DNA of 64,000 nucleotides from Kalaharituber pfeilii. Taxonomy: Eukaryota; Ascomycota; Pezizomycetes; Pezizales; Pezizaceae. Positions 1 to 64,000 of the stretch are shown here, one piece after another (position 1 is the first letter of the stretch; every line of letters starts with the position of its first letter). Made by a program: the position numbers and the translations under genes. The notes under the pieces were generated by a model. The model did not search any database. It was not told where the DNA came from and worked only from the letters and a program-made list of their open reading frames with translations. The stretch spans positions 248,001 to 312,000 of the forward strand of contig WHUZ01000036.1 in assembly GCA_015179045.1 (NCBI GenBank). Direction: 5' to 3'.

Positions 1-1743
1 GGGAAGTGGGTAGCGCTGGTGGGGAACGACATAAAGTCAGCGTTCAACCACGTCAGGAGGCAGAGAGTAGTGAGGCGGATAGAAAGGGTAGACGGGAATT
101 TGGCAGCGTTTGTGGATAACTTCCTGAGGCCAAACAGATGCGGGATCTCGTGGGACGGGAAGAGGAGAGCGGAATTTACCATGACAGACGGAGCCCCGCA
201 AGGGTCACCGATTTCGCCGGTGTTGTTTCTGGTGGGGGTGGCCCCGGTTGCCGAGAAGACGGGGGAGAGGGAGTTCACGAGATCATATGTGGACGACTTT
301 CACAGTGTGATTTCTGATAAGAGCTTGGTGGCTCTGAAGAGGAAGGTAAGGGAGCACAGGCGGGCGCTACGGAGGGACGCGGAAGAGGAGGGGTTCGAGA
401 TGGACGAGGACAAGGAGGAGACATTGGTGGTGGGAGTGAAGGGGCCGACATATAGACTGGTGGGGTTGCGGGTGGACTGGGAGTTGAAGTTCGACGAACA
501 TCACAGAAACAGACTGAACTTGGGAAAGGCGCTATGGGCCACGGCAGCGAGACTCCCCCGCTTGGCCCCGGAAAAAAGGAGACAGATTTACACCGGGGTG
601 GCGAGGACAGTGGCTATGTGGGGGGCGTGGGCGTGGTACGATTACGCACACGAGGCGCCGAGGGAAAAGAAAGTGAGGGAAATGGAAAAGTGGCAGTACA
701 AGGTGGCGAGAAGCATCACCGGGGCGCCATGGGGGACAAGACGCGACGTGGTAGAGGGACTGGCAAACCTAGAGTCTGTGGAGACATTTGTGAGATGGGA
801 GTCGACGAGAGTGGAGGCTAGGGCGATGAGGTTCGAGGAGGAGAGGATGAGAAAAGAGGACAAGGAGAAGGAGTACTTGAGGGGGTCCCTAGCGCACGGC
901 GCGGAAATGCCGTTAGCGGTACTCCCGTCCCTGCATCGAGGGGCAGAGAAAGAGGAGTGGGAGAGCCACATAAGACGAAACACGGAAGAGGGTTGGGTCC
1001 CGGTGTACACGGACGGGAGTCTAAGAGGAGGGAAAGCGGGAGCCGGAGCATGGTGGGGAACGAAGTCGGAGCCGTGGTACCTGGGAGAGGAGGCTACGGT
1101 GAACGATGCAGAGTTGGTGGCGATAAGCGAGGTGATGGGGTTGGTGGAGGGGGAGCTCCTGATTCTGACAGATTCGAAACACGCGATCAGGAGAATGAGG
1201 GCAGTGGCAAGAGGGGACACAGCACACGACGGCGTGACGTACAAGCTGAGAAAAGCGTGGGAGGAGAGGGTGGGGAGGGGCGACCTGGATGTGGCGGTAA
1301 TGTGGGTGAAGGCACACGTAGGCATAGAAGGGAATGAGGGGGCAGACAGGACGGCGGGGTGGGGAACGGCGCTACAATATAAGACGGAGGTGGTCACGGA
1401 GGCGGGTCAGAGACAGAGAGCCAGGAGGGAGAGAGCGGAAGAGAGAAACAGGCTAGGCTTGGCTTACAGACCACTAGAAAGAGCGGCCAGGGAAATAGGA
1501 CGCCTAGCAGGGCTTCTGGGTGGGAAGGGACTGAGGGCGTGGAGGTGGAAGATCGGCGAAGGGGATGGTCCAGAATGCAGATGGTGCGGAGAAGACGAGG
1601 AGACGACGGACCACCTCTTAAGGGCGTGCAGGGTGTGGAGGAGGAGGTGGCCAGGGGGTAAGGAGCACGTAAGGCGTCCACCGAAGAGGGGGGAAGGGGA
1701 GAGAGACCAGATAAGAGTGCTATTGGAGATGTTGGGAGAATAA
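1..1743 (+). CDS. LINE ORF2 C-terminal part: reverse transcriptase, RNase H, zinc finger (5' cut by window)
   Basis: Polymerase of a Tad-like LINE, which would copy its RNA at the nicked target and degrade the RNA template. The frame is open from base 1, so the start lies outside the window; there is no stop for 580 codons. Visible blocks: the DIKSAF palm motif (about 28-45), QGSP (about 199-210), the YVDD catalytic motif (286-297), then RNase H with YTDGS (1006-1020), DAEL (about 1104), TDSK (about 1168) and VKAHVG..N..AD (about 1306-1350), so all acidic RNase H residues are present. A CX2C...H...C finger (about 1576-1630) closes the protein. Codon use is strongly G-rich (GGG, GAG, AGG), unlike the related ORF2 at 42-45 kb. 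This copy looks coding-competent over the visible part. Confidence 0.93.
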   Translation, partial: GKWVALVGNDIKSAFNHVRRQRVVRRIERVDGNLAAFVDNFLRPNRCGISWDGKRRAEFTMTDGAPQGSPISPVLFLVGVAPVAEKTGEREFTRSYVDDFHSVISDKSLVALKRKVREHRRALRRDAEEEGFEMDEDKEETLVVGVKGPTYRLVGLRVDWELKFDEHHRNRLNLGKALWATAARLPRLAPEKRRQIYTGVARTVAMWGAWAWYDYAHEAPREKKVREMEKWQYKVARSITGAPWGTRRDVVEGLANLESVETFVRWESTRVEARAMRFEEERMRKEDKEKEYLRGSLAHGAEMPLAVLPSLHRGAEKEEWESHIRRNTEEGWVPVYTDGSLRGGKAGAGAWWGTKSEPWYLGEEATVNDAELVAISEVMGLVEGELLILTDSKHAIRRMRAVARGDTAHDGVTYKLRKAWEERVGRGDLDVAVMWVKAHVGIEGNEGADRTAGWGTALQYKTEVVTEAGQRQRARRERAEERNRLGLAYRPLERAAREIGRLAGLLGGKGLRAWRWKIGEGDGPECRWCGEDEETTDHLLRACRVWRRRWPGGKEHVRRPPKRGEGERDQIRVLLEMLGE

Positions 1744-1911
1744 AGAAGGGGGGTGACGGGGAGGAGGAAGGGGGGGGGGGGGGGGGGGGGGGGTGGGAGG
1801 GGTTTTTCAGTTCAAGGTGTTAAGTAATCGTCTAGAGTTAGCAGCCACGGCATCGCCATAGCCCTTAGGGCGGTATGCGATTAATGACATAAAAAAAAAA
1901 AAAAAAAAAAA
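1..1911 (+). mobile_element. Tad-like LINE (tail-1 family), 3' part
   Basis: The 3' portion of a non-LTR retrotransposon that runs off the left edge of the window. It comprises the end of ORF2 (stop at 1743), a short 3' UTR with a run of 24 G (1770-1793), the tail-1 hairpin (1852-1881, ATCGC paired with GCGAT) and poly(A) to 1911. The hairpin and the order of domains match the nearly complete LINE at 38.6-45.6 kb. The target-site duplication cannot be checked because the 5' end is missing. Confidence 0.92.
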
Positions 1912-1931
1912 TACGAATGACCCGGCACATA

Positions 1932-2001
1932 CTCCCTCCTTCAAAATGTATTGGAACGGCTGACTAATTATGCGCTAGTCAGCACTTTTTGAAGGAGCGA
2001 G
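1932..2001. mobile_element. 70-bp Stowaway-like MITE
   Basis: A tiny inverted-repeat element between two TA dinucleotides (1930-1931 and 2002-2003). The left end reads CTCCCTCCTTCAAAATG and the right end is its imperfect complement CACTTTTTGAAGGAGCGAG. CTCCCTCC next to TA is the classic Stowaway/Tc1-mariner signature. There is no coding capacity. Confidence 0.6.
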
Positions 2002-2167
2002 TATACATCAGGCGCAATGCAATAGCACCAGCAGAACAAGGATTAGTAAACCCACGGAAAAGCATCATCTATTTAATGGTTCATATTCACCCTCTCCTAG
2101 ACCTCACCAGTGGCCAGCACGACAGACTTTAACCATCACTCATTTCTCCCACACACCTTTACTTGTA

Positions 2168-2477
2168 TACCAGCAAAAAAATACGGGAATTCTAGGGGGT
2201 GTCGACAGGGGCGGTGAAGTGGCCTGTGGGTTGTAGGATAGTGTAATGAGGGAGTGGGATCAACTGAGTGCAGACACTAGTACTAGTACTTCCTTTCGCT
2301 TCTAGAGAGCACGCCTAGAGGTATAGGTTGCCGGAATTGCTGCGAATAGAGGACACGCGAAATGCAGTGGTAGCAATTCCTCTATTTACCTCTTGAATAT
2401 TTAACTCAAACCTGGCGTTGTTCTCTGGCCCAAAGTCCTGTCGACACCCCCCGGTTGTTCCAGTATTTCTGCTGGTA
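2168..2477. mobile_element. inverted-repeat element (MITE), about 310 bp
   Basis: About 43 bp at 2166-2208 (TATACCAGCA ... GGGGGTGTCGACAGG) recur inverted at 2437-2479. The outermost bases allow a TA duplication. No ORF is present. The superfamily is unclear; Tc1/mariner is possible from the TA flanks. Confidence 0.5.
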
Positions 2478-2479
2478 TA

Positions 2480-2960
2480 GACAGTGTATAGCGACAGGGG
2501 CATTGACAGCGCCTGAGAAAGAACGTTCGGCCAGGCTGGCCTGAATACCCCCCCTTCTCCAGCTAGCCTGGCCCAATTTTCTTTCGGCTGGCCTCATCAA
2601 CAAGGGAGCAACCAGTCTAGATACCGGGGGTTTTCCAAGTTCCCCAGTTAATTACTGTCGCTGTCAGTCCAGTACTGCGCCCCCGGGTTCGAATCCAGCT
2701 GATCTCTCTATTAATTCTTTACGAACCAAGATGTGCAAGCTCGCAGAGATCGCCACTGCAGATTCTCAAGAGGGATGTAAATTTGCAATACACTGAAATA
2801 AGGCCGATTGTAAATGCAAATTGCAGCTGAAGACAAAACCGAAGCATTCTTTGATTTGCTTAAGCTGCATGAGCACCATGGTAATTATGATATATGATAG
2901 TTACTATTACTCCATCCCTACCACTAGCAGGTTTACGTAAGTAATTAAAATGTATAACAG
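2480..2960. other. no gene seen
   Basis: About 480 bp without a credible ORF. A perfect Pol III B-box string (GGTTCGAATCC) lies near 2686-2700, but no tRNA fold or A box accompanies it. The rest looks single-copy within the window. Confidence 0.5.
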
Positions 2961-3161
2961 TTTTTTTTTTTTTTTTTTTTTTTCTTTTTTTTCACGTAAC
3001 CCCGCTTGCAGCTGTTCGCCATGGCAGGGTCCCTAGACCGAACTCCTTATGGCCCGGAGACAGGCACCTGTGCAACTACCTACAAAATCGTCCCCTGTAA
3101 AAGCATACAACAATATCACGACTTCAGTGGTGCAGAGGAAACACAAAGTGAAAGCCCAAAA

Positions 3162-3551
3162 TCAAGCAGTCATGTACACCTCCTCCACATCCCACCCTTT
3201 CCCCTTTCTGTCTACCTTTGTAATTCTATCCCAGTCATACAGGCATGAATTGTACCACTTGCCTGACAACCTTACCTTTACTAGTGTTTCGCTATCCAAT
3301 TCTACCTCCCCCTCTAGGTAGATAACAACGGCGCTAGCCTTCTTTCCCTCCCTCCTCTCTTTCTTCACCAACCATCTTGCTGCAACAATCTTTCCTATCC
3401 ATGAGTTTGCATTCTCCATCCAATCTCTTACTTTCCCGAGTTTCTTTGTTACCGCAATTCCATATACTATGATCACATGACTAGATTGCGGGAGTGTCCT
3501 TTTCTTTGGGGTTGGCTTCGGAGATGGTGCTGGAGATGGTTTCTTGGACAT
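3162..3551 (-). pseudogene. half-LINE A ORF1 fragment (RRM-like domain)
   Basis: A 129-codon remnant aligned by eye with the C-terminal half of the complete family-A protein at 6338-7288. It has the Ser/Pro/Lys-rich linker, then IIVYGIAVTKKLGKVRDWME, ASAVVIYLEGEVE and VRLSGKWYNSCLYDWDR. The start is internal, and the N-terminal two fifths are missing or scrambled upstream. It is not expected to be functional. Confidence 0.75.
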
Positions 3552-3677
3552 TTTCTGCTTGGGGGGACTGGCACTCTATCCTTTCACTTGTTTGGACTAG
3601 ATAGCAGTAGACTTTGTTCGGCTTTTGAGTGGTACTACTGGAGGTCGGTCAGAATTGTCCCCTTCTGGGGGTGTGCC

Positions 3678-3733
3678 TTTTTTTTTTTTTTTTGTCACGT
3701 GACCCCGCATGCGGCTGTTCGCCATGGCAGGGC
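3678..3733 (-). mobile_element. tail-2-only insertion
   Basis: Poly(T) followed by TCACGTGACCCCGCATGC and GCCATGGCAGGG, i.e. an inverted LINE 3' tail with nothing upstream. It sits inside the family-A copy. No clean duplication is visible, and adjacent host sequence is deleted. Confidence 0.7.
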
Positions 3734-3895
3734 AACTTTGGCACCTATGGGCGTGGTTTTCGGTGCTGGGCTGCATGTATAACCGTTTAAGCTCGATCAA
3801 TATATGCCTTGTAATAATCTCAATACATAGCAGCATACGAGCTGACGTCTGTAGTCACAATGAGCTCGCAATTCAAATGTCCATATTGTTTCAGC

Positions 3896-3945
3896 TTTTT
3901 TTTTTTTAATCAACACTCGCGTGCCGCCCTAAGGGCTATGGCGAG
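3896..3945 (-). mobile_element. tail-1-only insertion
   Basis: About 50 bp: poly(T), ATCAAC, then the complete tail-1 hairpin (3916-3945; stem ACTCGC/GCGAGT, inner GCCC/GGGC). It is flanked by TGTTTCAGC at 3887-3895 and 3946-3954, a perfect 9-bp duplication. Confidence 0.85.
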
Positions 3946-4127
3946 TGTTTCAGCCTTTGGGAGGTACAATATTAATAAGATAATAATATGTTGAGCAGCG
4001 TCTCTGCATGTATTTCCTTTTCTTTTTCGGAGATGCTAGCCTATGTCCGGAATCTACTATTATTTCCCTTCAATACCCAGTGGGACTACTTGAGCTACGT
4101 TGGGTTTTCATATTAGAGTACAGGAAT

Positions 4128-4184
4128 ATCGCCATAGCCTATAAGGCGGCAAGCGATAACTGATATAAAAAAAAAAAAAAAAAA
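4128..4184 (+). mobile_element. tail-1-only insertion
   Basis: A hairpin (4128-4157) with outer stem ATCGC/GCGAT and inner stem GCCT/AGGC, then poly(A). It is flanked by AGTACAGGAAT at 4117-4127 and 4185-4195, a perfect 11-bp duplication. It inserted exactly at the head of a satellite unit. Confidence 0.87.
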
Positions 4185-4187
4185 AGT

Positions 4188-4316
4188 ACAGGAATCGCGG
4201 CCACTCGTCGTAAGTGCAGCTGGTTACGCCTCGCGCCAGATTGAACCCAGTCGCAGTTGATATAGCTTGGACCTATGCTAAAGGGCCGAGGTGCCACCTC
4301 ATCCTGCAACCTGAGC
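4188..4316 (+). repeat. satellite 'head' sequence
   Basis: Begins ACAGGAATCGCGGCCACTCG and continues through CCTCGCGCC.GATTGAACCC to ACCTGAGCTCAAC. The same ~130-bp head precedes the 57-bp repeats at 14,821 and 29,013 and, inverted, at 59,052-59,238. The minus strand contains GGTTCAATCC, close to a Pol III B box. Confidence 0.75.
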
Positions 4317-4560
4317 TCAACTTAACAAGTATGACAGGTCTCCCTCGCCAGCACTGAATTTGATAGATATGACAGGTCCAGTCTGATGGCGTGAGATGAG
4401 GCAGAATGAGTGCAATTTGACAGGTTTGGCAGGCCCTGTTCGGCGGCGTGAGATGAGCCAGAATGAGCTGAATCTTACACGAATCGTAGGCCAGGGCTCT
4501 CGGTATGAGATGATGCAGAATGAGCTGAATCTCACACGACCCGATGGCATGAGATGAGGT
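4317..4560 (+). repeat. about 57-bp satellite array (short)
   Basis: Four degenerate monomers built on GATGAGGCAGAATGAGCT and GAATTTGACAGGTATGGCAG. They belong to the same satellite as the arrays at 15.3-17.1, 28.5-36.1, 48.9-50.4 and 56.0-56.6 kb. Confidence 0.8.
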
Positions 4561-5205
4561 AGAAGCTCTTCCAGACTTGCAATGGCATCATCCGCAATAA
4601 TTGCAAAGCTAAGTACGAGCCCAGCAGACTGTAATCCAGTTATACACTAGTGAAACTGACCAGGTGAAATATCAGCATTCATTACTTCCATATAATGACT
4701 TCACATATACTATCGGACTTGCAGGTATCTGGATTTGGAACTCGTGAAAAAATTTTTTTTTCACTGCATATTGCTTTCTTATTGCATGTCTTACATTACT
4801 ATCATGTGTATTGAAATTAGAGAAAACCTGTGGCAGGAGTAAGTCACAAGCAGAGAGTTATAAGCTAAACCTGCAGTATAGATAGCTATACTTTGTATAA
4901 GTGTCAAAGGAATCATATAAACCTCTATCAAATATTTATATACTGAATTTTCTGTCTATTATCTAGAGTTTCAATAAGTAGACTTAAACCTAAGTTATAT
5001 CTTTCTAGGTTTCACCTCCCAATAGAAATTTCTGACATATAAAATAATTACTTAAATCTGAGATTTTTAGTACTATAGTGCAGAGTCTTAGAGACTCAAT
5101 ATTATATACAGGCTCTTAAGTATTATAAAGAAGTAGCAGTTTCGAAAAAATATTATAGCTAAAGCCAAGTAGTAAAGAAGAGCAGGCAAAAGGTAAGTGA
5201 TGAAC
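4561..5205. other. AT-rich stretch, no gene seen
   Basis: About 650 bp, AT-rich, with no ORF over 60 codons and no repeat recognised elsewhere in the window. Confidence 0.5.
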
Positions 5206-5215
5206 TTGTAAGTTG

Positions 5216-5252
5216 CCCTGCCTTGGCGAACAGCTGTATGCGGGGTCACGTG

Positions 5253-5280
<28 letters not shown>
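5216..5280 (+). mobile_element. tail-2-only insertion
   Basis: CCCTGCCTTGGCGAACAGC ... GCGGGGTCACGTGA, then 27 A. It is flanked by the perfect 10-bp duplication TTGTAAGTTG (5206-5215 and 5281-5290). The whole element is 38 nt of tail plus poly(A). Confidence 0.9.
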
Positions 5281-5283
<3 letters not shown>

Positions 5284-5306
5284 TAAGTTGAAGGTAAAAT
5301 TAGGAT

Positions 5307-5844
5307 TTTTTTTTTTTTTTTTTTTTTTGTTTTATTTCACGTAACCCCGCTTGCAGCTGTTCGCCATGACAGGGTCCCTGGACCGAAGTCCTTATGGCCC
5401 GGAGACAGGCACCTGTGCAACTACCTACACATTCGACCCCTTGTAAAAAGACACAAAGATACCACTACTTCGGTGATGCGGAGGAAACACAAAGCGAGAG
5501 CCCAATGTCCCATGAGAACAACCAAGCACGAATACCCAAATATCCCCCCAGACAATCAAGCAGTCATGTCCATCTCCTCCACATCCCTCTCCTTCCCCTT
5601 TCCGTCCACCTTTGTAGTTCTGTCCCAGTCATATAGGCACGAGTGGTGCCATTTGTCTGATAACCGTATCTTCGCTGGTGTTTGACTATCTGATTCTACC
5701 TCCCCCTCTAGGTAGATAATAATTGAGCTAGTCTTCTTTCCCTCCCTCCTTTCTTTATTCACCAACCATCTTGCCACGACAATCCTCCCCATCCACGGGT
5801 TCGCCTTTTCCATCCAATCTCTTACTTTCCCAAGTTTCTTCATC
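5307..5844 (-). mobile_element. half-LINE family A, 5'-truncated copy
   Basis: Poly(T), tail-2 (5337-5373), 3' UTR and the end of ORF1 on the minus strand. It is flanked by the perfect 13-bp duplication GTAAAATTAGGAT (5294-5306 and 5845-5857). Truncation occurred within the RRM coding region. Confidence 0.9.
5556..5843 (-). pseudogene. half-LINE A ORF1 C-terminal fragment
   Basis: 95 codons matching the last third of the family-A protein: KKLGKVRDWMEKANPWMG, SSIIIYLEGEVESD, WHHSCLYDWDR and the acidic end EEMDMTA. The apparent ATG arises at the truncation point and is not a true start. The C-terminus ends shortly after the RRM with no zinc knuckle, as in the full copy. Confidence 0.8.
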
Positions 5845-6159
5845 GTAAAATTAGGATACTGCTAGTATCTTAATTCTTTCTAACTAATAGTGATTACTAA
5901 GGTTTATAACATGAGCACCCATCATATATGACTCATCAACAAGTAATAATATGACTATCATTCAATGAATCCAACAGGCCAGGCCAGGCCAGGCCAACCG
6001 TAGGCCTGGACTGGCCTGGACCGTGAAATTCTGGGCCTGGCCTGGCCTGAACAATCAGGCCAGGCCGTGAGGGCCGCCTGGATCGGCCCAGGCGGCCTGA
6101 AACAATCAGGCCAATCAGGCCGGTCCAGGCCATTCAGGCCGGTTCAGGCCATTCAGGCC

Positions 6160-7527
6160 TTTTTTTTTTTTTTTTTTTTATTTTCACATAACCCCGCTTG
6201 CAGCTGTTCGCCATGGCAGGGTCCCTGGACCGAGATCCTTATGGCCCGGAGACAGGCACCTAAAAACAAACAACAACTCACTATATACACCGACATTCAA
6301 AAGGGAATAGAGGAAATAAAACCCATGAGACAACCCGCTATGCCGTCAAGTCCATTTCCTCCACCTCCCTCCCCTTCCCCTTTCTGTCCACCTTTGAATT
6401 TCTATCCCAGTCATACAGGCACGAATCGTACCACTTGCCTGACAACCTTACCTTCGCTGGTGTTTGACTATCCGATTCCACCTCCCCCTCCAGGTAGATG
6501 ACAACCGAGCTAGCCTTCTTTCCCTCCCTCCTCTCTTTCTTCACCAACCATCTTGCCGCAACAATCTTTCCCATCCATGGGTTCGCATTCTCCATCCAAT
6601 CTCTTACTTTCCCGAGTTTCTTTGTCACCGCAATTCCATGTACTACGATCGCACGACCGGATTGCGGGAGTGTCCTTTCCTTTGGGATTGGCTTCGGAGA
6701 TGGTGCTGGAGATGGTTTCTTGGACATTTTCTGCTTGGGGGGACTGGTACTCTGTCCCCTTTTTGCTTTTTTGGATCGGGAAGCGGTGGACTTTGTTCGG
6801 CTTTCTGGTGGCGGCGCTGAAGGTGGGTCCGATTTGTTCCCTTTCGGGAGTGTGCTTGGCGGAATGTTTTGGGAGATGACTGCTGCATAAGATAGCTTTG
6901 GTGGTATCTCCGGATCAGTCTGTGATTCCCCTTCCTTTGAGGGTTTCCTCAGGTGCATATTATGTATTTCGGTGCATGATTCCGTCTTCACCGCTAGTGC
7001 AAGAGCAGCAATGACGCGATGCACACTCCTGATTTCACACAGGAACCTGTCTGTTGGTTCAAAGTTTGGTCTTGTCTTCTGGTCTTTTATGCAAGCATAT
7101 ATGTGTTCGATGACATCCCCCACGGCATCAAGCATATCGGACATATTGACTCCGCCGAGCCGATCTGCGATAGACTTGTTCAGTGGGGCCTCGAGACGGG
7201 TACTCTTGGCCAGAGTTGTTTTGGCACCTACGGGCATGTTTTTTGGTGCCGGGCTGCCCAATGCCATGAATCTATTGGTCGGATCCATGGTGGGAATGCC
7301 AAGAAGTCAGGGATGGTGGTGTGCTGGCAACGGAGTAAGGAGCTGAAAATTTCCTCAAAACTTAACCCCCAAGGGGGAAACTTGAGGAGTTGGGTTTTTT
7401 GGAATAAAAATTAGATCTAAAGACTCAGCGCACTGAGAGCTTTCGATCTATGTAGGTTTCGCTGGGGGGGACGCTGTGGTTGCGGAGTGGCTTCCGAGCG
7501 CTCGTCCTGTCGAAGTGGTTGTCGCTG
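6160..7527 (-). mobile_element. half-LINE family A, full-length copy
   Basis: A 1.37-kb retroelement on the minus strand: about 240-nt 5' UTR, a single ORF (6338-7288), 3' UTR, tail-2 (6184-6221) and poly(A). It is flanked by the perfect 14-bp duplication AGGCCATTCAGGCC (6146-6159 and 7528-7541). There is no ORF2 and no space for one. The 5' end (ACGAGCGCTCGGAAG...) agrees with the 5' ends of the copies at 24,936 and about 58,920, so this looks like a full-length unit rather than a truncated LINE. Confidence 0.9.
6338..7288 (-). CDS. ORF1-like RNA-binding protein of half-LINE A
   Basis: A 316-residue protein, intact from ATG (7288) to stop. N-terminal half (1-130): MDPTNRFMALGSPAPKN, then a helical segment (GGVNMSDMLDAVGDVIEHIY) of unknown role. 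Middle (about 130-205): Pro/Ser/Lys-rich and basic, likely disordered and nucleic-acid binding. C-terminal (about 205-300): an RRM-like alpha/beta domain, as in fungal LINE ORF1 proteins, with IVVHGIAVTKKLGKVRDWME, IVAARWLVKKERREGKKASS, VVIYLEGEVES and VRLSGKWYDSCLYDWDR. Fungal LINE ORF1 normally continues into CCHC zinc knuckles; here the protein ends 25 residues after the RRM without any Cys knuckle. The inferred role is to coat the element RNA and deliver it to a LINE reverse transcriptase supplied in trans. Confidence 0.8.
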   Translation of the reverse strand: MDPTNRFMALGSPAPKNMPVGAKTTLAKSTRLEAPLNKSIADRLGGVNMSDMLDAVGDVIEHIYACIKDQKTRPNFEPTDRFLCEIRSVHRVIAALALAVKTESCTEIHNMHLRKPSKEGESQTDPEIPPKLSYAAVISQNIPPSTLPKGNKSDPPSAPPPESRTKSTASRSKKAKRGQSTSPPKQKMSKKPSPAPSPKPIPKERTLPQSGRAIVVHGIAVTKKLGKVRDWMENANPWMGKIVAARWLVKKERREGKKASSVVIYLEGEVESDSQTPAKVRLSGKWYDSCLYDWDRNSKVDRKGKGREVEEMDLTA

Positions 7528-7743
7528 AGGCCATTCAGGCCGGTTCAGGCCGACCAGGCCATTTACGTAAATTCAAGCGATTTTGGAATTTAACCCAGGT
7601 GAATTAGATTTTAATAGTCCTGGATATTTCCACTATCAGAAATTGACAGTTGCGCATCAGGTATCATCATCGAAGAATTGAGTCCAGTCTGGTGTATTAT
7701 CTGGAAGGTCCATCATTTCTAAAATATTTCTTAGTATATATAC

Positions 7744-7783
7744 ATCGCCATAGCCCATAGGGCGGAAAGCGATTAATGAGGTG

Positions 7784-7812
<29 letters not shown>
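7744..7812 (+). mobile_element. tail-1-only insertion
   Basis: A hairpin (7744-7773; ATCGC/GCGAT, GCCC/GGGC), then TAATGAGGTG and about 30 A. It is flanked by the perfect 12-bp duplication TAGTATATATAC (7732-7743 and 7813-7824). Confidence 0.9.
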
Positions 7813-7814
<2 letters not shown>

Positions 7815-7895
7815 GTATATATACTTGAATACAAAGTGTGATACATACTTGACAAAAGTCGTAGACCGCTGCTGTTTAAAATTCTAGATATACGG

Positions 7896-8304
7896 TGTGG
7901 TGGTAACCACGGTACCGATGGAAAGAATAAGGCAATACGCGGGCCGGAGCGATACTCAGCGGTAGGGCCACATGATGACACATGGGAAGAAAATTATGAT
8001 TAAGAAGCGAGATATGTATGTATAGGCTCAGTTGGAAGGCGAAGGTGGTCTATAAATTGTATGTAGATAGGACTGTGGAAGCAGGCAAGCAAGCAGCTAC
8101 GGACATGGATACAGACAGACACGGATACATGGAGACATACACGGAGATATACAGACATGGACAGATATGGACACGCACAGACAAGACAATTGAAGACTCT
8201 TTTCTTGACATCTGATTATTGAGGCCGCCTTTGAGGCTTCGTTCCGCCAGCTCTAGATACCGGTACCCGTGCGAAACAGTGGATGCTGTTGAGCCGTCAT
8301 CACA
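7896..8304 (+). repeat. 5' LTR of the gag-protease element
   Basis: 409 bp beginning TGTGGTGG and ending CATCACA. The interior contains imperfect repeats of ACAGACACGGATAC-like units around 8100-8180. Confidence 0.9.
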
Positions 8305-9046
8305 TTGGTCCCTTCGACCGGAGAGCTGTGACTGCAGAATGAGACCTATTGGCAAATTTGACTATCTACAACCCTCAGGACTCGCAAGACTTTACACGAT
8401 GATGGCATCATCGGTTTGGACACCTTTCATTATCTGCTCGCTTATAGCAGTAAAACTAAAAATTGAGTTGAGTTTCGGCCCGGCTATCATGGATTCTATC
8501 ATATGCAAACTACCTTTACAGCTTCAACCTTTAGAGATGATGTCAATATTTATGTGCTACGTTGTCATCAGGTTAACTATGAGGATTGAGCAATTGGTGG
8601 ATCCAGACAGGTATATAAAGACAGCAGGAATGCCAGACTTGAACGCATCATCAGCACACGCAGCATCAGCACACGCATCAACACACGCATCAACACACGC
8701 ACCATCATTCGCAGCATTCGCCTCAGACAGATCATTCAGACAGACAACGCAGACCTCGCTCGCAGCAGACTCGCAATTGACCTCTTCTTCGGACTCTTCT
8801 TTGACCTCGCTCCTCTCTACAAGACCTTTCTTTCTAGACCAGACAATTCGCAAGACCAAACCGCTTTTATCTTCAGCAACACGGACCCTTAGGATAACTC
8901 GCCGCTTTGGCCATAGACCTCGCAACAGACCTCGCAATACAACTCGCAACAAGACAACTCATAGAAAACGACTTCAGGACGCTCAGCAAGAGTTCTTTCA
9001 GCAACAGAATCAATTACTTATAGCAATCAGTAGTTTAATAGCAAAA

Positions 9047-10159
9047 ATGCCTACAGGACCATCTACATCATCCAGCTCAAATACAAGTACAAGTACAGCC
9101 ACACCCACAGGGAAGGATAAGGCCCCGCAGCTAATACCGCCGGCAATTCTGAATGGCTCAGGTGTCTACTTCTACCCACTCGCACATCAACCCGGCGCTC
9201 CACACTTCGATGGCAATGATATTACGGACTTTATCAGGATTTGGGAAGAAATGACTGCAGATTGGAGTAGTGAATTCAAGATTAAGAAGCTTCCCTTGTA
9301 CTGTGAGAGACTCATTAGCAAATATGTTAAGACCATGGCAAGCTATATGGGAGATTCTTGGGATCAGTTTAAGAAAGACCTATTGGAGGAATTCTGTGAA
9401 GATGATGGAGAGCAGCAAAAGTACACAGAGACATACTTGTAGGATATTTCCAGGGCAATGCGTGAGCACCAGAATCCAACAGCAGCAATCTTTAGGGCAT
9501 TCATTCTGGACTTCACGGAACGAGCTGAGTATTTGGTATCCAAGGAGCTTCTAAGTACACATAACAGAGTGATACTTTTTCTACAAGCATTTTCAGACAA
9601 GATTGGTGATAAGCTATGCAAGAAATGTGATATTGATATTGAAGATCCAGCAACGACGGCTACTGTATGGAGTGATCTTAAGAAGGAGGCTATTCGCATC
9701 TGCACCAAGGAAGACTCACAAATGAAAAAGCTATGGAAGAAAAAGCAGCCTATGATACAGACAGAGCCGGTTAGGCTACAGCCGCAGCCACAACCACAGC
9801 AATCACAGAAACCGCAGCAACACTACAGGGCACCTAGGGCCTCAGGGCGTGACAAAGATATTGAAGACCTTACCGAAATGATGAAAGAATTGAAGGTCCA
9901 GCAACTTGAGGCTCAAAAACGGGTTAATGCACAGATAGCAGAAATGATGGCTATGGTGGCCGCAAACAAACCATCATACTACTCACCAAATCAATATGGC
10001 AACCGGGATTATCCAGCACCTAATAGGACCAATTTAGGGGATGCTACTGGGACGGTGGTATGCACAATCGAGAGACATGTGAAGACTTGGGCAAGGCACT
10101 ATCCAGAGGAGATGTTCATAGGAAAGGTCCTATACTTTATCTTGGGCAAGAAGGTGTAG
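9047..10159 (+). pseudogene. gag of the gag-protease LTR element (one in-frame stop)
   Basis: A capsid-like gag. A likely start is ATG 9047 (AAAAATGCC context), though the frame is open from 8219. After a Ser/Thr-rich N-terminus it carries a gypsy-type gag core: FDGNDITDFIRIWEEM, IKKLPLYCERLISKYVKTM and WDQFKKDLLEEF. A TAG at 9440-9442 interrupts the frame, which then continues unchanged (REHQNPTAAIFRAFILDF..., SDLKKEAIRICTKED) to 10159, with a Gln/Pro-rich stretch near 9780. The expected zinc knuckle is degenerate (only C...H...H near 10055-10100). The end overlaps the protease frame by 100 nt in the -1 frame. The stop could be a suppressed gag stop or simple decay. Confidence 0.75.
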
Positions 10160-11238
10160 GGGACTCGGTTAGGGTACCTATTCCAGTAGAAAAGGATGGT
10201 ATGGTTGAATGGCAGAAAGACTGGGTTGCTACACAACTTCGCAAGAAGGAGTCTGAGATGTTTAAGTCAGTAGGGTGTATTACACTATTGGATGAGAGGG
10301 TAGAAAAGATCAATGGTGAAAAAGTCATTTATCAGACTGCTAGGCAGAAGGCTAGTCGGCAGGAGGCAGATGTTGAAGAAAAACGAGGCCAGCAGTTGCA
10401 TGATGAGGGCGATCATACACGAAATCAGAGACCACGGCCATGCAAAACACGCACGCAATCATCTTCTCCAGACATGATTACAGTGCACCCTAGGCATATG
10501 AGAGAAGACAGAAATGACGATCATCATGACACTGCTATGGAAGACACAGACAATGAGGCGAGACTTCGGCAATGCAATAAACAGCAATATCATCAGGAAA
10601 ACTTTGATACAGTAGCACCAGGCATGATAGATCAGGAGATACTATCAGTCTCACCTGATAAGATGCAACGATGGTTTAAAGACAAGACGATTTCGCCACC
10701 TGCAGAAGCCAGGGGAAAGATAGATGCCTATGTTAACATTGCTCAGACGGACTCGCTAAAGCTATATGCATGTGCAGCACCTCGATGCAAGGGCACGATT
10801 GAAGAACGCACCACGATTGAAGAACGCACCTTTGACATGTTGATTGACTCAGGATCAGAGCTTTGTTTAATGTCAATGGAAGCATATGAGCAGCTAAATC
10901 TCCCCATGGACATGGAAACAAATTGGGTAATTGGATCAGCAAACTCACACAACACCAAAGCATATGGCGTATGCCATGATGTGCCAATAGTGGTGGGAGG
11001 GATTGAAGCTAGATGCAGAGTATTTGTCATGGACGGACTTTCACAAGAAGTCATTCTTGGGAGACCATGGGAGCGGCTAATACGAGCTAAGCATGACAAC
11101 AGAGTTGATGGCAGCTGCTATACTACCATCTATGATAAACACGGAAATTCGGCAACGTTTTGCTCAATGCAAGCAAGGCATGAGCGGAATCGTAGCAAGG
11201 CTAGGCAACCAGCGGCGGGAAAAGAATGCAGTCAGTGA
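10060..11238 (+). CDS. retroviral-type aspartic protease ORF of the gag-protease element
   Basis: 392 codons in the -1 frame relative to gag, overlapping it by 100 nt, as expected for a gag-pro frameshift fusion. No own start is needed. After a basic, low-complexity region (about 10,340-10,620) comes the retropepsin fold: FDMLIDSGSELCLMS with the catalytic DSG near 10,843-10,851, a central KAYGVCHDVPIVVGG strand, and the C-terminal VILGRPWERLIRA (about 11,050-11,090). The protein then ends in a basic tail with no reverse transcriptase. It would process gag in trans-mobilised particles. Whether the frame change is programmed or a mutation cannot be told from one copy. Confidence 0.75.
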   Translation: MHNRETCEDLGKALSRGDVHRKGPILYLGQEGVGDSVRVPIPVEKDGMVEWQKDWVATQLRKKESEMFKSVGCITLLDERVEKINGEKVIYQTARQKASRQEADVEEKRGQQLHDEGDHTRNQRPRPCKTRTQSSSPDMITVHPRHMREDRNDDHHDTAMEDTDNEARLRQCNKQQYHQENFDTVAPGMIDQEILSVSPDKMQRWFKDKTISPPAEARGKIDAYVNIAQTDSLKLYACAAPRCKGTIEERTTIEERTFDMLIDSGSELCLMSMEAYEQLNLPMDMETNWVIGSANSHNTKAYGVCHDVPIVVGGIEARCRVFVMDGLSQEVILGRPWERLIRAKHDNRVDGSCYTTIYDKHGNSATFCSMQARHERNRSKARQPAAGKECSQ

Positions 11239-11486
11239 TGAACCCGGCCATTGCTGACTGTCAGAAGGATTGTCTGGGAATTCAGGTTGAGAGAAGCAGG
11301 GCAGGATGAAACTTGAAGGAAATAAAAGTTGGGAGAAGCACCAGAAGCGAGAGGGAATTGGAACACAGTGGGCGTATTGACCTTTGACATTGACTAGGCT
11401 TTTGTTGTTTTTGCTTTATAGCTTGGTTTTTCTTGTTTTGATGGTTCGAACGCGGAGGGCCGCTGTTCTAAGAGAGGGGGGTAGTA

Positions 11487-11894
11487 TGTGGTGGTAACCA
11501 CGGTACCGATGGAAAGAATAAGGCAATACGCGGGCCGGAGCGATACTCAGCGGTAGGGCCACATGATGACACATGGGAAGAAAATTATGATTAAGAAGCG
11601 AGATATGTATGTATAGGCTCAGTTGGAAGGCGAAGGTGGTCTATAAATTGTATGTAGATAGGACTGTGGAAGCAGGCAAGCAAGCAGCTACGGACATGGA
11701 TACAGACAGACACGGATACATGGAGACATACACGGAGATATACAGACATGGACAGATATGGACACGCAAGACAAGACAATTGAAGACTCTTTTCTTGACA
11801 TCTGATTATTGAGGCCGCCTTTGAGGCTTCGTTCCGCCAGCTCTAGATACCGGTACCCGTGCGAAACAGTGGATGCTGTTGAGCCGTCATCACA
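11487..11894 (+). repeat. 3' LTR of the gag-protease element
   Basis: 408 bp, identical by eye to the 5' LTR except that CGCACAGACAAG has become CGCAAGACAAG. It is preceded by the polypurine tract. Confidence 0.9.
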
Positions 11895-12209
11895 ACGGGA
11901 GATTCTACTCATTTAAATACTCAAACAATCTGGTAAATGCTGGCCTCAATTCACCTGGATAGCTGTGGAGTGATTCGTTTAATTGGCCTGAACCGGCCTG
12001 AATGGCCTGAATGGCCTGAACCGGCCTGATTGGCCTGGACCGGCCTGATATGTGGATCAGGCCGGTCCAGGCCACTGAGAATACCGGCCTGGACCGGCCC
12101 AGGCGGTTTCAGTCCAATGCAGATCACGGCCTGTTGGATTCATTGCTATCATTCAGAAGATGTCTGAAACCTTCTAGCTGGTTAACCTAAGTATTGAAGC
12201 TACTGGAAC

Positions 12210-13130
12210 CAATGGAAGTTTCCATTGCCGATGCCCTGGGAAAGCCTAGGGATAATCGCTCCACCATCAAGACAAACACCTCCTTCAGCAGCAGCTCTAC
12301 GATACAGCCACTTCCACCTCTGAAGAACAAGAAGAACAATGACATACCTGAAGAACTGACTTAGAGTGGAAGAAAGGCAACCGATGTATCAAGTGTGATA
12401 AGAGTGGGTACAAGATCACGTCATGCTGCGAAAGAGGTGGTGGAACTGTAGGAGATGAGACAAGAAAGGGAAGAAACCCAAACTGAAGCTAAAGAAGGAA
12501 GACAAAGGGGAAGTAAAACGCCCTGGAGTCACGAATCTGCTCTCTCGAATCACAGATATCCTAGTTCAAAAAGAAGACAAAGACAGACTCTGGCCATCTT
12601 ACAGGCTGTCGACGGATCTGAGAGGATCATTGAACTGTCTGACTTGGAAAACTAGATGGGGACCCTGCTCAGCCTAGTAGGACTCCTCGTCATAGTGACC
12701 TCCTCAGTTGTGAGGTAAAATTCAAAGGTGCCAGTGAGAGGACCATTAGGGCTATTGTGGACTGTGCGGCCTCCGTGCCAATTGTTTCTTTGGTACTAGG
12801 TAAGAAGTTGAGATTGAGGCCACGAGCTAGGCCTGTGATGATCAAGTAAGGTGATAGTTCTTCTGTTGTGAATGCTTCATTTTCGTTCTCTGGCGTCCCG
12901 GTTCCTGATTCTGCTTCTTCTGCTTTAGATTATATGCATTCTATTGGCATTCTGGGAAAGTCTGATAAGGTCTCTGTTAATTTTGTTTCATCTTCTGTTT
13001 TGAACTCGTCTTCAGGAGAGGAATTCGTTTTCGATTTTGATGCCGAAGTTATGGATATCGGTAAATGCATCATTGGTTTGTCCTGGTTAATGGCATTTCG
13101 ATTGATTATGTTAATAGCGTTTTGAAGCAT
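12210..13130 (+). pseudogene. gypsy-like gag/protease relic
   Basis: Broken coding sequence in several frames. Near 12,385-12,435 it encodes a decayed zinc knuckle CIKCDKSGYKITSC, with Tyr where the His should be. Near 12,730-12,800 IRAIVDCAASVPIV resembles a retropepsin active-site loop with the DSG lost. Near 13,040-13,090 MDIGKCIIGLSWLM resembles the protease C-terminal strand. Between them are stops and frameshifts. It runs directly into a probable LTR. Confidence 0.6.
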
Positions 13131-13192
13131 AGCATGTTTGATGTTACTTGCACTCGCGTTGAATTGCTTCCTATTCTTTCTGAATCTGATAA

Positions 13193-13554
13193 TGTCACGG
13201 CCCGCCTCCGCACACCAAGTCACGACCGCCGGCGAGCCACGACCACCGGCAAGCCATGACCGCCGGCAAGCCATGACCGCCTCCCGCCAACAGCCGGCAA
13301 GCTCATAGAACCGGCTAGCTATAGGTAGCTAGCAAGCTGCCAGTATAGCCCGCCTGCCAGTACAGCCCGCCTGCTAGTATAGCCGCCTGCCAGTATAGCC
13401 TGCCTGCCATGAAAACTCTGCCTTCACCACTCTGTTCTTACTACTGCCCTCGTCGCTGCTTCTACCTTTGTATTATGTTCCGTAGCTAATGAACCTATCA
13501 TGTATATATAGGCTCTATCTTGCCCTCATGTAAATAGTTCGGGGTAACGTGACA
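13193..13554 (+). repeat. probable LTR (solo or 3')
   Basis: Starts TGTCACGGCCCG and ends GGTAACGTGACA, so the ends are short inverted repeats (TGTCACG/CGTGACA), a pattern common in fungal gypsy LTRs. It contains a TATATATA box near 13,502, ~17-bp repeats of CCGGCAAGCCATGAC and ~19-bp repeats of GCCTGCCAGTATAGCC. No second copy is in the window. Confidence 0.5.
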
Positions 13555-13728
13555 AAAAGAAATAAAAAAAAACCACGCTTCCTCTCAATACTCTCCCTCC
13601 TCAACCTGTGGGAAGATCCTTCTGATGAGGCGCATTACGGCGGCCTAAAGTTACAAAGTGTCAAAAGTCGAAAAATGGAAAAGTCGAAAAAGTCCGTGTG
13701 ACGCCCTTACTTACGACAACGAAATTAC

Positions 13729-13784
13729 CTTTTTTTTTTTTTTTATCACATGACCCCGCTTGCCACTGCTCGCCATGGCAGGGC
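13729..13784 (-). mobile_element. tail-2-only insertion
   Basis: Poly(T) followed by inverted tail-2. It is flanked by the perfect 13-bp duplication ACAACGAAATTAC (13716-13728 and 13785-13797). Confidence 0.9.
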
Positions 13785-14013
13785 ACAACGAAATTACGTA
13801 TCTCTCACAACATACGCCGCCAGAGATAAATGCCCAGCGCAATTAATTTTTCATAAAAAATATAACTAAAAATAAAAATAAAAATAAAACAAGCGGAAGC
13901 TAATTTCAGACCATAGCATGAATGTCTTGCAACGTCAACCACCTATCCTCCCACTCATTCTCATCCAATGCCATATTATCAGGATTGTATACGTCCTTCA
14001 TTTACTTCTATTG

Positions 14014-14470
14014 ACCTCGAGACATCAGCGCGCCACAGAGAGAAACCGGCTAGGGCTCAGCTACCGTCCCTTGACAAGACTTGGAAGTCGACACATAGCC
14101 ACACTAGCAGGAATACTGGGCGGCAAGTTACTACGGAAATGGCAGTACGAAATCGGGAAAGCAGACAGCCCAGAATGTCGATGGTGTGGGGAGGAGGAGG
14201 AGACTACTGAACATGTGCTCACTAGGTGCAGGACATGGAAACGAAAGTGGCCAGGAGGCATGCAAGACTTGGTCACTCCTCCGAAGAGCAAGGACACAGA
14301 CCCACTTAGAGACATCTTGGAGTGGGCAGGGGCATAGGAGACACACAGGATCTTTTCTTATTCCTTTTCTTCTACCTTCATATGTATCTAATCTCATGTA
14401 ACTAATCTCGCCATAGCCCCCAGGGCGGCACGCGAGTAATGATATTAAAAAAAAAAAAAAAAAAAAAAAA
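14014..14470 (+). mobile_element. tail-1 LINE, 5'-truncated 3' end
   Basis: A near-identical copy of the last ~450 bp of the complete LINE (45,184-45,636). I see only a few differences, for example ACACAC for ACACGC after the stop. It ends with the hairpin (14407-14436) and poly(A), and is flanked by the perfect 12-bp duplication TTACTTCTATTG (14002-14013 and 14471-14482). This is a recent insertion. Confidence 0.93.
14019..14337 (+). pseudogene. LINE ORF2 C-terminal fragment with zinc finger
   Basis: 106 codons of ORF2 beginning at SRHQRATERNRLG and carrying the CRWCGEEEETTEHVLTRC finger to the normal end EWAGA. The open frame extends upstream to 13918 only by chance, through flanking DNA. 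Amino-acid identity to the 45-kb ORF2 is essentially complete. Confidence 0.9.
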
Positions 14471-14482
14471 TTACTTCTATTG

Positions 14483-14820
14483 GAAGTGGTTGCCAATTGT
14501 ATGAGGCTAATGGTTTTGGTAGAAGCGATAACATAGGTGCTATATTACCTGCCTGTACATGTTAATAAACTGCCTCTCGTAGTTGAGGATAGATATCTTG
14601 ATGTGGATCTGACCAACGAGTTGGTAACTCAAGATGCATATGTTGTAAGATAGACAGATAGTATCAACTACTGCCTTGCGATGGACCAAAGCGGTGAGAA
14701 CTGGCGGAACGAACGTACGACTAAATGCGAGTGCGAGTGCGAAAGCGTGAGAGCGAAAAAGAAGAGAAGAGAAGGTTGTTGATTGTATGTGCTACAGTAC
14801 AGAAAGTTTATATATATGAT
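14483..14820. other. no gene seen
   Basis: About 340 bp between the LINE fragment and the satellite head. It contains a short GCGAGTGCGAG-type repeat near 14,730 but no ORF or recognised element. Confidence 0.5.
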
Positions 14821-15345
14821 ACAGGAATCACGGCCACTCGTCGTAAGTACTGCTGGTTACGCCTCGCGCCGGATTGAACCCAGTCGCATTTGGTAAAAAA
14901 TTGATATAGCTTGTATACGAGCGGGAGGGTCTGCGAGGGCTGCTTTGTCACGGTGAGGGCTATAGAAGTATAGAGATACCGTTAAGTCTATTGAACGTAG
15001 AGTCGCAAGAACAGCAGGTTTATATACATGAGAAAGCATAGCATAACGTGACCTGTGAACCATGACTGAATAGGAAATTATCAGGGAAGATATCATATCA
15101 GGAAAGGTGAGAAAGGCACGGGATGCGTGGCTTGCAAGAGAACGCCGTGGCGTAAGCCACATAAAAGCTGGCGTTGTGGCGTATTCATACACAATTCAAT
15201 AGCGAGGTTAAATGCATGAGTGGAACGACAAAATAACAGAGAACAATAATAATAGCAACAGGTGGCAACGGATGTAATGTTCCGACAGCTTGCGCCTAAG
15301 CTACTGGGCTGAAGTGCCAAGTAGTTCTGCAACCTGAGCTTAACT
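14821..15345 (+). repeat. satellite head, split by an insertion
   Basis: Head sequence ACAGGAATCACGGCCACTCG to about 14,913, then resuming at 15,287 (AGCTTGCGCCTAAGC...) and leading into 57-bp repeats. Comparison with the heads at 4188 and 29,013 shows that 14,914-15,286 is inserted. Confidence 0.75.
14914..15286. mobile_element. unclassified 373-bp insertion in the head
   Basis: Absent from the other heads and flanked by AGCTTG (14908-14913 and 15287-15292). No ORF or clear terminal inverted repeat. A solo LTR is possible because TGTATACG...CCGACA lies within one or two bases of the junctions, but the duplication then does not fit. Confidence 0.5.
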
Positions 15346-16167
15346 TAACAAGTATGACAGGTCTGGCCCGATAGCATGAGATGTAGCAGAACAAGTTGAA
15401 TTTAATAGATATGGTAGGTCCGGCCCCACGGCCTCAGGTGAGGAAGAATAAGCTCAATTTTACAGGCATAGCAGGCCCAACCTACCACCGTGAGATAAGG
15501 TAGAGGGAGCTGAATTTGACAAGCATGGAAGGGCCAACCTGACGGCATGAGAAAGTTGACAGGTATGGCCGGCCTACGAGATGAGGCAGAATAAGCTGAA
15601 ATTGGCACGTATATCCAGCCTGACCTGACAGCGGGAGATCAGGTACAATGAGCTGACTTTGACAGGTATGGCGGGCCCAACCTGCCGGCACGAGATGCGG
15701 CAGAATGAGCTGAACCTGACAGGTTTGGCAGGCCCTATTCGATGGCGTGAAATGAGCCAGAATGAGCTAAATTTCACCCGAATTGCAGGCTCTATTCAAT
15801 GGTGTGAGGTGGGCCAGAACGAGCTAAATTTCACATGAATTGCAGGCCCGGGCTGTCGGCACGAGGTGATGCAGAATGAGCCAAATTTGACTCATATGGC
15901 CCACCGGAGCTGACGGTGCGAGATGCGGTAGAATGAGCTGAATTTGAGACGTATGGCATGCCCGAGGCACAAGATGGGATGAGGTAGAGTGAGCTGAATT
16001 TGAGATGTATGGCATGCCAGAGCCGAGGCATGAGAAGATGCGGAATAAGCTGAATTTGATAGATGTGGCAGAACGAGGGAGAATCAGCTGACTTTGACAG
16101 ATATGGTAGGGCCCACTCGATGGCGTGAGATAAGAAAGAATAAGCTGAATTTGACAGGTATTGCAGG

Positions 16168-16506
16168 CAATGAATCCAACAGGCCAGGCCAGGCCAGGCC
16201 AACCGGAGGCCTGGACTGGCCTGGACCGTGAAATTCTGGGCCTGGCCTGCCTTGATTGTTCAGGCCAGGCCGTGAGGGCCGGTCCAGACCATTTAAATAC
16301 TCAAACAATCTGGTAAATGCTGGCCTCAATTTACCTGGATAGCTGTGGAGTGATTCGTTTAATTGGCTTGAACCTGCCTGAATGGCCTGGACCGGCCTGG
16401 TTGGCCTGGGCCGACCTGAATAGTCTGGACCGGCCTGAATGGCCTGGACCGGCCTGATTGGCCTGGACCGGCCTGAATGGCCTGGACCGGCCTGTTGGAT
16501 TCATTG
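16168..16506. mobile_element. hAT-type element H1 (copy b), internally deleted
   Basis: 339 bp with the same CAATGAATCCAAC inverted ends as copies a and c, flanked by ATTGCAGG (16160-16167 and 16507-16514). The central region present in copy c is missing. The subterminal GGCCTGGACC arrays remain. Confidence 0.88.
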
Positions 16507-16576
16507 ATTGCAGGCCCAACGTGATGGCGTACAATGAGCTGAATTTGACAGGTATGGCAGGTCCGGCTGGACAGCG

Positions 16577-16631
16577 TTTTTTTTTTTCCCTTTCACGTGA
16601 CCCCCCATGCAGCTATTCGCCATGGCAGGGC
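16577..16631 (-). mobile_element. tail-2-only insertion
   Basis: Poly(T), CCC, then inverted tail-2. The flanks GGC(T/C)GGACAGCG (16565-16576 and 16632-16643) form a 12-bp duplication with one mismatch. Confidence 0.85.
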
Positions 16632-16849
16632 GGCCGGACAGCGTGAGATGAGGTAAGATGTGCTCAATTTGACAGGTATGGCAGATCCGAACCGACGGCG
16701 TGAGGTGAGGTAGAATGAGCTCAATTTCAGACGAATTACATGCCCGACTTGATGGCATGAGCTGAATTTGACACGTATAGCTGGTTCGACCCGATGGTGC
16801 AAGATGAGGTGGAATGAGCTGAATTTGACAGGCATGGCCGGCCCTAGCC

Positions 16850-17055
16850 ATTTCAGTAGCCATTGAAGTACTAGTAGCCATTTCAGCGGTCATTTCAGCA
16901 GCCATTTCGACAGCCATTTCAGTAGCCATTTTAGTAGCCATTTCAGTAGCCATTTCGATAGCTATTTCGGTAGCCATTTCATGATCCATTTTAGTAGCCG
17001 TTTTGGCAGCCATTACACTAGCCATTTCAACATCCATCTCGGCAGCCATTTCGAC
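16850..17055 (+). repeat. 12-bp tandem repeat (GCCATTTCAGTA type)
   Basis: About 16 degenerate copies of GCCATTTCNGNA. On the minus strand they read as Met-Ala-Thr/Ala-Glu repeats, which produces a spurious ORF. The same array occurs at 28,625-28,935, 34,925-35,045 and 35,990-36,110. Confidence 0.85.
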
Positions 17056-17111
17056 ACGTGATACGTAGTGGCAGTTCCGACCCGAGGGCACGAGATGAGC
17101 TGCAATGATTG

Positions 17112-17142
<31 letters not shown>

Positions 17143-17614
17143 ATAACCCCGCTTGCAGCGCCAAGCCATGGCAGGGTCCCTGGGCAAGCCCTCGAAGCCC
17201 GGAGACAGGCTTAACAAAGAAATTTCTATCTACTTCTAGAACCTGAGGCTCCACTACTGTACCAAAAAGTGTGGTGTTATTACTTCGGTATGCATCGTAG
17301 CTTAACGGAACTACCACCTTACATTAGTGAATTTCAAATTCAAAAATTGCCAGCTATAAATAAAGCCGACTTGGCGTACATACACTTTTTCCAAATTTAT
17401 CCGGTATTGTCTGCATTACATACTGTGCAGTTTGTAAAATATGCCCAAATCTTATAGTGCTAGCACAACCATAGCCATTTCGTAATGTGCTTTGTACTAA
17501 ATTGAATATTATCATTATTACATATGGTATTCATACACTTTGCTGTGCAATCTCTATAGACAAGTATCCAGAATTATAATAGCACATAAGAATAAGAACG
17601 GAACTCTATAGTAC

Positions 17615-18589
17615 TCAGTGTGTATTAACTAATAGGTCATTATACCACCATGAAACGTCCTTGATTTTAGTAACAGAATGAAATCTACTAGGTTTTATAT
17701 ACTTCAGTGGCAAAATAATCCATGGAATATCATTCCCTAAATCTATACTTTTTCGAGTATATACATGGTAAGGTGCAGCCCAAAATTCCTCTTCTGGATT
17801 TCTCCGTAATGGCGTAACGTCAAAGAAGACTCGAGATAGAGGGCGAATTGTCATTGAGATAATTCGCTCTATAAAAACGAACTGTATGGTAGATTCTGTT
17901 GTTGCAACAATAGACCCAGGACAGAATTGGTGCTTGTCAGATATATCGAAAATACCAGAAAATGAGGCCCAGTATTGCAGGATATATTCTTTTCTGATTA
18001 TTCGTGGATCTATACCAGTAGTCTGCTGATATATTATCGCAATAGATTCGAAGTCATTTTTTTCTGCAATATTCTTTGCTGCATATTGTTTTCCTACTCT
18101 AGCGAATGTAAACAGACTGCCGTCATGTTCTACAATAGATTTCATTATAGTTGCTGTAGGTTTTGCAGGCGGCTTGCTGCTATTAGTTCCCATAATGTTT
18201 TGCTGAACCCTTGGGCATTTTTCCAGTATAGCAGTAATTGTATTGGATACATTTGCATAGTGAGGATGATCCTTATATATACCGTCAATTATATAGCGAA
18301 GGGTTTGGGTCATATTGACAGCTTGAAGTAATTGCAGATCATTTTCTTTTGAGTTAGTATGAGGAGCATGTTGCTTAAAAATTTTGTGCTTCTGTTCACC
18401 AGTAAAACATGCCGAATTGCGAGGAGTAGCATAATTTCTGATATCTTCGGCATAATGTAATGCGGTATGGCAGTGTGGAACCTTCCATTTATCTTTCAAC
18501 TCCGCCATAGTAGCAAGGTGAGTCCTGGCATCATACCCTGTCATGCCTGTGGCAATTCTAACTTCTCGAATTCTCGAAGGCGGCAGCAT
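17615..18589 (-). CDS. hypothetical protein carried by the TA-flanked transposon
   Basis: A 324-codon ORF with AT-rich, unbiased codon use, unlike the surrounding LINEs. I do not recognise a defined domain with confidence. The segment FTGEQKHKIFKQHAPHTNSK followed by NMTQTLRYIIDGIYKD resembles the C-terminal region of large proteins carried by fungal DNA transposons, but I cannot name the family. There is no DDE triad that I can place, no signal peptide and no transmembrane segment. The stop lies about 360 bp inside the left terminal repeat. The ATG at 18589 may be internal, because upstream sequence (18,590-18,790) is a ~20-bp tandem repeat that may have replaced the 5' end. It could be the remains of the transposase or a captured gene. 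Confidence 0.55.
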   Translation of the reverse strand: MLPPSRIREVRIATGMTGYDARTHLATMAELKDKWKVPHCHTALHYAEDIRNYATPRNSACFTGEQKHKIFKQHAPHTNSKENDLQLLQAVNMTQTLRYIIDGIYKDHPHYANVSNTITAILEKCPRVQQNIMGTNSSKPPAKPTATIMKSIVEHDGSLFTFARVGKQYAAKNIAEKNDFESIAIIYQQTTGIDPRIIRKEYILQYWASFSGIFDISDKHQFCPGSIVATTESTIQFVFIERIISMTIRPLSRVFFDVTPLRRNPEEEFWAAPYHVYTRKSIDLGNDIPWIILPLKYIKPSRFHSVTKIKDVSWWYNDLLVNTH

Positions 18590-18599
18590 TCGCGCAGTA

Positions 18600-18790
18600 T
18601 GGCAGTAAGGTGAGCTGTGGTATCATACTCATCGCGTCATCGCAATGCTAACCTCTCGCGTATGGCAGAATATATCCCGCATGGCAGCGTTCACGCAGCA
18701 TGGTAGCATTCACGCAGCATGGCAGCATTCGCGTGCTATGGCAGCCTGCGCGTAGGATGCATGACAGCATCGACGTAGCATAGCAGGCCC
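18600..18790. repeat. about 20-bp minisatellite
   Basis: Repeated GCATGGCAGCATTCACGCA-like units, degenerate, directly upstream of the 324-codon ORF. Confidence 0.7.
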
Positions 18791-18899
18791 TTTAGTGTAG
18801 AAGCCTTTGATACTTTAGCATGTATATAGAATGAATATACTATTTTGATGAGTGGATACATTGGATGTGGATGTAGACATATAGAAGGCACTGCCTCCC

Positions 18900-19090
18900 A
18901 GCTATATAGGATTACAATTGCGTCCTGACCGTACAGCTATGCAATTGCGTCCTGACCGTACAGCTGTGCAATTGCCTCCTGATAGAGTACAGCAATACAA
19001 TGGCGTCCTGACAGTACAGTTCTACAATTGCGTCCTGACTGTACAGCATTGCAAATTTATCTCAATTGCGTCCTGACAATGGAATGCCAG
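18900..19090. repeat. about 29-bp minisatellite
   Basis: Six or so copies of ACAATTGCGTCCTGACCGTA plus CAGCT spacers, with near-perfect core CAATTGCGTCCTGAC. Confidence 0.75.
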
Positions 19091-19573
19091 ATATGTGTCT
19101 GGAGGTGGACAGCAAAGGTCTGCATCTAGACACCACATTTTAACTCCAGCTTCCGGGTATTGAGAGCAGCAATGCGGTACCCAGGCATAGCAGTCAGCGG
19201 GCTGCGCACCCCGGGTGGCAAGTCTGCGTCAGAGGCGCTAGTGGCGTCTGACGCACAGGACGCAAAAATTTTCCGTTCCTGATGTAGCCGATTCCTGGTG
19301 TTAACTTCCATTTTTGGTAATATACATTCCGCAGGCCTATAGACTACCATATCGATCTACAGGGCTTTCATACCCGCTTATAAGGCCTTTCCAATGCCTC
19401 TTTCTTTCAGCACTTCTCCTCAACAAACCTTCTTCACAAGAAGTGTTCTATATAAAAGATTCATAAGAAATGAGCAGTTGGCCTTTATATTACTCATCCC
19501 TTTATACTTTTTTATAAATTAAACTAACAACAAGTCATGATACTCATTTAGGGTTCCTTGACTGTCGCATATC

Positions 19574-19879
19574 ACCGACCCGGGTCGGGAAAAATTCGCA
19601 GGTTGCGAATTTGCCGTCGGGGAAGTTTGCTTGCCGGGATGCGAAAGTGTGGGGAAGAGGGGAGGGGGGAGAGGGGGGGATATATAGTGGGGCCTCCCTG
19701 AGGCAGAAACAGGAAGGTCCGTCCGGAGGTTTCTGGAATCAGGTGGTAGAAGTAGATAGAAAGTTTTTTGTTTGTTAAGCCTGTCTCCGGGCTTCGAGGG
19801 CTTGCCCAGGGACCCTGCCATGGCTTGGCGCTGTAAGCGGGGTTATGTGATTTTAAAAAAAAAAAAAAAAAAAAAAAAA
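19574..19879 (+). mobile_element. tail-2 LINE, 3' UTR fragment
   Basis: Matches the 3' UTR of the 17-28 kb LINE (GCGAAAGTGTGGGGAAGAGG ..., AGTAGATAGAAAG ...), then tail-2 (19812-19850) in the GGCTTGGCGCTG variant and poly(A). It is flanked by the perfect 14-bp duplication GACTGTCGCATATC (19560-19573 and 19880-19893). Confidence 0.92.
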
Positions 19880-19893
19880 GACTGTCGCATATC

Positions 19894-20720
19894 GCCTGCA
19901 TCTACCGACTACTCTATCTACAGTTGCAGTGAGCCTATAACAGTCTTTCTATCCTTTAGTCCTTGAGGTGTTAGCTTAACGGATATTGAAATTATAAAGG
20001 TTCCAATCATTCTGTGAGGTATCTTCATCACTATTCTCAAGAATATACCACTAATAAGATTACAGCCCTCCGTTCTGAGCCTATCCTCCTCTGTTCTGAA
20101 GTCTATTACAGCCCTTCGTTCTGAGCCTACTATTTAAGCTCAAACAAGGTAGCCAATGTCATTGAGCAAATTTGAGTAAGTTTTTGTCCTACAATGATAT
20201 TCTATATAATGGCTAATAATTATCTCATTCTATCTCATGCTAGCAAAAAGACTCTGGCACGTAAGTACATCATTACTGCAATAAAGGATTCCAACTAACT
20301 AATTCTACTGCACAGGATATATAAGAGTTCTTTGCTTCACACTGGAGTCCATCCCGCCCCGTCAGCCTATTTATCTCCCCATCACCTTCTCTCAACTGTC
20401 CGTTGGCGCAACCATTCTCCCCATCGCCTTCTCTCCACTATCAAATGGTGCAACTATTCTTCCATAACTTCTACAGTCATGCATGGATGAGGGGCTAGAA
20501 TAACATCGTTCCAAAAAAGTGTACCCCCAGCATACATAAAACTTGTAATCTAAAGATAACAGTGAGTTGTTCTATCCTTTCTAACTACTGAGTTCTATTT
20601 AGGTAACCAAACTTTAGGAGATTCCTATGCATGCATAATAGAAATGAAGCTGGTTATAAGGATGAATATTAATATGTGAATAAGTATATACCTAATCATT
20701 GTATGATTAGTATCAGCTTT
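19894..20720. other. transposon interior, no gene seen
   Basis: AT-rich body of the 6.3-kb element, with no ORF over 60 codons. Contains short direct repeats around 20,060-20,120 (CCCTCCGTTCTGAGCCTA / CCCTTCGTTCTGAGCCTA) and near 20,380-20,450. Confidence 0.5.
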
Positions 20721-20843
20721 GCTTTTTTTTTTTTTTTTTTAATATCATTACTCGCATGCCGCCCTCTGGGCTATGGCGAGGTGCCAAATACATGAAATTG
20801 AATATATAAGGAAAAGTGAAGAAAATGAAGACTGCTCTGTTTC

Positions 20844-21577
20844 CTATCTCCCTGCCCAATCCATTAGTTCCCACAGCTTGTCTCTGTCTTCGTCCTTCTC
20901 TGTCTTTGGGTGGCGGAGGTCGTCAATGCCTCGGGGGCATTTCTGTTTCCACACCCGGCAGTTTGTCAATATGTGTTGTGTTGTCTCGGCTTCCTCGCCG
21001 CACCATCGGCAATCTGGGCTGTCTGCTGTCCCCATCCTGTGTTTCCACGCCCGTAGGCCCTTGCCTCCTATGATGCCCGCCAGGGTAGCGGTCTTATGTC
21101 CTAGTCTTTGTAGAGGTCGATACGACAGTCCTAGTCTGTTTCTTTCCTCAGCTCTGTCTGCTTTGGCTTGTTGTTTGAGTCCGGCTTCGGTTATGACTTC
21201 CTCTTGGTATTCCAGGCAGGTGCCAATCTTGGCCGCTCGGTCCGCTTCTGTATTGCTATATACCCGGTCTCCAGCTTGCTCCCTTCGGTCCCATGCTTCT
21301 CGTACCAGCTGTGAAGCCCCATCGTAGGTGGGTTCGCCGTCAGCAATCCGTTGGAGCTTGGTTATGGCTACCTTTGAGTCAGTGATGATTAGCAGCTCGT
21401 TGCCTCGAGTGTTCAGGGCTTCGCTCATAGCTATCAGTTCAGCATCATTGACGGTGCTCCATCGACCTAGATACCTTGATATCCTCTTTGTCGGGTGTTG
21501 TTGGTATAACCCGGCTCCAGATGCGTCTTCTATTCAACTGCCATCAGTGTAGTGGCTCGCGCAGCCCTCGTCTTCAG
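20844..21577 (-). pseudogene. LINE ORF2 RNase H / zinc-finger part
   Basis: Continues the fragment at 22,366-22,797 across the MITE. Encodes HYTDGS (about 21,560), STVNDAELIAMSEAL, LLIITDSKVAITKL, then jumps from RREQAGDRVYSN to TEADRAAK. The RNase H block VMWVKSHIGxxGN has therefore been deleted in frame. The zinc finger CRWCGEEAETTQHILTNC and the end ELMDWAGR are intact. A frameshift lies near the MITE. Not functional. Confidence 0.85.
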
Positions 21578-22365
21578 CAGTGTTCCCAACGTGCCGGCCG
21601 TGAGGTCCGCCCGCGCCGGTCCAGCCGGCCTGAATGTTTCTGGCCGGCCCAGGCCGCCCAGGCCGGTCCAAGCCATTCAGGCCATTCGGGCCATTCAGGC
21701 CATTCAGGCCGGTCCAGGCCATTCAGGCTGCAGTGTGAGTTAAGTTATACAGTAGCTAGCTATATACAGAACGTACTCTAAATTCTACGTATACCTCATT
21801 CTCTAATGTTTAGGATTTTGCTTGCTGATTTTACACTGCCAGTATCGCTTTCCATTAGGTATGCACATCTTCACCATAGTGTCAAATCCAACTTTGTCGC
21901 ACCAGATTTTTGTAACCCAAATTCCAGAAGACTCGATATCGGCATCAGATTGGACTGCAGGGAATCGTCGATGCAAGGTCAAAACTTGAACTGCACTATG
22001 GAGAGTGAAGAATAGGAGAATACTAAAGGAATCATCCTCGCCAGTAACGGTGGTTGGAATGTCTGTCTCCCTGCAATACTAATAAGAAATTAGTATATAG
22101 TCAAGCGATACAAAAAAAAATTACTTACCTGAATACCTGCGAAAAGCGCTGCTCAATAAAAAAAAGTCTAGATAGTTATCCGAAAATATTGAAAGGTTCA
22201 TATTAGATCCGTGTCCAAGTAACCTGAAGGTGGCCCCTGAAATAGCCTCGTAACCGGCCCTCCTGCCCCTGAAATAGCTTGAACGGCCTGAATGGCCTGG
22301 ACGGCCTGGGCGGCCTGGACCAGCCTGGGCGGCCTGGTCGGCGGCCTGGCCGGTTGGGAACACTG
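21578..22365. mobile_element. hAT-type MITE with CAGTGTTCCCAAC ends
   Basis: Inverted ends CAGTGTTCCCAAC...GTTGGGAACACTG are flanked by the perfect 8-bp duplication GTCTTCAG (21570-21577 and 22366-22373). Removing it rejoins the LINE reading frame around EAEDEG. Like H1 it has subterminal GGCCTGAATGGCC arrays (21,600-21,728 and 22,255-22,355). No transposase. Confidence 0.9.
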
Positions 22366-22797
22366 GTCTTCAGCTTCGGTGATGGCTGTTTCCCATTCAT
22401 CTCTAGTTGTGTCCACTGGGAGCATGGGAAGGTGAGCCAGTGAGAGGGGTTGGCAGTACATTAGGGATCCTCTCAGGTATCTGTGCTCTGGGTCCTGGTT
22501 TCTAATCGGTTCATCTTCGAATCTGAGCGTCCTGGCTTCTACTCTGGTACTTTCACTCTCCACGAAGGTCCTAATAGATTCAAGGTTGGCTAGTCCTTCT
22601 GTTATGTCCCGTCTGGTTCCCCAAGGTGCGGCTGTGATCCCACGTGCTACTATATATTGCCACTTCTCTAGGGCCTCCTTCTTTCTCTGGCTTGGGGCTC
22701 CCTTGGCATATTGGTTCCAGGCCCAGCAGCCCCAGGTTGCTACTGGGCGGGCTATTGAGGTGTAGAAAGTATTCAGCGTTGCTTGCTTATACCTCAT
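22366..22797 (-). pseudogene. LINE ORF2 RT-thumb/connection part
   Basis: About 144 codons: IARPVATWGCWAWNQYAKG, WQYIVARGITAAPWGTRRD, GLANLESIRTF, RYLRGSL, ending WETAITEAEDQ at the MITE junction. Equivalent to residues upstream of RNase H in the 42-45 kb ORF2. Confidence 0.88.
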
Positions 22798-22800
22798 TAT

Positions 22801-23520
22801 TTAAATGTATGAAATATCAATACAATTGAGAATCCAATACAACAAACCTACAATGTATAATTTGCAGTATATCCGATATATGCATTATATGTCTCTCCCT
22901 GAGCCAATATATGTATTGAACCTGAGCCCGCATACTACACTATATGTATTCATGCTCAAACGTATTCTTTACTATATGTAATCTTACTCAAATGTACTCT
23001 TCACTATATGTACTCTTGCTTAAACGCATTCTTCACTATATATACTGTTCTTCAAATGTACTCACTATTAAACGTACTATACACATAACGTACTCTCTGT
23101 TTACTATACTCCATTGCATCTGTATTGCATGCACAGTGTAATACACATTAAATGTATTGTCATTTTGCTATAGTTGAAATTAAACGAAGTTCAGACTAAC
23201 CATATACTTGCCAATGGGTAATGTACTTAAAGCGAGAAGAATACCATATGTATGTAGAAGTAGAGAATGTAAAATGAATGATACAACCTAAGGCACATCC
23301 AGAATAGATACCAAAGTTACACATGTACGTATTCCAACCATTACAGGATTCAAATGGAATTGTTGGGATTATAGTATCAGCCTATACTAATTCATGAAAT
23401 ACGTACTCACAAGACACAAGATTCTTGCCAAGAAATTATTGTACCAATACGTGGATTAAATCGTGAAAGTCTCTGCTTAGCGTCTGGGCACGAGACTAGT
23501 GAAAGTCAATTAATACCCGA
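22801..23520. other. transposon interior with about 29-bp AT-rich repeats
   Basis: No ORF of note. 22,870-23,110 is a degenerate tandem repeat around ACTATATGTACTCTTGCT and CAAACGTATTCTT. Confidence 0.55.
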
Positions 23521-23588
23521 TTAGCATGATAACCTTATCACAACCAGATCAAAACTGTAGCAATAACACCACACTTTTTGGTACAGTA

Positions 23589-24925
23589 TATATCTCCCCC
23601 TCTCCCCCCTCCCCTCTTCTCCACACTTTCGCATTCCGGCAAGCAAACTTCCCCGACGGCAAATTTCGCAGTTTCCTCCACACCTTCGCAACCTGCGAAT
23701 TTTTCCCGACCCGGGTCGGTAAATCGCGCGGCGCCCTAAAAACCCTCCCCACCTTCGCAACCCGGAACGAAAATTATCGCACGGCGCGCTCCTAAAACTT
23801 GATCCCGGAAAAGAACCTTTCCAACTCATCCCATTCCTCCCCATTCTCTGCCGTCCTTTTCCAGTTCTTCTCCACATCCCCCATTCTCTGAAGCCTTCTG
23901 GGCGAAACCTCTGCTGACTGCACTGGAAGGCTAGGTGCACCCCCGTCTGGGCCTCCCCGCAGCTGCACTTCTCCGATTCCGCCGCTCCCATCCTCTTCAA
24001 CCACACCCTGCATCTTCCTCTCTCCAGTCGTAATGCTGTGAAGTTGGACACCGCTGTCCTATTCCACTCCATTACTTTCCCCCTCCCGAAACCTTCCACC
24101 TCCCTCCTCTCCTTCCTCCACGCCTTAATCCTCTGGCGCACCCCGCTCCCGGTGGCCACCTCTTTCCCTTCCACCGCCGTCCCCTTCTTTGCCCACTCAT
24201 CCGATATGAGCCTTGACCCACATCAGTTTCGCGTCCCCTCCCTTCTTCTTCTTCCTCGCCACGGCATCCACCACTCTCCTCACATCCTCGGTTTTTCCCT
24301 TTCCCTCCCTGCCTGCCTTCTGGATCGCCATGATGGCAGCCTCAGAGTCTAAACAGATCAGTACAGGGACCTCCTCCTCCGCACTCTCCAGCGCCTTTCT
24401 CACTCCCCTCACCTCCCATCGAACACCGTCGCCGTTCTCCCCACCACCTCCGCCGCCGCTGCCGACCTCCCCCACACTCCTGCTCCCACCTTGCTGTCCT
24501 CGATCTTGCTGCCGTCGGAGAAAAGGACTGCCCTTTTTCGTCCGGCTTCCCCGATCGCGGCTTCCCACTCCCCCCTCGTCTCCACTTCTCCTTTCCGCCT
24601 CTCCACCACTTCCACCTGCCCCTTCTCACACTCCCCACCCCACGAGATCTCCTCCCCCTCTTCTGAGAACCTAGACCACTGGCTCTGCCAGCGGTCCAAA
24701 ACCGCCTCATACCCGTCTTCTTTCCCCAGTGCCCACTGCACCCCCCAGTCTTTCCAGTCCCTCGCTTCCTCTTCCCTCTCCTCATTCCCCGGCCTGAAGT
24801 CCGTCGTGCATAGCTCCGCTAGTTCCGACGGTGCTTCCACTTCCCGGACAATCGCCCTCGCCTGCGCCCCGTCCAGGACTGCCTCCACGTCCTCCACTCC
24901 ACACACCGTACCCACCCCTCCTACC
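23589..24925 (-). pseudogene. tail-2 LINE ORF2: RNase H and zinc finger
   Basis: Several minus-strand frames together encode the end of a LINE polymerase. VLFSDGSKIEDSKVGAGVW (about 24,475-24,530) gives the first RNase H Asp, VLICLDSEAAIMAI (about 24,330-24,360) the third, and LMWVKAHIG (about 24,200-24,225) the last block; further on the CSCGEAQTGVHLAFQC finger (about 23,925-23,975). Frameshifts separate the pieces and the coding strand is purine-rich (GAG, GAA, GGG). It is a second LINE family, distinct from the tail-1 family by sequence of every block. Confidence 0.82.
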
Positions 24926-25148
24926 CCCGCTCCTCCGAGCGTTTGGAAGGGACTCCGCAACCACAACGCCCCTCACAGCGAAACCTACACAGATCGAAAG
25001 TTCTCAGCCCGCTGAGTCTTTTGATCTAATTTTTATTCCAAAATATCGAAGTCCTCAAGTTTCCCCCTTGGGGTGAAGTCTTGAGGAATCTTTCAGCTCC
25101 CGCTCCGTTGCCAGCACACCTCAGCCCCTGTCTTCTTGGCACTCCACC

Positions 25149-26522
25149 ATGGATCGAACCAATAGATTCATGGCACTGGGCAGTCCAGCACCGAAAAACA
25201 CAAATACAGGTGCCAAAACAGTGCCTGCCAAGAGCACCCGTCTCGAGGCCCTGATGCACAAGTCTATCGGCGAACGGCTCGGCGGAGTCAATATGTCCGA
25301 CATGCTTGATGCAATAGGAGACGTCATACAACACATAGATTCTTGTATAGAAGACCAAATGAAAAGACCAAACTTCGAGCCAACAGACAGGTTCCTTTAC
25401 CGGATTCGCCGGGTGCATGTGTGTCTTAACCGTGTTGCAGTAAGGGTGGGAGGTTTTGATTGCACGACATTTCACAGGAACATCATGGCAAAAAATTTTG
25501 TGAAGGAAGGAGAAACACAGACTGATCCGGAGATACCACCAAAGCTAGCTTATGCAGCAGTCATCTCCCAAAACATTCCGCCAAGCACACTCCCGAAAGG
25601 GAACAAATCGGACCCACCTTCAGCGCCGCCACCAGAAAGCCGAACAAAGTCCACCGCTTCCCGATCCAAAAAAGCAAAAAGGGGGCAGAGTACCAGTCCC
25701 CCCAAGCAGGAAACGTCCAAAAAACCATCTCCAATACCATCTCTGAAGCCAATCCCAAAGGAAAGGACACTCCCGCAATCCGGCCGTGCCATTGTAGCGC
25801 ATGGAATTGCGGTGACAAAGAAACTCGGGAAAGTAAGAGATTGGATGGAGACTGCTGTAACGGGATATTGTATAGCGAGCCGGGTAAATAGCTTCACGCT
25901 AAAAGATGACCTCTGACAAGCATTTCAGGATGATAGCTTCACGCTAAAAGATGACCTCTGACAAGCATTTCAGGATGTCGGTACAATGTATATGGGTAAA
26001 AGGGATGTGACCTGAGTACGTATTGCAGTCTCGAAAGTGTATATAAGTGGTGTTCATGGCTGTGTGTTCTCCTTTCCTTTTTCTCTTTACACAACCTCTT
26101 GTATTTAGTTTCTACTAAGTAGAGTGGTTACCTGCTGTGCCGATCCGCTGAACTGCTGTACCGCTGTGAACCGTTGAACCCGCGAACTGCTGAACTGCCG
26201 CTTGCCGCCTCCTGCCTGCGCTCCGTAGATTGCCGTCATCCACGGGCCCCAGACCACGTCCGCCGTTACAACTGCGAACCCCTGGATGGGAAAGATTGTT
26301 GCAGCAAGATGGTTGGTAAAGAAAGAGAGGAGGGAGGGAAAGAAGGCTAGCTCGGTTGTCATCTACCTGGAGGGGGAGGTGGAATCGGATAGCCAAACAC
26401 CAGCGAAAGTAAGGTTGTCAGGCAAGTAGTACGATTCGTGCCTATATGACTGGGACAGAAATTCAAAGGTGGACAGAAAGGGGAAGAGGAGGGACGTGGA
26501 GGAAATGGACTTGACGACGTAA
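25149..26522 (+). pseudogene. half-LINE A ORF1, interrupted by an LTR
   Basis: Starts MDRTNRFMALGSPAPKN at 25149 and follows the intact copy (6338-7288) through the helical segment, the basic linker and GRAIVAHGIAVTKKLGKVRD. It is broken at 25,856 by the LTR and resumes at 26,271 with PWMGKIVAARWLVKKER..., SSVVIYLEGEVES and DWDRNSKVDRKGK to the stop near 26,522. One in-frame stop (WQ.YDS region: AGTAG near 26,427) also occurs in the second part. Without the LTR the 5' part would be collinear with the intact copy. Confidence 0.88.
25856..26270. repeat. solo LTR
   Basis: 415 bp, TGTAACGGGATATTG...CCGCCGTTACA, with inverted ends and a perfect 5-bp duplication ACTGC (25851-25855 and 26271-26275). 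It contains a 45-bp tandem duplication beginning TAGCTTCACGCTAAAAGATG (about 25,889-25,978). No internal coding region, so it is the product of LTR-LTR recombination. Confidence 0.92.
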
Positions 26523-26733
26523 TCTTTCATTTTTGGAGGAGCGGGTTGTCTCATTGGTTTTATTTCCTCTATTCCCTTTTGAATGTCGGTGTATATAGTG
26601 AGTTGTTTGTTTTTTAGGTGCCTGTCTCCGGGCCATAAGGACTTCGGTCCAGGGACCCTGCCATGGCGAACAGCTGCAAGCGGGGTTATGTGAGATAAAA
26701 CCCGCTCCTCTCCCTCCTCCAGCCGCCTTCTTC

Positions 26734-26793
26734 TTTTTTTTTTTTTTTTTTTTTTTCACGTGACCCCACTTGTAGCTGTTCGCCATGGCAGGG
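26734..26793 (-). mobile_element. tail-2-only insertion
   Basis: 23 T, then the inverted tail-2 variant with CCCCACTTGTAGC. It is flanked by the perfect 14-bp duplication CAGCCGCCTTCTTC (26720-26733 and 26794-26807). It lies in the LINE ORF2. Confidence 0.92.
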
Positions 26794-26794
26794 C

Positions 26795-27129
26795 AGCCGC
26801 CTTCTTCAACACCTGCAGCTGGACTCTCTCCATCTCCTTCCTCCATTCCTTCTGTCCCCTCCACCCGATCTCGCTTCCCCACATTGCAACCGCCCTCACC
26901 ATCCCCGTGTAGGCTTGCCTCCAGCTGCGTGGAGACATCCCCCAGTTCCGGTTGCCCAGTCCCGAGAGAGCCCCTGCCAGCCTCCGCGCTCGGGTCAGCC
27001 TGTTTCGCCAATGTGCGCCAAAGGTCAAGCTCTCATCGAAGATGACCCCTAACCACTTTAGCATCTCCCCCTCTTTCTTCCACCTCCTCCCCACCCCTTC
27101 TCTCCGATTTTGCCTATGCAGTTTATCAG
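26795..27129 (-). pseudogene. tail-2 LINE ORF2: RT thumb
   Basis: Encodes MLKWLGVIFDESLTFGAHW, LTRARRLAGALSGLGNRNWG and MVRAVAMWGSEIGWRGQKEW, the segment that follows the palm in LINE RTs. The catalytic FADD region expected just upstream is absent: GKIGEK of the fingers is followed almost at once by KKEGEMLKWLG, so an internal deletion removed the palm. Confidence 0.8.
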
Positions 27130-27452
27130 TAGTGAGCGGCACGAGCCGAGCCAGCTCGAGCTCGACTGATCTTGAGCTCGAGCCGGCTCGAGCTCAAACG
27201 AGCCAAGATCATGCTTGTGTTTTTCTTGACAGCTCGCTAAAATGCTTAGCCAGTGCAAGGTTTCATAAACTGTAAATACCTAATATAGTAATAATTAGAG
27301 ACTTGGAGCTCATTCTGACCTACCAACAACTTCGAAATGCACAATTTAGCTGATAGTAGTGAGAAAGATGAAAATTTAGCTTTGTTTAGTTTAGTTTGTC
27401 AATATTATGTATATAATCAATCCAGGCTCGAGCTAGCTCGTGCCGCTCACTA
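27130..27452. mobile_element. hAT-type MITE with TAGTGAGCGGC ends
   Basis: 323 bp. Ends TAGTGAGCGGCACGAGC and GCTCGTGCCGCTCACTA, flanked by the perfect 8-bp duplication TTTATCAG (27122-27129 and 27453-27460). TAGNG ends with 8-bp duplications are typical hAT features. AGCTCGAG-rich subterminal repeats, no ORF. Confidence 0.93.
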
Positions 27453-27460
27453 TTTATCAG

Positions 27461-28474
27461 GTTGATCGGTCTCCAGGCCTTCGTTGTTCTAATATCTTTG
27501 CCTGGTTTTGGTATCATAACAACCTTCATTTCCTTCCACTCCTTGGGTATCTGGTTCTGCATCCACTTCTCTGCTACCTCGTTCACCAGCTGGTCTCCGA
27601 ATGGTGTCTTCAATGCCGCTTTGATGAGGCGATATCCAATTCCATCTGGACCTGGCGCTGATGTGTTTTTTGTGCTTCTTAGGGCCGCTCTCACCTCCTC
27701 CTCTACTCTTTTTCTTTCCTCCACGCTCCTCTATTGTCTGTCTCTATCCTCTCTCCCTCCCACTACCTCTCCGCTCTCCTGAGTCTCCTCCTCTTCCTCT
27801 TTGAAGGCGAAGTTTCTCTTCACCAGAGCTTCCGCCTTTTCTATATCCCCTTCCAGCTCCCTCCCCTCTTCATCCATGAGAGTCCCCATCTTTTCTCCTC
27901 TCCCAAAGGGGTTCTTCGCCACCCTCACTAACCTCCATGGATCACTGACTCCCTCCTCTTCTACGAACTCTCTCCAACACCTTCTTCTCTCCTCCCGGAT
28001 CTTCCACTTCATTTTCTGTACCGCTGCCTTCCAACCCCTCACTCTTTCCTCATTTGCCAGTCTCGCACGAGCGCTCACCCCTCCTCTTGCAAGCCTGTTT
28101 ACCTCCTTTCTCAGCTCCTCAACCTCCTCACTCCACCACTTCTTGCTTTTTCCGCTCACTCTGACCTTCTTCTCAAGTGATCTCTTCCACCTCTTGAGTT
28201 TTTGGTATGCATCCCCCTCACCCATTCTCTCCACCCGCTCTTTTCTCTCCTGCTCTCCCCACTCTCCATTCAACCCCTCAATCTCTTTCTCCATCCGCTC
28301 CCAGTCTATACGTACCCTCACCTCTTCTTCCTCTCCCTCTCTTTTCTTCTCCTCGAACTCCGCTACCAGTGCTGAATGGTCCGAGCGTAAATCTAGATAC
28401 TCCACCTCTACTCCTCTCACCCCTCGGTACCAAACCAGATCAATCCTCAATTCTTTCAGTCGCCCTTCTACCTA
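27461..28474 (-). pseudogene. tail-2 LINE ORF2: endonuclease end, linker and RT fingers
   Basis: Begins (5'-truncated) with RIDLVWYRGVRGVEVEYLDL followed by RSDHSALVAEF, the C-terminal SDH motif of an APE-type endonuclease. Then a highly charged linker (about 27,780-28,350) with KKWWSEEVEELRKEVN and WKIREERRRCWREFVEE, then SAPGPDGIGYRLIKAAL and MKVVMIPKPGKDIRTTKAWR with PINLIN of the RT fingers, running to the hAT MITE. A frameshift lies near 27,725-27,731. Confidence 0.85.
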
Positions 28475-29012
28475 TGAGCTGCAATGAGCTGAATTTGATA
28501 GGTATGGCAGATCTGACCTGCCGGCGGGAGATGAGGTAGAATGAGATTAATTTGACAGGTATAGCAGGTATGGCCCAACGGCGTGAGATGGGGTGAAGTT
28601 GACAGGTATGGCCGGCCTGACCCGAGGCACTCAGTAGCCATTTTAGCAGCCATTTCGGCAGCCATTTCAATAGTCGTTTTGGTAGTCATTTCCATAGCCA
28701 TTTCATTATCCCTTTTTGTAGGCATTTTAGTAGCCATTTCAGCAGCAAATTCAGCAGCAATTTCAGTAGCCATTGAAGTAACTATTGCAGTGGCCATTTC
28801 AGCTGTTATTTCATCAGCTATTTCGGTAGCCGTTTCAGTAACCCTTTCAGTAGCCATTTCAGCGGCCGTTCCGTTGCGGCAGCCATTTCAGCAGCCAATT
28901 CATACTCCATTTTGGTAGCCATTTCATCATCCATTTTGGTAGCCGACAGCCGACGTCGGGTCTTGGCATTTTGACCGAATTGGGACGAAAAACACTGGGC
29001 AGCTTGTAATCA
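28475..29012 (+). repeat. composite satellite block, copy 1 (right part) and connector
   Basis: 57-bp monomers to about 28,620, 12-bp GCCATTTCNGNA repeats to about 28,935, then a connector (GACGTCGGGTCTTGGCATTT ... AACACTGGGCAGCTTG) that abuts the head of copy 2. A related connector lies at 60,115-60,205. Confidence 0.8.
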
Positions 29013-29150
29013 ACAGGAATCGCGGCCACTCGTCATAAGTACTGCTGGTTACGCCTCGCGCCGGATTGAACCCAGTCGCATTTGATATAGCTTGCACCTA
29101 AGCTAAAGGGCTGAAGTGCCAAGTAGTCCTGCAACCTGAGCTTAACTTAC
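29013..29150 (+). repeat. satellite head, copy 2
   Basis: ACAGGAATCGCGGCCACTCG to CAACCTGAGCTTAAC, uninterrupted; the reference for the copies at 4188, 14,821 and 59,238. Confidence 0.8.
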
Positions 29151-30798
29151 AAGTATGGGAGGTCTCTCTCGCCAGCGTTGAATTTGATAGATATGACAGG
29201 TCCGGCCTGACAGCATGAGCTGTGGCAGAATGAGTTGAAGTTAATAGACATGGCAGGTCTGGCCTCACAGCCTCAGGTGAGGAAGAATGATCTCAATTTT
29301 ACAGGTATAGCAGGCCCCACCTACCGCCGTGAGATCAGGTAGAGTGAGGTGAATTTCCCAACCCGACGGCGTGAGAAAGTTGACAGGTACTGTGGTTCAC
29401 CACTTCCCCGGACACCCCACTTTCCCGGACACCCCACTTTCCCGGACACATTTACCACCAGAACTGCGCAGCTTTCGCACTCAATATCTCAACAACCACA
29501 ACAGCATTTGTGAATGCACTTTGTGTAGCTATTAGACACAGTGTAATTCTTGCTATCTAGCACTTTTTCTTCATCAAAAATTGTGGGTGCAAAGGGATTA
29601 TGGCTTGTCGCATTTTTGTTGGAAGGCTTGGCATTTATTTGTATGGGATCTCCATACAAATGTCACCACCCCCGAATTCTGCATGCTACACCTGCAATCA
29701 ATTCATGAAAAAAACTCAGACACTCACATTCAATAGCATCACTCAGTCGGAAACTATGAACAACGTAGTTAGGTAATAACTGTAGTGGTTGTGAAATTAT
29801 TCACAATATTCATATTTCCCATAGAAACCATTTGTATGAGAACGCCCAAAAGTAGATAGTTGTACACCAACTCTACAATTCAACAAATGAAAGTAAACTA
29901 AATGCAGCACCTTACTATACCTCTTCAGGTGATTCTTGACATATACTATCATAGCTATTGTGATTAGCGTTGAAGAGTAGGACTACATTCGAGTCTGATG
30001 AACATTTTGTATGGAGATCCCATACAAATAAATGCCAAGCCTTCCAACGTAAATGCGACAAGTCATAATCCCTTTGCACCCCCAATTTTTGATGAAGAAA
30101 AGGTGCTAGATAGCAAGAATTACACTTTATCTAATAGCTACACAAAGTGCATTCACAAATGCTGTTGTGGTTGTTGAGATATTGAGTGCAAAAGTTGCGC
30201 AGTTTTGGTGGTAAATGTGTCCGAGAAAGTGGGGTGTCCGGGAAAGTGGTGAACCACAGTATGGCCGGCCCATGAGATGAGGCAGAATAAGCTGAGTTTA
30301 GCATGTATAGCCGGCCTGATCTGACAGCACAAGATCAGGCACAATGGGCTGAATATGACAGGTATGGCGGGCACAACTTGCCGGCACGAGATGCGGCGAA
30401 ATGAGCTGAATTTGACAGGTTTGGCAGGCCCTATTCGACGGCGTGAGATGAGCCAGAATGAGCTGAATTTCACACGAATTGCAGGCCCTATTCAACGGCG
30501 TGAGTTGAGCCAGAACGAGCTGAATTTCAAACGAATTGCAGGCGCTATTCAACGGCGTGAGGTAAGCCAGAACAAGCCGAATCTCACACGAATTGCAGGC
30601 CCGGGCTGTCGGCACGAGATGATGCAGATTGAGCTAAATTTGACACATATATCTGGCCCATTCCAACGGTGCAAGATGTGGTAGAATGAGCTGAATTTGA
30701 CACATATGGCCCACCGCAACTGACGGTGCGAGATGCAGTAGAATGAGCTGAATTTGACAGGTATGGCCGGCCCGAGCCTACGGTGCAAAGTAGAGATG
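29151..30798 (+). repeat. composite satellite block, copy 2: 57-bp array
   Basis: About 12 degenerate monomers split by a foldback element (29390-30259). At 30,430-30,600 three monomers are very alike (CAATTCAACGGCGTGAG type), suggesting local amplification. Confidence 0.85.
29390..30259. mobile_element. TA-flanked foldback element (870 bp)
   Basis: Ends CTGTGGTTCACCACTT... and the complement, next to TA on both sides (29388-29389, 30260-30261). The satellite GACAGG-TA-TGGCCGG is restored when it is removed. The inverted repeats are about 250 bp long each (CCCGGACACCCCACTTTCCC ..., TTTGTATGGGATCTCCATAC ...). No ORF. A second copy is at 61316-62170. Confidence 0.92.
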
Positions 30799-32050
30799 TT
30801 TTCCCCCGAGGGGGGAATTCTTGAGGATCCCTCAGCTCACCACCACCGTTGCCACCCCACCGTCGAGGCGCCAAGAGCCAATAGACAACCGCGGATAAGG
30901 CTAGACATCCAATAGAAAATGCCACCGAAGGGCAAAAAGACACAGACGGTACCCCCCCACCGCCCACCCCAGCGGCGGTCACCACTCCGCCCCCAACGCG
31001 GCGCAATACTTGGGGGGAACTGAGGAAACACGGCATCGGCTGGTACGAGGTAGTCGAACAGATGTGGAAGGAAAAAGTCAAAGACACGACGTCCCCGGGG
31101 AAAGGAGCGACCCTGATAATACGGTTCCTAGGGGACGGCGACATCGACGCGGAGGAGATCCTCGGCCTTCAACCCGGCCAGATTCCCCAGGGCTCCAAGT
31201 CGCACCACCGCCACAGACACTGGGGCTCAGCCCCATCCAGAACATAGACACCGAGCCGACACCACCAACGCCACCACAGCCACTGGGGCTCAGCCCCATC
31301 ACGAACGTGGACACCAAGCCGACACCGCCACAGCCACAGACACTGGGGCTCAGCCCCGGCGTTCAAATAGCCAGCACCAACGCCATCACAGCCGCTGGGG
31401 ATGAGCCCAATCAGCCACATACACATAGCCCCGGCGAAGGCTCCTACCACCCCAAGGTGGGAGCAAATAAAACCCCGACACACGCAACAAGGAAGAGGAA
31501 GGCAAGACCCGCCTCCCCGACCACGAAAACCACTCCCGAGGCCACTCCCGCAGCCGCCAAACCCACCCTCAACCCCCGTCCCGAAACCAGGTCCCCGACC
31601 CCCCGAAGATCAGACAGCCCCCTGGAGAAAAAAGGCATAGTCGTCCATGGAATCGCCCTGAGGAAAGACTTGGGGAATGTCCGGAGATGGCTAGAGACAG
31701 ATAACATAGGCATGGGCAGGATCACCGGGATTCGATGGCTGAGGAAAAAGTCAATCCTGTTGGAAGAGGGAAAAAAGACAAGTTCCGTGGTGGTATACCT
31801 GGAGACACCTACGGAGACCGGGAAAGTCTGGCTCGGAGGAAGATGGTTAAACACAAGTGTTTACGAGACAGACAGGGGAAGGAAGTAGACAGGTTTTTTC
31901 GGGGTTCCCGGCTACCCGCACCACGAAGGACAAGCGGGAAATACATGTATTTAGTGTTTAGTTAGTCCTTTTCTTTCTTTAAATATACACCTCGCCATAG
32001 CCCACAGGACGGCATGCGAGTAATGAAATTAAAAAAAAAAAAAAAAAAAA
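30799..32050 (+). mobile_element. half-LINE family B, ends in tail-1
   Basis: 1.25 kb: partial 5' UTR starting at a TTTTCCCCCGAGGGGGG hairpin, one ORF region, 3' UTR, tail-1 hairpin (31991-32020) and poly(A). It is flanked by GTAGAGATG (30790-30798 and 32051-32059). There is no ORF2. Its protein is homologous to that of family A, but its 3' tail is that of the other LINE. Confidence 0.9.
30919..31888 (+). pseudogene. half-LINE B ORF1 (frameshifted)
   Basis: Starts MPPKGKKTQTV at 30919 and passes through three frames: the first ends at 31,023; the second carries RNTWGELRKHGIGWYEVVEQ and KGATLIIRFLGDGDIDAEEI to 31,247; the third (open 31,010-31,888) holds a repeated LGLSPIxNxDTxPTPP motif (three times), a basic Pro/Thr-rich linker and the RRM-like end: KGIVVHGIALRKDLGNVRRW, ITGIRWLRKKS, SSVVVYLETPTETGKVWLG, SVYETDRGRK. 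The N-terminal domain differs from that of family A. Again it stops right after the RRM. Confidence 0.82.
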
Positions 32051-32348
32051 GTAGAGATGAGTTTGAGACGTATGGCAGCCCCGACCTGACGGAATGAGAT
32101 GAGGTAGAATGAGCTGAATTTGAGACGTATAGCATGCCCGAGGCACAAGATGGGATGAGATAGAGTGAGCGGAATTTGAGATTTATGGCATGCCAGAGCC
32201 GAGGCACGAGAAGATGCGGAATGAGCTGAATTTTACAGATGTGGCAGAACGAGTTGAGGTAGAATCAGTTGAATTTGACAGGTATGGTAGGGCCCACTCG
32301 ATGGCGTGAGGTGAGGAAGAATAAGCTGAATTTGACAGGTATTGCAGG
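32051..32348 (+). repeat. 57-bp satellite array, copy 2 (continued)
   Basis: Monomers in the same order as 15,900-16,167 of copy 1, for example CCCGAGGCACAAGATGGGAT followed by AGAGCCGAGGCACGAGAAG, showing the two blocks are duplicates. Confidence 0.85.
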
Positions 32349-32930
32349 CAATGAATCCAACTGGCCTGGCCAGGCCGTGAGGGCCGGCCCAGGCCATTCA
32401 GGCCGGTCAAGACCATTCAGGCCGGTCCAGGCCAACCAGGCCAACCAGGCCAGTCCAGGCCTGATTGCCGGCCCAGGCTATTCAGGCCGGTCCAGACCAT
32501 TCAGGCCGGTCCAGGCCAATCAGGCCGGTCCAGGCCAATCAGGCCGGTCCAGGCCAATCAGGCCGGTCCAGACCAACCAGGCCATTTACCTAAATTCCAG
32601 CGATTTTAGAATTTAACGCAGGTGAATTAGATTTTAATAGTCCTGGATAGTTCCACCATCAGTAATTGACAGTTGCGCATTAGGTATCATCATCGAAGAA
32701 ATGAGTCCCGTCTATTCTATTATCTGGAAGGTCCATCTTTTCTAAAAAATTTCTTAGTATATATATATACTTGAATACAAAGTTTGATACATACTTCACG
32801 AAAGTCATAGACCGCTGCTGTTTAAAATTCTAGATATACGGGAGATTCTACTCATTTAAATACTCAAACAATCTGGTAAATGCTGGCCTCAATTCACCTC
32901 GATAGCTGTGGAGTGATTCGTTTAATTGGC

Positions 32931-34156
32931 TTTTTTTTTTTTTTTTTTTTGTCATTACTCGCATGCCGCCTTGTAGGCTATGGCGAGGATTTAAATACAT
33001 AACAATGAATAAACAGAGTATAACATCATCACAGAAAAAGTAAAAAACAACGTCGCAACATCGAGCTTGTCCTGCACCACTCCGTCTACTCTGCCGCCCA
33101 GTCCATCACCTCCGCCAGCGTCATTTCTCCCCCTAACCCCTCATCCCTTATCGGCCCCCTTAGTCCCTCCTCTCCTCTCGGTAGTCTCTTCCTCCACACC
33201 TCGCACCCCCCATGATGTGCGCAAAATTTTCATAGTCTCTTCCGCACCACCTGCACTCGGGAGAAGTCTCTTTCCCTATCTTGTGTCTCCACTGTCGTAG
33301 TCCCTTGTTTCCCAAGATTCCCGCGAGAGTGGATACCCTTCTCCTGCTCCCTAGATACTCCAGTGGTCTGTACGACAACTTCAATCTCTTTCTCTCCTCG
33401 GCTCTCCATTCTTTGACCTGCTGTCTGATCCCCGCCTCTGTCACTGTCTCATCCTGGTATTGCATTGCTGTGGCAACCTTCGCCGCCATGTCCGCCATGG
33501 CGTTGCCCCTGACTCCTCTGTGCGATTTCACCCACAACACCGCAACGTCATATTCCCCTCGGGCTACCCTCTCTTCCCACCGCCTCCTCACAAACTCCGC
33601 CGACCCCTCTGGCGTTAGGTCTCCACTCGCTATCCCTTGTAGTCTTGTTATGGTAACTCTGGAATCCGTGACGACCAACAACTCTCCCTCTCCTTTCAGG
33701 GCTTCTCCTACCGCTATTAATTCAGCATCGTTCACCGTGCATTGCCTCCCCAGGTACACGGATCTGTCTTTGGTCCCCTGGTATACTCCAGCTCCTGTCC
33801 TCCCCTCTCTCCTGCTTCCATCTGTGTATATACTCACCCACCCCTCCTCTGTCTCTCTGGCTATGACGTCTTCCCACTCTTGTCCACTAAGGTCTTTGGG
33901 ATGGAACTGATGTATATGAATTGGTAAGGGGTCGCGGTGTTCGAGTGATCCTCTTAAGTACCTGGTCTCCGGTTGCGGGTCTCTTATTGGTTCCTTCTCA
34001 AACCTCAATGCTCTTGCTTCCACCCTCTTCGCCTCTCCGTTCACAAAGGTCTCAACTGCTTCCAAGTTTGCCAACCCCTCCACCACGTCCCTCCTCGTCC
34101 CCCATGGAGCCCCGACTATCTCCCTGGCTACTCCATACTGCCATTCCTCCAGCTGT
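32931..34156 (-). mobile_element. tail-1 LINE, 5'-truncated
   Basis: Poly(T), hairpin (32958-32987 with the GCCT/AGGC inner pair), 3' UTR and the last third of ORF2. It is flanked by the perfect 11-bp duplication GTTTAATTGGC (32920-32930 and 34157-34167). Confidence 0.93.
33160..34086 (-). pseudogene. LINE ORF2 RNase H region, C-terminus frameshifted
   Basis: 308 codons open: MVEGLANLEAVETFVNGEAK, RYLRGSLEHRDPL, YTDGSRREGRTGAGVYQG, VNDAELIAVGEALK, LLVVTDSRVTITRL and VLWVKSHRGVRGNAMADMAA, so a complete RNase H core. The zinc finger is damaged (CRWCGRDYENFAHIMGGARC; the H-C spacing is wrong), and a frameshift puts the usual ending TLAEVMDWAAE (about 33,085-33,117) in another frame. The region upstream of 34,086 continues a few codons to the truncation. 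Confidence 0.87.
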
Positions 34157-34576
34157 GTTTAATTGGCTTGAACCTACCCGAATGGCCTGGACCGACCTGG
34201 TTGGCCTGGGCCGGCCTGAATGGTCTGGACCGGCCTGAATGGTCTGGGCCGGCCTGAATGGTCTGGACTGGCCTGAATGGCCTGGACCGGCATGATTGGC
34301 CTGGGCCGGCCTGGATGGTCTGGACCGGCCTGAATGGCCTGGGCCGGCCTGGACTGGCCTGATCCACATGGTCCAGGCGGTTTCAGTCTAATGCAGATCA
34401 CGGCCGGTTGGATTCATTGATTGCAGGCCCAACGTGATGGCGTAGAATGAGCAGAATTTGACAGGTATGGCAGGTCCGGGCGGACAGCATGAGATGAGGT
34501 ATAATGAGCTCAATTTGACAGGTATGGCAGATCCGAGCCGACGGCGTGAGGTGAGGTAGAATGAGCTCAATTTCAC

Positions 34577-34812
34577 ACTGAGAGGAGAGGCGGGGTTAAG
34601 GGAGCTGTCGAGAGATAAGGAGGGGGGAGACATAACGTTGGCGGAGGTGATGGACTGGGCGGCGGAGTAACCGGATATAGTCTCACTTTTTCCTTTCACT
34701 TTATGGTTTTATATGCTGTTTATTTTCTGTTTATTATTTTGCATGTATCTACACCCTCGCCGTAGCCTACAAGGCGGTATGCGAGTAATGAAATAAAAAA
34801 AAAAAAAAAAAA
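34577..34812 (+). mobile_element. tail-1 LINE, short 3' fragment
   Basis: Encodes the last ORF2 residues (RELSRDKEGGDITLAEVMDW, stop at about 34,672), 3' UTR, hairpin (34756-34785; GCCT/AGGC) and poly(A). The exact 5' junction is uncertain and I could not settle the duplication. Confidence 0.8.
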
Positions 34813-34924
34813 GAATTGCATGCCCGACTTGACGGCATGAGCTGAATTTGACACGTATAGCTGGCCTGACCCGATGGTGCAAGATGAGGTGGAATGAGCT
34901 GAATTTGACAGGCATGGCCGGCCC

Positions 34925-35045
34925 TAGCCATTTCAGTAGCCATTTCGGCAGCCATTTCGGCAGCCATTTCGGCAGCCATTTCGGCAGCCATTTCGGCAGC
35001 CATTTCGGCAGCCATTTCGGCAGCCATTTCGGCAGCTATTTCGGC
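34925..35045 (+). repeat. homogeneous 12-bp tandem repeat
   Basis: About ten consecutive copies of GCCATTTCGGCA, nearly perfect, unlike the degenerate arrays elsewhere; recent expansion is likely. Confidence 0.9.
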
Positions 35046-35850
35046 ACGTGATACGTAGTGGCAGTTCCGACCCGAGGGCACGAGATGAGGTGCAATGAGA
35101 TGAATTGACAGGAAGAGGAGGTACAGCCCGACGGCGAGAGATGAGATGAATTGGACACATATGGCTGGCCCGATCCGACAGCACGGGGTGATCCAGGATG
35201 AGCTGAATTTGACATGTATAGCCAGCCTGACCTGACGGCGCGAGATCAGGCACAATGAGCTGAATTTGGCAGTATCGCAGGCACGACCTGACGGTAGGAG
35301 ATCATGCAGAATGAGCTGAATGTGACAGGTTTGGTAGGCCCTATCCGACGGCACAAGAGCAGGCAGAATGAGCTGAACTTGACAGGTTTGGCAGGCCCTA
35401 TTCGACGGCATGAGATGAGTCAGAATGAATTAGATTTCACATGAATTGAATTTCACATGAATTGTAGGCCTGACCTGACAGTACGAGACTATTCGACGGC
35501 ATGAGATGAGTCAGAATGAGTTGAATTTCACATGAATTGCAGGCCTGACCCGACGGTACGAGATGATACAGAATGAGCTGAACTCGATAGACGTGGCAGC
35601 CCCGACGTGCCAGCGTGAGATGAGGTGGAATGAGCTCAATTTGGCAGGTATGGCAGATCCGACCCATTGGCACAAGAATGAGTGAGGTTGAGTGAGCTGA
35701 ATTTGACAGGCATGGCAGATCCGACCTGCCGGCGTGAGATGAGGTAGAAGGAGTTGAAGACAGGTATAGAAGGTACAGCCCAATGGCGTGAGATGAGGTG
35801 AAGTTGACACGTATGGCCGGCCTGACCCGAGGCACTCAGTAGCCATTTTA

Positions 35851-35988
35851 ACGCTCGATGTTGCGACGTTGTTTTTTACTTTTTCTGTGATGTTATACTC
35901 TGTTTATTCGTTGTTATGTATTTAAATCCTCGCCATAGCCTACAAGGCGGCATGCGAGTAATGACATAAAAAAAAAAAAAAAAAAAAA
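35851..35988 (+). mobile_element. tail-1 LINE, 3' UTR-only fragment
   Basis: The 3' UTR of the same subfamily as 32,931-34,156, hairpin 35929-35958 and poly(A). Flanked by the perfect 13-bp duplication AGTAGCCATTTTA (35838-35850 and 35989-36001). Confidence 0.92.
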
Positions 35989-36377
35989 AGTAGCCATTTT
36001 AGCAGCCATTTGGGCAGCCATTTCAAGAGTCAGTTTGGTAGTCATTTCCATAGCCATTTCATTATCCCTTGTAGTAGCCATTTCAGTAGCCATTTCAGTA
36101 CCCTGTAATAAACGGGTCCGGGTCGGATCAAAACCTCTCGGGACAGGCACTTTCTGCCTGTACGCACACTGGCCGTTTTTCCCACTTATGACCGCCTGGT
36201 CTCAGCCTGTTGAGCCCGAGCTGGCCATGGAATTGCCCCAAAATACCGGTAGCCTCCGCTTGTCTGAGAGTGCTTTCACTTGATCTGCCAGTAGTATGGC
36301 AACGCATAGGGCAGAAAGATTTTTTTGCAACGGTAGCCCCCACAATACCCATGCATTTTTCCTAACGCTAGACAAGT

Positions 36378-36424
36378 TTTTTTTTTTTTTATTTCATTAA
36401 TTGCGTGCCGCCCGGCGATGTTTA
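36378..36424 (-). mobile_element. tail-1-only insertion with shortened hairpin
   Basis: Poly(T), ATTTCATTAATTGCGTGCCG, then CCCGGCGATG. The central AGGGCTAT of the hairpin is missing. It is flanked by the perfect 14-bp duplication AACGCTAGACAAGT (36364-36377 and 36425-36438). Confidence 0.88.
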
Positions 36425-36438
36425 AACGCTAGACAAGT

Positions 36439-37000
36439 AGGGACAAGTAGTAATCACCAGGACATAGTCTGTGCCCTAGTTTCAAGCCACCTGCGGGTAT
36501 TACCTAGCTATTTTTGAAAATTACTTGTTTAAGTTATAAATTCTAATACTGCATATTTTTTTTTGCCAATCTTGCATTTTTGTGAGATTATCTTGACATT
36601 ACTCTCTGCCATAAGTGTGAACTACGCAATGAAGTTATAGGTTTGCTATCTGGGCATGAAAACAATAGAGTAGTAAGTATAGAGTTACTGATTGTGATAC
36701 TTATTGCTATTATACTTGTATATCTTATGCATGCAACGCTCACTGACACTCTACCTACTATGATTATGGTGACCTGTGACCTTGAAGGCAGGCCAACTCA
36801 GCACATTGCTGAACGGAGTTTACAAATATGTATTAGATATTAAGGCTCACCTAGTGCAAGTGCGGAGTAGAGCGCACAATACTTGTATCATGTATGAGAG
36901 CAGTACACAGCCAAATATGTACTGAGTACATATATGCGATAGGATGGTCATATACGCAGTTATGAATTGCACAGAGGACTAGCGGATATTGCTAGCCAAC
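36439..37000. other. no gene seen
   Basis: About 560 bp, AT-rich, without recognisable element or convincing ORF (a 66-codon frame at 36,643-36,843 has no recognised features). Confidence 0.45.
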
Positions 37001-37004
37001 TATC

Positions 37005-37035
<31 letters not shown>

Positions 37036-37225
37036 TATCATTACTCGCATGCTACCCTATGGGCTATGGCAATATCAAGTATATAGGGAATAAGTAAGGA
37101 GAGGGAATAGGAAGAACAAAAAAGTAATTACGTAGCATAGGAAAGTAAAAAGCCCAATTCATCCTTTGCGTTCCATCCATCTCATCAGTTCCACTAGTGG
37201 GTCCCCTTCTCCTTTGCCCTACTCT
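37005..37225 (-). mobile_element. tail-1 LINE, short 3' end
   Basis: Poly(T), a decayed hairpin (37044-37073; ATTGC against GCGAG), 3' UTR and, near 37,160-37,215, the last ORF2 codons (GDPLVELMRWMERKG, cf. DPLRDILEWAGA). 5' junction not precise. Confidence 0.7.
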
Positions 37226-37860
37226 GAACTGTCTTTTTAACCTAGTGGACTGGCAATTCTCTATGCTTGCCAAAAGTCAGTTATATCAGATATATAGTAC
37301 TATGACTATTTCTTGCTATCTGTTACGGGCTCACTGCAACCATAGATAGGCGATTGGTTGATGCAAATATGACATGAGCGACGTATGGTAGCCGATGGCG
37401 TTGCAGTCGCATAAATGAGTATAGTAAGCATTGCTAGTTAAGCATCTTTTTAGCCTGGCAGACGGTAACTCTCTGCATTTACCACCTCTATTACACTATC
37501 ACTCATACCGCCTGCTGGTATTCGCACTCACTGTCACTCATATACCACTACTCCTACCTGCTGTTTTACATACCTCTCACCATGATACCTTTCCGCCCTA
37601 TGGTCCTTGCATATAGTATAGAGCTTATATTTTAGTATGTCTGTCATGAAAATGCAAATGGATAAGTATGCAATAAAACAATTACTAGTACCGTGTGTTG
37701 CTATTTTATTATTTGAGGCTAAAGAAATAGAGACGATCAATCAATCCCTACTAGTAGGTTGTTCTCGTCTAGTAGGTATTTGTCTAGTGTAAAAAATAAA
37801 TGCATGGATATTGCAAGCCTCATCCGTGCGTAGCAAGCCTCTACCAACTACATCAGTGCG
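37226..37860. other. no gene seen
   Basis: About 630 bp, AT-rich. It contains two imperfect copies of CTTTTTA.CCT.G..GAC.G.AA.TCTCT (37,230 and 37,447), with a third, weaker relative near 57,265. Confidence 0.4.
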
Positions 37861-38376
37861 CAAAAAATCTTTCTGCACTTTCGTCCCTATGCGTTGCTGT
37901 ACCACTGGCAGATCAAGTGAAAGCACTCTCAGACAAGCGGAGGCTACCGGTATTTTGGGGCAATTCCATGGCCAGCTCGGACTCAAGCTGAGGCCCAGGC
38001 TGAGACCAGGCGATCATAAGTGGGAAAAACGGCCAGTGTGCGTACCGGGATGACTCCGGACAGGTACTTTTTACCTGTCCACTCAGGGACAGGTAGTTCC
38101 TTCTACGGTAAGCGGATCGCCAGTGGCGTGCGCTAATATGCAGGGTTTTCAAGGATTACGATTCAGAGGTACCAAAGCTAAGATATTATGTACTCGAGTA
38201 CAGTCTAACCTTGCTATACCGGATGAAAAGTGCCGGATTTTTACTCGTCCGGTATAGCAAGGTTCCGGTATAGAATAAAATGCTTGGCAGCTTTAAAAGG
38301 GGGATGGCAAAAATTTGTATAGAAATTACTAGAGTAGGAAATAAACAAGTGTAGCAAACATTAACTAAATCCAAGT

Positions 38377-38694
38377 CTATTTGCTCTCACCATCTAGAAA
38401 AGTGTCAAGTCTTAAAAGTTCTTGGGGAGCATTAAATACACAAGCATCGACTATAGCTAGAATATGCAACTCTGACTGTTTCTCTAAAACAACCTCACGG
38501 TTCCTCTTCTTGACTTCCTCCTCCTTCCGTTTTGCTGCATCTTTTTCCTCGATGGAGGCAACTCCTAGCTTGACAACTACACTTGCAAGACTCTCTTCCA
38601 ACCTTCTGAGCCTTTGATTGATTGCACTTGTTTCTCTTGCCTTCTGGTTTTCCCACACACCTCTACAACCTCCTCGGGCCACGTCCAAGATCAC
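38377..38694 (-). CDS. coiled-coil protein fragment in the pogo-like element
   Basis: 105 codons. Residues about 25-75 are a charged coiled coil (INQRLRRLEESLASVVVKLG, KDAAKRKEEEVKKRNREVVL), followed by AIVDACVFNAPQELLRLDTF. It may be the C-terminal end of the transposon's own protein, whose upstream part was cut off by the LINE insertion. I do not recognise it as a specific family. The first residues lie in LINE 5' UTR if the LINE starts at 38,637. Confidence 0.45.
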   Translation of the reverse strand: MILDVARGGCRGVWENQKARETSAINQRLRRLEESLASVVVKLGVASIEEKDAAKRKEEEVKKRNREVVLEKQSELHILAIVDACVFNAPQELLRLDTFLDGESK

Positions 38695-39095
38695 GTGACC
38701 GAGCCCGTATCTCGACCCACAGGACAGCTAGCGACAAGCGGACAACGACAGACGACGCCCCTCGGCCCGAAGGTCGCGGGGACCTCTAAATATCTACCAA
38801 AAACGAACATTTAGACACCTTCCCCAAAGAAACAGCCATCAACGCTCTGGGAACGCCCCCCAGAACCTCCACCAACCCCCCAACCCACCTTCAGCTCGTA
38901 CAGTCGCCTCGACGGCGGGGGCACCCCGAGACCCCATCAGCAGCCTCCCCACCACTACGAAAATACGCAACCCAGATAAGGACAGTATTTGCCACCCACT
39001 ATTCGCCACTCACATCCACTAGCTACACACACCCCTTGCCACCCAAACGCCACCCAACATACTAAGACCAATAGCGTACAACCCACCAGCCACCG

Positions 39096-42000
39096 ATGGC
39101 TCCAACCACGAAAGCCACAAGAGGCCGAACCAACAGCCGGGCCGACCCTCTTCGGCAAGCCAAAAGCGCCACACGGACGGCAAAGCGCCGCCCAAGGGTA
39201 AATAACATAGAGTTTTATATGGTGAAGGACTGGAAGGCGCATGAAGACATGACATTTATCGCCGAAGACCAGCAATGGACCCTTCATAAGTTTGCTGACA
39301 TTATCCAACACACCAGAAAGGGAGAACCGGAAAAGGCAGAAAGAATGGAAAATGCAACCACCCTAGCGGTGGGGCGAGGCGTATTCGCAGACGAGGAGGA
39401 CATTGAGGTCCCTGTTAGGACAATAACTATCGACGACATACAGGCAGGCAGGGTTCTGACCCAGCAAATAATTGAGTTCATCGAAAGAAGCAAGGCCATG
39501 GACTCCCGCCCACCCGAAGACCAGATGGAGGAGACAATTGTAGTAAAGCCACCCGCCCCTAATACCTACGACAAGATGGAAGAAATGATCATGGTGAGAC
39601 CACCAGAATTAAGAACTACGATTCCGGCGACATATGACAATGAGTCAGAGGTCCCGGATTCACAGGAGGAACCTGCATCCACAAGCAAGACCACGTCCCT
39701 CCCCCTATACAAGGACCCAGACTTTAGTGACAATGAAGGGTACACCCCGGTGCCTCACGCCGGAGCACACATGCTCATTAAAGATGATGACACACAAAGC
39801 GAGTCATCAGACGACACAGTAATATATATACCGGCAACTCCCAGCACTCGGCCACCAACTCCGGACAGACCCCGAACCCCGGACATGGATGAGAGTGCCT
39901 ATGAGGAGCAATTCATGCTGGATACAGCAATAGCCGCAGCGAGGCAGGCACGATCCTGGGAAACCAAGATGACTCAGGGCCGTATGAAACAAGAGACTGC
40001 CAGATATATGGGAGCTTCAGCAGCAGAAGCCCTACGGGGACTAGAGAAACGATTCGGACTGGGCAGGTGGGAAAGAGAAGTGGATAATGACCTTAAAAGA
40101 TGGACGAGGGATATGGCTGATAAATACTGGGCCTGGAGGAGCGAGCAAGCAGCAGGAACGGATAGCATCCATACTGACATAAGCCGGGAACTAGAAGAGG
40201 CACAACAAGACCTAAAACAGCACACGAGAGTGTGCTTAGAAACACACCACGAGGGCATTCGCCACTTCATGCTCAACCAGATGGCAGTCGAAAGAAAGAA
40301 AATCAAGGATGAAATACTATACGAGATATTCAACCGAGACACCCTCAGAGAGCGGGACGACAGTTGGGTGAGGATTATCCTAGACGCCTTACAATACCAC
40401 AGCAATATCTTGGATGACCTAAGAAGAAGACTCGGGGTAGTCACGCCAGGCAGAATCGAAATGGAACCAGAACTCACACTGACACATACAACAAACTGGA
40501 ATGACCTTACCTCAGGAGCAAACACGCCCGAATTGACAGCAACGGCCACACCCTTGGAGACAAAGACGCCTACATTAATTGACCTCAGCACGCCTAGCGC
40601 ATCACCCATGCCAAATAACAAACTAACTACTGAAGAAGGAGGGGACCAAATGGACAGAACTTATACAAACGTGAAACTTGAGGATAGCAGGCACGCGGTC
40701 AGGCTCAAGACAATACCATCGCCCCTCACAGGAATGATACGAAGGCCGGTAGGAAAGAGAAGCTCCTCGGTACCTGCCCAGAAGACTACAGAAGAAGGAG
40801 GAGATAGTATGGATTATGACCTCACCAATACGAACCTCAAAGACAGCAAGCACGCAATCGAAATTGACAGAGACATAGCCATGCGAGACAACACAGACAT
40901 GTCGAGCACCATACACATGTCCAACAGCATACCAACAAACTCAAGCCCGGCGCAAGAACCATTGATAAAGTCTACAACTACAGTACAGCTTCCTAAGAAA
41001 TCACGAGGTGGATCCAAGCCCCAAGGAGATGGACGAAAGGGAGCAGCTACCAATAGAACAGCTAGAAATAATACTAACAAAACAGCCACCAGTGAGGGTG
41101 CTCCTACCACTGAGAAACTGGACAATAAGAAGGGGGCCGAGACGAGAGGCACAAGTAGTACTCCCAACATACCGACACATAAAGGAGAGAAAAGCAAGGA
41201 GAGGACACCAGAGAATGAGACAAAACCCTCCAAATCCACTGAGAAAAGGAAATCATATGCTACGGCAGTAAAAGAAGCCAAACTCATAAGAGAAGACAAA
41301 CCCCAAGCAGGAACCCCAACTCAGAGACAAGAGGAAAAGCGGACACTACTCAAGGGGCCAGCACAGAAGGGTGAGGAAGAAGTAATACCCAAGGAGAAAC
41401 TGTGGCAGGCGAGAGTCTTTGGGGCGCAAAACTGGCAGAGTATTAGTGAGGATCCAAGATCACACTCAGTGTTCGAGCACAAAAAGGCCATGAGAGACAG
41501 GATCAATCGAAACCTAGGAACGGAAGCAGAGTACCAAGTGAGATTCGTTGCCCTGGACCCAGAATACCCCCACGAAAGAATCTTAATCATGGCAGATACT
41601 CAGTATAAGAAAGGACTTAGGTCTCTAGGCCCCCTAGAGAAAGCAACATGCAATGGACACCAACATCTAAAAGTCGACTGGGATCACAGAATGGTTGAGC
41701 TAGTAACTTTTAACATAGGAACCAATGAGGCTCCGAGCAGTGTGGAGAGAGAATTGAGAGCTGACAATCCAGGAGTATTGGCCAATAGATCAGTACGCAG
41801 ATTAACTAACAAACAGGTCCCAACACAAGGAAACAAGGCACTATCCATTTTTGTGACTGATGGAGTAGTCGAGACCCTAAAATCAGGCTTACTCTTCAGA
41901 GGTGATAGAATAAAGCTATACCTAAGACAGGATCTAGGAAAGGAGACCTCGAATAAAGCCAGAAGATATAGATACACTGCTCCAGATGGATACTGCCGAC

Positions 42001-42245
42001 ATTTCGTAGTGGGACAGGTAATCGAGTGGCTCCCCAGACAACGCAACCTTCCAGAACATCTGAAGAGCTCACCAGCAAGGCGAGACTACGAAGACCCAGT
42101 CGACCTCAATGAAACTCCATTTGCAAAGTCATGCCAGGCTTGTCGAAAGAAAGGCGGACACGAGGAAGGGTGTGAACGAGCGAGAGCAGCACAGGAGAAA
42201 GCGACCCCATATAGGGCACCAGGGTATCGACAAATAAGACTATGA
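39096..42245 (+). CDS. LINE ORF1 protein (nucleic-acid-binding, gag-like)
   Basis: 1049 residues, intact. N-terminus basic (MAPTTKATRGRTNSR), then acidic, Pro/Thr-rich stretches (about 130-270), a helical region (about 270-450: AAEALRGLEKRFGLGRWERE, YWAWRSEQAAG, HFMLNQMAVERKK), and a long disordered Ser/Thr/Lys-rich part (about 470-760). Near 865-955 an RRM-like domain (MVELVTFNIGTNEAPSSVER, SVRRLTNKQVP, KALSIFVTDG, LLFRGDRIKLYL) is followed at about 1012-1025 by a single zinc knuckle CQACRKKGGHEEGC. In Tad-like LINEs ORF1 packages the RNA. The stop overlaps the ORF2 start (ATGA), pointing to termination-reinitiation. It is unusually long for an ORF1. Confidence 0.9.
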   Translation: MAPTTKATRGRTNSRADPLRQAKSATRTAKRRPRVNNIEFYMVKDWKAHEDMTFIAEDQQWTLHKFADIIQHTRKGEPEKAERMENATTLAVGRGVFADEEDIEVPVRTITIDDIQAGRVLTQQIIEFIERSKAMDSRPPEDQMEETIVVKPPAPNTYDKMEEMIMVRPPELRTTIPATYDNESEVPDSQEEPASTSKTTSLPLYKDPDFSDNEGYTPVPHAGAHMLIKDDDTQSESSDDTVIYIPATPSTRPPTPDRPRTPDMDESAYEEQFMLDTAIAAARQARSWETKMTQGRMKQETARYMGASAAEALRGLEKRFGLGRWEREVDNDLKRWTRDMADKYWAWRSEQAAGTDSIHTDISRELEEAQQDLKQHTRVCLETHHEGIRHFMLNQMAVERKKIKDEILYEIFNRDTLRERDDSWVRIILDALQYHSNILDDLRRRLGVVTPGRIEMEPELTLTHTTNWNDLTSGANTPELTATATPLETKTPTLIDLSTPSASPMPNNKLTTEEGGDQMDRTYTNVKLEDSRHAVRLKTIPSPLTGMIRRPVGKRSSSVPAQKTTEEGGDSMDYDLTNTNLKDSKHAIEIDRDIAMRDNTDMSSTIHMSNSIPTNSSPAQEPLIKSTTTVQLPKKSRGGSKPQGDGRKGAATNRTARNNTNKTATSEGAPTTEKLDNKKGAETRGTSSTPNIPTHKGEKSKERTPENETKPSKSTEKRKSYATAVKEAKLIREDKPQAGTPTQRQEEKRTLLKGPAQKGEEEVIPKEKLWQARVFGAQNWQSISEDPRSHSVFEHKKAMRDRINRNLGTEAEYQVRFVALDPEYPHERILIMADTQYKKGLRSLGPLEKATCNGHQHLKVDWDHRMVELVTFNIGTNEAPSSVERELRADNPGVLANRSVRRLTNKQVPTQGNKALSIFVTDGVVETLKSGLLFRGDRIKLYLRQDLGKETSNKARRYRYTAPDGYCRHFVVGQVIEWLPRQRNLPEHLKSSPARRDYEDPVDLNETPFAKSCQACRKKGGHEEGCERARAAQEKATPYRAPGYRQIRL

Positions 42246-45200
42246 TTAAGGTCGCATACCAGAACGTTGGCAGGTCAATACTGGGGACGGACCTAGCCCT
42301 ACAGGAAGCAGCAGACAAGAAAATAGATATACTTTTTATAGGGGAATGCTGGAGAGCACCAAGGGAGGAACTACATTTCATCCAAGCTATATGAACGTAC
42401 ATTCTCCTATAAAAAGCGGAGCAATAACAGCCTACGTAAGGAAGGACAGAATAATGAGCATGAAAATAGACGGCAAAGCCAACCACATCACAGTACAATT
42501 AGACGACCGAATGATTACTGGAGTGTACTGGAACAGAGACACCGATATTGAGAAGGAATTGGAAGAGATAGGAGTAACGGATATGATAATAGGGGACTGC
42601 AACAGCCATCACTATGACTGGTCTCCGAAACAAGATACTAGAGGCATACTACTAAAAGACACCCTCCAAGCACGAGGACTACTCCAACAGATAGATAGAA
42701 ATACTATCACATGGACACGGACAATCAATGGACAGATAAGAACGGCACTCTTGGACCTGGTATTCGCAAGACCCAGGGAATGGAAAACAACAAAGACAAC
42801 ATGGATTTCTGGTACAGACCATGTGATGATTATCGGAACATTGGATACCAGAAAGAAGACAGAGGCCAAAACCATTAAAGTAACAGACTGGGACAAATGG
42901 GAAGAATTTGTTGATAAATATGGCAACAGAAAACTAGCCGAAGGTATTGATGGGTATGAACTACTATGTGAATTAAGCCAAAAGTTTACAAAAGATGCAT
43001 ACATCACCAGACGCACGAAACGATGGTTCGACAAGGAGGTAAAAGAGGCACGTCAAATGACCAGAACCATTCTAAAGAGCGGGGCTAGCCACACAGAGAA
43101 AACAAGAGCGAGAAGACTACTTAGGGAGATAATAAGAGATAAGAAGAAGGAATACTGGGAAGGCTTCTTAGAAGAGGACAGAATCACCTCACCATGGAAT
43201 ATTTTCAGGCTAGCAAGAGACCCTTTCCGCCAAAGAGACCTCATGGGGATACCAGGCTCAGACGAGGAGATAGCTAAGGTATTGATTGAGCGCAACTTCA
43301 TATCACAAGGACAAGAAACTACGACCACTACTATCAGACCAACAGGACTCACCGTTGAAAAAGATCAAGCCAGGATGATGATAGAAAAGGCACTAACAAA
43401 AGCTAAACCAAGATCAGCACCGGGACCCGATGGCATACAATATGGCTTACTGAAGCTTCTGAAGGGTACGACTCTATGGACTGCTGTAAGAGAGAGAATT
43501 GTAGAATATATAAACGGTGACTACGATTTTGCCAGAGGCTTTGAGGTGGTTATGATACTCAAGAAAGGGAAACCCAGAGATCAGGTAGGGAGTTGGAGAC
43601 CCATAACGCTTCTGAACACAGTAGCGAAGCTAGGTCAAAAAGTCATCGCAGACCTGCTACAAAGAAAAGACGACCTTTTCAGAGACACTCAGCTTGGAGG
43701 AAGACGCCATCGAGGTGCAGAGGATCTACAGCGACAAGTGCTGAAGGAGACAGAGAAGAGGCTACAGAAGAAAGAATGGGTAGCCCTAGTGGGAGACGAT
43801 ATCAAGTCAGCTTTTAACTTTCTTCGAAGGGACAAGGTGGTTGCTCGAATAAGACAAACAGACCATAACCTAGCGAGCTTTGTAGAAGCTTTTATGATGC
43901 CGACCAACTACAACATGACATGGGATGGCAAAAGGAGAGCTACAGGGAGGATGACAGATGGTACACCGCAAGGATCTCCACTATCCCCGGTACTATTCCT
44001 GATCGGTGTAGCACCTGTGGCAGAGAAGGTAGACCAACACAACTTCACCAGGTCATATGTCGATGATTTCCACAGTGTAATCTCACATCCGTCACTCCTA
44101 AAACTCCGACAAGCCATAAAGATACACAGGGCAAAAATCACCGAAACAGCAGCAGAGCATGGATTCGAAATTGACCCAAACAAGTCCGAGACACTAATAA
44201 TTGGGGTAAAAGGCCCTGACTATAGGCTAACCGGATTGACGGTAGATTGGGAGCTAAAATTTACTCGACATCATAAGAAGAGACTACTTCTCGGGAAGGC
44301 AGCATGGGGAGTGGCATCGAGACTAACTCGCCTCACACCAGCCAAGAAACGACAGATATATACAAGCATCGCACGCACAATCGCCACATGGGGATGCTGG
44401 GCATGGCAGGACTACTCAAGACAGTCTCCACCAGCAACCAAGATCAAAGACATAGAAAAATGGCAATACACAGTAGCACAGAAGATTACTGCAGCCCCGT
44501 GGGGTACCAGGCGAGACGTAGTCGAAGGAATAGCCAACCTAGAATCAGCCCAAACATTCCTAGAAGGAGAACGCCAGAGGGTAGAAGCCAGGGCCCTACG
44601 GTTCCACGATGAGATAATCCAAAACAGGGATAATGAGTGCAGGTACCTACGGGGGTCTCTCTCACACAACAACCCCCTACCACTAGCCATCCTACCAGCA
44701 CTACCTGCAGACGCAGACAAGCTCGAGTTCGAGAATGCCATAGCCAATGCCGAGGACGAGGGGTGGAACTCCGTCTACACTGACGGGAGCAGGATAGATT
44801 ACAAGACAGGCCTAGGCACCTACGCAAAAGACACCTCTACTTCCACATACCTAGGGGAACAGACTACTGTCAATGATGCAGAACTCATTGCCATGAGCGA
44901 AGCATTACGCAATCAAGCTGGGGAACTCCTGATCATAACCGACTCTAAGGTATCGATATCCAAGCTCCTAAAGATCGCCCAGGGAGAGCCCACCCACAAA
45001 GGACCGGCAAAACTGGTTAGAGACGCCTGGAAAGCGAGAACAGACCGAGGTGACTGGGACGTTGCAGTGATGTGGGTCAAGTCCCATATAGGAGTCAAAG
45101 GGAACACCGAGGCAGATACAGCTGCGAAAATAGGCACATGCCTCCCCTACCAAGATGAAACCATAACAGAAGATGGGATACGACAAACCTCGAGACATCA

Positions 45201-45510
45201 GCGCGCCACAGAGAGAAACCGGCTAGGGCTCAGCTACCGTCCCTTGACAAGACTTGGAAGTCGACACATAGCCACACTAGCAGGAATACTGGGCGGCAAG
45301 TTACTACGGAAATGGCAGTACGAAATCGGGAAAGCAGACAGCCCAGAATGTCGATGGTGTGGGGAGGAGGAGGAGACTACTGAACATGTGCTCACTAGGT
45401 GCAGGACATGGAAACGAAAGTGGCCAGGAGGCATGCAAGACTTGGTCACTCCTCCGAAGAGCAAGGACACAGACCCACTTAGAGACATCTTGGAGTGGGC
45501 AGGGGCATAG
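42242..45510 (+). CDS. LINE ORF2: endonuclease, reverse transcriptase, RNase H (one frameshift)
   Basis: True start is probably ATG 42242, overlapping the ORF1 stop. That frame encodes the endonuclease start (MIKVAYQNVGRSIL, IDILFIGECWRAP) and is lost near 42,365-42,390; the long frame (open from 42,346) takes over at TTFHPSYMNVHSP, so one single-base indel lies there. Then endonuclease blocks DMIIGDCNSHHYDW and SGTDHVMIIG; RT (about 43,410-44,300) with SAPGPDGIQYG, GDDIKSAF, GTPQGSPLSPVLF and YVDD (about 44,055); RNase H with YTDGS (about 44,776), NDAELIAMSEA, TDSK, VKSHIGVKGNTEAD; finger CRWCGEEEETTEHVLTRC (about 45,350-45,400). All catalytic residues visible. Apart from the indel the copy looks young. 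Confidence 0.93.
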
Positions 45511-45579
45511 GAGACACGCAGGATCTTTTCTTATTCCTTTTCTTCTACCTTCATATGTATCTAATCTTATGTAACTAAT

Positions 45580-45609
45580 CTCGCCATAGCCCCCAGGGCG
45601 GCACGCGAG
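45580..45609 (+). promoter_or_regulatory. tail-1 RNA hairpin (LINE 3'-end recognition signal)
   Basis: CTCGC-CATA-GCCC-CCA-GGGC-GGCAC-GCGAG: outer 5-bp stem, inner 4-bp stem, then AGTAATGATAT and poly(A). The other 18 copies lie at 1852, 3916(-), 4128, 7744, 14407, 20751(-), 31991, 32958(-), 34756, 35929, 36401(-, shortened), 37044(-), 46485(-), 48421(-, partial), 57586(-, partial), 62242(-), 63557(-), 63716(-). Known LINEs and SINEs use such 3' stem-loops to recruit reverse transcriptase; here that role is inferred. Confidence 0.8.
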
Positions 45610-45699
45610 TAATGATATAAAAAAAAAAAAAAAAATGTTTCTCTAAAAGCCTATCAATTCACACAAAAAAATCAAACTCTACAAGCATGGCTCCAGTCT

Positions 45700-45890
45700 T
45701 CCACCAGCAGCAGCGACAGCAGTAGTAGCAGCAATAGCGACATCGGTGGCGGCAGCAGAATTAGTGGTGGCAGCAGCAATAGCAGCAGTGGTGGCAGCAG
45801 CGATAGCAAGTAATAGCAGCAGCGGTGACACCAGTTTTATTGATGGCAGCAGTAATGGTGGTAGCAGTGACAGCAACAGAGTGGTAAACA
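45700..45890. repeat. AGC-type trinucleotide tract
   Basis: Imperfect AGC/AGT/GGC triplets within the pogo-like remnant, right of the LINE. Frames through it are low-complexity and I do not count them as genes. Confidence 0.8.
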
Positions 45891-46123
45891 ACCAGACTAA
45901 GTGGTAAAGTGAGGTAGTCTAAGATGTATTAGTATTAGCGTGTCCGGTATAGCAAATATTATTTGTATGGAGACAGGGGGGTAGTTGTCGGGGGGTTTCT
46001 GTCCGGTCCGGTATTGTTAGGGCGTCCGGTATAGCAAGGGCAATTTGTATGGGAAATGGATGTCCGAATCAGAGGCCATCCGGTATAGCAAGGTTAGACT
46101 GTACAATACCTGAACAACTAAAT

Positions 46124-46560
46124 AGGTGCAGTGGAAGATACATGGGACCTTGATGCAACAAGAATAACATCCTGCGTAGCTTGCGTATCCTCAAGCTCAA
46201 CTACACCTAAGGAGCCTTCCATATGGCGCTTTCTAGTATTTCTTGCAGCAGCAGCTGTTCATTCAGCCAACTCAGCAGAGGTCATAGCATGCGCTTTAGC
46301 TTTTCCCTTGGTCTTTTTCTGACGAAAATACTTTAAAGCTGGCTGTACAAATTGCCGGATAATTTGCTGAGTACCATGACTAGCAGGTGTGCTAGTAAAC
46401 ATTCGTTGCATGTGGCTGGTATGAGTATGCTCCAAACATGCAAAAAGCTTTGCCTTCTCACCATTTTTTGTTTTCATATTATTGATCGCTTGCCGCCCAT
46501 GGGGCTATGGCGATGCCTTCTCACCAGTAAGGGTACCATATAACTGTTCTTGGTCATATA
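46124..46560 (-). pseudogene. possible pogo/Fot-type transposase C-terminal relic
   Basis: Reading the minus strand and skipping a tail-1 insertion (46464-46514), one sees SLYDQEQLYGTLTGEKAKLF, a region with IIRQFVQPALKYFRQKKTKG, KAKAHAMTSAELAE, a TGA where Trp may have been, then AAAARNTRKRHMEGSL. The order 'DQ.QLY ... GKAK...M...EL ... AAA...RKR' is reminiscent of the C-terminal tail of fungal pogo/Fot1 transposases. It is broken and I am not sure of the family. Confidence 0.35.
46464..46514 (-). mobile_element. tail-1-only insertion
   Basis: A short T-rich stretch (TTTTTGTTTTC), then the hairpin (46485-46514; ATCGC/GCGAT, GCCC/GGGC). Flanked by the perfect 12-bp duplication GCCTTCTCACCA (46452-46463 and 46515-46526). 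Confidence 0.9.
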
Positions 46561-47640
46561 ATGATCGTAGAAGGAGATGTCAGCGTTGATTAGTATATTG
46601 GTCCTGTGGCCGCTATTGAGGTATTGTAATAGGTAGATCTGTAGGTACTTCTCTGTCGGTCATTGTCTATTTTATGGGTGCTATTGGACCTTTAATTTGC
46701 AGTGTGGATGGAGAAGCTAAAAAGGAATCGTTGATTTTTATAAACTACAACTATAAATCTAGTAACTAATGCATAGTCTTGAAGACAATATAATACATCA
46801 TTAAAAGCTGTGAGGGGACTGGGTGAGGGGACTGGCTCAAGGGCACGAGACGAATGGCACGAGGAAGTGTCTGCACGAGGCAAATGCACGAGGCGAGTTT
46901 GCACGAGGCAAAGGGCACGAGGCAAGTTTGCACGAAGCAAATGGAACGAGGCCGCGTGAGAAATGTGTATGTATTGAAGTCTAATCTCAGAAAGAAGGTC
47001 TGGGAGTTTCATCCCATCTCCCTCCTGGTAGGAATCCACTTCCCAAAGAGGTAACCTCACCTACACCTACTTCCCAAAGGGGTAACCCGAAGGGGTAACC
47101 TCACAAAAGCATACTGCTCTTCAGTAATTGGAGTACTTCAATGAAGTACAGGAATATCATATCTATCACCCATATTGCCTATTTAGGTATAAAAGGATAT
47201 GCATAGGGGATAGGTATTGCTAAGCAGAATAAGACCGAGATGATAGGAAATGTTAAATGTTAGGTAATGCTGAGTGAGAGTGGGCATGGCAGGCTATTGA
47301 ATAAGCAGAAAATATATGCCAGAACAGTTTTCAAGAGCCTTATATACTATTAAAGCTCTTCAGCCAACTATTTACAAAATTGCGGTAACAGCTTTTTTTT
47401 TATTATTCGCAGCAACAACACAAGTAACATAATAAATGGTCTGTATTACTGGTAGACTTGATGGATGTATGGTCAACTTCGGAGGCAGTGGCAGCTGGCT
47501 TTGGTGAAAGACTACGCGTCCTGGCTATCAAGTGGTAATTGGTAAATGATGCGGAGGTGAAAGAGAAAAGCTATGAGTGGGTAGCAACCATATCTTTGAT
47601 ATACATGAAGTTGTACTCGGGTACATGCGAGCTCGCCACC
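46561..47640. other. no gene seen; 16-bp minisatellite inside
   Basis: About 1.1 kb without a convincing gene. 46,845-46,950 is a degenerate tandem repeat of GCACGAGGCAAGTTTG. The ORF at 46,692-47,060 on the minus strand is partly an artefact of this repeat. Confidence 0.5.
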
Positions 47641-47644
47641 CTTG

Positions 47645-47810
47645 AAAACTCTGCATATTAGCGCACGCCACTGGCGATCCGCTTACCGTACAAGGAACTA
47701 CCTGTCCCTGAGCGGACAGGTAAAAAGTACCTGTCCCGAGTCATCCCGTGTGCGTACAGGCAGAAAGTGCCTGTCCCGAAAGGTTTTGGGGTCGGATCGG
47801 CGGGTCGGGG
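47645..47810. repeat. joined ends of the 36-38 kb inverted-repeat element
   Basis: 47,651-47,745 matches the right end (GCATATTAGCGCACGCCACT ... GTCCC.GAGTCATCCC) and 47,745-47,800 the left end (GTACAGGCAGAAAGTGCCTG) of the element at 36,118-38,160, with the interior gone. It contains the palindrome-rich ACAGGTAAAAAGTACCTGTC. Confidence 0.6.
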
Positions 47811-48387
47811 TCGGGATTCAGGGTCTCAGGGGGTCCAGGGTACGAGATCCGGGTACGGGGCGGGCGGCGGACGTCGAAGCGAATTCACAGCAGAGGCAGA
47901 GGCAGAGGCAGAGGCAGAGGCAGTCGGAGCTATGTGATACGGAGAGGTAGATGTATTGAAAGCTAAATACACAACTTGGGTAGAATACAAGTTGTTGCAT
48001 GGAAAGGCAAGAGAGAGGGGAGGGAGGGCCTCTTTTATAGAAAGCCCTCGGTGGCAAATCCAGGCAAACAAACAAACGAGCAAACAAACAAACGAAGTAC
48101 ATGGAAGGCCAAGGAAATGACTGGAAGCAGGTAGAAGCATCAGGAATATCCGGGAATGAGCTCAGTTATACCTGTCGCTGGTGGATTCCAGGGTCTTCCA
48201 GCAGGTTCTAGGGCTTTCCGGCTGGTTCTACGGCTTTCCGGCAGGTTCTGGGGATCCGGGTTCTTCTAGCAGATTCTGGCAGGTTCTCGGGTTCGGGTTG
48301 TTAAGCGATGACCGGGATGCTGGCGGCTATGTTACTTAAGCAAGCTTACAGTTACAGGAATATATACCGGAGTACTAAGAAGGAGTA
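47811..48387. other. low-complexity stretch, no gene seen
   Basis: (CAGAGG)n at 47,888-47,922, (AAACAAAC)n near 48,065-48,095 and repeats of GGTTCTAGGGCTTTCCGGC at 48,180-48,290. Confidence 0.55.
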
Positions 48388-48443
48388 TTTTTTTTTTTTT
48401 TTTTTTTTTATATATCAGTACTCGCATGCCGCCCTGGGGGCTA
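48388..48443 (-). mobile_element. tail-1-only insertion, 5' part of hairpin missing
   Basis: About 22 T, ATATATCAGTA, CTCGCATGCCGCCCTGGGGG and CTAT; the closing GGCGAG is absent. No duplication found. A 5' truncation inside the hairpin is the simplest reading. Confidence 0.7.
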
Positions 48444-48880
48444 TTAGAGATCTACAGTAATGTCGGAGTGTCGGAGGTGTCGGATATCAGAGAGGTCCGT
48501 GATAAAGGGTGGTAAGGGCCCGAGAGCAACCTCATCTATTATAGTACTGAGCTACATCCCTCTTGGCGTCCACCTAACCCCTGTCAAAAAAGACCTTGGC
48601 AACAACCGCGAATACCATATCAACGTACTGAGTGAAATGTTCCACATACTCCTGAACCTCAACATACCCCTGAACCTTCGTCATAAGGCACATATTAATG
48701 TGGAATATGCCAAACGCCCGACAATACCTATATCAAGAGTTTGCGTCACATTTCGTATGGAATCAACCTTCACGGAAATAGACACCACGACAATGAGGAG
48801 TTGCAATTGGCCGTATCTATCACTGCAATCCCTTTATGTGAAATGTTCACATTCTCCAGAACCTCAACATACTCGGCATA
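48444..48880. other. no identified gene
   Basis: About 440 bp. A minus-strand stretch near 48,580-48,670 reads YVEVQEYVEHFTQYVDMVFA without stops, then breaks. It includes an imperfect repeat around CCTCAACATACTC. Possibly a retroelement gag relic; not identified. Confidence 0.35.
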
Positions 48881-50159
48881 AGATACAGAAGAATGAGCCA
48901 AATTTTATAGGTATGATATATCTCTCTCACTATCAGGAGATGAAGCATAACGAGTTCAATTTGACAGGTACAGCCGCAGCTTTCCATAGCACAATAGTAA
49001 CAGAGTGAGCTGAATTTAACAGGTATAAGAGTACAATTTGACTGGTATTGGATGGCACGAGATGCAGCTGAACAAGTCAAATTTGACAGGTATGGTAGGT
49101 CCATTTCACCTCGCGAGATACAGCAGAATGAGCTGAATTTGATAGGCACTTTGACAGGCACGACAGCTCCTCAATGGTGTGAGGTGCAGCAGAACGAGTC
49201 AAATTTGACAGGTATGGTAGGTCCATTTCACCCCGCGAGATGCAGCAAAATGAGCCGAATTTGACAGGTACTTTGACAGGCACAACAGCTCCTCAATTTG
49301 ACAGGCATGACAGCTCTTCAATTTGACAGGTATGATAGCTCCTCAATTTAACAGGCACGACAGCTCCTCAATTTGACAGGCGCGACAGCTCCTCAATTTG
49401 ACAGGCGCGACAGCTCCTCAATGGTGTGAGATGCAGTAGAACGAGTCAAATGTGATAGGTATGGTAGGTCTATTTCACCTCACGAGATACAGCAGAATGA
49501 GCCGAATTTGACAGGCACTTTGACAGGCACCGCAGCTCCTCAATTTAACAGGCACGACAGCTCCTCAATTCGACAGGCACGGCAGCTCCTCAATGGTGTG
49601 AGATGCAGCAGAACGAGTCAAATTGACAGGTATAGTAGGTCCATTTCACCCCGCGAGATGCCGCAAAATGAGCCAAATTTGACAGGCACTTTGACAGGCA
49701 TGACAGCTCCTCAATTTGACAAGCACGACAGCTCCTCAATAGTGCGACATGCAGCAGAACGAGTCAAATGTGATAGGTATGGTAGGTCTATTTTACCTCG
49801 CAAGATGCAGCAAAATGAGCCGAATTTTACAGGAACTTTACAGGTATGATAGCTCCTCAATGGTGAGATGCAGCAGAATGAGCCGAATTTAATAGGTATA
49901 ACAGTCTTCCTCAATGGCGTAAGATGTGGTCAAGTTGACAGATATGACCTTGACAGGGAAAAATGAGGCAGAATAAGCCCAATTTAACAGGTATGACAGC
50001 TTTCTCTCAATGGCGTGAGATGTGGCCGAATGAGCTCAAGTTGACAAGTATTACAGGATTCTTTCCATAGCGTGAGAGCAGCAGAATGAGCTGAATTTGA
50101 CAGGTATAGTAGGTCTCTCTTGCCCTGCCATGGCGAGCAGCTGCAAGCGGAGTTACGGG

Positions 50160-50193
<34 letters not shown>

Positions 50194-50433
50194 TAGGTCT
50201 CTCTTGATAGCACGAGATGCAGCAAAATGAACTCAATTGCACCGGTGTGTAAGTCTCCCTTGACAATACAAGATACAGTAGAATAAACTAACTTTAACAA
50301 GTATATAGGTATGGCAAGACTCTTCTATGGCACGAGATACAAAAGAATGAGCCAAATTTCATAAGTATGGCACACCTCTCTTACCAGCGTGAGATGTAGT
50401 AAACGAACTCAATTTGATAGGTATAGTAGTACC
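48881..50433 (+). repeat. satellite array (variant of the 57-bp family)
   Basis: Monomers with GATGCAGCAGAATGAGCC, GAATTTGACAGGTATGGTAG and GTCCATTTCACC. At about 49,270-49,425 a 27-bp submonomer (GACAGCTCCTCAATTTGACA plus GGCAC..) is repeated six or more times. The array continues at 55,992 beyond the copia element. Confidence 0.87.
50123..50191 (+). mobile_element. tail-2-only insertion
   Basis: CCCTGCCATGGCGAGCAGC ... GTTACGGGAAATT, then poly(A). Flanked by the perfect 15-bp duplication AGTAGGTCTCTCTTG (50108-50122 and 50192-50206). It sits in the satellite. Confidence 0.92.
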
Positions 50434-50777
50434 TGTTAGAAACCATGAGCCGAACACACGCGAAACAGTCCGAGCGAAACAGTCCGAGCGAAACAGTCCG
50501 AGTGTGTAAAACATCCGAACATCCGCGATGGCCTAAGCACTCCGAACATCCGCGATGGCCTAAGCACTCCGAACATCCGCGATGGCCCAAACACTCCGGA
50601 CTGAGTATTCCATATTAGGCAGTCCAAATACTTAGCTGTTCTGTTCACTGGTTTTGTATGCAACTTCGTGTTATAGAGTTTTTGTATATATATGGGCTCT
50701 GGAAGCCCCGTTCTTGATTGATCATTAGAATCGAATACACACATCTCTGAGCCTATTCCTCTGTACTCCTTTTCACA
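50434..50777 (+). repeat. 5' LTR of the copia element
   Basis: TGTTAGAAACC...CCTTTTCACA. It contains three CGAAACAGTCCGAG units, three 27-bp CATCCGCGATGGCCTAAGCA units and a TATATATATGGGCTC promoter-like segment near 50,685. Confidence 0.93.
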
Positions 50778-50793
50778 GGTTATGAGCCCGGAC
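50778..50793 (+). promoter_or_regulatory. primer-binding site, half initiator-tRNA type
   Basis: GGTTATGAGCCCGGAC lies immediately after the 5' LTR. It is complementary to the anticodon arm of initiator tRNA-Met (which contains GGGCUCAUAACC), not to a tRNA 3' end. Drosophila copia and several fungal relatives are primed by such a tRNA fragment. Confidence 0.75.
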
Positions 50794-50982
50794 TGTGCAA
50801 TATAGTCCACCGCATTTAAGTCGCACTTTTCTCACACACTTGCACTCCTTGCTCGCACTCCTCACTTGTGCTCCTCGCTCACATTCCTCGCTTGCACTCC
50901 TCGCTCGTGCTCCTCGCTTCTCGAATCCCTCGAGCTCACCTGCTCTCCACGTCTACTACTGCAAACATCAAATCATCCTACA

Positions 50983-52518
50983 ATGTCTGGATCCACCTCC
51001 ACCACTGCTGATGTCTTTCGCCATAAACATGGACAAGCTCCCATGCTTACAACCTCAAACTACCAACAATGGAGCGTGGCCATGAAGTTCATTCTCAAGG
51101 CCTGCAATCTCTGGGAAATCGTCAATGGCACTGAGCATGCCCCAGAACAAACTACCTTAGCCTTCCGAGCATCACGAGCATCAAGCAGTGCCGGACCATC
51201 CACCTCAGGCCCCAATACAAACTCAGAAGCTCTAGCTAAGTTTACCAAACGCTCTAATCAAGCTGCTTCCATTATTTTCGGCTCTCTGACACTATCTGCT
51301 CAAGCTTATCTTGGAAATGCAGATGAGCCTACTGAGATGTGGAAGGCCCTCAAGCAAAGACTTGACACAGTTGCAAACCGCTCTGGTATTAACGCAATTC
51401 AGATGGCCTTTGGAAACGATAAAATGGGTGAACATGAGAAAGTATCTGCATGGATTAGCAGACTCATAGGTTACCAAAATGCGTTGACCCACACTGATGA
51501 CCCTATTACTGACAGAGGAATGGTCAATCACATCCTCCGCCATCTCTCACCCAAATTTTCAGGCATACGTCGTGTAATAGCAGAGAAACCAATTCCAGAA
51601 CAGACTATCAACTATGTCCTCAGTACCCTTGTTGACTATGAAACTCAGCTCGAACCAATAACCACTACTACCGCCGGAGCACTGGCAACGAATAGCCGTG
51701 GAGGAGGCCGTGGCCGTGGCCGTGGCTACAGATCAGGACGTGGCGGCCGTGGCGGATATAGAGTCAACAAGAGAGATACCCAGTCTAAGCGAATTGCAGG
51801 AGTATGTTGGTACTGCACAAAAGAAGGACACAAAGCAGAGGATTGCAGATTACAGAAGAAGGCAATTGAGCTCAAGAACAAAAGAGAGAAACTGAGCCCC
51901 GCATCCAATACAGATGATTCCAACAAATCGAGTGCTAACCTGACAAGGATGTATATTGCCAAAGCCTCTGCAACTAGAGCTACCCTCACCAATTGTCAAC
52001 GAAGAACCTGGTACATTGACTCTGGAGCCAGTGACCACATGTGCTCCACTCTGTCAGACTTCACAAGCCACAAGACACTTGCAAAGCCACGTAAGGTACT
52101 ACTGGGAGACAACTACACAATTTTCGCTACAGCAATAGGAACCATGACTATTCAGGGTAATGAACGGTGCATGACTCTTGAATCAGTGTTATATGTTCCA
52201 GATCTCAAATGCAACCTCTTCTCAGTAGCAAAAGCAGAGGATGCAGGTTACAGCACATTATTCAAGTCAGGCACCTGCAGGATTGCAGATGAACAGGACC
52301 GACCAGTCATCACTGTCAAACGTCGAGATGGAATGTACGTAATTAACCTCCGAAAAACCCACGCCGTGCCTGCCACCGCCGTGCCTGCCACCACCGTGCT
52401 GCCGCTGCCGTGCCTGCCACCACCGTGCCTGCCACCACCGTGCCTGCCGCTGCCGCTACCGTGCCTGCCACCACCGTTCTGGCTAAAGGTACACTCGAGC
52501 TCTGGCATTACCGCCTAG
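50983..52518 (+). CDS. copia gag and protease
   Basis: I place the start at ATG 50983 (MSGSTSTTADVF), although the frame is open from 50,866. Gag core: YQQWSVAMKFILKACNLWEI, MWKALKQRLDTVANRSG, NHILRHLSPKFSGIRRVIAE. An Arg/Gly-rich basic stretch (about 51,700-51,770) precedes the CCHC knuckle CWYCTKEGHKAEDC (51,805-51,846). The protease has WYIDSGASDHMC (catalytic Asp about 52,018) and continues to DGMYVINL. The frame then runs into a CCTGCCACC-type repeat and ends at 52,518. It would normally be fused to the downstream ORF, which lies in the -1 frame and overlaps by 109 nt. Confidence 0.92.
   Translation: MSGSTSTTADVFRHKHGQAPMLTTSNYQQWSVAMKFILKACNLWEIVNGTEHAPEQTTLAFRASRASSSAGPSTSGPNTNSEALAKFTKRSNQAASIIFGSLTLSAQAYLGNADEPTEMWKALKQRLDTVANRSGINAIQMAFGNDKMGEHEKVSAWISRLIGYQNALTHTDDPITDRGMVNHILRHLSPKFSGIRRVIAEKPIPEQTINYVLSTLVDYETQLEPITTTTAGALATNSRGGGRGRGRGYRSGRGGRGGYRVNKRDTQSKRIAGVCWYCTKEGHKAEDCRLQKKAIELKNKREKLSPASNTDDSNKSSANLTRMYIAKASATRATLTNCQRRTWYIDSGASDHMCSTLSDFTSHKTLAKPRKVLLGDNYTIFATAIGTMTIQGNERCMTLESVLYVPDLKCNLFSVAKAEDAGYSTLFKSGTCRIADEQDRPVITVKRRDGMYVINLRKTHAVPATAVPATTVLPLPCLPPPCLPPPCLPLPLPCLPPPFWLKVHSSSGITA
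52365..52490 (+). repeat. short tandem repeat in the copia coding region
   Basis: Units of GTGCCTGCCACCACC, variably degenerate, encoding VPATT/CLPPP depending on frame, exactly where the gag-protease and integrase frames change over. Confidence 0.85.
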
Positions 52519-55517
52519 GACACCTGAATACAGCTGCTGTTAAGACGCTCGCCAATGGTCTTGCAACTGGCATAGAGCTGCGAAAGGCAGAGCTATCCAA
52601 AGATGGCAGTCCCTGTTTTCCATGCCTGCAAGGCAAACAGAAGGTCACAATCAATCGAACACCCTCTGAGAGGGCAACTGAGCCCCTCCAACTCATTCAC
52701 TCTGACTCTGCTGGTCCATTCCCAGTCACACCTGGAAACTCTAGGTACTTCCTCCTCTACATTGATGACTATTCACGCATGACATGGGTATACATCCTTG
52801 AATCCAAAACAGTTGAAGAGGTCTGCAGTGCTTTTCAAGACTTTAAAGCACATGTAGAGAAGGAAAGTGGGAGAGTTATCAAACGTTTCAGGTGTGACAA
52901 TGGCAAGGGAGAATATGACAACCGCAGATTCCGAGGTATTCTGTCAAGCAGCGGTATCTCCTATGAACCCAGCGCACCCTACACTCAGCATCAAAATGGA
53001 GTCAGTGAAAGAAAAATTAGGACTATCAAGGAGATGGCAGTGTCTATGAGGTGTGCTGCTAAGCTTGATGAGGAATTCTGGGCAGAAGCTACTGCAACAG
53101 CTGTGTATATCTTGAACAGGTCACCTACACGAGCTCTCGAGAACAAAACGCCCTATGAGGCCTGGTATGGCAAGAAACCGGCCCTGCACCACCTGCGCAT
53201 TTTTGGATGTCACGCCTATGCACATATCCCAAAACAGAAGCGTCGTACCATGCAAGCTAAGTCACAGCAGTGCATCTTCATCGGCTATTCACCTACTACA
53301 ACCAAGCAGTGGCGAGTTTGGGACCCACAAGGCCGTCGGGCATACATTGTAGCTGACGTGGTATTCGACGAGAGAAAACCAATGGGCATCACCACAGCTG
53401 AGCAGCTGAATGCACCTACCAGCTGCAGTACAGAAGAGCTACAAGATGTTAACATGCCTGACATCTGGCCAGAAGACAGAATCACTGAGATTGCTGATGA
53501 ACCTACGACGCCGGCTATGACGCCAGGTGCGACACTGCCTATGACTCGGATACCGGCCACGATGCCTCAACGGACAGAGCCTGACATACCACGCCTACGT
53601 CTTGGAGAAGAAATCATTGAGAAACGCCCACGCCGCTCGCGTGCTGCAGCTACCAGTTCTATGACTGGTAAAGACCCCAATGCCGACCAGATGGCTAAGC
53701 ACCACACAATCCACGTGTCCACTGTGCATACTGATGCAAGTGAAGAGATATCTAGGTGCTGTCACGCACTAGAATCTGGTACTCTACAAGCTACACCTGA
53801 CGAAGGGAGGCTTGAAGCTCTCAATGCCCTGGCAGATGCTCTGTGGAGATCTGGCCATACCATGACAAAAGCTTTTCAAGCCCAGGGACCAGTAAAGGAG
53901 GCAATTGGTGAACCGACTAGCTACCGGCAAGCCATGCAAAGCCCTGACTGTGTTCAGTGGGAGCAAGCTATGGGCGAAGAACTTAACTCGCTGCTAGAAA
54001 ACCAAACATGGGAGCTTGTTGACCAAGCTCAGGTACCTGAGAGCAAGAGTGTGATTGGCTGCAAATGGGTGTACAAAGTAAAGCAGAATGCTGATGGCAG
54101 CATAAGATATAAAGCCCGCCTTGTGATTAAAGGCTATGAGCAGAGAGCAGGAGTTGACTATGAAGAAACCTTTGCCCCAGTTGCTAAGTTTGCTACTGTT
54201 CGAATGCTAATGGCGATTGCTGCAGAACATGACCTTGATATTGATCAAATGGATGTCATTACAGCATTTCTTCACCCTGAACTCGATGAGGAAGTGTATA
54301 TGGAGCTACCCGAAGGCTTCAGCAACAGCTCCAACAGCAACCAAGTCTGCAAGCTCCGAAAAGCCCTCTACGGCCTCAAACAGGCACCTCGAGCATGGTA
54401 TGCAGACATCGATGCATATCTAATATCCATTGGCTTCCAGCGCTCAACAGAGGATTCAAATCTCTACATCATGTCTGGAATTTTACTGCTGCTCTGGGTA
54501 GACGATATCTTGATCTTTTCATTCAATCCTACACTCAAAGATCAAATTAAGAAGCAGCTCGCTAGCAAATACAACATGAAGGATCTTGGAGCAGTAAAGT
54601 TATTCATTGGATTTGAGATTACTCGAGACCGCCCAAATCGCATAATCTGGCTCCACCAAACTAAATACATCAGCAGTATTCTTGTATATTTCGGCATGGA
54701 TCGATGCAAGAGCCTTTCCACTCCTCTCGACTCGAATGTCAGACTACAAACAGATAGTACTGCTACTCCTACACCAGCCGAAATACGCCAATACCAGTCA
54801 CTTGTTGGAAAGCTCATGTATGCAATGCTTGGAACTCGGCCAGATCTAGCTTACACAGTATCTACACTTGGACAGTTCAGTGCTGCCCCCTCAGCTCAAC
54901 ACTTAGCAGCTGCAAAGCGTGTTCTTCGATATCTTCAACACACCCGACAACATGGCCTACTATTTCAAGGCTCAAGGTCAAGTTCGAGCTCAGCTACTGA
55001 ACGGATTATAGGCTATCATCATCCTATAGGGTATAGCGACTCTGACTGGGCCGGTGATATTGACACACGCAAATCAACCTCTGGCTATGTTTTTACCCTC
55101 GCTGGTGCTGCGATCTCCTGGAAGTCTAGAAAACAGCCTACAGTAGCTCTTTCCACAACCGAAGCTGAATATATGGCAGCTACAGAGGCCTGCAAGGAAG
55201 GCATATGGCTACGAAGGCTATTCGATGAAATCAAGAGCAAGTGGGAGACTGGATGCAACAATCAACAACATGAAGGGCAACTTATTCGAATAGACAACAA
55301 TGGGGCTATTGATCTAGCTAAAGACCCTAAGCATCATGATAGGACTAAGCACATTGCAATCCGTCACCATTTCATCCGTGAAGCCATTGAATCTGGTGCA
55401 ATCTCACTAAAGTATGTCAAAACCAATGAGAACCTAGCGGATATTTGCACAAAAGCATTAGCACGCACGAAACATGAATACTTCATGGAAGGAATGGGAG
55501 TTAAGCAATTTAGGTAA
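52410..55517 (+). CDS. copia integrase, reverse transcriptase and RNase H
   Basis: 1035 codons with no own start expected. Pre-integrase LELWHYRLGHLNTAAV and CLQGKQ (about 52,495-52,640); integrase DSAGPFPV, YIDDYSRMTW, FRCDNGKGEYDN and NGVSERKIRTIKEM give the D, D and E catalytic residues (GKGEY has one residue more than the usual GGEY). RT from about 54,040: VIGCKWVYKVKQNADGS, YKARLVIKGYEQ, DVITAFLHPELDEEVYME, LLLWVDDILIFS (about 54,490-54,520). RNase H: IGYSDSDWAGD, STSGYVFTL, STTEAEYMAATEA (about 55,150), RHHFIREAIE, DICTKAL. It appears fully coding apart from the frame relation to gag. Expected to integrate and copy the element in cytoplasmic particles. Confidence 0.95.
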   Translation: MPATTVPATTVPAAAATVPATTVLAKGTLELWHYRLGHLNTAAVKTLANGLATGIELRKAELSKDGSPCFPCLQGKQKVTINRTPSERATEPLQLIHSDSAGPFPVTPGNSRYFLLYIDDYSRMTWVYILESKTVEEVCSAFQDFKAHVEKESGRVIKRFRCDNGKGEYDNRRFRGILSSSGISYEPSAPYTQHQNGVSERKIRTIKEMAVSMRCAAKLDEEFWAEATATAVYILNRSPTRALENKTPYEAWYGKKPALHHLRIFGCHAYAHIPKQKRRTMQAKSQQCIFIGYSPTTTKQWRVWDPQGRRAYIVADVVFDERKPMGITTAEQLNAPTSCSTEELQDVNMPDIWPEDRITEIADEPTTPAMTPGATLPMTRIPATMPQRTEPDIPRLRLGEEIIEKRPRRSRAAATSSMTGKDPNADQMAKHHTIHVSTVHTDASEEISRCCHALESGTLQATPDEGRLEALNALADALWRSGHTMTKAFQAQGPVKEAIGEPTSYRQAMQSPDCVQWEQAMGEELNSLLENQTWELVDQAQVPESKSVIGCKWVYKVKQNADGSIRYKARLVIKGYEQRAGVDYEETFAPVAKFATVRMLMAIAAEHDLDIDQMDVITAFLHPELDEEVYMELPEGFSNSSNSNQVCKLRKALYGLKQAPRAWYADIDAYLISIGFQRSTEDSNLYIMSGILLLLWVDDILIFSFNPTLKDQIKKQLASKYNMKDLGAVKLFIGFEITRDRPNRIIWLHQTKYISSILVYFGMDRCKSLSTPLDSNVRLQTDSTATPTPAEIRQYQSLVGKLMYAMLGTRPDLAYTVSTLGQFSAAPSAQHLAAAKRVLRYLQHTRQHGLLFQGSRSSSSSATERIIGYHHPIGYSDSDWAGDIDTRKSTSGYVFTLAGAAISWKSRKQPTVALSTTEAEYMAATEACKEGIWLRRLFDEIKSKWETGCNNQQHEGQLIRIDNNGAIDLAKDPKHHDRTKHIAIRHHFIREAIESGAISLKYVKTNENLADICTKALARTKHEYFMEGMGVKQFR

Positions 55518-55647
55518 CTTGGGGTAGTACTCTTTCTCTCACGTAAGCTTTTTTCCCATAGGGTTTTTGCTACGGAGGTATGCATAAGGCATCGAGAGTT
55601 TTAAGGAGGCTACAGGATCAGAACAGGAACACGCAGTTGAGTGGGAG

Positions 55648-55991
55648 TGTTAGAAACCATGAGCCGAACACACGCGAAACAGTCCGAGCGAAACAGTCCG
55701 AGCGAAACAGTCCGAGTGTGTAAAACATCCGAACATCCGCGATGGCCTAAGCACTCCGAACATCCGCGATGGCCTAAGCACTCCGAACATCCGCGATGGC
55801 CCAAACACTCCGGACTGAGTATTCCATATTAGGCAGTCCAAATACTTAGCTGTTCTGTTCACTGGTTTTGTATGCAACTTCGTGTTATAGAGTTTTTGTA
55901 TATATATGGGCTCTGGAAGCCCCGTTCTTGATTGATCATTAGAATCGAATACACACATCTCTGAGCCTATTCCTCTGTACTCCTTTTCACA
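55648..55991 (+). repeat. 3' LTR of the copia element
   Basis: 344 bp, identical by eye to the 5' LTR, preceded by GAGTGGGAG as the polypurine tract. Confidence 0.93.
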
Positions 55992-56640
55992 GTACCTTTC
56001 CATAGGAGAGTAGCAGAGTGAGCCAAATTTGACAGATGTAATAGGACTCTTTCCGCATTGTGAGATATAGTAGAATGAGCACAATTTGATAGTTATTCAA
56101 TAGCACAAGATGCAGCAGAACGAGAGTCGAATTTGACAGATATCGCAGGTCTATTTGAGCCTGGGAGATGCAGCAGAATAAGCCGAATGTGACAAGGATT
56201 GGTAGATCTCTCTTGCTAACATGAGATACAGCAGGGCGAGCACAATTTGACAGGCATGACAGCTCCTCAATAATGTGAGATGCAGCAGAATGAGCCGAAT
56301 TCAATAGGAATGGCAGTCTCTCTCGATGGTGTGAGATGAGGCAGAATGAGCTCAATTTAACAGATTATGACAGCTTCCTTTCGATGGCATGAGATGAGCC
56401 AGAATGAGCTCAACTTGACAAGTATTACCGGACTCTTTCCACAGTGTGAGAACAGCAGAATGAGCCAAATTTGACAGGTACGGCAGGACCCACCTAGCAG
56501 CGTGGAACATGGTAAAATGAGCTCAATTCACAGTTAAGGCTGGCCCCTTTCTATGGTGCAAAGTGAGGCAGTATGGCTCAATTTGACAGATACAATAAGA
56601 TCTCCTTGATGGTGCGAGATGGGGCAAAATGAGAATGCGC
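55992..56640 (+). repeat. satellite array, continuation
   Basis: The same variant monomers as 48,881-50,433, ending in increasingly degenerate units near GATGGGGCAAAATGAG. Confidence 0.85.
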
Positions 56641-57064
56641 TGGACCGGTACGGCGTGGTGCTAGAGGCCAGATAAGGAAGCTAGGTACACATGAAAGGGC
56701 ATATGCTGGACATCTGAGCAATATCATTGTGGGTAGATATTAACCGGAATTTAGGTAGAGTTTATGGGCTGTAACGAGGGTTTCGCTATCCATAGGTTCT
56801 ACAATTATTAGCATTATACTCCACAAAATATATAAAATTAATACTAGAGCTCCCTGGATGCAGGAGGGGGATTACGTGATATTATAAATAACAATGAGAA
56901 TATACCGATATGATTAAATGCAGAGAAACGAGATTGTACGGTCATGGAACTGGTAAAGAGTGTACAGTCACTTGACGCCGACTTTACGGGTCCCTTATCC
57001 ACTACCGCTACACCTACACTCACCCTCGCGGTCGCGAGGTGGCCACATGCTAGTGCTCTATGTA
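56641..57064. other. no gene seen
   Basis: About 420 bp without ORF or recognised repeat. Confidence 0.5.
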
Positions 57065-57511
57065 CCGTATTAACTCACATAAGAGCAAGAAAACAAACGC
57101 GCGCTAGTTCGGTCTTGGCAGGACTCAGGCGCCATTAATCACGCTAGCGCGCTGTTCGTGCAATCTTGGCATTACTAAGCACGGCTAATCTCCAGCTTCT
57201 CTACTCTGTAACGGAGGTAGTAAATGCAGAGATTACCACCCGCCAGGCCAAAAAGACACTTGACTAGTGATGCTCGCCAATTCTCTATGTAGCTCATATA
57301 GCCATTGTGCGATTGCGACGCATTTGCGCATTTGCGCATTGCATTTTTGGCATTTCCTTCAGAATATCAATCTCCGTGGTGTTGAGGTTAGCATCGCGGT
57401 AATTCGGGATTATTACGTGCCCGGCGTGATACACGCGTACTGGCGCTGAGAATTTTGCCAAGACCGAACTAGCGCGCGTTTGTTTTCTTGCTCTTATGTG
57501 AGTTAATACGG
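57065..57511. mobile_element. TA-flanked MITE, 447 bp
   Basis: About 56-bp inverted repeats (CCGTATTAACTCACATAAGA ... CGCGCTAGTTCGGTCTTGGC) next to TA on both sides (57063-57064, 57512-57513). No transposase. Tc1/mariner type is likely. Confidence 0.9.
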
Positions 57512-57585
57512 TATATAGGTGTATTACTTTGGCTACTCTCTCTACGAAGGAATAACAATCATCTCTTTCTACCCAAAGCTCAACA

Positions 57586-58925
57586 GGGGCTATGGCGAGG
57601 TTTTATGTAGAGACACGAAAACAAAAGTAACTAAGTACATGTATTGCCCGCGTTGCTCATGCATGGTGCGGGTTGATGAGAAGAAAAGGTTCAAGTCCGT
57701 CCCCTGTCTCATTCATACTCGCACGACTTTAACCATTTCCCTCCCAGTCTCACTCTGCCCAGTGTTGGTTCGATCCGTTCCTCGAGGTACACTACCACCG
57801 AGCTGGTGAGCTTCCCCTCGTCTACAAGAATCTCCTTTTTCCTCAACCACCGGATCCCAGTTATTTTTCCCAGGTCTTTGTTGGCGGATTCCAGCCATCT
57901 TTGGACGTTCCCTAAATTCTTCCTTAGGGCTACACCGTGGACCACTATTCCGTTCCTTGAGGTGTTGGTGGCGGGGGTGGGCTTGGCTGGTTTTGGGGGA
58001 GGGGATCCTGCACTCTTTTCTCGTCGCTTCTTTTGCCCTGGATATGGGGGGGCGGAAGTGGGCTCGGGGGGGGGGTTTTGACGACTGGGGCGGCAGGGCT
58101 GTCTTGGATGACCGCAGGTGCTGTGGCGATTTTCCTTGCCTCTTTGTCGTCGAGTTGTCGCTTGAGGGCGTACGGGTCGGTGACGGACGCCGCTTTGCCC
58201 TTCCGTTTCCTGATAATTGCGGGCCCTGGGGTGGGCGCCGGCGTTCCGGGGGTCTGCTCCGTAGATAGCTCTTCCGAGCAGGTAGTGATGGAGCTGAATC
58301 CCAACTCTTCCGAGGTGGGCTGCACCGGAGGTGTGTCAATGCTGTTGATGGGGCTGAATCCGAGTGTTTCGCGGGGAGGGGAGGGAGCCGCAAGCCAGCT
58401 CGGAAAAGGTCTTTCCGGTCCGCCCCCGAAGGTGAGTAGGTCGTCGTCTTCCCATCGTATGGCGAGTGTAGACCCTGGGGTTGGGTAGGTTTTGTTTGCC
58501 TCATGTCTCCACAGAGACAGAGCAATCTGTGGAAAAAAGAAGTCTGTGTTTTCCTTGAGTAAGGGCTCCATCACGTCCCAGCCTGGTATCCTGGACATCC
58601 ATGGTGGGGGAGAAGGGGGCTGCAGGTCGGTCCTCTGTCTGTTCTTTCCTCTCGGCGGCATTGATTGGTGGGGGGTTGGTGTTTCGCGTCTTCCTATTGG
58701 GTCTTGGCACGGGGTTGATGTGTAGGCAACGAGGGTGATGAGCTGAAAATTCCTCGAAACTTCACCCTCGGGGGGAATTTGCAGTGTCAGGTATTTGGAA
58801 ATAAAAATTAGATCAAAAGACTCAGCTCACTGAGAGCTTTCGATCTATGTGGTTTTCGCTGGGGGGACGTTGTGGTTGTGGAGTCGCTTCCAAACGCTCG
58901 TCCTGAGGTGGTTGGCTCGGCGTAG
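57586..58925 (-). mobile_element. half-LINE family B, second copy (3' end lost)
   Basis: On the minus strand: 5' UTR with the same start as family A (AGGACGAGCGTTTGGAAGCG, about 58,900; TCGAAAGCTCTCAGTGAGCT; GATCTAATTTTTATTTCC), one ORF, and CCTCGCCATAGCCCC, the beginning of the tail-1 hairpin, where it breaks off at 57,586 without poly(A). This copy proves that families A and B share their 5' UTR. Confidence 0.85.
57709..58661 (-). pseudogene. half-LINE B ORF1 (one frameshift)
   Basis: MPPRGKNRQRTDLQ at 58,661, an N-terminal domain with LWRHEANKTYPTPGSTLAIR, repeated LGFSPI / LGFSSI motifs, a basic KRKGKAASVTDPY segment and a Pro-rich linker to 57,945. There a single-base shift moves the frame into the RRM-like end: MVHGVALRKNLGNVQRWLES, ITGIRWLRKKEI, SSVVVYLEERIEPTLGRVRL, KWLKSCEYE. 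The equivalent protein at 30,919-31,888 has other frameshifts, so the ancestral ORF was open throughout. Confidence 0.82.
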
Positions 58926-59051
58926 AAGGAGTATGACGAGTTGCGAGGGGGTCAGGGTCAGCTGCACGTGTACGAATACTGGCATATAGTATATTGATTG
59001 CCAGTATAGGACCGGGGCTGGGGGATCTTGGGCGAGGGTCCAGGTTGGATT

Positions 59052-59238
59052 ATTACAATCTATCAAATTCAATGCTGGCGAGAGAGACCTGCCATAATTG
59101 TTAAGTTGAGCTCAGGTTGCTGGACTACTTGGCACTTCAGCCCTTTAGCTTAGGCGCAAGCTATGTCAAATGCGACTGGGTTCAATCCGGCGGGAGGTGT
59201 AACCAGCAGTACTTACGATGAGTGGCCGCGATTCCTGT
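59052..59238 (-). repeat. satellite head, inverted copy with one monomer
   Basis: Complement of the head (..AGTGGCCGCGATTCCTGT ends at 59,238), followed by the first satellite monomer up to TCTATCAAATTCAATGCTGG. No array beyond it. Confidence 0.75.
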
Positions 59239-59427
59239 AACTATAGTACTATATGGTTGGGGACATCTGTAACCGGAGTGAATTTCGCATCAACTTCAAC
59301 ACTCAAATCACAACCAAAATTAATAGATAAAATTAGTTTTGCACCAAAATATGATAAATTAGTGAATGAAAAATAATATTTTGAAGCGATATCTATTTAT
59401 TTAATTTTTTGTCATCGTGATTTGAAA

Positions 59428-59770
59428 TCAAAGATAAGAAGTTTTATATGGGAATGGGTAAAAATGTCCACCTTTAGTAACTGCTAAATATGGTATAGTA
59501 CATATTAAACTAACCAAAAAAGGAAAATAGCTAACCAAAAATAGAATAGAATATATACATTTCCTATGCATACACTTCGTTTTATCTGGTACCTGTCTAT
59601 GACCTTTATATATATGTGAATAAAACTCTTTAGTACCATAAGTTAACCCTTCATTATATGCATCAATAGTACGCAAACAATGATAATAAAAACGATTAAT
59701 AGATGCGGAAGAAACAGAATGTAATGCTAAAGGAAGAGTATCTCGTAAACCATCAAATGAATAAGAACAG
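59428..59770 (-). pseudogene. possible transposase-like C-terminal relic
   Basis: The minus strand reads DGLRDTLPLALHSVSSASIN, then RFYYHCLRTIDAYNEGLTYG and TKEFYSHIYKGHRQVPDK, without stops, before turning into AT-rich sequence. 'IDAY..GL......YKSHR' style endings occur in some fungal transposon proteins, but I cannot assign a family. No start and no catalytic residues. Confidence 0.35.
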
Positions 59771-59799
59771 CGACAGGGTGGGTGAACAGGTTGCAGGAC

Positions 59800-59885
59800 C
59801 GATTTAAGCGACTGATTGAGCGACTGATTGAGCGACCGATTGAGCGACGGATTGAGCGACTGATTGAGCGACCGATATGTACGAC
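59800..59885. repeat. 12-bp minisatellite
   Basis: Seven units of GACTGATTGAGC / GACCGATTGAGC. Confidence 0.85.
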
Positions 59886-60650
59886 TGATATTTGCGACCG
59901 ATGCAACAGGTATATGAGGAGCAGTATGCAGTGGAGGTCCAACTGGTATAGGTGGGAGTAGCAGGGCGATGGGGTGCGCAAGTGGAAGGAAACCAAATCG
60001 ATGCGACAGTTTGAAAGGGGGTAGAACAGTGCATGTAATTACTACATAACTAGTGCTTAGTCATCAAGCCAAATGTCCGCGTACAGATGTCCCTAACCAT
60101 AATAGCCGACAGTAGGTCTGAGCCGACGTCAGGTCTTGGCATTTTGACTGAATTTCTTGGCAATATGACCAAATTGGGACGAAAAACACTGGGCAGCTTG
60201 TAACCAACCCATACACTCCTCAGCAAGCTGAGTTCGCTCCTGGGCATCGCCTCACGTGCTGCCCTTATCTCTACTGTGGTAAACTACAGATTACGAGCTA
60301 AATTGCGGTGGGATACAGTTGATTAATTCTTTCAGAATAACCCCAAATATGCGTCCCAAAACAGCCCTATTTATGCAGCAGAATTCAGGAAGTACCTTCG
60401 TACCCAACTAAACAATTATTGGTGCGGAATGAGGTTGCGCATAGCAGCGGATTCAAACGGTAAAGAGGATATAATCGGTATAGGAAATAGAAGACCATAG
60501 AATCATGAAACGTCAGTCTGCATCATGGCCACAGCTCAGGTTGCATATGTTTCAGCACACCCAACCACTGTGCACGATGTTTCACTTCAGCGCTGCATAT
60601 TCTTCAACATCTGCTTGCCTTCCATGCCAAGCTTTACCTCTTACCCATTC

Positions 60651-60783
60651 TCTTTTTTTTTTTTCTTTTTTTGTCACGTGACCCCGCAATTTTTTTTTTT
60701 TTTTTTTTTTCACATGACCCCGCGTGCAGCTTTTCGCCATGGCAGGGCACGTGACCCCGCATGCGGCTATTCGCCATGGCAGG
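60651..60783 (-). mobile_element. tail-2 insertion containing a second tail-2 insertion
   Basis: Outer element: poly(T) and inverted tail-2, flanked by the perfect 15-bp duplication ACCTCTTACCCATTC (60636-60650 and 60784-60798). Inner element 60689-60748 is another complete poly(T)+tail-2, flanked by the perfect 13-bp duplication ACGTGACCCCGCA (60676-60688 and 60749-60761), i.e. inserted into the outer tail. Confidence 0.93.
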
Positions 60784-60798
60784 ACCTCTTACCCATTC

Positions 60799-61313
60799 CG
60801 TCGTCGTCACCACAATGTGAAGAAAGGAGTTCACCCAAGTATAGGCCAATGAAGGTAGATATGCATCAAGATCTAATAAGGTATATAAGTTAAGGTAAGC
60901 TTTAACTCAATACATCGGCAAAAAAAATTGTTCGCATCCTAAGGTGTTATATGCATCAGACGCACTAACACATCGATACGTCAACCACCCATTCCAGTGA
61001 CAGAACTTTTTCCGACTCTGCGTCTGGACGACTTTCCAAGTCAGCTGTCCTCCTCAACATTGAGTATTTTCTCTGGCGTCGAGAATTTGGCTCTTTTTTA
61101 ATCATGTATCCTCAACTATGGCCTGATATTCACTGCATTCTCAACCACGGCCTGGTATCCACTGCATTATTAACTTATTGCACAGATTTCATTCTACCGC
61201 GCCATAATATCATGTTTGACAATCGATTGTTTATTTATTAATAACTAGCTATGCCAGTCTATATACAGGTGCCCTTTCATCATTCCACCATTCCGTGCCA
61301 TCATCTGTCATAC
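60799..61313. other. no gene seen
   Basis: About 515 bp. It contains a short direct repeat of CTCAACTATGGCCTGATATTC / CTCAACCACGGCCTGGTATCC (61,111-61,165). No ORF or element recognised. Confidence 0.5.
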
Positions 61314-61315
61314 TA

Positions 61316-62170
61316 CTGTAGTTCACCACTTTCCCGGACACCCCACTTTCCCGGACACATTTACCACCAAAACTGCGCAAACTCCGCACTCAATATCTCA
61401 ACAACCACAACAGCATTTGTGAATGCGCTTTGTGTAGCTATTAGACAAAGTGTAATTCTTGCTATCTAGCACTTTTTCTTCATCAAAAATTGTGGGTGCA
61501 AAGGGATTATGGCTTGTCGCATTTTTGTTGGAAGGCTTGGCATTTATTTGTATGGGATCTCCATACAAAACGTTCATAAGACTTGAATATAGTCCTACTC
61601 TTCAACGCTAATTACAATAGCTATGATAGTATATGTCAAGAATCACCTGAAGAGGTATAGTAAGGTGCTGCATTTAGTTTACTTTCATTTGTTGAATTGT
61701 AGAGTTGGTGTACAACTATCTACTTTTGGGTGTGTTTCTCATACAAATGGTTTCTATGGGAAATATGAATATTGTGAATAATTTCACAACCACTACAGGT
61801 ATTACCTAACTGCGTTGCTCATAGTTTCCAACTGAGTGATCCTATTGAATGTGAGTGTCTGAGTTTTTTTCACGAATTGATTGCATGTGTAGCATGCAGA
61901 ATTCGGGGGTGGTCACATTTGTATGGAGATCCCATACAAATAAATGCCAAGCCTTCCAACAAAAATGCGACAAGCCATAATCCCTTTGCACCCACAATTT
62001 TTGATGAAAAAAAGTGCTAGATAGCAAGAATTACACTTTGTCTAATAGCTATACAAAGCGCATTCACAAATACTGTTGTGGTTGTTGAGATATTGAGTGC
62101 GAAAGTTGCGCAGTTTTGGTGGTAAATGTGTCCGGGAAAGTGGGGTGTCCGGGAAAGTGGTGAACTACAG
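61316..62170. mobile_element. TA-flanked foldback element (855 bp)
   Basis: The same family as 29390-30259: CTGTAGTTCACCACTTTCCC ends, TA on both sides (61314-61315, 62171-62172) and ~250-bp inverted repeats. The first three paired end positions carry matched substitutions on both sides (GTAG..CTAC against GTGG..CCAC). No ORF. Confidence 0.93.
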
Positions 62171-62204
62171 TACTGCTCCTGCACATTCTCATCCTGGCGC
62201 AGAC

Positions 62205-62735
62205 TTTTTTTTTTTATTTTTTTTTTTATTTAATATCATTACTCGCGTGCCGCCCTAGGGGCTATGGCGAGATTAAGTACATGTTTAACGTAGGAAATAA
62301 TGAGTAAAGAAAAATAAATCGAATTGTCCTTGAAGTAGTGAAATAAGGTTGAACAACCATCCCCTTCCCTTGGCTTCCATCCGTCAGCCCGTTCTAGTAA
62401 TTCCGACCAAATGATCCTTGTCCTTGCTCTTGGGTAGTCGCATCAGTTCCCCCCCCCCCCCGGCCATTTCCTTTTCCACGTCCTGCATGTGTTGAGTATG
62501 TGTTCGGTGGTTTCCTCCTCCTCCCACACCACCGGCACTCGGGGCTATCTGCTTTACCGATGTCGAATTTCCACTTTCGTAGGCCTTTGCCCCCGAGGAT
62601 GCCTGCTAGTTCCGGATACTTTCTGTCCGAGCCTCGTGAGTGGTCTGTATGTTAGTTCCAGTCTGTTTCTTTCGGCGGCTCTCATGGATTTCGACATCTA
62701 TCTTATTCCTGCTTCGTTAACTAGCCGCGCAGAAG
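62205..62735 (-). mobile_element. tail-1 LINE, 5'-truncated, decayed
   Basis: T-rich start, hairpin (62242-62271), 3' UTR, then the complement of the ORF2 zinc-finger region with a run of 12 C (62,450-62,461) and frameshifts. The truncation point is near 62,735. Confidence 0.75.
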
Positions 62736-62739
62736 AGCG

Positions 62740-63503
62740 TGTACCTCAGAGCAGAATTTTGTAATTACTATTTAGAGACACTAAACAAATACTTGTTCTT
62801 CATGTTTAGCACCTCTGCTTGCTGAAATAAAGCATTCTCAAGGAATTATGGCGCAGTGAAATTTGTAGCAATGTCTTGGCATCTATTTGTATGGGAATCT
62901 CATACAATATTTCAGCGGACTGAACATACTACTCTTTTTCGGCACTATCTTACCAATGGCAATTGTCTTGTGATTAGAGGGCCTCCCCTAGCTATATATT
63001 GATTCACTTGATTTTATTCAGTCCATTTTGATATATTGCATAGTTGGCATGCTGATATATATTTTCAGGTGCTCTTCTGATACTATTCATATGCAATATT
63101 TCTATGAGAATGAAAATATTTTGAACAACTCAATGATTACTTCACGGATTATGTTGATACCATACATGTATATCTCCCTAGGGATAGGTTACCCAAATGA
63201 AATGTTTAACAATTTTTAATGAATTAATTCCAGGTGCAGTGGGTAAATTTCCATATCTGCAATTTTACCGCGAAAATATATGCCAACTTATGTGAAAATG
63301 TGCAGAGATATAATTCATTCATAACTACTGTTTTTTTTTCAAGTAGAGATGCAGGATCTCAAGAATGATGCTTGCTTTAAGCCTGCTAAAAGGCGCATAG
63401 AAAAGTAGGTTCTGTGCGTGGGGATATAAAGGTTTTCATTCGCTCAGTTTTGGTGGGAAAGTGCGTCGAATTGTGGTGTGCGTCGAGATGTGGTGAAACA
63501 CAG
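62740..63503. mobile_element. relic related to the foldback elements
   Basis: The right end GTGGTGAAACACAG (63,490-63,503) and TTTTGGTGGGAAAGTGCGTC resemble the end of the foldback family, and TGTCTTGGCATCTATTTGTA (62,872-62,891) resembles its inner part. No intact left end. An ORF of 63 codons at 63,028 has no recognised features. Confidence 0.45.
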
Positions 63504-63518
63504 TGATAACATAGCGAT

Positions 63519-63588
63519 TTTTTTTTTTTTTTTTTGTTTTTTTAATAATATCATTACTCATGTGCCGCCCTATGGGCTATGGCGAGGT
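63519..63588 (-). mobile_element. tail-1-only insertion
   Basis: T-rich stretch, AATAATATCATTA and the hairpin (63557-63586). The flanks ACATAGC(G/A)AT (63509-63518 and 63589-63598) form a 10-bp duplication with one mismatch. Confidence 0.85.
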
Positions 63589-63682
63589 ACATAGCAATCT
63601 GAAAATTACTACATGTCTGCATTATACAACATTGTTCATTGCTGTTCCTCTCGATTGAGTCTGTATATCGTTCCTAGCTTTG

Positions 63683-64000
63683 TTTTTTCTTTTTTTTCTT
63701 TTTTTTATATCAGTACTCGCATGCCGCCCTGTGGGCTATGGCGAGGTCTAGTTACAAATAAAGGGAAATAAAATGAAAAGGAAATATAAGGTAGAAAAAA
63801 AAAGCTGTAGAAATGTAAGCCTGAACCAGTTCCACCGTCCTAGCGTCATGCTCATGAATTAAACTGACTGCGTAGCCGCCGCTACCGTTGGAAGAGTGAT
63901 AAATAGTACCTGCACGTTTAGCGCTAGAATGGAACAGCAGAATGACTATGTTCCCATGGCCCTGAAGGAAAGAAAGATTTGCTGCTGTCGAGTGCTTCCC
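63683..64000 (-). mobile_element. tail-1 retroelement 3' end running off the window
   Basis: T/C-rich stretch, ATATCAGTA, hairpin (63716-63745) and then about 250 bp whose minus strand reads EHDARTVELVQAYISTA before a stop. Not clearly LINE ORF2; it could be the end of another retroelement gene that continues beyond the window. Confidence 0.5.

What the first reader, a model, noticed from the sequence alone, without database searches (positions are those of the whole stretch)
30799..32050. Tail exchange: related half-LINE families A and B use the 3' ends of two different LINEs
Families A and B share ~180 bp of 5' UTR (compare 7350-7527 complement with 58,740-58,925 complement) and a homologous RRM end (VVHGIA.xK.LG.VR.W, SSVV.YLE). 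Yet A ends in tail-2 (as in the LINE at 17-28 kb) and B in tail-1 (as in the LINE at 38-45 kb). SINEs are known to borrow LINE tails; a coding parasite that swapped its replicase-recognition module between two LINE lineages would be new.
Basis: partly seen in the sequence, partly recalled or inferred. Interest (0 to 1): 0.9.

Follow-up and report, generated by a model that had tools for sequence, protein, structure and literature searches.

The report
Half-LINE families with swapped 3' tails
In a desert-truffle genome, two related families of "half" jumping genes, which make an RNA-binding protein but no copying enzyme, share the same front part yet end in the 3' signal hairpins of two different complete jumping genes, so one of them has probably changed which element it parasitises.

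Summary
The genome is Kalaharituber pfeilii. Family A (window 6160-7527) and family B (30798-32049; 57587-58914) are bounded multi-copy elements with poly(A) and mostly 8-15 bp target-site duplications. They share a 5' UTR (82% over 206 bp) and an RRM under purifying selection (43-58% amino-acid identity); no RT was seen in them. Of 84 RRM places, 38 A lead to tail-2, 33 B to tail-1, 12 have no tail nearby, and one B leads to tail-2 (a LINE insertion). Tail-1 is the 3' hairpin of LINE T1 (38.6-45.6 kb). Tail-2 is that of LINE T2 (17.1-28.5 kb, split by a TA-flanked insertion).

In a split analysis of 15 A and 19 B elements, the A-B 5' UTR distance fits that predicted from the RRM (0.20 against 0.23). 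The tail does not (0.43 against 0.12). T1 and T2 LINEs are more diverged from each other than A is from B. Tail replacement is the best reading. Its direction is unresolved, and 5' exchange is not excluded: on ML distances the 5' UTR looks slightly too similar.

Both hairpins also occur alone, as roughly 38-nt insertions with exact TSDs, so the presumed recognition module is itself mobile.

The parts
6160..7527 (-). Half-LINE family A, full-length copy: 5' UTR 7289-7527, intact 316-aa ORF 6338-7288 with C-terminal RRM, 3' UTR, tail-2, poly(A); TSD GGCCTGAATGGCCT
   Evidence: (ORF), (>=30 near-full copies, mostly 95-97%; TSD)
6175..6262 (-). Tail-2 of family A, ~88 bp 3' module ending in the core CCCTGCCATGGCGAACAGCTGCAAGCGGGGTTATGTGA
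24936..26700 (+). Second family A copy, broken, inserted in the T2 LINE; interrupted about 25856-26272
30798..32049 (+). Half-LINE family B copy (B1, the finding): 5'-truncated, frameshifted ORF from 30919, RRM 31628-31885, 3' UTR, tail-1, poly(A); TSD AGTAGAGATG
31991..32030 (+). Tail-1 core hairpin of B1
57587..58914 (-). Half-LINE family B copy (B2): full shared 5' UTR 58662-58914, ORF from 58661 (frame interrupted), RRM 57697-57957, incomplete tail-1
38653..45640 (+). LINE T1: ORF1 39096-42245, ORF2 42346-45510 (endonuclease, RT, RNase H), tail-1 about 45579-45620 (5' end approximate)
23583..28500 (-). LINE T2 body (broken; 5' limit not determined), 3' UTR interrupted at 23583
17107..17254 (-). 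LINE T2 3' end with tail-2, separated from its body by a TA-flanked insertion with inverted ends (17255-23582)
19560..19879 (+). 5'-truncated LINE T2 3' end with tail-2 and poly(A); >=40 copies genome-wide

Best explanation
A and B are sister families of coding, non-autonomous retrotransposons (half-LINEs). Each transcript is inferred to carry a shared 5' UTR, one ORF for a C-terminal RRM protein, and a 3' hairpin followed by poly(A). They lack RT and endonuclease, so a LINE must copy them in trans. The 3' hairpin is inferred to be what the LINE enzyme recognises: tail-1 by T1 LINEs, tail-2 by T2 LINEs. After A and B split, one of them (which one is not known) had its 3' hairpin replaced by that of the other LINE lineage and so changed its helper, keeping its 5' UTR and RRM. 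Shown: the element boundaries, the RRM under selection, the tail-1 hairpin with compensatory changes, and the conflict between tail and the rest. Inferred: recognition by the cognate RT, translation, and the swap event.
For: At DNA level only the tail of A or B matches a LINE: A to T2 119 columns at 79%, B to T1 56-59 bp at 90-91%. Tail-core edit distance (39 nt): A-T2L 0.22, B-T1L 0.14, T1L-T1L 0.14, but A-B 0.43 and T1L-T2L 0.46; shuffled A-B 0.58 (12 LINE ends of 14 examined). Regressed on RRM distance within families, the A-B 5' UTR is as predicted (0.204 against 0.228) while the A-B tail core is not (0.431 against 0.120, z 6.3; largest within-family value 0.23) (pairs are not independent, so z is descriptive). 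A and B are each one side of a branch in the 5' UTR tree (99/96) and the RRM tree (100/100). T1-clade LINEs with only 46-72% ORF2 identity keep similar tails (0.08-0.21), whereas T1 and T2 share 33-47% over aligned ORF2 stretches and have tails 0.54-0.67 apart, ungapped. In one T1-type LINE the ORF1 end is 43% identical where ORF2 is 49-63%, so an RRM at 43-58% points to a split younger than T1-T2. Loci fetched without the tail in the query: 19 of 19 A (L041-L059) have tail-2 and 10 of 10 B (L061-L070) have tail-1. Tail-1 hairpin: 28 compensatory cells, shuffled maximum 14. RRM dN/dS 0.05-0.31 in the 11 of 21 pairs with defined dS. TSDs of 8-15 bp on 34 of 39 elements (no shuffled control run there).
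Against: On ML distances the 5' UTR/RRM ratio is 0.18 for A-B (5-95% 0.13-0.26) against 0.31 (0.18-0.67) within families, so the 5' UTR may have been exchanged or homogenised as well; in the 5' UTR tree A branches, weakly (66/82), beside some B rows. T2 LINEs with 86-95% identical ORF2 ends can differ by 0.21 in tail core, so tail-2 can change fast. Tail-1 and tail-2 themselves look distantly homologous (25/33 gapped identity, shuffle P 0.0035), so some difference could be divergence rather than replacement. Tail-2 pairs show no two-sided changes. No A with tail-1 and no junction intermediate was found in 84 RRM places; the one B with tail-2 (L008) is a LINE insertion, and an apparent chimera (L056) is an A element nested in a tail-1 insertion.
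Confidence: 0.6

Rival explanations
1. 5' module exchange: the A ORF with tail-2 and the B ORF with tail-1 are old pairings, and it was the 5' UTR (promoter region) that one family took from the other.
For: The 5' UTR is the most similar module (82% over 206 bp). Its ML A-B distance is low relative to the RRM (ratio 0.18 against 0.31). The protein N-termini are not visibly homologous.
Against: By p-distance the A-B 5' UTR distance is what the RRM predicts. Within A, too, the 5' UTR stays at about 90% while ORF pieces fall to 71-79%, so it evolves slowly anyway. It does not explain why the RRM is closer (43-58%) than T1 and T2 LINEs are to each other.
Confidence: 0.22
2. Co-divergence: A and B each descended with their own LINE lineage since the T1-T2 split; no module moved and the 5' UTR is under extreme constraint.
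For: In 71 of 72 RRM places with a tail nearby, RRM type and tail type go together (the exception is a nested LINE); the tails of T1 and T2 may share an ancestor.
Against: T1 and T2 ORF2 share 24-34% over aligned stretches and their ORF1s give hhalign E 0.09 and 0.14 against the A/B profile, while the A and B RRMs share 43-58%. The tail core is otherwise slow in T1 LINEs and B.
Confidence: 0.12
3. A and B are unrelated LINE-ORF1 derivatives that look alike through convergence or short shared motifs.
For: The RRM is a common LINE ORF1 domain (general knowledge, recalled).
Against: 206 bp of non-coding 5' UTR at 82% and an RRM at about 50% identity.
Confidence: 0.02

Closest known systems
HAL1 (half-L1) of mammals
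   Same: Non-autonomous LINE derivative that encodes only an ORF1 protein and must be copied by a LINE in trans (passages of PMC5753468; the HAL1 paper it cites is not held).
   Different: HAL1s are L1 derivatives and arose several times from it (same passage). A and B match their presumed helper LINEs at DNA level only in the tail, and the two sister families use two different LINEs.
SINEs with LINE-derived tails and stringent 3' recognition (review PMC3747384, passages)
   Same: A parasite carries the 3' sequence of its helper LINE; a hairpin with compensatory changes just before poly(A) fits the stringent type.
   Different: A and B are coding, with a selected RRM protein and presumably pol II mRNA; they have no obvious small-RNA head (no tRNA scan was run).
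Hagfish SINE2 families with UCON3, Meta or Deu domains (PMC7245038, abstract and section 8)
   Same: Related SINEs combine one body with different LINE tails; the author infers recombination.
   Different: Non-coding elements; here the swap is in a protein-coding half-LINE, in a fungus.
LINE 5'/3' UTR replacement in mammalian L1 (passage of PMC5753468)
   Same: UTR modules of a LINE are replaced by unrelated sequence.
   Different: There an autonomous element keeps its own enzyme; here the replaced module is the presumed recognition signal for another element's enzyme.
Blumeria EKA genes from truncated LINE ORF1 (passages of PMC6022598 citing Amselem 2015)
   Same: 3'-truncated LINE ORF1 genes in a fungus.
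   Different: Described there as effector genes; A and B are mobile elements with their own ends and TSDs.

Membership tests
Half-LINE (HAL1-like, ORF1-only retrotransposon) | Multi-copy unit with conserved 5' end, poly(A) and target-site duplications | tested here: met
   34 of 39 elements with TSD >=8 bp (24/25 A, 10/14 B); >=30 near-full A copies
Half-LINE (HAL1-like, ORF1-only retrotransposon) | Encodes an ORF1-type RNA-binding protein under purifying selection | tested here: met
Half-LINE (HAL1-like, ORF1-only retrotransposon) | No endonuclease or RT in the unit | tested here: met
   Stop, 3' UTR and poly(A) follow the RRM in nearly all the elements (33 of 34 with a clean poly(A) run). 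By eye, none of 150 listed RVT_1 places lies within 6 kb downstream, on the same strand, of any of 122 listed RRM-search places; both lists are partial
Half-LINE (HAL1-like, ORF1-only retrotransposon) | ORF descends from the ORF1 of a LINE in the same genome | tested here: inconclusive
   hhalign of A1 against T1 and T2 ORF1 gives E 0.09 and 0.14, though both place the domain upstream of the zinc knuckles
SINE/LINE-type stringent 3' tail sharing | Parasite 3' end homologous to the 3' end of an RT-bearing LINE | tested here: met
SINE/LINE-type stringent 3' tail sharing | Conserved 3' stem-loop supported by compensatory changes | tested here: met
   Tail-1: 28 cells against shuffled maximum 14 and slid maximum 10. 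Tail-2: 97% paired (slid maximum 64%) but no two-sided changes, so for tail-2 alone inconclusive
SINE/LINE-type stringent 3' tail sharing | The LINE RT requires the tail to start reverse transcription | not testable with these tools
   Needs an in vitro target-primed reverse transcription or cell assay
Classical SINE | Pol III promoter / small-RNA-derived head | not tested
   No tRNA search of the elements was run; A carries an intact ORF instead

The most novel reading that the evidence does not exclude
The replicase-recognition hairpin is an exchangeable and itself mobile cartridge. It travels alone as a roughly 38-nt element plus poly(A), it sits on two LINE clades, and a protein-coding parasite lineage swapped one version for the other, possibly by taking a free-standing tail unit, and so changed its helper LINE.
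Probability: 0.35. Interest if true: 0.82.

Novelty: new variant of a known kind. Interest (0 to 1): 0.62.

Why it matters
Tail shuffling is known in non-coding SINEs. A coding half-LINE that changes helper by replacing its 3' signal would suggest that the signal alone decides which enzyme copies an RNA, and that an ORF1-type protein need not match that enzyme. The system has two natural tail types on related bodies in one genome, which makes the question directly testable. The tail-only insertions, if they are true elements, would be very small retrotransposons. My nine answered searches listed no report of either, but they cover only open-licence PMC papers and I read only the passages named.

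Tried and rejected
Ribozyme in the 5' UTR: an Rfam search of the whole window at gathering level found nothing, and an E-value search of 57500-59000 gave only two chance-level matches. Direct chimera L056 (A tail-2 followed at once by tail-1): rejected, because the A element is nested in a tail-1 insertion whose TSD flanks the pair. The single B RRM followed by tail-2 (L008): about 260 bp of T2 LINE 3' UTR lies directly before that tail, so it is a LINE inserted in a B copy. Ungapped tail distances (z 8) were replaced by edit distances (z 6.3) because an indel inflated them. Outgroup rooting with P0008 (29-37% to both families) does not give the direction. Pfam and PDB sequence searches with the A and B proteins found no convincing relative. 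The tree tool flagged B_L014a and B_L014b as long rows in the RRM tree; they were kept.

Rows left out of the split analysis: window B1 (5'-truncated) and B2 (tail cut); B loci L015, L037, L039, L040, L061, L064 and partial B copies in L010, L011, L052, L058 and L059 (a module missing, cut or interrupted, or simply not chosen); and 20 of the 34 fetched A loci, mostly near-copies, while the window's own A copy was included. Of 14 LINE ends, two gave no tail.

Full report
What the sequence is. The window lies on contig C290 of a 78 Mb, 360-contig assembly; C290 is 592,131 bp. The closest proteins in the database are annotated Kalaharituber pfeilii, one of them on a contig of that length. The window is thick with nested retroelements.

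The elements. Family A is a unit of about 1.37 kb (window 7527-6160, minus strand): a 5' UTR of about 240 bp, a 316-aa ORF, a 3' UTR and poly(A). A genome search scored 40 of 1555 candidates; at least 30 of the matches were near full length, mostly 95-97% identical. Subfamilies A2 and A3 (L041-L059 except L058) keep the 5' UTR at about 90% and the last ~88 bp at 93-96%, while matched ORF pieces fall to 71-79%. Family B is a more diverse set (window 30798-32049 and 58914-57587). A protein search listed 122 matches, mostly B RRMs, and one exact 33-nt B-type 5' UTR motif occurs 85 times. Of 39 full-length elements checked, 34 have target-site duplications of 8-15 bp, 24 of 25 A and 10 of 14 B; no shuffled control was run in that call. 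The window's A copy has TSD GGCCTGAATGGCCT. B1, the element of the finding, is a 5'-truncated copy with TSD AGTAGAGATG.

The helpers. LINE T1 (38.65-45.64 kb) has ORF1 and an ORF2 with endonuclease, RT and RNase H. LINE T2 runs 28.5-23.58 kb and continues at 17.25-17.107 kb; an insertion with TA flanks and inverted ends separates the pieces, and the two flanks align to the uninterrupted copy at 19.6 kb at 256/267. T1 and T2 ORF2 share 24-34% over aligned stretches. A and B match these LINEs at DNA level only in the tail. Profile comparison of the A/B domain with the ORF1 of T1 and of T2 is not significant (E 0.09 and 0.14), although in both cases it aligns ahead of the zinc knuckles (knuckles read by eye). 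The half-LINE ORF therefore probably comes from a third ORF1 lineage, cut before the knuckles; this is inference.

The tails. Tail-1 is a hairpin CTCGC..GCCC NNN GGGC..GCGAG. Over 69 distinct copies of 97, 94.5% of pair cells are standard and 28 show two-sided changes, against a shuffled maximum of 14 and a slid maximum of 10. Tail-2 has the analogous shape: 97% paired over 30 distinct copies of 81 (slid maximum 64%), with no two-sided changes. The two tails align at 25/33 with gaps (shuffle P 0.0035), so they may be old homologues. The tail-1 core occurs 1989 times exactly and A's tail core 399 times; the reversed control gave 0 for both.

The association. In all fetched DNA and the window, 84 RRM places were examined: 38 A with tail-2, 33 B with tail-1, 12 without a tail within 420 bp (5 A, 7 B), and one B followed by tail-2, which is a T2 LINE insertion. 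Many loci were fetched with queries that included 3' sequence. The 19 A loci fetched by their 5' part (L041-L059, of the places listed) and the 10 B loci fetched by the protein (L061-L070, 10 chosen of 122 matches) were not; they show 19 of 19 and 10 of 10 with the expected tail (in L057 the tail match is cut by the end of the locus). On contigs C1 and C2, where the tail-1 list is complete, the three RRM places each have a tail-1 core 103-111 bp downstream.

The split test. For 15 A and 19 B elements with all three modules, the distance of each module was regressed on RRM distance within families and extrapolated to A-B pairs. The 5' UTR is predicted at 0.228 and observed at 0.204; the tail core is predicted at 0.120 and observed at 0.431 (z 6.3; largest within-family value 0.23; shuffled 0.575). 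The pairs are not independent, so z is descriptive only. Maximum-likelihood trees put all A on one side of a branch in both the 5' UTR (99/96) and the RRM (100/100). The tail core groups A with T2 LINEs (0.22) and B with T1 LINEs (0.14, the same as T1 LINEs among themselves). As a yardstick, T1-clade LINEs with 46-72% ORF2 identity have tails 0.08-0.21 apart, and in one T1-type LINE (L012) the ORF1 end is 43% identical where ORF2 stretches are 49-63%. An A-B RRM identity near 50% therefore looks like a younger split than T1-T2; the ORF1 yardstick rests on that single LINE.

Against. On ML distances the A-B 5' UTR is somewhat too similar for the RRM (ratio 0.18 against 0.31 within families), so a 5' exchange or homogenisation is possible. 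Two T2 LINEs with 95% identical ORF2 ends differ by 0.21 in tail core, so tail-2 can turn over quickly. No intermediate was found, and the one candidate (L056) was a nested insertion. The direction of the swap is not resolved.

A mobile module. Many tail cores stand alone. Of 54 tail-2 core sites with poly(A), 13 are flanked by an exact duplication of at least 9 bp whose upstream copy ends within 6 nt of the hairpin (12 of them within 2 nt); 37 of the 54 share upstream sequence with another site, as expected for A copies. Of 84 tail-1 core sites, 14 have such a duplication (13 within 4 nt, one at 11 nt), and 47 share upstream sequence. In a first scan with a threshold of 10 bp, 13 of 81 tail-2 and 9 of 73 tail-1 sites had one, against a rate of 0.001 or less in mismatched pairings. 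In tail-2 the 5' boundary is nearly constant, GCCCTGCC. A pattern for the main stand-alone version has 792 exact matches genome-wide, control 0; how many of these stand alone was not counted. Its core is 35/37 identical to A's tail, closer than the T2 LINE tails tested (30/37 and 32/37). Whether these are true minimal elements or products of RT stopping at the hairpin is not known. Either way hairpin plus poly(A) is found inserted with TSDs, and such units are a possible donor for the swap.

Comparison. Half-LINEs are known (HAL1; passages of PMC5753468). SINE tails borrowed from LINEs and stringent recognition are known (passages of PMC3747384). Shuffling of LINE tails among SINEs is described in hagfish (PMC7245038, abstract and section 8). 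What I did not see in nine answered searches (open-licence PMC only; listings, plus the passages named) is a coding half-LINE lineage with tails from two LINE clades. I therefore rate it a new variant of a known kind. That T1 and T2 belong to the Tad1 clade is recalled, not tested.

Noticed in passing
window 5216 (+), 60746 (-), 26792 (-), 13782 (-), 50121 (+); 7743 (+), 46514 (-), 3945 (-): Stand-alone copies of the tail-2 (first five) or tail-1 (last three) hairpin, about 38 nt, plus poly(A), flanked by exact 9-14 bp target-site duplications; 792 exact genome-wide matches for the main tail-2 version, not all checked.
   Followed up: partly
window 17255-23582: Insertion with inverted ends CTGTACCAAAAAGTGTGGTGTTATT and TA flanks, inside the 3' UTR of LINE T2; Tc1/mariner-like by its ends (recalled), no transposase search made.
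   Followed up: partly
P0035 (770 aa, contig of 175,610 bp): Annotated protein with a weak, below-cut-off HET-domain match whose C-terminus is a B-type RRM: probably a half-LINE insertion joined to a host gene model.
   Followed up: no
L016 about 1553-4690 (-): A long T2 LINE copy inserted inside a B half-LINE, splitting its 5' part from its RRM.
   Followed up: partly
L021-L055, 5' ends: Between the TSD and the conserved 5' end of A copies lie some 4-20 nt, part of which differs from copy to copy; start-site heterogeneity or untemplated addition.
   Followed up: no
window 30271-30773, 35069-35758, 15287-16168, 49059-50107 and elsewhere: Degenerate tandem arrays of about 57 bp (AATGAGCTGAATTTGACAGG..) recurring across the window, some next to element insertions.
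   Followed up: no
L007 2389-4630 (-): A third LINE lineage (ORF2 end 50-54% to T2 LINEs) whose tail CCTGCCATAGGCTGGTAGCCTGTATGCGGGGTTACGTGA looks intermediate between tail-1 and tail-2.
   Followed up: partly
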